This document shows, piece after piece, positions 1 to 30,733 of a stretch of 30,733 bases of DNA. This DNA is from a virus. The stretch is taken from positions 1 through 30,733 of the IMG/VR virus record IMGVR_UViG_3300031973_000285. One strand, written 5' to 3'. The first letter of the stretch is position 1; each line of letters opens with the position of its first letter. The position numbers and the translations under genes were made by a program. Below the pieces are notes generated by a model, which was given only the letters and a program-made list of their open reading frames with translations, did no database searches and was not told the origin of the DNA.

Positions 1-74
1 CTAGGTCAGGTGCAAGAAAACCAGACACAGGTAAATTTTACAACCCTGATACTGGGCAAATAGAAGAAAGGTGA
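1..74 (+). CDS. 3' end of an unidentified upstream gene (partial)
   Basis: Only the last 23 codons are in the window (frame starting at base 3, stop TGA at 72-74). The visible residues read RSGARKPDTGKFYN followed by PDTGQIEER. The repeated 'PDTGxxxNPDTGx' wording resembles the 'NPETG'/'DPNTG' phrases in the other large proteins of this window, so I take it as genuine coding sequence. The stop sits six bases before the next start codon and overlaps that gene's Shine-Dalgarno sequence (GGTGA, 70-74), which implies co-transcription. Function unknown; too little is visible to name a family. Confidence 0.5.
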   Translation, partial: RSGARKPDTGKFYNPDTGQIEER

Positions 75-80
75 ACAACA

Positions 81-1547
81 ATGACAGCATTTGAACAAGC
101 ATGGAGCCTTTTGAAAGCCAGAGAAGATGAACAACTCATGGGAATGGGTGGCACTTATTCTGGTGGTATGACAGTTGACCCTCGTGTGAGGTCTATGGCA
201 GGTGTTTCAGCAGGTGATTTGTCGAGGTTTTTTCCTTTGCCAGATGACCCTGCTAAAAGGGAAGCAGAAGAACAAAGGCGAGCAGCCCAATTAGCCTTAG
301 TTGGCATGGGACCTACACCTATGAATCCTTTTGCTCAAGACCGTTCTGGATTTAGGCCTACTAGAAGAAATATAGAAAGAGCGCCGTTTACTTCTGACCA
401 AGGACTCACAAGAGAGCAGTTACAAGCCGAAGCAGCAAGAATGCGAGCAGAAGGGATGTCAGATGAACTGATAGCACAGCGACAAGCACAGGCTATGCTT
501 GCTGATACAAGCGTTGCAGGTAGACCATTGCGTGAAACAGAATTAGCAGAAGGCTTCCAAAGTCCGGGTGAAAGAAGAGCAGATATTGCAGGTCTTACGG
601 GTGCTGCAAGAAGGCAACTTGGCGGCGGTCAGCGAGGTCTTAGAATGGATACTTCAAGTATGACACCGAGCCAACGGCAAAATGTCGTTGATAAAGAAAC
701 TGGCGAACTCGGTATGCGCCGTAAGGTAAGGGTTCGTCGAGGTAATGAAGAAGGTATCATGACTATGGGAAGAGGTCCGGGTAGAAAGGGTGCTTTCAAA
801 CAAAGAAGTTTTGAGGCACTTGGTAGAAATCCAGACAAGCGTGAGTTCAAAACGCCTGAACAAAGGCAAATTGACAGAGATAGAGCAATGGCTGAAAGGC
901 TAGGTATCGACTTTGTAGAGCCAGAAGAGTCTAAATTAGTTAGAGAGCCACGAAAATTCAAAGAAACACTCAAGCCGGGCAGTGCTGCTTACGACGCTCG
1001 ACATCAACAGTTAGAAGACCAAGAGGAATTATTACACCAAATGTATAGTCAACCAGTTATCGACCCGAATACTGGTAAACTCGTGCCTAACCCACACTTG
1101 GGTATGGCGGAGAGGATTATGCAAGAGATTACAGAAAATCCTGAGCCTCCAACCTTTACTCCACGAGCCAGTATGCAGGGCGCTGACCAATTCCAAGGAG
1201 ATAGACCTGTGTTCAGACCAAGCACTGGTCAGTTCTTAGGCCCTCAGTTTGATGAAAAAACTGGTGCACCTAAGATGACTTCCAGAGGCGAACCTTCGAT
1301 GACAGGTATTACACCAGTAGACCTTGAAGAAATGGGTCGTCAGGCTATGGTGCCGACAGGTGAAGTAGACGAAATGGGTAGACCTGTCTTAGGTGTTGAC
1401 CCAGCAATCCTGACCAGATATTACGACAAATTAGACGCAGCGCCAGTGACTGCTGATGAAAAGAGGGCAGTTGCTGACAGATTAAGAGCAACAACAGAAA
1501 GAGCAATTGCTGATAGACAAGCAAATAAGAATAGAGTTAGGCTTTAA
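81..1547 (+). CDS. hypothetical virion-type protein with N-terminal AW-LLK tag
   Basis: Predicted 488 residues, start ATG at 81 behind a clear archaeal-style ribosome site GGTGA six bases upstream. Residues 4-12 (FEQAWSLLK) match the short tag found on many proteins of this window. The rest is hydrophilic, rich in Arg, Glu, Gln and Met, with no transmembrane segment or catalytic motif I recognise. It contains proline/glycine phrases such as DPNTGKLVPN and RPSTGQFLG, which suggest an extended, partly disordered protein. I do not recognise the family. Position at the head of the tagged-protein block and the tag itself suggest a virion-associated or internal head protein (inference). Confidence 0.75.
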   Translation: MTAFEQAWSLLKAREDEQLMGMGGTYSGGMTVDPRVRSMAGVSAGDLSRFFPLPDDPAKREAEEQRRAAQLALVGMGPTPMNPFAQDRSGFRPTRRNIERAPFTSDQGLTREQLQAEAARMRAEGMSDELIAQRQAQAMLADTSVAGRPLRETELAEGFQSPGERRADIAGLTGAARRQLGGGQRGLRMDTSSMTPSQRQNVVDKETGELGMRRKVRVRRGNEEGIMTMGRGPGRKGAFKQRSFEALGRNPDKREFKTPEQRQIDRDRAMAERLGIDFVEPEESKLVREPRKFKETLKPGSAAYDARHQQLEDQEELLHQMYSQPVIDPNTGKLVPNPHLGMAERIMQEITENPEPPTFTPRASMQGADQFQGDRPVFRPSTGQFLGPQFDEKTGAPKMTSRGEPSMTGITPVDLEEMGRQAMVPTGEVDEMGRPVLGVDPAILTRYYDKLDAAPVTADEKRAVADRLRATTERAIADRQANKNRVRL

Positions 1548-1588
1548 GTGACACCAAAGTTCAAGTATGGTATCACTAACCCATAACC

Positions 1589-1759
1589 ATGTTCTGGGAC
1601 CTTATAGTAGGTTTATGCTTACTTGGGCTTTGCTTAGCATCTTACACATTGGCTAAGCGCTTGGAGACAGCGCAGTCTGAAATCAAAGACTTATCATCGA
1701 TGGTCAGGGTTCTGAGATACAATGCTATGGAGGAATTGAAAAATGATAAGAAAAAGTAA
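1589..1759 (+). CDS. small single-pass membrane protein, 56 aa
   Basis: Short gene starting at ATG 1589 and ending TAA 1757-1759. The N-terminal third (residues 2-21, FWDLIVGLCLLGLCLASYTL) is a single hydrophobic helix. It is followed by a charged helix with heptad-like spacing (KRLETAQSEIKDLSSMVRVL) and a lysine-rich C-terminus. The architecture is that of a small membrane-anchored coiled coil with a short N-terminal outside segment. The gene overlaps the next one by 17 bases, so translation may be coupled. No clear ribosome site is visible. It could be a holin/spanin-like or membrane-anchoring protein, but nothing in the sequence settles this. Confidence 0.5.
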   Translation: MFWDLIVGLCLLGLCLASYTLAKRLETAQSEIKDLSSMVRVLRYNAMEELKNDKKK

Positions 1760-1898
1760 GGGTAAACAGGCTAGTCCGGTCTGTCAATACTGCCACCACC
1801 ATCCGACTAAGCGATTGTATATCAAAAAAGATAACGCTTTCAAAGGCTTTGCTTGGTTTTGCGTAAAGTGTGACCAAGTTTGTCGAAGAGATAAGTAA
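1743..1898 (+). CDS. small zinc-ribbon protein, 51 aa
   Basis: Start ATG 1743 lies inside the end of the preceding small gene, in another frame; stop TAA 1896-1898. GGAGG at 1731-1735 lies 7 bases before the ATG and is a good ribosome site. The product has two cysteine pairs, C14-x2-C17 and C40-x2-C43, plus C47 and a His-rich patch (CHHHP) near the first pair, the layout of a one-domain zinc ribbon. It is basic (many Lys/Arg) and could bind nucleic acid or act as an adaptor. Family not recognised. A TATA-like box begins right after its stop codon, so this gene probably closes the first transcription unit. Confidence 0.5.
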   Translation: MIRKSKGKQASPVCQYCHHHPTKRLYIKKDNAFKGFAWFCVKCDQVCRRDK

Positions 1899-1910
1899 TT
1901 ATTTTATAAT
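1899..1910 (+). promoter_or_regulatory. TATA-box-like element, candidate archaeal promoter
   Basis: The run TTATTTTATAAT immediately follows a stop codon and is one of the few strongly A/T-rich stretches outside genes. With archaeal spacing (TSS about 25 bases after the box centre), transcription would start near 1930, the first base of the hairpin arm described next. Assignment by eye; no transcript data. Confidence 0.35.
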
Positions 1911-1929
1911 ACAATAGTTACCGTGGTTT

Positions 1930-2019
1930 GGCGGTGGTGGTTTTTTTCGGGCGTGTTCACTTTCATTCACCCTTTAAGATTTCCAATCGACCTCTTGTGT
2001 GTTTTCTTCCATCACCGCC
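1930..2019 (+). other. structured leader upstream of the 2046 gene, with T-run
   Basis: The gap 1899-2045 holds no gene. GGCGGTGGTGG (1930-1940) can pair with CCATCACCGCC (2009-2019) over 11 base pairs, one of them G-U, and a further GGT/ACC triplet extends the stem with a two-base bulge. The 5' arm is followed at once by seven T (1941-1947), which in archaea can act as an intrinsic termination signal. The arrangement could be a terminator for the upstream unit or an attenuator-like leader for the next one; I cannot tell which. Confidence 0.4.
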
Positions 2020-2045
2020 ACCTTTTTCACCCATATTAGCGTAGC

Positions 2046-3281
2046 ATGTGCATGAGCGATAGCCATATCAGCGATGACTGGTGGCTTTTGCTCAAAGATT
2101 TTACCTTCCCTAATCATTTTTCTAGCGACTATTTGAACAGCGTCGCTACTAGACTAAATCAGGCGAGGGCTGGTAAATCAGATGTTAAGTCTTACATGGG
2201 TAAGGGTGACAGGGACCACTACAATGAAAGAAAAGATGAGCGCTATAAGCCTAATCAAAAAATAAAACACAAGGGTTTTGGTAAACACACCCCGGAGGAT
2301 GTCGCTAATATTATGGCTAATGACTTACTTCATGCCCATCCAGAATTATTAGAGGCTATGCAAAATGAAATACCTGCACCTGACCCTAAGTATGGTGAGA
2401 CGAGCCCCTCTATGCAGTTTCATTTATTCAACACTGATGACGCTGTAGTAGATTCCAAATATGGATTGATTAGTCAGTTTAACCCAGTATTCGTTGTTGG
2501 AAAAGACGGTAAAGTTGGACTAAAGACAGTATTTGGTCGTCAAAGCCCATCATCGGCTGACAGACATACTATTAGGGTAACTTCTAGTGATAGCCCGGCA
2601 CCCAGCCAATCAAATACTCACATACACGAAGACTTACCTTCAAGGTTTGATTTTAGAGAAGCCGAGCCGGACTTGTCTCGGTTTGAACAAAAACCTATAG
2701 AACAGAGAATGCCAAGACCTGACCCTCGACATGCTGAGTTAAGTAATATATTTTACAACATACCCAAAGGTTTACACCCTCAAGTTTTACAAAGTAAAAA
2801 TATAGATGCTGAGGAATTCAATCAATGGAAAATAGATAATAAATTAGCAAGCGAACCAATGAACCTTGCTTTCCGTTTGCTCAAAAGACAAACAGAACTC
2901 GGTGAGTTTCACCCTGACTTCCCCTCTTCTTATGGACCTGTAACTGAATATCATGGCACTATGGATATGCCCGGAGTTATGCGAACAGGTATAGACCCCC
3001 CTGCAAAAAAGCGTAGTAAGAGACATTATCCTGTAGAAATGAGGCAAAATATTCCCGAAAAAGTTACCTATACTAGCCCAGATAGAGAAGCAGTAGAGCA
3101 ATTCTTACAGCGTAGGGCAATGCAATTGGGTATACCTGATTCTAATATCGGTGTAGTAGGTGTTAGGTCTACTGGTTTGGATAAACCTTTCACACAAGTT
3201 GAATCTGGATTTGGTGGAGATGACATGTTGACCCATGTTAGAGCAGGCGGCATACCTAGAGATAGGCTCGTGCCTATGTAA
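2046..3281 (+). CDS. tagged protein with C-terminal ADP-ribosyltransferase-like domain
   Basis: Predicted 411 residues from ATG 2046 (ATG 2052 is also possible). Residues 8-17 carry the AW-LLK-type tag (ISDDWWLLLK), and a second, internal copy lies at 269-280 (SEPMNLAFRLLK), just before the C-terminal domain. That domain shows features of the ART/PARP fold: YHGT at 302-305 (His of the NAD pocket), VTYTSPDREAVEQF from residue 340 (the Tyr-containing strand followed by a helix), and a final strand ending in GGIPRDRLVPM. The third catalytic position (Glu) is not certain; E in TQVESGFGG is a candidate. The middle section is hydrophilic and unrecognised. By analogy with T4 Alt it could be a packaged, injected ADP-ribosyltransferase (inference). 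A KptA-like or non-catalytic relative is possible. Confidence 0.6.
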   Translation: MCMSDSHISDDWWLLLKDFTFPNHFSSDYLNSVATRLNQARAGKSDVKSYMGKGDRDHYNERKDERYKPNQKIKHKGFGKHTPEDVANIMANDLLHAHPELLEAMQNEIPAPDPKYGETSPSMQFHLFNTDDAVVDSKYGLISQFNPVFVVGKDGKVGLKTVFGRQSPSSADRHTIRVTSSDSPAPSQSNTHIHEDLPSRFDFREAEPDLSRFEQKPIEQRMPRPDPRHAELSNIFYNIPKGLHPQVLQSKNIDAEEFNQWKIDNKLASEPMNLAFRLLKRQTELGEFHPDFPSSYGPVTEYHGTMDMPGVMRTGIDPPAKKRSKRHYPVEMRQNIPEKVTYTSPDREAVEQFLQRRAMQLGIPDSNIGVVGVRSTGLDKPFTQVESGFGGDDMLTHVRAGGIPRDRLVPM

Positions 3282-3317
3282 CGAACATCTTTTATTCTCA
3301 GACTACTTAGCCCGCAC

Positions 3318-3650
3318 ATGGTGGAGTTCGAGTTTTGTGACTGCTGTACTCCTGCTGAAATTAGTTTTGAGTTTCTCAAGTCTAAATCCAAACCGTTTCA
3401 TGGCTACGACAAAAGTAAACATGCTCGTACAGGCGGTTTAAGTGCCAAAGGTCGTGCTAAGTTTAAGCGTGAAACAGGTGCCAACCTGAAAAGACCAGTC
3501 ACAAAGAAGCCCAGTAAACTAAAACCGGGTGGCAAAGCAGCAAAGCGTCGTAAGTCTTTCTGCGCTCGTATGAGTGGAGTCAAAGGTCCGACCAGCAAAG
3601 GTGGTAAAATGACACCGAAAGGTGCGGCGCTAAAAAGGTGGAATTGTTAA
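3318..3650 (+). CDS. small basic Cys-containing phage protein (DUF6321-like)
   Basis: Predicted 110 residues, start ATG 3318. From about residue 40 it reads GGLSAKGRAKFKRETGANL and ends with RRKSFCARMSGVKG ... LKRWNC. This combination (GGL-AKGRA, RRKSFCARM, C-terminal K/RWxC) is a conserved small-protein family I remember from marine phages as DUF6321; the DUF number is from memory. The N-terminus adds a Cys-rich stretch (CDCCTPAEISFEF). The protein is strongly basic, consistent with nucleic-acid binding or a virion-internal role, but the function is not known. Its TAA shares one base with the ATG of the next gene (TAATG), implying translational coupling. Confidence 0.7.
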   Translation: MVEFEFCDCCTPAEISFEFLKSKSKPFHGYDKSKHARTGGLSAKGRAKFKRETGANLKRPVTKKPSKLKPGGKAAKRRKSFCARMSGVKGPTSKGGKMTPKGAALKRWNC

Positions 3651-4060
3651 TGACAATGTGGTGGAACCTTCTAAAAGAAGATACTGAGCAAGTTATTTTG
3701 CGTGAGATAGAAAAAGAAGGTGGTGCCTTGGGTATGAAGAACCTAAGAGAAGTAGTACCTGATGAAGATAAACTAAAGTCTACACTTGATGATATGATTA
3801 ACCAAGGTAAGATATTTGTTCATGAAGATGGTGATATCTATACACACAAACCCGAAGACCAAATGGAAAAGGGTTGTTCTTGTGGGCATTGTTTAGGCAG
3901 CATGGCTGCTATGGACTTCTTAGAAAAGAAGTTGTGCCCAGCAGGTAAAGCAGCAGCCAAGCGTAAATTCAAAGTTTATCCATCAGCCTACGCAAACGGC
4001 TGGGCGGTACAATACTGTAAGGGTAAGTTCCGTGGTAAGAAGAAGGGGAAGAAGAAATGA
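3650..4060 (+). CDS. tagged protein with winged-helix-like middle and CPxGKAAAKRKF motif
   Basis: I choose ATG 3650 (136 residues): GGTGGA lies seven bases upstream and the start overlaps the previous stop by one base; an in-frame GTG at 3638 is less likely. Residues 1-9 (MTMWWNLLK) are the AW-LLK-type tag. Residues about 10-75 look like a small winged helix (helices around ILREIEKEGG and LKSTLDDMINQGK, then a wing-like KIFVHEDGDIY). A Cys cluster CSCGHC follows. The C-terminal part, CPAGKAAAKRKFKVYP then SAYANGWAVQYCKGK, is a motif repeatedly seen in marine phage and algal-virus small proteins. It ends in a lysine-rich tail. Probably a DNA-associated virion protein (inference). Confidence 0.7.
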   Translation: MTMWWNLLKEDTEQVILREIEKEGGALGMKNLREVVPDEDKLKSTLDDMINQGKIFVHEDGDIYTHKPEDQMEKGCSCGHCLGSMAAMDFLEKKLCPAGKAAAKRKFKVYPSAYANGWAVQYCKGKFRGKKKGKKK

Positions 4061-4518
4061 GTTACGCATTCGACGAATCTTGGGATTTGTTGTCCAAGTT
4101 AGATGGGTATAAACAACCGAAGCGGAGAATCTTAGTTCCTAAGATGAAACTTAGAGAGCGAGTTAATGAGCCAAGAAAGATTAATTTTACAGAAGAATAT
4201 AAAAATTTGATGCGAAATTTGACTAATCAAAGTGCGAAGGGTAATAACAACACACAGATTTCTGCTGGTGGTAATGTAAACACTAACCCACCTCAAGAAA
4301 AAAGTGCTATGGATTTGGCTATGGAGGAAATTAGAGCAGCGCAAGCGCAGCGAGAAGCGCACGCAAAACAGTTTCAAGAAATGATGAGTGGTTCTTTTGC
4401 TAACGCTTTCCCACAGAATATATCTCAAGAAATGGCTGATATGATTGCCGCATATAAACTTGTAGGAATGTCTAATGAAGAGGCAACAGAATTAGCGAGA
4501 CAACAGTTCGGTGAATAA
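4057..4518 (+). CDS. hypothetical tagged protein, 153 aa
   Basis: ATG 4057 overlaps the previous TGA by four bases (ATGA). Residues 4-14 (AFDESWDLLSK) are a variant of the AW-LLK tag. The remainder is hydrophilic: a basic patch (PKRRILVPKMKLRER), an Asn/Gln-rich linker (NNNTQISAGGNVNTNPPQ), then a long helix with Ala/Glu/Gln and a C-terminal segment VGMSNEEATELARQQFGE that looks like a small helical UBA-like or SAP-like hairpin. No enzyme motif seen. Tag plus disordered linker plus helical end would fit a small internal virion or scaffold-associated protein. Function unknown. Confidence 0.7.
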   Translation: MSYAFDESWDLLSKLDGYKQPKRRILVPKMKLRERVNEPRKINFTEEYKNLMRNLTNQSAKGNNNTQISAGGNVNTNPPQEKSAMDLAMEEIRAAQAQREAHAKQFQEMMSGSFANAFPQNISQEMADMIAAYKLVGMSNEEATELARQQFGE

Positions 4519-4519
4519 A

Positions 4520-4729
4520 ATGAATCACGCTTCTATGGAAAAGGCTTGGGCTTTACTCAAGGGTAAAGAAGATGCTCCTAACTATAGAAAGGCCACTGGT
4601 GACAAGAAGTGCGGTAACTGTAAGGCGTGGGACTCATCAAAGACTGACGACCCGATGACTGGTTATTGTGAATGGTATGACTTTATTTGTAGAGCAGACC
4701 ATGTCTGTGATGCTTGGGCGGGTGAGTAA
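4520..4729 (+). CDS. small tagged Cys-rich protein (HiPIP-like cysteine pattern)
   Basis: Start ATG 4520 (69 residues) is preceded by GGTGA at 4510-4514, which favours it over an in-frame GTG at 4511. Residues 4-14 (ASMEKAWALLK) are a near-perfect copy of the tag. Then come KCGNCKAWDSS, GYCEWYDFICR and HVCDAW: a C-x2-C ... C ... C ... C-D-x-W pattern found in many small phage proteins that resemble high-potential iron-sulphur or zinc knuckle proteins. The domain is complete. A compact metal-binding cargo domain behind a targeting tag is a reasonable reading, but no function is established. Confidence 0.7.
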   Translation: MNHASMEKAWALLKGKEDAPNYRKATGDKKCGNCKAWDSSKTDDPMTGYCEWYDFICRADHVCDAWAGE

Positions 4730-5272
4730 ATGCCAGAGTGCACCTGTCATGATGTTCTTATTGTTAAGGACCTTAACAGGTGGTTCAAAGAAAAGTGGGT
4801 CGATGTATCTCGTAAAGACCCGAAGACTGGCAAGCACCCTCCATGTGGCAGGTCAAAGGCCAAAAAAGGAAGTAAAGGCTATCCAAAGTGCAGACCAAGC
4901 GTAAGAGTATCGAGTAAGACTCCAAAGACTAGTGGTGAGATGACTAGTGGACAGAAGCGAGCAGCGACTAAGCGTAAGCGAGCCAAGCGGCAAGGGGTGG
5001 GTGGAAAGCCGACAATTGTTAAGATGGTATTAGTCAAAGCACCAGTGAGTCCAGAGGCTAAGCGTCACAAGTTAGAGTACGACAAGAAGTACGAATCTAC
5101 TCCTGAGCGTGTCAAGTATCGTGAAGAATTAAATCGTGAGCGTAGAAGAAGGGGTATTTACGGTCACGGAGGGCCTGATATGAGTCACACAAAGGACCAC
5201 ACTTTGGTTGCAGAAAGCCCTCATGCAAACAGGGCTAGGCACTTTAAGGAAAGGGGAACACTTAAAGGATAA
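4730..5272 (+). CDS. basic phage protein, DUF5872-like N-terminus with HNH-like basic tail
   Basis: ATG 4730 directly follows the previous stop, with GGTGA upstream; 180 residues. Residues about 12-60 read LNRWFKEKWVDVSRKD ... HPPCGRSKAKKGSKGYPKCRPS, the signature I remember as DUF5872 in marine phages. A lysine/arginine-rich linker follows (SGQKRAATKRKRAKRQG). The C-terminal half contains YESTPERVKYREELNRERRR and DMSHTKDHTLVAESPHANRA, another recurrent marine-phage module; its D-x-SH ... N-R-A wording is faintly HNH-like but no full HNH triad can be defended. The protein lacks a clear AW-LLK tag, though MVLVKAPVSPEAK sits between its modules. Likely DNA-associated, function unknown. Confidence 0.7.
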   Translation: MPECTCHDVLIVKDLNRWFKEKWVDVSRKDPKTGKHPPCGRSKAKKGSKGYPKCRPSVRVSSKTPKTSGEMTSGQKRAATKRKRAKRQGVGGKPTIVKMVLVKAPVSPEAKRHKLEYDKKYESTPERVKYREELNRERRRRGIYGHGGPDMSHTKDHTLVAESPHANRARHFKERGTLKG

Positions 5273-5276
5273 GTAA

Positions 5277-5510
5277 ATGAGCCGCCTGCCTGTAGCATTG
5301 ACCGTGGAAGACTTTTGGGACACGCTACTTTATCACATGACTTTGGTCGCTATTGATAATGTTGTTAAGATGGAAGAAAACCTCAACAAATCAGCGACCC
5401 CAGAGGCATTATCCCTTTTGATGGAGGCTGCTGACAATTATCACTTCCTGCGACAGGCTTATCATGACAGATGCGGTGGCGAGATACATGTCGAGTACCT
5501 ATGCGATTGA
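5277..5510 (+). CDS. small hypothetical protein, 77 aa
   Basis: ATG 5277 with AAGGA upstream. The product is mostly helical and acidic. Residues 10-20 (VEDFWDTLLYH) look like a divergent version of the AW-LLK tag lacking the final lysine. Two further helices follow (DNVVKMEENLNK and EALSLLMEAADNYHFLRQAY). Its 3' end overlaps the start region of the next gene in a different frame. I do not recognise a family. Small helical proteins of this kind can be chaperones or assembly factors, but there is no direct evidence here. Confidence 0.55.
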   Translation: MSRLPVALTVEDFWDTLLYHMTLVAIDNVVKMEENLNKSATPEALSLLMEAADNYHFLRQAYHDRCGGEIHVEYLCD

Positions 5511-6507
5511 TTCCGCATGGGGTATGTTACACTCTGACGATAAGATTGAGAAGGTTCTTCCTTTGTTAGTACCACTTGCATTCGGCGCAGGTGGTGCGTA
5601 TGTGGGTGCGGGTGGTCAGTTTTTTGATGAAAAGGGTAATTTCGCTCCCGGTTTCAAAAGAGAGGCTGTTGCACAAGACCCACTTACTGGTGGACTTGCT
5701 GCCGAGAAAGAACTAGGGACTTCTACGGGTGCAAGATTAACGGGTGCTGCTATAGGTGCTACCCAAGCGTTCAATCCATTTGGTATAATGGGTAAAGTCG
5801 CTACAAAGCCTTTGACTACAGGAGCAAAATCAATCAGAGCCACAAAGGTGGCACAGCCTAAAGGTATTAGGCAAAGAGCAGCAAATCGTGTAAAAGATGT
5901 TCGGGCAGGAGCAATAGAAGTACCTGCAAGGGCGATTCAAAGAACTACTGGTTTTGCTGGTAGGGCTGCACAAGCAATTGGACAAGCAGAGCAATCCGGT
6001 GCACTAAATGCATTGGGTGCACTTGGGGCTGCTTATGCAGGTAGTAAATTACCACAAGCACCGACCACAGGTTTTGGCGCACAATCACAAATGGGTGCAG
6101 TAGGTGCTGCTCCAACACAAGGAACTCAAGTCAGCGGAAATGCAGACCCATATGCTTTGAGGGAGATATACAAACCTCAAGCGGGAAGTGCCTTTGAAGG
6201 GCAAAAAGAATTCGGTGGACTTGGAGTACAAAAAGGTGATAAAATGTTTAGAAAGAATATTGGAGAAGAATTGCTGAGCGAAGCGGCTTATAGGCTTCAC
6301 AAAGCACATTGCGGTACAGAACTAAAAGCAGACTGTCCAAAAGGCTGCAAAGGCTGTCCTGAATGTGATGGTGATAATAAGAAAAAAGCCGATGATAAAA
6401 AGAAACCTGCCCATGGTATGGTTATTGTAATCGGCTCAAAAGCAGGCCCCGGCCCGTCAAAAGACGGTAAAAGGGAAAACCTCGACTCTGAGAAAAAGAA
6501 AGAGTGA
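5488..6507 (+). CDS. tagged Gly/Ala-rich protein with C-terminal Cys cluster
   Basis: I prefer ATG 5488 (339 residues) because GGTGG lies about ten bases upstream and it places the tag (STYAIDSAWGML) at the very N-terminus; ATG 5464 is in frame and would add eight residues. Residues about 20-45 are hydrophobic (VLPLLVPLAFGAGGAYVGAG) and later segments are Gly/Ala-rich (GALNALGALGAAYAGSKLP), like glycine-zipper membrane-active regions. A basic stretch (RIRQRAANRVKDVRAG-like) separates them. The C-terminus holds five cysteines in CGTELKADCPKGCKGCPEC, then a Lys/Asp-rich tail. This could be a membrane-penetrating virion protein or a tail-tube/pilot-type protein; uncertain. Confidence 0.65.
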   Translation: MSSTYAIDSAWGMLHSDDKIEKVLPLLVPLAFGAGGAYVGAGGQFFDEKGNFAPGFKREAVAQDPLTGGLAAEKELGTSTGARLTGAAIGATQAFNPFGIMGKVATKPLTTGAKSIRATKVAQPKGIRQRAANRVKDVRAGAIEVPARAIQRTTGFAGRAAQAIGQAEQSGALNALGALGAAYAGSKLPQAPTTGFGAQSQMGAVGAAPTQGTQVSGNADPYALREIYKPQAGSAFEGQKEFGGLGVQKGDKMFRKNIGEELLSEAAYRLHKAHCGTELKADCPKGCKGCPECDGDNKKKADDKKKPAHGMVIVIGSKAGPGPSKDGKRENLDSEKKKE

Positions 6508-6520
6508 ATTTGAAGACATC

Positions 6521-6574
6521 ACCCGTACTCCCATGTACGGGTCGGGGGTCAATCCCTCTCGATTCTCCGACCCG
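6521..6574 (+). other. two overlapping hairpins in a non-coding gap
   Basis: Stem 1: ACCCGTAC (6521-6528) pairs with GTACGGGT (6535-6542), eight perfect pairs around a six-base loop. Stem 2: CGGGTCGG (6538-6545) pairs with CCGACCCG (6567-6574), also eight perfect pairs. They share 6538-6542 and therefore cannot both form fully. The stretch GGGGGTCAATCCCTCTC resembles a tRNA T-arm with bases missing, but no complete tRNA can be folded. It may be a terminator-like structure, an RNA switch or a remnant attachment-like sequence. Confidence 0.45.
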
Positions 6575-6594
6575 CCTCTTATTTTAGTTATACT

Positions 6595-6624
6595 TAAAAT
6601 TTTATAGTATCACTTTATTTATGA
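6595..6624 (+). promoter_or_regulatory. candidate promoter region for the GTPase cassette
   Basis: The second half of the 6508-6656 gap is strongly A/T-rich. It contains TTTTATAG (6600-6607) and TTTATTTATGA (6614-6624), either of which could be a TATA box. From the latter, transcription would begin near 6646, just before the GAGAGGG ribosome site (6644-6650) of the 6657 gene. Identification is by eye. Confidence 0.35.
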
Positions 6625-6656
6625 TATCAAAGGTGGACTGACTGAGAGGGATATCA

Positions 6657-7223
6657 GTGCAAGGCAGTATGGAAACCAATCGTGAGCATGACCAAGCAGA
6701 AATTAGACTAATGGGTCTTATACTTACTCAAGCGGTCAGTATAGGTATAGCAGTGGGCGTTTTTGACGCTGCACTGTGGATAGATTTAGACAACCCGACA
6801 ACAAATGGTGTTACTTATGCAATGGCAGCATTTGCTGTACAGGGCTTAGCGTATTATCTGTTTAAGATGTTCTTTCAACAAGGTATGGATGAAAGAGCAA
6901 GAATGGCGGCGCAGGAAAGAGAGCGCAGAAACCGATATCGAAGTATGGAATTTACCTTTGACCGTAGGCGACAAGACATGGAAATGCGTATGCAAGAAGC
7001 CCAATTAGAGGCTGAACTCAAGTGGATGGAAGAGCATCCGGGCGAAACACCGCCTTGGATTGAGGCTAGAATGTACGGTAATGAATACAGTAGTGCTGAG
7101 TTTGTTCCAGAAACCCCTAAACCGAAAAATCCACTGACACTGGGTGTTGATTTTACTGAAGACAAGCAAGAAGCATCTGGTAGAGTTAGAGGCCCAGATG
7201 GTAAATACAAGAAAAAGGAGTGA
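6657..7223 (+). CDS. two-pass membrane protein with long charged helix (GTPase cassette)
   Basis: GTG 6657 is chosen because GAGAGGG lies six bases upstream; ATG 6669 is the alternative. The 188-residue product has two hydrophobic segments, about 18-40 (LMGLILTQAVSIGIAVGVF) and 50-73 (GVTYAMAAFAVQGLAYYLF). A long Arg/Glu/Met-rich helix (about 78-130) follows with coiled-coil character. The C-terminal tail is Pro-rich, then ends GPDGKYKKKE. The design is a membrane anchor projecting a cytoplasmic coiled coil. It is the first gene of a tightly spaced operon with a small GTPase, so it may be the receptor, anchor or effector for that GTPase (inference). Family not recognised. Confidence 0.7.
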   Translation: MQGSMETNREHDQAEIRLMGLILTQAVSIGIAVGVFDAALWIDLDNPTTNGVTYAMAAFAVQGLAYYLFKMFFQQGMDERARMAAQERERRNRYRSMEFTFDRRRQDMEMRMQEAQLEAELKWMEEHPGETPPWIEARMYGNEYSSAEFVPETPKPKNPLTLGVDFTEDKQEASGRVRGPDGKYKKKE

Positions 7224-7229
7224 ACCTAA

Positions 7230-7478
7230 GTGGGTCGTATCTTCAAGACTCCCAGCGACGATGCCGTTGAGGAAACTTTGAGGAGCATGCACATAGCAAA
7301 TACTGTAGATGTGGCTTACGAAAGAGGTATGGGTTGGGTTAAGGTAGTTATTTTTTCTACAGCGACGGCCTTTACCATTAGCGCATTTGAATATTATACT
7401 GATTGGAACCTATGGGAGTCTAGTGGTAATTGGTTGAAAGAAAAGTTACAGAGTTGGTCCAATTCTATATTTGATTGA
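7230..7478 (+). CDS. single-pass membrane protein, 82 aa (GTPase cassette)
   Basis: GTG 7230 is supported by AAGGAGTGA at 7215-7223. The N-terminal 33 residues are amphipathic (DDAVEETLRSMHIANTV); then comes one hydrophobic segment at about 36-56 (WVKVVIFSTATAFTISAFEY) and a Trp-rich, amphipathic C-terminus (WNLWESSGNWLKEKLQSW) that could lie on the membrane surface. No known family. It sits six bases after the previous gene and nine before the GTPase, so the three are almost certainly translated from one message. Its small size and topology resemble accessory membrane subunits rather than an enzyme. Confidence 0.65.
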   Translation: MGRIFKTPSDDAVEETLRSMHIANTVDVAYERGMGWVKVVIFSTATAFTISAFEYYTDWNLWESSGNWLKEKLQSWSNSIFD

Positions 7479-7487
7479 GGTATTATT

Positions 7488-8207
7488 ATGTCGGCGCTAG
7501 GTGGTTCTGCTCTTGTTGGTGGTGTGGTATTTGCTAAAGAGTTGTGGCATTATTGGAAACCAAGGAAGGTAGGAGTCTATGGTCCCACTACTGTTGGTAA
7601 AACCACATTGGATAGGTACATGACTACGCCGGGAGAGATGGAAGAGATACCTTTGGCAGACAGAACTAAACATTTTAAAGTACCCGGTATCAATCGTTTT
7701 TTATTACCTAGGCCAAGTAGAAAGCGAGTCACCTACAAGGGTGATACGAGGGTGGTGTATTCTTCTGACATTGGTGGCGAAGAGCGTTTTTGGAACTTAT
7801 GGGTCGATGATATGGTCAATCGACAAGTGGAAGCAGTGGTCTTTTTAATTGACCATCGTAGTAGCAAGGGTGGTGAAGAGGCTGTGCAGGCTGTTGGTGG
7901 ATTCAAATATCTTGTAGATGCAATTTTACACCGGCAGTATCGCTATCGCAAGTTTAAGGCTTGGTTCAAAGGTAAAAAATACGCACCTAAATTGATAATG
8001 TTGGTCGCAAATAAGGCTGACCAGTGGTGGGATGACCAAGCAAATGTACTTTGGCAGCAGCAAAGATTGGGCGAACATAGGATATTTGACCCTTTTAGAG
8101 AGGACTTAGTTAGACTTCAAAAGGCCGGAGTACCAACAAAGCGTGGTATGATGGCGACAAAAATAGGCTGGAATGTAGAAAATACAATGTTAGATTTACT
8201 TAGTTAG
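7488..8207 (+). CDS. Ras/Arf-superfamily small GTPase, membrane-associated
   Basis: 239 residues from ATG 7488. All diagnostic nucleotide-binding boxes can be read: G1/Walker A GPTTVGKT (32-39), G3 DIGGEERF (94-101), G4 NKAD (175-178) and a G5-like ATK (223-225), followed by a typical last helix (IGWNVENTMLDLL). DIGGEERF is of the type seen in Arf- and Ras-like switch II (D-x-G-G-x-E/D), where Gln usually follows the two Gly; here that position is Glu (E98), which could lower intrinsic hydrolysis. The N-terminus (2-20, GGSALVGGVVFAKELW) is hydrophobic and may anchor the protein. An insertion around 145-165 is basic. Enzyme activity is inferred; the family fold is well supported. Confidence 0.8.
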   Translation: MSALGGSALVGGVVFAKELWHYWKPRKVGVYGPTTVGKTTLDRYMTTPGEMEEIPLADRTKHFKVPGINRFLLPRPSRKRVTYKGDTRVVYSSDIGGEERFWNLWVDDMVNRQVEAVVFLIDHRSSKGGEEAVQAVGGFKYLVDAILHRQYRYRKFKAWFKGKKYAPKLIMLVANKADQWWDDQANVLWQQQRLGEHRIFDPFREDLVRLQKAGVPTKRGMMATKIGWNVENTMLDLLS

Positions 8208-8215
8208 GTGATAAT

Positions 8216-9241
8216 ATGAATAATTGGGGATTTGGAGGGTATGGAAGAGTACCACAGGGCGATGCAAACTTAGCAAACATGAGTCAGGCTCATCTGGCTG
8301 CTTTAGGGCAACAGGGTAATGCTAGTCATGAGCAGTTACTTGAGATGCAGGCTGCCCAGCAAGGTATGAAAGAAGCCGCAGTTAAGCAGAATATAGAAGT
8401 ACCAAAGGTCAACTTTTATCCAAGCAGACATCCTGACCCAAGAAAGGCAAGGAAGCAAGACATTAAGCAGGCTAGGAAGTTATTAACACCAACAAAGCGG
8501 GCTTGGTATAACCCTGTCAGATGGATATGGGGTCGTAAATATCGATACAATAGACAAAGCAACCTGTGCGTAGTCGATGGGTGTAACTGCGAAGAACTCA
8601 TCAAATACGATAATTTGTATGCTAAGATTACTGATGAAGAAAACGGCCAAAGTCTATGGGATTTGTATTGGAGAAACCCAGTGACACAGACTCCAGAGCC
8701 GTTTGTTGCTAGAGAACAAGTCACTAATGGCTCAAAGATGAAGGGTACATACTGTCCTGAGCATCTTCACTTGTATCATTTATTGTGTAAGTGGGAACTA
8801 GAGGCAGATAAAGACCACAACAAGACTAAGACTGGCCTTAAAGAGATGATGAAAAAGGGGGTGTCCACAGTAGCAGTACCTATTTCTATAGTCAAAAAGA
8901 AAGACAATACTCCAGAATTTCTAAAGAAATACGAACCTTTCTTTATGGAACTAGAAAAGGATTCTAAAACGCAGCCCGGTATCAGTCTGATACACTACAA
9001 AAATCCAGAAACTGGAATCAACGACATAACCGCTATATATTTCGATTTGAGACTGTTCCAAAAAGAAATACTAGCGACTAACCCACAACTCAGTGATGCG
9101 ATTGCTAATTTAGGAATCACTCAGAATGTCACCCCAAGTGCCGGAGGCTCGCTTGGTATGGCAGTAAATAATACGACCAATGGTGTTATCAATCAAAACA
9201 CCTTGGAACAATCAGAACAGATGAGCCTCCCTCAACAATAG
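8216..9241 (+). CDS. Cys/His protein of the GTPase cassette, function unknown
   Basis: ATG 8216 follows the GTPase stop by eight bases with AGGTGAT in the gap; 341 residues. The first 80 residues are Gln/Ala-rich and probably helical or disordered. A basic Trp-rich segment follows (RAWYNPVRWIWGRKYRY). Candidate metal ligands then occur in two groups: C118-x4-C123-x-C125 and C180-x2-H183-x-H185 with a further Cys nearby (YHLLCKW). The C-terminal third looks like a mixed alpha/beta domain (GISLIHYKNPETG, DITAIYFDLRLFQKE) and ends in a Gln/Asn-rich tail. No membrane segment. Tight linkage suggests it partners the GTPase, perhaps as an effector or adaptor (inference). Confidence 0.7.
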   Translation: MNNWGFGGYGRVPQGDANLANMSQAHLAALGQQGNASHEQLLEMQAAQQGMKEAAVKQNIEVPKVNFYPSRHPDPRKARKQDIKQARKLLTPTKRAWYNPVRWIWGRKYRYNRQSNLCVVDGCNCEELIKYDNLYAKITDEENGQSLWDLYWRNPVTQTPEPFVAREQVTNGSKMKGTYCPEHLHLYHLLCKWELEADKDHNKTKTGLKEMMKKGVSTVAVPISIVKKKDNTPEFLKKYEPFFMELEKDSKTQPGISLIHYKNPETGINDITAIYFDLRLFQKEILATNPQLSDAIANLGITQNVTPSAGGSLGMAVNNTTNGVINQNTLEQSEQMSLPQQ

Positions 9242-9249
9242 GTGATATA

Positions 9250-9891
9250 ATGGGATTATTCGGAAACAACCAGCAGCAGAACACAGGAACTTTGAATTTA
9301 GGGGTAGGTCAATCCAATCAGATGCCTGCTCAAACACAAAATCCATTTGCTCCGCAAGGCGGAATGATGCAACAGGCTGCCCAAAATCCGTTTATGGCAG
9401 GCATGATGGGTGGTGCTGGTATGCAACAAGGTATGATGGGTCAACCTATGATGCCTCCAAGTGAAGCAGATATTATGCTGGCTTTGATGAAAAGTTTAGC
9501 ACCTGCTGATAGGTTCATTGCGGGTACACAAATGCAAACATTACTACAGTTACTCAGCGATTTGGTCAGTTTTTCAGTCTTAGAGATACTCAAAAATGCT
9601 AAGTTTACCATCGACGAAGAAGGCGGTACCATGCAGATGGATGTGACAAGTCTGCCTCAGAATCTACAGACTATGAGTGGAGAGAATGTGTCTAACCAAT
9701 TCAATGCTCTCAAGATGGCAAGTCAACAAAACATACAGAATGCCGAGATGCAGCAACAACAGATTGCAGCAATGGCACAGCAGTCTATGATGGGCGGCGC
9801 TTTGAGTGCTGCTCTACAAGATGAAGGATTCATGAACAGAGCAGGTACTGCTGCGGGTAGTTTCATGGGTAGAATGATGGGGATGAGATAA
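9250..9891 (+). CDS. Met/Gln-rich protein of the GTPase cassette
   Basis: ATG 9250 with GGTGAT upstream, eight bases after the previous stop; 213 residues. The N-terminal 75 residues are low complexity: Asn/Gln/Gly/Met with two QNPF phrases. The centre (about 75-135) is a predicted folded helical region (ADIMLALMKSLAPADRF, TLLQLLSDLVSFSVLEILKN) followed by a short beta part (KFTIDEEGGTMQMDV). The C-terminus is again Gln/Met-rich and ends GRMMGMR. It has no recognised catalytic motif. Methionine-rich flanks might associate with membranes or self-assemble. The last base is shared with the next start codon (TAATG). Confidence 0.65.
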   Translation: MGLFGNNQQQNTGTLNLGVGQSNQMPAQTQNPFAPQGGMMQQAAQNPFMAGMMGGAGMQQGMMGQPMMPPSEADIMLALMKSLAPADRFIAGTQMQTLLQLLSDLVSFSVLEILKNAKFTIDEEGGTMQMDVTSLPQNLQTMSGENVSNQFNALKMASQQNIQNAEMQQQQIAAMAQQSMMGGALSAALQDEGFMNRAGTAAGSFMGRMMGMR

Positions 9892-10133
9892 TGATAGACA
9901 ATAATCCACTTTACAATTTTTCAAGTTCGGCTATGAGTATTTTTTCACCAGTCAAGAGCGTCATCATCGACATGGTTATGGTTCAGTTACTAGCAATTAT
10001 AGTTACTCTTGGACTTATATTAGTCACTGGTGCTGATAATCTAAGTAGTGACACTATGGCTTACTTAGTCGCTGGTTTGTTCGGCGCTTTCTTCATGCTC
10101 GGTGGTATCTACAGCAGAATTTCCAGCATCTAG
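9891..10133 (+). CDS. two-pass membrane protein, 80 aa (end of GTPase cassette)
   Basis: ATG 9891 overlaps the previous TAA by one base; a GGGATGAG ribosome site precedes it. Two hydrophobic segments are clear: about 25-47 (IIDMVMVQLLAIIVTLGLIL) and 56-75 (MAYLVAGLFGAFFMLGGIYS). A short N-terminal region precedes them and almost nothing follows. It resembles small holin-like or membrane-anchor proteins by topology only. The final 69 bases overlap a gene on the opposite strand (10065-10400), a convergent arrangement that could produce antisense interference between the two transcripts. Confidence 0.6.
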   Translation: MIDNNPLYNFSSSAMSIFSPVKSVIIDMVMVQLLAIIVTLGLILVTGADNLSSDTMAYLVAGLFGAFFMLGGIYSRISSI

Positions 10134-10400
10134 TATCACTAGTCTACCCCACTTGCCAAGTGGACATTCGCTTGATGTAAGGCTAGTTTTTACTCTCATT
10201 TGACAACCGCACTCTAAACACCTGTTACTACTGTGTTCCCAACTCGGACATATCATACAGTGTTCCATTCTGCTTCTTTTTACATCATCTGGAACATACC
10301 TTCTCATTGCTATGTCTCTACCAGCCTTTGCTAAACTTCTAGCAGTTTCTATAGAAACGGGTACGCCCATAATTTTGGGTCGTATTCTAGGCAGTTTCAT
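10065..10400 (-). CDS. small zinc-ribbon phage protein, only minus-strand gene
   Basis: 111 residues if it starts at ATG 10400; ATG 10370 (10 residues shorter) and ATG 10508 are alternatives, none with a well-spaced ribosome site. The core reads HCMICPSWEHSSNRCLECGC then VKTSLTSSECPLGKWG. The C-x2-C ... RC-x2-CGC ... K-T ... CP-x-GKW order is a small zinc-ribbon family common in phages, so I judge the gene real despite its overlaps. The preceding helix (IETARSLAKAGRDIAMRR) also fits the family. It is head-to-head with the next gene, with the two possible starts only nine bases apart, and tail-to-tail overlapping the cassette's last gene. Function not established. Confidence 0.65.
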   Translation of the reverse strand: MKLPRIRPKIMGVPVSIETARSLAKAGRDIAMRRYVPDDVKRSRMEHCMICPSWEHSSNRCLECGCQMRVKTSLTSSECPLGKWGRLVILDAGNSAVDTTEHEESAEQTSD

Positions 10401-10409
10401 GCACCTTGC

Positions 10410-11156
10410 TTGGGGCTTCTTGTTCAAAAGGGTTATCCGTGTAAATGCTATGGGCCATGTATGGCGGGTGAGCGTCAGACTAAGCGGTCCTGTCCTTTCT
10501 GCCAGCACGAAGACCGTGATATGCTTGAACAGAACATCGTTGATGGTATTGCAGAGCCACGAATCTTAGACAAAGATATGGGCTGGAGAGCCAACACCGC
10601 TGAGCGACACATGAAGAACCATGCCGGTAGTTATCATGAAGGAGCAAATCATTCCTGTGTAGTCTGTACTAGTGATGACAGAGGTGAGTTAGAAGTTGCT
10701 TACTTTGAAGGTGATAGGACTACTGAAGACATCGCTACTGAATTAGGTTGTAGTGAACAATTGGTTTACAGACATATGAAGCATCATTTCCAACCTTTGG
10801 TAAAAAGAGGCGCTACTGCTGTAGTGGCTATCAATGTCGGTCAAGAAGTCGATATACTTCGTAACAATGTACAGGGACTAAACGGTAAACTTGCACAGTT
10901 TATGGCAGAGAGCAGTGTTCACGATGACGGAGTCATATCTGACATGGTAAAGTTACACAAAGAAGTAAGAGAGACTTTGAAAGATTTGACGACTTACCAA
11001 GAGAAATGGGCAGAACCAACACAGAACATCGCCAACAACACTATCAATGTGCTCAAGGTGGAGTTGAGTAAGGAGAGTCCTGATACTTGGAAGAGAATCA
11101 AAAAGAATCTCCTTAACTCTGATGATTTAGAACAAGACATAATGGATTTATTGTGA
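10410..11156 (+). CDS. tandem zinc/HTH DNA-binding protein, candidate small terminase
   Basis: 248 residues from TTG 10410; the first in-frame ATG is 10461 (231 residues) and neither start has a strong ribosome site. Two homologous units are visible. Each starts with a Cys pair (CPFCQHEDRDMLEQ and CVVCTSDDRGELEV) and ends in a helix with paired His (TAERHMKNH and LVYRHMKHH). The second unit has a readable helix-turn-helix (TTEDIATELGCSEQLVYRHM). An extra Cys-rich start (CKCYGPC) exists in the longer version. The C-terminal half is a helical or coiled-coil region (NNVQGLNGKLAQFM, MVKLHKEVRETLKDL). DNA-binding N-terminus plus helical oligomerisation region fits a terminase small subunit, and the large subunit lies downstream, but a regulator is also possible. 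Confidence 0.6.
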   Translation: MGLLVQKGYPCKCYGPCMAGERQTKRSCPFCQHEDRDMLEQNIVDGIAEPRILDKDMGWRANTAERHMKNHAGSYHEGANHSCVVCTSDDRGELEVAYFEGDRTTEDIATELGCSEQLVYRHMKHHFQPLVKRGATAVVAINVGQEVDILRNNVQGLNGKLAQFMAESSVHDDGVISDMVKLHKEVRETLKDLTTYQEKWAEPTQNIANNTINVLKVELSKESPDTWKRIKKNLLNSDDLEQDIMDLL

Positions 11157-11166
11157 GGTGAAAAGT

Positions 11167-12810
11167 ATGCCAATGACAGGTTCGGACACTAGGATGTACA
11201 GTCCTCGAAGCGAGTCTATGCTTGGTTACACCAAAGACGATGATGATTACAAGTATGGTGTTGGTGACCCAAAGGAAATGGATAAACTCCGAGACCAAAA
11301 GCAATCTCAAAAAGAAGCAGAAGAAAAGACCGACGACTTACCTCATCTTAAAATATCAATTCCAAAACCTGCTCCAGAAATGCCTCCGATGATGCCGGAA
11401 GAGGAAGAAGAGCCTCCAATGATGGATGACCAATTCAATGAAGGTCAACAGTTTGGTGCTATGACAGGGATGCCTGATATGGGCAATCTTAGCCTTGGTG
11501 CAGCAACTGGTACTATGCCAGCACCCGGCGGTATGCTTGCTACTGGCGAGCCAATGGAAGATGCTTGGTCTACATTGTTGAAAGAAGAGGGTGCATTTAA
11601 TTTCTCGGTAAATGATATAATAAACACGCCTAGACACACATGGTATAGCCAAATAATGGGAAGAGATACACCAATGGTTGATACTTTAGTAGATAATGGA
11701 ATAATGCCCGTTTTAGGATATGATAATCACCATTATGGCGACCCCGGAATCATAACTGATTTTCATGAAGGAGATGTTAGTGTGGATGACTCACTTCAAG
11801 AACTTATGAATCATAGAAATTCTTTGATGGTTTTAGATGCTAGAATGCAAGGTAAAGAAGATGCAATTCCGCAAGAGTTTCGTAATTATCACAATAATTT
11901 TGATGTCACAAGGATGATGGAAAATGAAGGTATACCACCACATATACAAGCGGCGCAACATTTAGCATTTTTATATTCTCATTTAAATTATCTTGGTCAT
12001 AAAATTGGCCCTCAAATGGGTGAAGCAGATGATGATTTTAACATGAAATACGCAAGCGAACCAATGGAAGATGCTTGGTCTACTTTGATGAAGAGTAGAT
12101 TGGATGATATGGGTCATTCAGAAGATAAATCTTGGAAACAGCCTCAGTATAAAATTCAACCCGGTGGTGCTGATATAAGCACTGCTACTAGTCGTCGAAG
12201 TAAATTACATTCTCGATTTTTAAAACCTTCAAAAAAGCGTGGGCTTGACAAATCACCTTTAGCAGTGCACAGAAGTCACTTAGGTATCGAAACCAAGCAA
12301 CCACTCAGACTTTTCCCAAGAGGGTATGACCAACAAATGGGTACAATGCAGCGCCGTAAGTTGATGGGCAATGTTCCTGTTATGCCTGCTGGACACGCTA
12401 TGGGTGCAGAGAGCGCTTACAATCCAAAATCACCAAGTATGGCTGCAAGTGCAGGGTTACCAATCAAAGAGCCTAGAGCGCCTCGACTTAGAGGGCAGGC
12501 TTTGGCTAAATCAGAACTACAACTTATCAAATCAGAACTTGAAGAAATCAAGAAGAAAAAAGATTACATGCAGTTTGCTCAGATTAGAAGGCTGCTTCGT
12601 CAACTCAAAGATGCTGCTGAAAGACAGGAGCGCAGACTCAAGGCTGCTAGTCAAGGCGGTCATGGTAAGAACAGAGAAGTAGGACATAGAGAAGGACAAG
12701 ATAGCACAACTCGACCAGAAGGGGCTACCGAAGATATGGAGAACGACCCTAAGAACTGGGGAGCGCCTTCCACTATGTTTGCAGCCAGAGGTAGTGGGAG
12801 AGTGGGCTGA
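11167..12810 (+). CDS. tagged protein with an inserted module between duplicated tags
   Basis: I choose ATG 11167 (547 residues): GAGGTGA precedes it at proper spacing; GTG 11158 overlaps that site. Residues 1-127 are acidic and Pro/Met-rich. Two near-identical tags occur, EPMEDAWSTLLK (128-139) and EPMEDAWSTLMK (298-309). They enclose about 158 residues that look like a separate globular domain (FSVNDIINTPRHTWY, IPPHIQAAQHLAFLYSHL). After the second tag come a basic region and a long charged helix (LAKSELQLIKSELEEIKKKK). The gene's last base overlaps the next start (TGATG). Function unknown; probably a virion-associated or cargo-type protein. Confidence 0.7.
   Translation: MPMTGSDTRMYSPRSESMLGYTKDDDDYKYGVGDPKEMDKLRDQKQSQKEAEEKTDDLPHLKISIPKPAPEMPPMMPEEEEEPPMMDDQFNEGQQFGAMTGMPDMGNLSLGAATGTMPAPGGMLATGEPMEDAWSTLLKEEGAFNFSVNDIINTPRHTWYSQIMGRDTPMVDTLVDNGIMPVLGYDNHHYGDPGIITDFHEGDVSVDDSLQELMNHRNSLMVLDARMQGKEDAIPQEFRNYHNNFDVTRMMENEGIPPHIQAAQHLAFLYSHLNYLGHKIGPQMGEADDDFNMKYASEPMEDAWSTLMKSRLDDMGHSEDKSWKQPQYKIQPGGADISTATSRRSKLHSRFLKPSKKRGLDKSPLAVHRSHLGIETKQPLRLFPRGYDQQMGTMQRRKLMGNVPVMPAGHAMGAESAYNPKSPSMAASAGLPIKEPRAPRLRGQALAKSELQLIKSELEEIKKKKDYMQFAQIRRLLRQLKDAAERQERRLKAASQGGHGKNREVGHREGQDSTTRPEGATEDMENDPKNWGAPSTMFAARGSGRVG
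11546..11577 (+). repeat. direct repeat copy 1 (tag-coding sequence)
   Basis: A 32-base stretch that recurs at 12056-12087 with only two differences, coding for the EPMEDAWSTL tag. The first 11 bases of its CCAATGG-containing core are also shared with the internal tag of the 2046 gene. Near-identity at DNA level, including third codon positions, points to recent duplication or recombination. Confidence 0.85.
12056..12087 (+). repeat. direct repeat copy 2 (tag-coding sequence)
   Basis: Second copy of the repeat at 11546-11577, 510 bases downstream and in the same reading frame. Fifteen bases spanning its start (12052-12066, GCAAGCGAACCAATG) are identical to 2847-2861 in the gene for the ART-like protein. 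Confidence 0.85.
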
Positions 12811-15032
12811 TGTTTAGAGTTCACCAGCCCGCTAAGTCTTACTTTAGAAAACAGATTCAACCTGTCAGTGTAGCCTATATGCTTAGTGTAAAAAGTCCTT
12901 TAATAGCAAAAACTGCTTTTCAAAAGTTTAGAGGTATGCCGGGAGTAAGTCATCCTAAAGATTTCGTAGGTGTAGCACATTCTCCTTATCCAGAACATGC
13001 TATAACATCTGACATAAATACACCTGACCATCACCCTTTGATGCATAATCCAGAAACTGGTGAGTTGATTGGACTTTCTGCATTAAATCCTAAACCAAAG
13101 CATGGAGAAGCAGAGGGTATTAGTAGACATCCAATGGACTGGGCTATGAATGATTTAGATAAGAATTTTGGAAAGGGGGCTGGTAAAGCAATAATGAGAG
13201 AGGCAATTGCTTTGTATAATCAAAAGCACGACGATTATGGCGAAGGAAGTAATCATAAACTGCCAGAAGACCCCGAAGACCCTCTTTACAACAAGGTGTT
13301 TTTAGGACCACATTACAAAGATGATGTACAAACCCATATGAGGATGGTAAGAGGAGTTGATGAACTACCTGATGTAGGTCGGAGACCTGTGGTTACTTAC
13401 TCTACTAACAAATCAAATGTTGACCACCCTGCTGCTATGACTGGAGATATAGTTGACGGCGGCTTCATTCACTGCAATAAAGAAATAGGTGAAGTTTTGG
13501 CTAAGTATAATGTCGACCCTAAGTTAATTAATTCACTACCTTATGTAAGAAGAAATACTCTAAGGGCCCATGAAATGACAAATGGACTTGTTGATTCTTA
13601 CAATAAACATCAACTCGATGCCGCTTATAGGCATAACCAGATACCTACCCACATGATGCATCCTGAGCATAAAGCGGCTTTGGACTCGCAAAGGCAGCAT
13701 CCTGAGATACACATTCACCAAATCCCATCGTTGTTACCAAAGGCTTGGTTTTATCCCGCTATGACTAAAGGTGGTAAAGCGAAGGCTGTCGGTAAAAATG
13801 ACATAGGTAGGCTAAAATCCTTGTTAGACAACGCTGGTATAGATTCTGGAAAAATATCAGATGATTATTTGAATTTGTTAGCGACAACAAGAGCGTTTAG
13901 ACTTATGCTTGGTTATACTCAACCCTTCAAACATTATTCTAGGGCTTACGAAGAAGACGAGGGTCCTAAAGGCGCTCATTCTGCTGCTACTAAGTTAGGT
14001 GGAGCGATGCTCAGAGAATTAGGCGCTAATCCTGACCATGAAGACATGCACATATATACCAGCCAAGCAAAAGCAGGTATGATGAATCACGATTTAGATA
14101 TAAACCAACATGCTAACCATAGGGCCGCAGAGTTGGTTTCAAATATTTATTTTGTAATAGGTGAGAAAATGAAGAACGGTATGAGTCAAGAAGAGGCAAC
14201 GCTCGATACAATGAATCATTTAGAAGAAATGGACCTAGACCATGTGGGTAGACAAGACGCTTATCAACCACACCCTGATGAAAACTTTGGTGATACTGCA
14301 AAAGAAGTTTTGGAAATGATGTTAGGTCACACTGGTCATGAAGCGTTCCAGTTTGGTGATGTACCAACAGAAGCAATTACATCAGGTATACCTCAAAGTA
14401 TGCGAGAAGGCAATGCCCATTCTGCATTTGAAGAACACCATTATAGAAGAATGATAAACAGAAGTGACCTTGCTCCCCAAGCAAATACAGTGAGAACTGA
14501 ACCCATTGGCTTACCTCAAGCAGAGGCACCTCCTTTGGCTTCTGTTACTGAACCATTAGAGGCACCTGCCCCGCTTCCACCACCTGCTCCCCCTGTAGGA
14601 TTTGCGCCCGGACTAAGGCAAAGGCCTGCTAGTCCAGTTGAGAGTAGGTTTATTCAACAATACCCCGGCATGACCCAACCAGTGGGAGAGGGTAGAGTGA
14701 GTCGACAAACTATGTTTGACCCATTTACAGGTGAACTGATTACCACTTCTAACGATGTTCTCACAGGGCTCGATGATATTTTGAGAAAGATGGAACGAGT
14801 ACAGGCTCTTGATGCTATGCAAGACGATTCTGTAAGAAAACTACTTCCTTCTGACAAGGTATCAATCAATTCATTCTGGGATGTCCAAAGAGTCGCTAAG
14901 AGCCTAGGTATCACCAGTGTAGATGTTCACGGCTTATATCAAAGCACAGGTGATTGGCACAAGGTTGCTGACCAATGGAATGTAAAACCTGATGTAGTAA
15001 AGGCCGTCAAGATTGCTTTTGGGGGTGTTTGA
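12810..15032 (+). CDS. large His-rich hypothetical protein, 740 aa
   Basis: ATG 12810 shares a base with the previous TGA; GGGAG lies upstream. The protein is hydrophilic, unusually rich in His, Asp and Pro (TPDHHPLMHNPETGELIG, HPEIHIHQIPSLLPK), with no membrane segment. Residues about 560-620 are a Pro/Ala-rich linker (PPLASVTEPLEAPAPLPPP). The C-terminal 60 residues (FWDVQRVAKSLGITSVDVHG then GDWHKVADQWNVKPDVVKAV) look like two helical HTH-type units. No catalytic motif can be defended. Its style (long, acidic, His-rich) is like the giant 21783 protein. Location before the large terminase argues for a virion or packaging-linked function, otherwise unknown. Confidence 0.7.
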   Translation: MFRVHQPAKSYFRKQIQPVSVAYMLSVKSPLIAKTAFQKFRGMPGVSHPKDFVGVAHSPYPEHAITSDINTPDHHPLMHNPETGELIGLSALNPKPKHGEAEGISRHPMDWAMNDLDKNFGKGAGKAIMREAIALYNQKHDDYGEGSNHKLPEDPEDPLYNKVFLGPHYKDDVQTHMRMVRGVDELPDVGRRPVVTYSTNKSNVDHPAAMTGDIVDGGFIHCNKEIGEVLAKYNVDPKLINSLPYVRRNTLRAHEMTNGLVDSYNKHQLDAAYRHNQIPTHMMHPEHKAALDSQRQHPEIHIHQIPSLLPKAWFYPAMTKGGKAKAVGKNDIGRLKSLLDNAGIDSGKISDDYLNLLATTRAFRLMLGYTQPFKHYSRAYEEDEGPKGAHSAATKLGGAMLRELGANPDHEDMHIYTSQAKAGMMNHDLDINQHANHRAAELVSNIYFVIGEKMKNGMSQEEATLDTMNHLEEMDLDHVGRQDAYQPHPDENFGDTAKEVLEMMLGHTGHEAFQFGDVPTEAITSGIPQSMREGNAHSAFEEHHYRRMINRSDLAPQANTVRTEPIGLPQAEAPPLASVTEPLEAPAPLPPPAPPVGFAPGLRQRPASPVESRFIQQYPGMTQPVGEGRVSRQTMFDPFTGELITTSNDVLTGLDDILRKMERVQALDAMQDDSVRKLLPSDKVSINSFWDVQRVAKSLGITSVDVHGLYQSTGDWHKVADQWNVKPDVVKAVKIAFGGV

Positions 15033-16022
15033 TTGGACAAGGTGTTAGTTAAGAAATCAAACAACCAAGTCTTGGTTAAGAAGGCTGTCAGAGCAGTATA
15101 TCCTGTTAGTGGAGGTGGACCTGTAATGATGTTAGGCGGCGGTGGCGGCGGTGGCGGCCCTCGTGGTAGAACTCTAAGAGAGCGAGCAGGTGGTGCGCTT
15201 GGTGGTCTTGTAGGAGTCGCTGGAGCGCTTACTGGTTCGCATAGAAGTCTTGGAGGATTGGCTAATGCTATGGTTTCTGGAGGAGCAACGGGCTCTCAGT
15301 TAGGCAGCGCACTTGGTCGTACATTTGTTCGTAGAAGAGGGCAAGAATTGGCTAACTTAAAAGAGGCAGAAAAAAGAGAAAATGCAAGGCTTGCCGCTGA
15401 ACACAAATTAGAGTTTGGTGCTTCTGGATTCAGAGATAAACCGATAGCCGACCAAAGAAGAGCGTATCTAAGAGGAGTTGCTGAAAGACAAGCGGCGGAA
15501 AAGCAAAGTCAAAGAGAAGCAGATGCGGCTAGCACAGCATACGCCAGAACTTTCGGCTCAGAAAGAGGGGAAGAAGATAGAAACTATGCTGACATGATGA
15601 GACAGTTCGTTAGTGGAACGGGTATGGACCCTGCTAGAGCAGGTGAGTTTATGACTCAATTTGGTGAAAGAATAAATGTTATGCAAGAGCAACAAGCACC
15701 TAGTCAAGGTCAAAATGTTGCTGTAGTAAACCCCAATCAGGAAGATTCGGTAGACCAAAGGATGAAGGAAATGGCACAGTTACCACCTGCACAAAAATTC
15801 ATCCCTCCTTCTCAAGAGGCACTAGATGCAGGTCCCGGTGCTGAAATAGTTGATATCGAAGACCAATCAGTTAGTGAGAATGATGAGATATTAGAACGAC
15901 GATTGGCCAACATGCGACCACCTGAACAGGATGAAGAAGAGGAAGAACCAAAGAGGCCGCTTTTCTCTCAAGTAAGAGTCAGGCAGCAGGGACAAAGAAG
16001 TCTATTTGATAAACCGGAGTGA
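15033..16022 (+). CDS. Gly-rich, glycine-zipper protein, 329 aa
   Basis: TTG 15033 immediately follows the previous TGA, with GGGGGTG upstream; GTG 15042 is an alternative. The N-terminus contains a doubled phrase (KVLVKKSNNQVLVKKAV). Eight consecutive Gly follow (about 37-44), then an Ala/Gly-rich segment (GGALGGLVGVAGALTGSHRS, GGLANAMVSGGATGSQLGSA) with glycine-zipper spacing that may be membrane-active. The middle is a long Arg/Glu/Ala helix and the C-terminus is acidic (PEQDEEEEEPKRPLF) and ends QRSLFDKPE. It resembles the 5488 product in having Gly/Ala-rich segments, so the two may play related roles such as pore formation during genome delivery (inference). Family not recognised. Confidence 0.65.
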   Translation: MDKVLVKKSNNQVLVKKAVRAVYPVSGGGPVMMLGGGGGGGGPRGRTLRERAGGALGGLVGVAGALTGSHRSLGGLANAMVSGGATGSQLGSALGRTFVRRRGQELANLKEAEKRENARLAAEHKLEFGASGFRDKPIADQRRAYLRGVAERQAAEKQSQREADAASTAYARTFGSERGEEDRNYADMMRQFVSGTGMDPARAGEFMTQFGERINVMQEQQAPSQGQNVAVVNPNQEDSVDQRMKEMAQLPPAQKFIPPSQEALDAGPGAEIVDIEDQSVSENDEILERRLANMRPPEQDEEEEEPKRPLFSQVRVRQQGQRSLFDKPE

Positions 16023-16028
16023 TGAGAT

Positions 16029-17510
16029 GTGGAGGGTATCGATGAACTGGTCAGGGACATGGATGTGGAAATGTCCCGTAAGTCATTCGAGTACTTCTTC
16101 ACTGAAATCCTTGAATTCGAGTTCTCTGACCATCACAAAGACTGGTTGAAGGGCCTTAGTGAGAGTAAAAGATACTGTGTTAAAGCGAGCCGTGACCACG
16201 GCAAGTCTGTATTTTTCATGTCTTATGCGCTTTGGTTGGCCGCTTTCAAACCAAACACTCACATCATGATATTCAGTCACAGCCTTGAGCAGACGCTTGA
16301 ACACATGCGGTTTATCCGAAATAACATAGAAAGCGCTGACATTCTAAAAGGATTAAAACCTACGGGCAAGCCTTGGGCTAAATCTTACTTTGAGTTCACT
16401 AACGGTAGCCGTATGATGGCTAAGTCGGTTGGTGGTGCTACTCGTGGTTTCCACCCTGATGTAGTAGTATGTGACGATATTCTTTGGGGTACTACTAGTT
16501 CTGAGTTACAAAGAGCAGCCGACTGGTTCTATACTGTTTTACTTCCGGTTCTGCACCACACAGGTAGACTGATGATGGTCGGTACACCGTTTAGTTACAA
16601 CGATTTGTACGCTGAGTTAGAAGACAAGTCTGCATTTAGAGTCGAGACTTATCCGGCTATTTTACCTAATGGTGAACCACTTTGGCCTAGTCGTTGGCCA
16701 CTTGATGCTTTGAAAGTACGAGAAGATTCTATGCCAGCGATTAAGTTCGCTCGTGAATATTTGTGTGAACCTATCCACGATATGTCAAGTATGTTCCCGA
16801 TGACTTTGTTAGAAAAAGCCAGAGACAAAAATTTGGTACTGCTTGACAAAGCAGAAGAAGAGTTTGATGAAAATGGTCAATCATCTGGGGTATTTGGTCA
16901 GCACTTTGTAGGCTGGGACCCAGCGATTGCATCTGATTCTAACGCTGACTACACTGCTATGAGTGTACTTAGGGTGTTGCCGGGTAGTGAAGAAAAGCAA
17001 CTGGTGCATGTACTTAATCAGAAAGGGTTGAGTGGTGCTGCACAGAAAAGACAGGTCATCCTACTCAACAACAGATTCCAGCCTGACCTAATTGAACTTG
17101 AAGGTAATAACTTCCAGCGTATGTTTGCGGCTGAGTTGCAGGATATGCGAGGAGATATACCAATCAAGACATTCATGACTACAAGGCAAAAGAAAGAAAG
17201 TATGTTCATGTCTTTATTGATGGCCTTTGAACAAGGTCAAATCAAAACACCTTGGGGTGATGAAAAGAGCAAAGAGTTCACTCGCACTCTCGAAACACAA
17301 CTCAGTAGATTTGGTATGCAGAAGAATGGTAGACTAGAGTCTGTAGGTAGTCACGATGACTTGGCTATGAGTTTGGCTTTGGCTAATTGGGCCACTAAAG
17401 AGTTTAGGGGCTCTATCATCGCACTTGATGATTATCTTGAAGGCTTTGATGAGTGGTTCGGTGATGTATCGCAGAATAGAGTAGCGGGGGCTAGTTGGTT
17501 CACAATCTGA
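16029..17510 (+). CDS. terL: terminase large subunit (packaging ATPase-nuclease)
   Basis: 493 residues from GTG 16029, seven bases after the previous stop. The motor domain shows an atypical Walker A SRDHGKS (54-60) and a Walker B-type strand DVVVCDD (144-150), as in many viral terminases. The RNase H-like nuclease domain is intact: GWDPA with D297, ELEGNNF with a conserved Glu, and SHDDLAMS with D443/D444. The enzyme translocates DNA into the prohead and cuts concatemers, docking on the portal encoded downstream. Length is usual for the family. The next gene is separated from it by a TATA-like box, so transcription may restart there. Confidence 0.95.
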   Translation: MEGIDELVRDMDVEMSRKSFEYFFTEILEFEFSDHHKDWLKGLSESKRYCVKASRDHGKSVFFMSYALWLAAFKPNTHIMIFSHSLEQTLEHMRFIRNNIESADILKGLKPTGKPWAKSYFEFTNGSRMMAKSVGGATRGFHPDVVVCDDILWGTTSSELQRAADWFYTVLLPVLHHTGRLMMVGTPFSYNDLYAELEDKSAFRVETYPAILPNGEPLWPSRWPLDALKVREDSMPAIKFAREYLCEPIHDMSSMFPMTLLEKARDKNLVLLDKAEEEFDENGQSSGVFGQHFVGWDPAIASDSNADYTAMSVLRVLPGSEEKQLVHVLNQKGLSGAAQKRQVILLNNRFQPDLIELEGNNFQRMFAAELQDMRGDIPIKTFMTTRQKKESMFMSLLMAFEQGQIKTPWGDEKSKEFTRTLETQLSRFGMQKNGRLESVGSHDDLAMSLALANWATKEFRGSIIALDDYLEGFDEWFGDVSQNRVAGASWFTI

Positions 17511-17517
17511 TAAAGAA

Positions 17518-17527
17518 TTATATTATA
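17518..17527 (+). promoter_or_regulatory. TATA-box-like element before the LAGLIDADG gene
   Basis: TTATATTATA begins eight bases after the terminase stop. Its centre is 24-25 bases upstream of ATG 17547, the spacing expected if a transcript starts at or next to the start codon. GTGGAG (17535-17540) within this stretch could alternatively serve as a ribosome site on a longer message. Confidence 0.4.
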
Positions 17528-17546
17528 CCAAAAAGTGGAGATAACT

Positions 17547-18854
17547 ATGTGGCCGAGTCTAGGAATTGGAAACTTTACTAAATCTGTTGACATGGGTCAC
17601 GAGACTTTGAACATCATTGCATCAAGCCTGACTACTCATCCTCATGTCGATGACAATGTTGCTAAGTCAATTGCTTCACAGACTGTAGTGTTCACTACAG
17701 AAAATGTACCTGAGACTGTATATGCACCATTTTGCATTACTGGTGAAGGATGGTTTGAGGACAGACTCGGTAAAAGCGCATCTGAGATTGTCAAAGAACT
17801 CAGAAAGGCCCGCAGGGTATTCAAAGAACATCGTGATGAAATTGACGATATCATAGACAATGTTCGTAAAATTAAGAGCATGGAAGTAGATGCAACTATC
17901 AAACAACTTGGTTGGGGGGCAGAATACGAGGAAGATATTAGAAAACTTGGTGTGAGTGAAAGGGATTTGAAATCACTAAGGTTGTTTGGTCAGACAAGAA
18001 AAAGTAGTTTATTAAGAGCCTGCAACTCTTGGGCAGCAGCAGAAGACGCACTTGCTAAGTTGGATGAGTTTGAGGATGTCTGGGGCGAAGAAGAAAAGTT
18101 TGCTTGGGTCAACGCTATGGAAATGAAGCAAGATGCTCGTAAGATGTGGAAGAATGCATTACATCAAATCGACAACCTTTCCAAAGAACAACAGAAATGG
18201 ATGAGATTAGCAAAGGAAGAAATCACAAATCACGGTTCTATTTCAGCCAGAGCAATCACTGAAAACCTTATCGAAAAGGGCGTACCTCGACTTAATTCTA
18301 ACAGACTATCCAAACTACTCAACATGTATGGTGAAGAAATAAACATCGTTAAGGCTCATCGAAAAGGCGAATACATGTGTTTGTCCAAGGAAGGTCTGAT
18401 AATCAAAGACCCTTGGGCTTATGCCGCAGGCTTCCTCGATGCTGATGGCTACATTACTATTACAGAAAGGGGCGAGCCTAGGGCTGGCTTCATTGCCACT
18501 GGTGACAGAGGTAAATTGCATTGTGAGCAATTGCATAAAAACATAGGTGCTGGTGTATTACAAGTTGACCAAAAAGTATACAGCGACGGTCAACGGAGCC
18601 AGCACCGTGTTAGTTTCTACTCCAAAGATGATTTGGCTAAATTACTGGACAAAATCACTCCTCATTTGCAGATGAAAGAGAGGCAGGCAAAGGCTGTCAT
18701 GGCTTTCATAGGTGAGAAAGACCCTGTAAGAAAAACTGAACTAAAGCGATTTGTTCAGTTCTCCAACAGAGACGGAACATCAAAAGGTGAGGAGTCTCTC
18801 CGAGAGTGGGGAGTAGACAGAGATACGGTCATGAGTTGGGCGGAGGGATTGTGA
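17547..18854 (+). CDS. LAGLIDADG homing-endonuclease-like protein with unknown N-terminal domain
   Basis: ATG 17547 (435 residues) is preferred over GTG 17535 because GGAG lies at the correct distance. The C-terminal third contains one LAGLIDADG helix, YAAGFLDADGYITI (about 290-303). It is followed by the expected beta-strands and helices (GAGVLQVDQKVYSDGQ, HRVSFYSKDDLAKLLDKI, MKERQAKAVMAFIG). One motif means it would act as a dimer. The N-terminal ~240 residues are helical and unrecognised; residues about 215-280 resemble a winged helix (ISARAITENLIEKGVPRLN). It sits between terminase and portal, a classic place for free-standing homing endonucleases. Domain call is solid; nuclease activity and target are not shown. 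Confidence 0.8.
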   Translation: MWPSLGIGNFTKSVDMGHETLNIIASSLTTHPHVDDNVAKSIASQTVVFTTENVPETVYAPFCITGEGWFEDRLGKSASEIVKELRKARRVFKEHRDEIDDIIDNVRKIKSMEVDATIKQLGWGAEYEEDIRKLGVSERDLKSLRLFGQTRKSSLLRACNSWAAAEDALAKLDEFEDVWGEEEKFAWVNAMEMKQDARKMWKNALHQIDNLSKEQQKWMRLAKEEITNHGSISARAITENLIEKGVPRLNSNRLSKLLNMYGEEINIVKAHRKGEYMCLSKEGLIIKDPWAYAAGFLDADGYITITERGEPRAGFIATGDRGKLHCEQLHKNIGAGVLQVDQKVYSDGQRSQHRVSFYSKDDLAKLLDKITPHLQMKERQAKAVMAFIGEKDPVRKTELKRFVQFSNRDGTSKGEESLREWGVDRDTVMSWAEGL

Positions 18855-20623
18855 TGGCAGAAGAAAAAGGTAGAATTGGTAGATTCCTTGAATCATTGGC
18901 TAACCCGTTTAGAAGAAGGAGTACTCCAGCGCCGCAGATGCCGCTTTGGACTACAGGGATTCAAGAGCCTGTATTAGCACAGGGTATTACTATACCAGCG
19001 CTTTATGCAGTAGCCAATGAAAATCTGATATTGAGAACAGTGTTGTCTACCTTGCAACAAGAGATATTCCGTAGAGGTTACTATTGGGAAAAGAAATTTC
19101 ATAAGAAGTGTACATCTTGTGACGCTGAGTTTCAACATGATGTTAAGGAGTGTAAAGAGTGCGGCGATACTGAATTAGTCGGACCAGACCCAGAGCAACT
19201 AGTTTATCCAAGGTGGTTATTAGACCAAAGAAACTCTATGGAACAGTCTTTCATGGATGTGCTTAGAGAGATAGAATACGATTTGAATATTACCGATGAT
19301 GGGTTTTTGATACTTATCAAAGAGTATTACATGGACCCAGAAACAAATGAGTTGGCTTTCTATAGAATCAAAGAGATTGTCAGAGGCGACCCTATCTTTA
19401 TGCGAATTATTGCTGATAAGCGTGGAGTAAGAGGTGGTCGTTTCAAGGTATGCCCTATTCATCGTGACGAAGTTAAGTCTTATTCTGGCGAAGAAAAGAG
19501 TTGTGGTGTATGCGGGCATGAATTAGAAGATGTACATCATGTCAATACAGCAGGTTCTGGTAAGACACAGTACTATCTCAAAGGAGAAGTCATACATGTA
19601 AGTAAATACAATCCTAGTAAACTGTATGGTCGAAGCCCTGTATCCACCCTTTGGCGACAGGCCATGACTTTAACAGCGATGGACAACTACATGTACACCG
19701 CTTATTCAAAGCGTAGAATACCAAGAGGTATATTGAGTGTTACTACTGACAATCTTGAATCTATGAAGTCATTTTTCAAGTCAACCGACGAAAAGTTAGA
19801 GCGTGACCCGCATTACATACCTAAGATTGGTATTGAATCTGGTAGCGGTAGAGGTGGTATCAACTGGGTTAAGTTGATGGATAGCCTTGAAGAGATGCAG
19901 TATATTGCAGCCAGAGATGAGATGCGACAAAGAATCGCTGCTTTCTATGGTGTATCTAATGTATTCATGATGGACACTGGTAAATCTGGTGGACTGAATA
20001 ACGAAGGTATGCAGATACTGGTGACTAACAGGGCGGTTGAATTTGGTCACAAGGTATACACTGACCATCTATTCCCAATGCTAGTGGAACAAATGGATGT
20101 CAGTGATTGGCAACTTACACTATATCCGAATGAAGAAGAGGATGAAGTTACTCGATTACGCCGTGACGAAATGGAAGTTAACATTGCACAAAGAATGATG
20201 ATGATGGGTTACAAACCTGAACTCAAGGAAGATGCTAACCGTGACATCCGATTCATTTACAAGCAACCAGACCCGAATGACCCTGCTCAACAACCACCAC
20301 CTCCGGGCGGTATGCCTCCGGGTGGAGTGCCGATGGGCGGTATGCAGATGGGTGGCGGCATGGGTACACCGGGCGCTTTGCCAAGTCGAAACATTAGTCC
20401 ACAGGGGGCGGCTATGCTTGGCAGACAAGCACAGATGGGTATGGGGCAACCCGGTGGAGAAGGTGCAGGTTTGAGAAACAGGGGTCCCGCAAGTCCTCAA
20501 AACAGAACTAGCATGGGTGCAGGTGCACCGATGTCAAGCGTTCAGCAAAGAGGCCCTCAACCTAGTGGAATTCAGCAGGCGAGTCAAAGTATAACCAATG
20601 CTCGTAATCCTAGAGGGGCTTAG
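18854..20623 (+). CDS. portal protein with zinc-knuckle insertions
   Basis: ATG 18854 shares one base with the previous TGA and has GGAGGG upstream, so 589 residues is the best reading. The segments PWFTTGI-like start, YGRSPVSTLWRQAMTL, then a central helix and FYGVSNVFMMDTGKSGGLNN are typical of phage portals (the last is the clip/stem-adjacent region). The portal forms the dodecameric ring for DNA entry and terminase docking. Unusual: two Cys clusters, C86-x2-C89-x10-C100-x2-C103 and C200-x2-H203-x13-C217-x2-C220, lie within the N-terminal half and look like zinc knuckles. The last ~110 residues are Gly/Met/Pro/Gln-rich low complexity. Family call is by overall pattern and context. Confidence 0.85.
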   Translation: MAEEKGRIGRFLESLANPFRRRSTPAPQMPLWTTGIQEPVLAQGITIPALYAVANENLILRTVLSTLQQEIFRRGYYWEKKFHKKCTSCDAEFQHDVKECKECGDTELVGPDPEQLVYPRWLLDQRNSMEQSFMDVLREIEYDLNITDDGFLILIKEYYMDPETNELAFYRIKEIVRGDPIFMRIIADKRGVRGGRFKVCPIHRDEVKSYSGEEKSCGVCGHELEDVHHVNTAGSGKTQYYLKGEVIHVSKYNPSKLYGRSPVSTLWRQAMTLTAMDNYMYTAYSKRRIPRGILSVTTDNLESMKSFFKSTDEKLERDPHYIPKIGIESGSGRGGINWVKLMDSLEEMQYIAARDEMRQRIAAFYGVSNVFMMDTGKSGGLNNEGMQILVTNRAVEFGHKVYTDHLFPMLVEQMDVSDWQLTLYPNEEEDEVTRLRRDEMEVNIAQRMMMMGYKPELKEDANRDIRFIYKQPDPNDPAQQPPPPGGMPPGGVPMGGMQMGGGMGTPGALPSRNISPQGAAMLGRQAQMGMGQPGGEGAGLRNRGPASPQNRTSMGAGAPMSSVQQRGPQPSGIQQASQSITNARNPRGA

Positions 20624-20652
20624 GAAGTTTAAAGTCAAGGAAGGTAGTGGAG

Positions 20653-20997
20653 ATGAGCATGGACCTGAGAAAATTGGACCCAATGGCTAGAAAAATGCGT
20701 ACTCATGTAGACGCATTTTACAAAGCGCTAGACGAGAATGATGGCTTTTCTGCAAGAAATCACATCAATGAAATTGTGAAATATGCAGATTACCTAAGCA
20801 GTGATGTTGAGTCTGCTGTAATGAAGCAAGACGATTCTATTCAAGGAGTCAATGACATCTACGCTGGCGGAGTACCCATCATGAAAATGTCAGAAGTCGA
20901 GACTGTTCACAAGGCAGAAGCAAATGTTTTGCCGGGAACAATCAGAACTTCTCGCTTTGGAAATATCAACCGCAGACTATCAAACCGTACACTTTGA
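20653..20997 (+). CDS. small hypothetical protein next to portal, about 114 aa
   Basis: Three in-frame starts compete: GTG 20647, ATG 20653 and ATG 20659. GGAAGG upstream favours the first two, GTGGAG the last; I list ATG 20653. The product is helical and moderately charged (LRKLDPMARKMRTHVDAFYK, NHINEIVKYADYLSSDVESA). It ends with VETVHKAEANVLPGTIR and a basic tail. The phrase HKAEANV resembles the L-x-K-A-D/E phrases of the capsid and protease. It lies between portal and the giant protein in the head-gene cluster, so an assembly or connector role is plausible. No family recognised. Confidence 0.65.
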   Translation: MSMDLRKLDPMARKMRTHVDAFYKALDENDGFSARNHINEIVKYADYLSSDVESAVMKQDDSIQGVNDIYAGGVPIMKMSEVETVHKAEANVLPGTIRTSRFGNINRRLSNRTL

Positions 20998-21006
20998 GGT
21001 GAGTAA

Positions 21007-21378
21007 ATGAGCGACGAGGGGGAGAATGTTGCTGAGAAACTCATGGGTGCTCTCATCACTAAGATGGAAAGCATGGATGCAGGTTTACAGATGTTGAAAG
21101 CAGAAAATGCAGAATTGAAGAAAGCACTTACTAATCCTGCAAGTCTTTTGAGAAAGGCTGGATTTGTATCTGCTAGAAATCGTATGCCAGAGGATGTCAT
21201 GCCTGACACCTTTAGAGGAGATGCTGACGATGTACTTCTGAAAGGAGACAACGGAGAGCCTTTGAGCATACCCAAAACCAACGCTGACTTCCACAGCATG
21301 GATTGGGCAGATATACACGCACTTGCTGAGCAAGCAAAATCAGAAGGTGCAATTGGAAATGAATTAGGAATGGATTAA
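21007..21378 (+). CDS. small scaffold-like protein sharing a C-terminal motif with the protease
   Basis: ATG 21007 with GAGGTGA just upstream; 123 residues. The N-terminal half is a coiled coil (AEKLMGALITKMESMDAGLQ, MLKAENAELKKAL). After LLRKAGFVSARN the chain is acidic and flexible. Near the C-terminus it has IPKTNADFHSMDWADIHALA (M98, W100, H104), which matches IPSTEALGSMSWDEVHRLA at the end of the prohead protease/scaffold protein. Coiled coil plus shared end-motif suggests that it joins the procapsid scaffold or binds the same capsid surface (inference). I do not recognise a named family. Confidence 0.7.
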   Translation: MSDEGENVAEKLMGALITKMESMDAGLQMLKAENAELKKALTNPASLLRKAGFVSARNRMPEDVMPDTFRGDADDVLLKGDNGEPLSIPKTNADFHSMDWADIHALAEQAKSEGAIGNELGMD

Positions 21379-21379
21379 G

Positions 21380-21766
21380 ATGAAACCTAGATTTGAACCT
21401 AGAGAGCCAGAAGTTGACAGATTGCTAAAAGAAGCAAAGAAGTTAGAAGAGCGTATTGCTAAAGCAGAGCCTAATTATTCTGGACAAAAAGAAGGCTCAA
21501 AAGAAGGCTACGCTCGATTTGAGGCACAGCCGTCTGGTGTACCTAATGCTTTTTACAACACAAACAATGTACTACTTGACGGGGTAGAAGATGTTGCTAA
21601 CAAAGGTGCAATATCAGAAAGCAGTGATGTCTTGACGAGAACTTCACCTTACTACCCGACTGCTTTCAGTACAACAGGGGCTCTTGAAAACTTCAAAGGT
21701 GGTGACGGTCCAACCTTAACAGAATTGAAGAAGTCTATTGACCGACTATCCAGCCGTCTAAATTGA
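21380..21766 (+). CDS. small hypothetical head-region protein, 128 aa
   Basis: ATG 21380 follows the previous TAA by one base; a purine-rich stretch (TAGGAATGGA) could serve as ribosome site. The N-terminus is a charged helix (PEVDRLLKEAKKLEERIAKA) ending in an L/I-x-K-A-E phrase. The centre is a Gly/Asn/Ser-rich region with a few hydrophobic strands (GVPNAFYNTNNVLLDGVEDV). The C-terminus is a short coiled coil (LTELKKSIDRLSSRLN). Nothing enzymatic is seen. Position in the portal-to-capsid interval suggests an assembly or minor head protein. Unrecognised family. Confidence 0.65.
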   Translation: MKPRFEPREPEVDRLLKEAKKLEERIAKAEPNYSGQKEGSKEGYARFEAQPSGVPNAFYNTNNVLLDGVEDVANKGAISESSDVLTRTSPYYPTAFSTTGALENFKGGDGPTLTELKKSIDRLSSRLN

Positions 21767-21782
21767 ACGGCTGGTGGTATGG

Positions 21783-24700
21783 ATGATAGAAGGTCACTAC
21801 GATACCTTTGATAGGGCTAAGTTTACCTTCATAGAATCTATTTACGACGGTATAGGTAAAGCAGATGCTGCTGCCGAATACTACTTTGCTAGTCTTAACT
21901 TACAAAGACACGGCTATGATTTGAACAATCAAGACGAAACATTGCTGAAAATGGCGAATATTATTTTGAAAGAAGAAGTAGATTTAGAGCCAGATGAGGC
22001 AATACATGACCCTTGGTTCCCGCAATCTCAATACTTTACTGGTGAAGAAACGGTACAGAATCCTTCTTTACAGCCTTCGAGAGTCGTCGCACCTGAGCCG
22101 GGTCAACCTTTCACTGGTGCTAATATCCAAATGAATCCGGGTGACCCTAACAGTGATTCTCATCATGACATTGATTACTTTGGTTCAAGTCTGTTTCCTT
22201 TACACGGCGACAAAATGGCTGACCATGTTGCTGGTTTTTATTTAGGTGATAAATATGATGAAAAAACCCATTCTGAAAAATCAGCACATGTAGAAAATAA
22301 GTTCTTCAACAACCATACAACTCCTAATGAAGAAGAGCACCTTGAAAGTAGTTTTCTAACTGATAGGGCTCACTATGGAAAGTTAGCCGATGATATGACT
22401 AATCATGATATCTATCAAAGGCACTTTGATGATTGGAAAAGAAAGAATGACCCGTTAGTAAGATTAATGACTGAACAAATGCATGCACAAGGTGTATTTG
22501 ATGATGAAGAAATAAATCACAGACTTGCTATAAAGCATATGGAGGAAGCCAAAGAAGGTTGGAAGGACAATCTAAAGTTTACTGATTACCTGCTTGGCTT
22601 GGAATGGACAACGCCAGAGGAGCGACAAAAGTTATATGAGCATCTTATAAAACACGGTGGTAGTAAAAAAGATACCCCTTTAAAACTTAGAGGTGGTAAT
22701 GATTGGATGCCTAGATTGATTGCTAATTTCCATCAAAGATTTGGACCTATATACGACCATTGGATAGGTAAGGCTCACATACCGGGCTTCAATACTAAGG
22801 CTAGGAAAGAAAGAATGCCATCTAAAGGTAGAGAGCCGGGTCCGATGGAAAATAAAGAAGCATTCAGTGCAGTAGGACAAGATGGTTTTCAAAGAGCCTT
22901 AGAATACGCTCAGCAAATGGGAGCATTGGATGAAGAATTAGATGTAGGTAAAATACCTTTTCTTCAAGAAGATACTACTGATGATGGTAAGTATGTTGTA
23001 AGAGGTCTGCAACTTAGAAAGCCGACTAGAAAAACAACTGAAATGGTTGGGGAAACAGCAGGTTCTGATTATAGAACTTTACTTGCTTTGCTAGGTGCGG
23101 ATGAAAATGGTAAATTACATGCTGCTGGCCAACATCCTCTTTACAAAGAAAATTGGAACCCAGAAGAAGGGCCATTTACTCAAGAAGAAGTTGATAAAAT
23201 ATTAAGAAAACGACTTTCTTTAACAAGGTCTATGTTTCCGGGTATTATAGGTAGAAGAGAAAGTAATGTGATGTATGCTCCTTATTTAGATGAGGATGAT
23301 TATTATGATTATACTGATGGTTTAAGTCATGATTCTTTAGCAACTTATTGGGGTATTCCTTTCAAGGTTGGTGGTATGGATAAGCATCCTCAACTACTAT
23401 TTGAGTTACTTCATCGGGCGACTTTACTTCATGGTAAAAATCATTTTGTCCCTCCATCTAAGCGGATAAAAGAACAAAGTCCTACCTCAGAAGACATCTA
23501 TGAAACTGCATTTACCGAAATGGCAGAAGGGCCCAAAGAAATGGATACTGGGCCTTATGGCGAAGATTACCCAATCGACCAAGTAACAACAGACCATGAT
23601 GGTTACGAACACAGTCTTTTCTTCATGCATCATCCAGAAAAAAATAAATTAACTCATAGGTATATGTTAGAATTAGACTCTGATGACCATTTAGAAAACA
23701 ACATGGCTAACTTCCTTGCTCCTTTTGCACCTAGACCATTAGAAATTGTGGAGTCTAAATTTAACAAGGATGATAAAAGAAATTTACAATTAGACTTAGG
23801 CAATCCCCTTTGGTCAATTAATATCCATTCTCCCGGTTCTGCTAATCGTCGTAATGAAGCAATAGGTATTAATAATAATTTTAGTCGACATGCACAGTCG
23901 CTTGCCCCGGCATTGACTAATAAACTGTTATTAGATGATAAATTAGCAACCGACAGAACAGACGACTCTTATTCAGAAAATATAAATTCTAAATTAATAG
24001 GAAATAAGGCTGGTCACTTTAAGGTACATCACCCTTTTACTTTTCACGGTGGTCACGACCCAGACGCTCGAATGAAAGATTCTTCTTTATATGGTGCAAT
24101 TATAGCAATGCATAAGCATTTGTCTGGCCTTCCGGGTACACCCATAGATATAGGTGGTAGAATTCCTGAAAAAAATTTACCTATGAGCAAGGATAATTAT
24201 ATTCAGTTGACCAATCCAGAAAATTATGAACATATGACTTCTGCAAACCGAAAAAGAGCAAAGGAATTGGAAAGGAGAATAAAGGAATTAGAATTTCAAG
24301 CCCCTGACTTTGAAGGTGATGCTAGTCAAATAATTGAAAACAAAATTATTGATTTGGAAGAACAGTTATCGATGATTCCTACAATTGACCCCAAAGAATT
24401 TGGAAGTCAAAACTTTGTACCTACACATATTCAGATGTTGAAGGACAAGTTAAATTCTGATGACCAAGCCTATGCACAATTAGCAAAACGAAAAGCCGCT
24501 GAGTTTCCAGAACTATTTGATAGAAGTCTACCTCCAGACATAATCGAGGGCAACCTAAGACAGTTTGCTCGAATGCTAAATGATTATTTCCATCAGGCTC
24601 CATCAGAAGCACACGGCTTGAGTTCGCTTGCATCAGTTGACAAATTAAGTGATGCAGAGATGCAACGAAGTAATCCTATGGCGGAATCTGCTAAAGACTT

Positions 24701-27389
24701 TGCTCACAACAGCGATGTCAAGTTTAGTTATGTTGACTTTCTAAGGGGTGGCGCAAATCGAGAGCGTTACGCTGCAAAGTTAGCAGAAGATTTGGGTTTA
24801 AATCCAGAGGACTTCCACACTCAACAAACCATGAAACATTTTCTCGAAGATGTAGTGAACCCCATCATAGACGGTATGCTTAGTCAGGGAAGGGATGATG
24901 AATTATTTGATTTGGAGATTCCAATTCAAACCGTTGGTAACTTCGCTAAACATCACTTTAAAATGGCAGATATAGATTTTAATAAAACACTTGAAGATAT
25001 GAGAAGAACTCGTGGTTTTAAAGATAAAGGTAAAGACCTAAAAAGAATAACTGCTCAAATTAAACAACAATTATTACCGCACATAATAGGTGGTGGTGGA
25101 AAAGAAAAAAGAGGGAATAAAGGTAGAAATGACGCACTAGGTATGGGTATTCATCATTCTGTTAATCCTGATGCAAGAATGCTTGCAGATTATAAGGAAG
25201 AGTTAACAAGATTACAGACATTAAGAGATAAAGCGTTTACTGGCCCTGCTAAAAATAATGCAGTTATGCAATATAACAACTACAAAGATAACATGATTAA
25301 ACCTACTTTAGGTTCAGCCATGTCTAAGAATAAAGCAAAAATACAACAAAGACATGCTGAAATGTATGGTCCTTCTTATGTTAGTGGTAGACATTTTCAA
25401 AGTGTTAATGAATCTTATAGAATGCAACAAACCTTAGATTCTCTAATTTATAGTGACCCGTTTATTGAGCCCGGTGCTGCTCCTTCTTCTGTAGAAAGTT
25501 TTGAAAGCGGGTCAGAGGTCAGGCCAATAGAGCCAGTTGGACCTAACGCTACAAATATAGTCCCTTCCACTTATAATGCTCCCAAATATATGATGAGTTA
25601 CGGTCATAAAGTACCTGTTACCTTTGATTACAAGATAGGTAAAGACGGGAAGATAGATATAATCCCACTACCTGAACCCAAACGAGAAAGGTTAGTTCAA
25701 CCGACAATGGCTATATGGGGGGCAGCAGGTTTGACTGATGTATTATTTGGAACTGATTGGAGACAATATCATATAGATGAAGACCAGTCTACTTTGTCAA
25801 GACATGGTAGGAAAGAAGATAATAGAGCCTTCGCTAAGTCAGAAGATGTCAACTTGGCAACACTTACCAATCCTGACATCATCCGTAAAGAGATAGGTAA
25901 AGGTGTTCCTATCCTACAACCGATGCATCGTATTTTTGAATTGGATGACCTTGAACATCTGCGTGGCTTTACAGGAGACTGGATAGTATCTGTTATGCCA
26001 GAAGGCGAAAGAGGCTTTGTCAAGAAAGAAGATGATGATGTTACTTCAACTAACTTTACTTTGTCAGATGAAGACAAGAGCAACTTCAAGAAAGTAACTG
26101 ATAACGATTATCATTTAGATGTGTTTAAGACCGAAGAGGGCTACTATATCTTTGATGTTCTCAAATATGACGACAAAGAAGTGCATGATGTACCTATAGA
26201 TGACCGAATTAAGATACTTAGAGGTGGCTTGGAAGGTGTTGAGAATGTTCATGTTCCGAGTGCTAGTGATACCAGACTTACAGATGACGCTGGTCTCAAA
26301 GTCACAGTAGAGGACTTGCAGAAAGAAAATGAAAAGTTGCTACTTCGTGATGCTAAGTCAACCTACATGGCTGGTGAACTGCGCCATCCTAAGTGGGTGC
26401 TGCTCAGTCCGGGCAATGATGTTGTGCTTAGAGTATTAGAAAGAAGAGGCAACGGCCCTTACACCTATCGATTAGGTACTGGCCCAGTTACTAAAGACGA
26501 AGAGTTAGGTGATAGGGCAGTAGAATCTGATGGTGAGATTTACATGGATGTCGGTGCTGCTTTCGACAGTGATGAAAAGTATAACGAAGGCGACCATGTT
26601 AGAGTCAATGTCAGTAATGTAGGCGAGTCAGAAACAGCCGAAGGGCAAAAGTTGTTTACTGTAGCGGGTTCTAAAATTGAAGAAGAAGCCGAGGGCGAAG
26701 GACTCGTTAGCCAAGAAACTCTCAGCCTACTTGCTAAGGCAGAAGATTCGCAGTGGCTGTGTGAAGTCTATAGAGCAGGTAGCGGTATAAGAGTAGTTAT
26801 GCCACAGGGTGATGTCGTATACAAGTGTACACAGTCAGGTCAGTCTTGGACAGCGCACAGCCCGTTGGCATCTAATGGTTATCTGATTCGTATGTCTGAA
26901 AGTCAAAGACCTTACTGGGCACCAGTCGCTGGTGCTTTACTCAAGGCCGATGTACAGATAGCCGCACCTGCCGAAGAACAAGAGGATAAGGCTGAGGTTC
27001 ACGAAACAGAGGGTCGAGGGAAGCCTCTCATCCCTCCTAAAAAGATTAAAGATTCTGAATGGTGGGCTAAGCAAGAAAAAGAAAAAGTGCTTGTCAAGGG
27101 CTTACAGTTAGTAGAAAAGTTGCTCAAAAGCGGAGCAGGTGCCGTAGGTCAATCAAGTAGTGGTACTAAGGGATTAGGTATTGACTACGCTACCCCTATA
27201 GAATCACCTATGGGACCTACTAACTTACATGACAAGAAGACAATGCCTGATTATGATGTTAGGGATATGGAAGAAGATTCTTCTATAGATGAAGAAACTG
27301 AGGCAAAAGACAAGCCTAAACACATGACTGTGCCTACAGATAAGGGTGTTTTGGAAATAACAGAGGACTCTGCTGTTTTCCGTACTTAG
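21783..27389 (+). CDS. giant virion-type protein with degenerate DNA-ligase-like domain
   Basis: ATG 21783 (1868 residues) is preferred because GGTGGT lies four bases upstream; GTG 21774 is in frame. Residues 1-1370 are hydrophilic, His/Asp/Pro-rich and unrecognised. Residues about 1376-1600 resemble the nucleotidyltransferase plus OB core of ATP-dependent DNA ligases. PILQPMHRIFELDDLEHL, GDWIVSVMPEGERGFVKK (motif I region), HLDVFKTEEGYYIFDVLKYD (III/IIIa-like) and DAKSTYMAGELRHPKW (IV-V-like) appear in the right order. The motif I lysine is not present (M1405 aligns there) and D-G reads E-G, so catalysis is doubtful. The C-terminus has SLLAKAED, ALLKADVQ and acidic stretches. It lies between portal and protease, where phages place assembly or virion genes. 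Ligase likeness is an inference from motif order. Confidence 0.75.
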   Translation: MIEGHYDTFDRAKFTFIESIYDGIGKADAAAEYYFASLNLQRHGYDLNNQDETLLKMANIILKEEVDLEPDEAIHDPWFPQSQYFTGEETVQNPSLQPSRVVAPEPGQPFTGANIQMNPGDPNSDSHHDIDYFGSSLFPLHGDKMADHVAGFYLGDKYDEKTHSEKSAHVENKFFNNHTTPNEEEHLESSFLTDRAHYGKLADDMTNHDIYQRHFDDWKRKNDPLVRLMTEQMHAQGVFDDEEINHRLAIKHMEEAKEGWKDNLKFTDYLLGLEWTTPEERQKLYEHLIKHGGSKKDTPLKLRGGNDWMPRLIANFHQRFGPIYDHWIGKAHIPGFNTKARKERMPSKGREPGPMENKEAFSAVGQDGFQRALEYAQQMGALDEELDVGKIPFLQEDTTDDGKYVVRGLQLRKPTRKTTEMVGETAGSDYRTLLALLGADENGKLHAAGQHPLYKENWNPEEGPFTQEEVDKILRKRLSLTRSMFPGIIGRRESNVMYAPYLDEDDYYDYTDGLSHDSLATYWGIPFKVGGMDKHPQLLFELLHRATLLHGKNHFVPPSKRIKEQSPTSEDIYETAFTEMAEGPKEMDTGPYGEDYPIDQVTTDHDGYEHSLFFMHHPEKNKLTHRYMLELDSDDHLENNMANFLAPFAPRPLEIVESKFNKDDKRNLQLDLGNPLWSINIHSPGSANRRNEAIGINNNFSRHAQSLAPALTNKLLLDDKLATDRTDDSYSENINSKLIGNKAGHFKVHHPFTFHGGHDPDARMKDSSLYGAIIAMHKHLSGLPGTPIDIGGRIPEKNLPMSKDNYIQLTNPENYEHMTSANRKRAKELERRIKELEFQAPDFEGDASQIIENKIIDLEEQLSMIPTIDPKEFGSQNFVPTHIQMLKDKLNSDDQAYAQLAKRKAAEFPELFDRSLPPDIIEGNLRQFARMLNDYFHQAPSEAHGLSSLASVDKLSDAEMQRSNPMAESAKDFAHNSDVKFSYVDFLRGGANRERYAAKLAEDLGLNPEDFHTQQTMKHFLEDVVNPIIDGMLSQGRDDELFDLEIPIQTVGNFAKHHFKMADIDFNKTLEDMRRTRGFKDKGKDLKRITAQIKQQLLPHIIGGGGKEKRGNKGRNDALGMGIHHSVNPDARMLADYKEELTRLQTLRDKAFTGPAKNNAVMQYNNYKDNMIKPTLGSAMSKNKAKIQQRHAEMYGPSYVSGRHFQSVNESYRMQQTLDSLIYSDPFIEPGAAPSSVESFESGSEVRPIEPVGPNATNIVPSTYNAPKYMMSYGHKVPVTFDYKIGKDGKIDIIPLPEPKRERLVQPTMAIWGAAGLTDVLFGTDWRQYHIDEDQSTLSRHGRKEDNRAFAKSEDVNLATLTNPDIIRKEIGKGVPILQPMHRIFELDDLEHLRGFTGDWIVSVMPEGERGFVKKEDDDVTSTNFTLSDEDKSNFKKVTDNDYHLDVFKTEEGYYIFDVLKYDDKEVHDVPIDDRIKILRGGLEGVENVHVPSASDTRLTDDAGLKVTVEDLQKENEKLLLRDAKSTYMAGELRHPKWVLLSPGNDVVLRVLERRGNGPYTYRLGTGPVTKDEELGDRAVESDGEIYMDVGAAFDSDEKYNEGDHVRVNVSNVGESETAEGQKLFTVAGSKIEEEAEGEGLVSQETLSLLAKAEDSQWLCEVYRAGSGIRVVMPQGDVVYKCTQSGQSWTAHSPLASNGYLIRMSESQRPYWAPVAGALLKADVQIAAPAEEQEDKAEVHETEGRGKPLIPPKKIKDSEWWAKQEKEKVLVKGLQLVEKLLKSGAGAVGQSSSGTKGLGIDYATPIESPMGPTNLHDKKTMPDYDVRDMEEDSSIDEETEAKDKPKHMTVPTDKGVLEITEDSAVFRT

Positions 27390-27397
27390 TTAAATAG
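27389..27397 (+). promoter_or_regulatory. TATA-like element before the protease-capsid genes
   Basis: GTTAAATAG-type sequence overlapping the stop codon of the giant gene. TTAAATAG (27390-27397) is centred about 28 bases before ATG 27421, fitting a leaderless transcript of the protease gene, which lacks a visible ribosome site. Weak, by-eye evidence. Confidence 0.25.
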
Positions 27398-27420
27398 TAT
27401 GAGTGTCGTCTATAGAAACG

Positions 27421-28821
27421 ATGACAGCCAGTTCGATGCTGAGAACCTCTCCGGTTACTCACAATGGTAGCATCAATTTAATCAAGGCTGATAATGACTT
27501 GGTAATCGCTGGATACGCATCTGTTGAGATGGTAGATAAGCAAGGAGATTTGATTACCAGAGGTGCCTTGAAAAATGCTTTTGGCGACTTCATGAAAGCA
27601 GACGGCTACCGAAATGTACAACTTGCTCACTCAAACATACAAGTTGGAAGTGTTATTCCATCTTACACTGACTCTGATGGTAGAGTTTGGAAATCCGGTG
27701 TCGATGATGCTGGTATGTTCGTAGTCATTAAACTACGAGATGACATAGAAAAGGCAAGAGAAGTTGCCAAAGAGATTCGCAAAGGAGCCCTTAGAGGTTT
27801 CAGTATTGGAGGACAAGCATTCAAGAGAATGCGAAAGAGTGACCAACAACATGGTGACTATACAGAAATCTCCAAACTGGAACTACATGAGGTCACCATT
27901 TGTGAAAAAGGTATTAACCCGGAGGCGACATTCCGTATATTGAAGGAGGATATTGATATGACAGAAACAGATGCAATGGCAGAATTGTCAAGTGTGTTGG
28001 ACAGACTAAATGGCCGCCTAGACGCAATGGAGAAGGGCGAAATGCCAGCAGGTCTTAAAGAACACATGGAAGACAAAAAAGACGATAAAGACGAAAAAGA
28101 CGAGGCGAAAGAAATGGCTGATAAAGATGAAGAAGAGAAAATGTACGGCGCTGACCACAAAGGCGAACATGACGGAATGGCAAAAGGAGAATACTCCGAT
28201 GTTATTTCTAGTGAATACCTAAACTGGATGGAAAACACCTTGAAATCACAAGGTGTCGACATTAGCGGTGCAAGAAACCACTTTGATGGAATCTCTAAGG
28301 CTAATCTAGGTAGCACACCAGAACAAATTGGTGACGGTGCTGATTACTTCGCTGGACAAGTAAAGGGTCGAGCCCAAGAAGGTGGCTCTCCTTCTACTAA
28401 CGCAGTCGGTAAAATTAACTCCGGTGGCGGTGGAACAGTAGCAAAAGGATACTTGCACCCAAGTGCAGTCTCTCCTACTGATGTAGAAGCAGCCTACGAA
28501 GTTTACAAAGCAGCGGCTCTTGAAGAACAATTCAAGCACAACCTAAGCGGCGTATTCGCTGACAGACTAAACAAAGAACTTACTCAAGAAGCACAAGCAA
28601 GAGAAGCCGCTTCCTTTGACGCAAGAACACCTCTTGCTAACATCGAAAAGGCTCTGTCTGACTTGAGCAACAGAATCGATAACATTTCAAGCGCTGCCCC
28701 AGAATCAACAATTCGTAAGAGCAGTGATATGGCTAATGTAGAAATCCCATCTACTGAGGCACTTGGAAGCATGAGTTGGGATGAAGTTCACCGACTCGCA
28801 GGGAGTGTATTTACCAACTAA
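27421..28821 (+). CDS. prohead protease fused to scaffold domain
   Basis: Start uncertain: GTG 27403, ATG 27421 or ATG 27436, none with a ribosome site; ATG 27421 gives 466 residues. Residues about 20-145 are an HK97-type (U35/S78-like) prohead serine protease. VIAGYASVEMVDKQGDLI opens the fold, QLAHSNIQVG carries the catalytic His (H70) and LRGFSIGGQAF the nucleophile Ser (S128). The remaining ~300 residues are acidic and helical (long Lys/Asp/Glu tract, then coiled coils), as expected for a scaffold removed during maturation. The C-terminus has the SMSWDEVHRLA motif shared with the 21007 protein. It directly precedes the capsid gene, the usual order. Confidence 0.9.
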   Translation: MTASSMLRTSPVTHNGSINLIKADNDLVIAGYASVEMVDKQGDLITRGALKNAFGDFMKADGYRNVQLAHSNIQVGSVIPSYTDSDGRVWKSGVDDAGMFVVIKLRDDIEKAREVAKEIRKGALRGFSIGGQAFKRMRKSDQQHGDYTEISKLELHEVTICEKGINPEATFRILKEDIDMTETDAMAELSSVLDRLNGRLDAMEKGEMPAGLKEHMEDKKDDKDEKDEAKEMADKDEEEKMYGADHKGEHDGMAKGEYSDVISSEYLNWMENTLKSQGVDISGARNHFDGISKANLGSTPEQIGDGADYFAGQVKGRAQEGGSPSTNAVGKINSGGGGTVAKGYLHPSAVSPTDVEAAYEVYKAAALEEQFKHNLSGVFADRLNKELTQEAQAREAASFDARTPLANIEKALSDLSNRIDNISSAAPESTIRKSSDMANVEIPSTEALGSMSWDEVHRLAGSVFTN

Positions 28822-28826
28822 GGAGG
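28821..28826 (+). promoter_or_regulatory. strong ribosome-binding site of the capsid gene
   Basis: AGGAGG overlaps the last base of the protease stop codon and lies seven bases before ATG 28834. It is the fullest Shine-Dalgarno match I see in the window, consistent with high capsid expression, and it decides between ATG 28834 and the out-of-frame ATG at 28830. Confidence 0.75.
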
Positions 28827-28833
28827 AATATGA

Positions 28834-30003
28834 ATGGCAAGAAATTATATGAGAACAGTAAATGATATGGAGCGCTACTACTACGGTGCTGGACAAAGCA
28901 TGGGATATTCCTACACAGGTTCAGAACTATTGAAAGCAGATGCTCCTCTATTGAGCACAACAGCAGGAACATACCAAGCAATCTACGGTAGAAAAGTATG
29001 GAGTCAGTTGAACCAAGAGTTCAACGCTTTCTCTATCCTACCTAAGAAGCCATGGGACAGAAGTGGATGGCGTGTAGTAACCGCTAAGCCTTCTGCTACC
29101 GTTGGCGGTGGAATTGCAGAGAACGGTACTCTACCTGAAACTCAAAAGCCAACTTTCCAAAATGTTGCAGCAAAGCCAAAAACCGTTGCTCACTCATTCG
29201 ACATGTCTGAAGTAGCAATCTTCCTTAACGACAAGGATGACGGTCTAGGTGACATTCGCTCAGTATTGAAAGAAGAAATGGGCAAGCACCACGCAGAGAT
29301 GATTAACAAGATGCTACTTAGAGACGCTGACAACCCAGCAGGTAATGATATCGAGTCACTTGACCGTGTCACCGCTGGTCACGCTGGTGGTCTAACTACC
29401 AGTACAAGTGCAATTGCAGACGCAACAGGTCACCTCAGCGCAGCAACTGACTTAGATATCTATTCAATAGACCGTGAGGCTAACGCATCATGGGCTAACG
29501 CTGAGATGTCAGTTAACGGTGTTGCTGGTACCCCTACCAACAGAACTCTATCTCTCGACCACTTTGATGAACTATTCAGAAAGATTTGGCAGAGAGGTGG
29601 AAATCCAAAGGTTATGCTAACTGGATATGATACTTTAATGAGACTTCAACAACTACTACAAAGCCAACAAAGATTCATGGAAGAAAAGAGAGTAGTCCCA
29701 ACTTACAACGGTGTTAAAGGTGTACCGGGTATGGAAGCAGGTTTCATTGTAGCAACTTACAATGGCGTACCTATCATTCCATCCAAGGATGTCGAAGCAG
29801 ACGGAATTAGCAGAGTTTACATGCTAGATACTGACTACCTATACTACAGTACTGCTAAGCCTACACAATACTTTGAGTCCGGTATCGAGACTGGTGACCC
29901 ATTCGCAATCAACAGATTGGGTCAGGAAGGTCTTTACCGAACCATGGGTGAGATATGGACAACTTTCTTTGGAGGTCAAGGTTCTATTCGTGACCTACAA
30001 TGA
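28834..30003 (+). CDS. HK97-fold major capsid protein
   Basis: 389 residues from ATG 28834. Context (right after protease/scaffold, strongest ribosome site) and sequence features support the call. There is an N-terminal arm of about 35-40 residues ending SELLKADAPLLSTTAG, then FSILPKKPWDRSGWRVVTAK and GGGIAENGTLPETQKPTF, which correspond to the N-arm/E-loop region of HK97-like capsids. Later come the spine helix (DIRSVLKEEMGKHHAEMINK), a P/A-domain segment (NPKVMLTGYDTLMRLQQLL) and a terminal strand-rich part ending EIWTTFFGGQGSIRDLQ. K34-A35-D36 is a candidate maturation cleavage site because a similar phrase occurs in the protease. Cleavage is inferred. Confidence 0.85.
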   Translation: MARNYMRTVNDMERYYYGAGQSMGYSYTGSELLKADAPLLSTTAGTYQAIYGRKVWSQLNQEFNAFSILPKKPWDRSGWRVVTAKPSATVGGGIAENGTLPETQKPTFQNVAAKPKTVAHSFDMSEVAIFLNDKDDGLGDIRSVLKEEMGKHHAEMINKMLLRDADNPAGNDIESLDRVTAGHAGGLTTSTSAIADATGHLSAATDLDIYSIDREANASWANAEMSVNGVAGTPTNRTLSLDHFDELFRKIWQRGGNPKVMLTGYDTLMRLQQLLQSQQRFMEEKRVVPTYNGVKGVPGMEAGFIVATYNGVPIIPSKDVEADGISRVYMLDTDYLYYSTAKPTQYFESGIETGDPFAINRLGQEGLYRTMGEIWTTFFGGQGSIRDLQ

Positions 30004-30042
30004 GGATAACATGGAGAATAAAATATTAGGAGATGATTAAAT

Positions 30043-30456
30043 ATGGCAGCAATAACATTAACAAAAAAATCAGGAGACGCAGGTGTATACGAAAACTTAT
30101 TTGAGTTGGAATTATATGCAGGAACACTAGGTAGTGATACAAACTGGCTAGATGGAAACTCAGGTGGTTCTTATCCGGGTTCACTAACAGGCTTTAACGC
30201 ATCTAACTCAGATGGAAAAGCGGCACCGGGACTTAAACTAGCATGTTTCCAAGTAACTACAGTAATGGCAACAGGTGATGTCGCAACTATTGGCGGTGGA
30301 GCAAGTAAGATACACGCAGTAATATGTGGTTCTAACGGAGGATTAGCAGGTGTCGGTGCAGTAATTAGCACAGAGACAAACACTAACGACTCGTTAACAT
30401 TTACCGCAGGTGGTACACCAGTAGTTCCTATGAATTTGTGGGTAATCTGTTCTTGA
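30043..30456 (+). CDS. probable capsid decoration or minor head protein, 137 aa
   Basis: ATG 30043 has GGAGATGAT upstream. The product is Gly/Ala/Thr/Ser-rich with alternating hydrophobic residues, suggesting an all-beta protein (ITLTKKSGDAGVYENLFELE, KLACFQVTTVMATGDVATIG, SLTFTAGGTPVVPMNLWVIC). It has few charged residues, no membrane helix and no catalytic motif. A small beta protein encoded right after the major capsid gene is commonly a decoration/cement protein or a head fibre base. Sequence family not recognised. The gap 30004-30042 before it contains only its ribosome site. Confidence 0.65.
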   Translation: MAAITLTKKSGDAGVYENLFELELYAGTLGSDTNWLDGNSGGSYPGSLTGFNASNSDGKAAPGLKLACFQVTTVMATGDVATIGGGASKIHAVICGSNGGLAGVGAVISTETNTNDSLTFTAGGTPVVPMNLWVICS

Positions 30457-30467
30457 GGTGAGGAAAC

Positions 30468-30733
30468 TTGCCCAAGATAACCTACATAGGTTCTAACCCT
30501 TATCTCAAATTGCGAGACGACACAGAAATGCATCGTGGCGAAGTTAGAGAAGTTTCCCAAGAGTGGCTGAACAAATACAGACACTGGGCAAGACAAAAGG
30601 GTCCTAAGAATCTACTCATAGAAGGCGACGAAGGTGTCACAGTAGACGAAGGAAACGACGGATTACCTGACGAAGGTTGGACTAAGAAGGATATCACAGG
30701 ATGGCTAAAAGAGAAAGGAGTATCTATCAAAGG
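30468..30733 (+). CDS. head or connector-type protein, 5' part only
   Basis: Opens at TTG 30468 behind GAGGTGAGG; 88 codons are visible before the window ends, with no stop in frame. It starts PKITYIGSNPYLKLRDDTEM, continues with a charged region containing WLNKYRHWARQKGPKNLL and acidic residues, then DEGWTKKDITGWLKEKGVSI, which resembles the short W-x3-I/L-x2-WL-x2-KG-V helix-turn found in small phage neck/assembly proteins. Placement after capsid and decoration genes fits a head-completion or connector protein. The remainder lies outside the window, so the family cannot be fixed. Confidence 0.55.
   Translation, partial: MPKITYIGSNPYLKLRDDTEMHRGEVREVSQEWLNKYRHWARQKGPKNLLIEGDEGVTVDEGNDGLPDEGWTKKDITGWLKEKGVSIK

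Follow-up and report, generated by a model that had tools for sequence, protein, structure and literature searches.

In the head-gene region of a virus, one gene encodes a very large protein with a segment that resembles an ATP-dependent DNA ligase, and the question is whether a working ligase is present there or whether its fold has been kept for another purpose. The window analyzed here is the whole 30,733-nucleotide stretch of the IMG/VR record IMGVR_UViG_3300031973_000285.

Gene Neighborhood and Domains of the Giant Protein

The genes of the head module and the domains at the C-terminal end of the giant protein are as follows.

16029..17510, + strand, terminase large subunit (TerL; PF17289/PF03237)
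18806..20623, + strand, portal protein (PF04860, E=9.7e-12)
20647..21766, + strand, three small ORFs from portal to giant ORF (20647-20997, 21007-21378, and 21380-21766), order conserved
21774..27389, + strand, giant ORF of 1871 aa, GTG start as listed, pseudo-ligase in the C-terminal third
25905..26417, + strand, degenerate adenylation-type nucleotidyltransferase (NTase) domain, residues 1378-1548 (PF01068, hhalign to archaeal ligases, AlphaFold model, Foldseek)
26418..26693, + strand, OB-like beta domain, residues 1549-1640 (strands in the model, Foldseek alignment)
26694..26978, + strand, extra C-terminal alpha/beta domain, residues 1641-1735 (conservation, model)
27403..28821, + strand, prohead protease of the S78 family, beginning 13 bases past the giant ORF (PF04586, E=2.8e-11; synteny)
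28834..30003, + strand, major capsid protein (MCP; PF17236, 33% identity to Druskaviridae MCPs)

With an HNH-like ORF (17535) added between TerL and portal, this is the full gene order of the module. The order TerL, portal, three ORFs, giant ORF, protease, and MCP recurs in the clades examined, and in nearly every locus where this part is visible, the giant ORF is followed directly by the protease gene. The placement between portal and protease genes, which was part of the original prediction, therefore holds in these clades as well. Most full-length relatives of the giant protein have a length of ~1800-2040 aa. The protein is a product of the morphogenesis module, probably a minor head protein proximal to the portal, and gene order is the basis for considering it a possible virion component.

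No PHROG family matches the giant protein convincingly, and the giant proteins from three further clades showed no other convincing Pfam domain. The C-terminal domain (residues 1641-1735) is conserved and has no family match. No RNA elements were found in the 30.7-kb window. Among the remaining ORFs, the 439-aa frame at 17535-18854, in the terminase/portal interval, matches a PHROG HNH endonuclease (E=3.4e-9), and two small ORFs at 3318-3650 and 4730-5272 match DUF6321 (E=4.5e-16) and DUF5872 (E=1.3e-11), respectively. Upstream of the terminase (11158-16022), there are three sizeable ORFs of 550, 740, and 329 aa, of which the first is rich in Pro, Met, and acidic residues; none of the three has a Pfam or PHROG match.

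Evidence for a Ligase Fold

The Pfam DNA ligase family PF01068 matches the window's own record with E=1.4e-7 (E=1.6e-4 for the whole giant protein, below the gathering score) and all 59 of the 59 nonredundant relatives scanned, whereas Phage_SSB (PF16773), found in four of the 59 and absent from ten scanned singly, was given no weight. The leading NCBIfam matches are ATP-dependent DNA ligase families. When a profile of 165 relatives was compared through hhalign with archaeal ligases drawn from Thermococci and DPANN genomes, an E-value of 1.3e-8 was obtained. The alignment runs without gaps between the "PM" element and the Arg of motif I, with ...PMHRIF...GDWIVSVMPEGER placed over ...PMLAQM...EAEFEIKYDGAR, and it pairs the viral segment with the PM...KYDGAR of the ligases.

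The structural evidence points in the same direction. An AlphaFold model built from 59 diverse sequences reached a pLDDT of 84.2 and superseded an earlier, poor model from 23 similar sequences (pLDDT 57). The top Foldseek match in the PDB is the DNA ligase of Pyrococcus furiosus (2cfm, E=3.7e-11, TMq 0.53), and the 50 best PDB matches consist of DNA ligases and the human mRNA guanylyltransferase. The number of columns aligned with the P. furiosus ligase is about equal to the whole model, and the OB-like region that had been proposed to follow the NTase domain is included. The superpositions are loose, with an rmsd above 7 Å over all domains, as is expected if the orientation of the domains differs. 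In the viral fold library (BFVD), a single 827-aa protein precedes a list composed mostly of DNA ligases. This protein, A0A516LT18, fits the fold of residues 1373-1727 far better than any other entry (E=1.3e-22, 24% identity), and A0A516LST7, of a similar accession, is also a fold match.

Profile comparison and structure prediction, two of the checks proposed with the original prediction, thus both returned a ligase fold, and together with the Pfam matches they indicate that the likeness is not due to chance. On sequence and model evidence, residues 1378-1640 are assigned to an ATP-DNA-ligase NTase plus OB-like fold, with a core which, judging from the profiles, is related to archaeal-type ligases.

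Loss of the Catalytic Residues

The remnants of the ligase motifs were located as follows.

25995..26012, + strand, motif I remnant M-P-E-G-E-R, residues 1408-1413, with M1408 at the site of the adenylated lysine (ungapped profile alignment)
26118..26126, + strand, motif III remnant D-V-F, residues 1449-1451, Asp kept and Glu gone
26139..26168, + strand, motif IIIa-like GYYIFDVLKY, residues 1456-1465 (relatives' alignment, profile alignment)
26331..26348, + strand, motif IV remnant (..LLLR), residues 1520-1525, Glu not conserved and Lys replaced by Arg
26394..26408, + strand, motif V remnant W-V-L-L-S, residues 1541-1545, replacing W-L-K-x-K

The three segments that had been pointed out in ligase order are all found inside the giant ORF, namely the motif I segment VMPEGERGFVKK (residues 1407-1418, 25992-26027), the GYYIFDVL.. 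segment (residues 1456-1474, 26139-26195), and DAKSTYMAGELRHPKW (residues 1526-1541, 26349-26396). The last one had been taken for motifs IV-V; the segment is present, but motif IV proper lies at residues 1520-1525, immediately before its DAKSTYM, and motif V corresponds to W1541-S1545. Similarly, a Met does occupy the lysine site, but the residue is M1408 and not M1405.

In order to follow these positions among relatives, the best 80 sequences were taken from each of the IMG/VR scans, which gave about 400 relatives, and 165 distinct sequences were compared. Position 1408 is W in 75, M in 51, F in 15, Y in 14, and L in ten of them, and the catalytic lysine is missing from all 165. The register of motif I is fixed because the motif is otherwise canonical in intermediates of the types F-Y-D-G-E-R and W-Y-D-G-x-R. 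The Asp of motif III is kept in 164 of the 165 sequences, and the site of its Glu (position 1451) is occupied by I, V, F, T, A, or L, never by E or D. In motif IV, position 1520 is variable and position 1525 is R in 161 sequences and K in four. The first Lys of motif V (position 1543) is L, M, or V without exception, and the second is R in 107, K in 24, and S, Q, or another residue in the rest. Inspection by eye recognized no motif VI in residues 1549-1640.

An unusual ligase or nucleotidyltransferase might still be active, either through another nucleophile or by carrying out only the later steps on pre-adenylated ends. A candidate nucleophile exists in one clade, in which a lysine stands one residue before the motif I site (position 1407, KWYDG; 77 of the 165 relatives) and Y-D-G-x-R is kept. 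A nucleophile that has migrated to this position is unlikely because the other catalytic residues have been lost in the KWYDG clade too, including the Glu of motif III, the first Lys of motif V, and, in the sequences with Arg, the Lys of motif IV. The clade to which the window belongs mostly has V, H, A, I, D, or L at position 1407, and in the window itself the first lysine near motif I is K1417. Continued activity is thus considered improbable. An unrooted tree built from 73 sequences requires one change each for the KWYDG and xYDG forms of the motif and two for the xPEG form.

The domain seems to retain its fold but, with the nucleophile and most of the other catalytic residues gone, would no longer be able to form lysyl-AMP.

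Selection and Retained Residues

The pseudo-ligase domain is under strong purifying selection. Pairwise dN ranges from 0.06 to 0.16 in the NTase domain, whereas the N-terminal 1300 residues of the giant protein give 0.41-0.75. The dN/dS ratio, where computable, is 0.03-0.07 versus 0.13-0.34 in the N-terminal part, values which are rough as dS is near saturation. Alignment columns within the domain have a mean identity of about 0.8, and those upstream mostly 0.4-0.6. In the pairs tested, this is the slowest-evolving part of the giant protein, and dozens of its residues are invariant across all clades. If the domain were no more than a ligase remnant joined to a head protein and carried along neutrally, as filler or by hitch-hiking, the lost catalytic residues would be accounted for, but hardly such conservation; this reading is very improbable.

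Residues R1413, R1478, R1483, R1525, D1526, R1537, K1540, and W1541 are invariant (97% or more). The invariant basic set within the old catalytic motifs comprises R1413, R1478, K1480, R1483, R1525, R1537, and K1540, and it fits with a phosphate-binding pocket that may have been retained.

Ligase cores bind nicks and ends. The NTase-OB core could therefore serve in the head as a DNA-end-binding or architectural clamp, which would surround or cap the ends of the packaged DNA and carry out no chemistry; the persistence of basic residues in the old motifs and the position of the gene in the packaging/head module are in favor of this possibility. However, in the window's protein the net charge is -15 in the 171 aa of the NTase domain (-8.8 per 100 residues) and -12 in the 92 aa of the OB-like domain (-13 per 100 residues); no whole window protein for which charge was computed is as acidic as either domain. 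A general DNA-binding clamp is weakened because the domain is strongly acidic in the window's lineage, and the window's giant protein shows no match to a DNA-binding family. Net charge is close to zero in the KWYDG and xYDG clades, which is easier to reconcile with such a clamp. On balance, this role is regarded as doubtful.

Identity of the Viruses and the Published "Ligase"

The window is a 30.7-kb piece with no replication module, and the traits of the virus were thus read from its relatives. PolB is present in 16 of 17 relatives' records and a chaperonin in all 17, with records of up to 109 kb that include the head module. Both genes are traits of the magroviruses of Poseidoniales (PMC10768690, PMC5332604). 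The relatives combine a genome of 90-110 kb, PolB, a chaperonin, and a head-tail module, and the viruses carrying the domain look like magroviruses (order Magrovirales). In two records (L012 and L035), PolB is divided between a 471-aa and a 349-aa frame (G002:73771-74918, G005:29184-30328), which resembles the PolB-NTD/CTD arrangement given in a figure legend for YSH_150918. In one record (L006), the chaperonin gene is in two neighboring frames of 414 and 111 aa (G001:33582-34998), either as a split gene or through an assembly error.

Within 39 records, 16 of which are of 90 kb or more (up to 109 kb) and any of which may be incomplete, the sole PF01068 match is the giant ORF. NAD-type ligase (PF01653) was searched for in 17 of these records and RNA ligase (PF09414) in 16 of them, and neither was found, so the search for a second, intact ligase that the original prediction had called for returned none in the records searched. 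The lack of another ligase in viruses that encode their own PolB would suit a still active enzyme, a reading that the residues described above make improbable.

ATP-dependent DNA ligase is nevertheless stated to be encoded by the Aoguangviridae magroviruses (PMC10768690) and the Apasviridae (PMC12999244), and almost all magrovirus vOTUs are said to carry a DNA ligase (PMC10160649). One sentence of PMC7318539 describes a 678-base read that runs across part of the "ATP-dependent DNA ligase" gene and part of the prohead protease gene in the group A magrovirus contig_156409. The same arrangement is seen here at the junction of the giant ORF and the protease gene (27389/27403). Because the published gene abuts the prohead protease gene in that sentence, and with no other candidate in the records, the magrovirus "ATP-dependent DNA ligase" of the literature is probably this pseudo-ligase. 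The published gene is described as a replication/repair enzyme, whereas in the present case the domain is without the catalytic residues and belongs to the morphogenesis module.

In the literature found, which did not extend to the original 2017 magrovirus paper, the domain is nowhere described as inactive. What is new here is a known ligase fold which appears to have lost its activity and is well conserved. Magroviruses have been described as nearly independent of the host in replication, partly for encoding DNA ligase in "almost all" of them (PMC10160649, PMC10768690, PMC12999244). If the ligase in question is the lysine-less domain of the head module, these viruses can no longer be credited with a ligase of their own and need that of the host. 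Homologues were not found in cultured phages by tblastn, and none was confirmed in 84,980 prokaryote genomes; the latter fits the lytic life proposed for magroviruses.

A Proposed Recognition Module in the Head and Its Counterparts

The best explanation, with a probability of roughly 0.78 as a whole, is that a giant protein of the head module carries a pseudo-ligase kept as a recognition module, and that this is probably the ligase of the literature. The ligase fold would be kept as a fixed module, and the former active-site pocket, lined by the invariant Arg and Lys residues, may hold a ligand such as a nucleic-acid end, a nucleotide, or a phosphorylated or acidic partner. By this means, the module could dock or orient the giant protein during head assembly, packaging, or ejection. 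Strand joining would play no part in its role, and nick sealing in these viruses is probably left to the host ligase, a dependence that is probable because the published gene is probably this pseudo-ligase. A more specific version, in which an entire order of archaeal viruses has recruited a dead ligase core as a receptor in the virion for packaged genome ends or another 5′-phosphate ligand, in packaging or ejection, is put forward only tentatively. The carriers belong to a group that ranks among the most abundant of the archaeal viruses in the sea, and the domain is a clear and testable target.

Archaeal/eukaryal-type ATP-dependent DNA ligases (PF01068, TIGR00574; P. furiosus 2cfm, Thermococcus sibiricus 4eq5) have in common with the viral domain the NTase plus OB fold, the motif order, the "PM" element, the G and R of motif I, the Asp of motif III, motif IIIa, and the R..W before motif V. 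In contrast, the viral domain is without the adenylated Lys, the Glu of motif III, and the first Lys of motif V, and it has Arg for the Lys of motif IV. It also has about 31 residues fewer between motifs III and IIIa and no recognized N-terminal DNA-binding domain, and it is fused into a head-module protein.

Snurportin-1 is a eukaryotic protein with an NTase-type domain that lacks the lysine and binds the m3G cap (PF21974, PDB 1xk5), and a cap- or nucleotide-recognition module analogous to it could be envisaged here. The snurportin-1 segment EWIVVVCPVGKRALIV aligns with the viral DWIVSAMPEGERAFVK (E=0.12), pairing CPVGKR, with C at the lysine site, with the MPEGER of motif I, where M takes this place, and extending to motif IIIa. 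The PF21974 profile gave weak matches (best E=0.0062), none of them significant, with a best score of 17 bits against a cut-off of 27. Ligases are matched far better in both sequence and fold, snurportin is missing from the 50 best PDB fold matches, and the likeness may reflect convergent loss. Snurportin-1 is a nuclear import adaptor in eukaryotes, a role with no place here. The analogy is thus unlikely to extend to the ligand; in its logic, a recognition module of the kind preferred here would be comparable to snurportin, as an example of a ligase fold strongly selected without its chemistry.

Among cultured viruses, the most similar MCPs are those of the Druskaviridae (33% identity, e.g., HVTV-1). 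In their portal-protease slot, Mu-F-like proteins are accompanied by giant zeta-toxin/ADP-ribosyltransferase proteins (HVTV-1 gp115, HCTV-1 gp109), which are likewise large and contain an enzyme-like domain; the fold of this domain is different, however, and no similarity in sequence to the giant protein of the magroviruses was detected. Candidate homology of the giant protein to proteins of HVTV-1, HCTV-1, or vir519 was rejected (best E=0.13). Enzyme-like domains in large head-module proteins may be recurrent in archaeal tailed viruses. The zeta-toxin domain is found in the giants of both HVTV-1 (L162:8539-12480) and HCTV-1 (L164:9744-13376), and that of HVTV-1 has an ADP-ribosyltransferase domain in addition.
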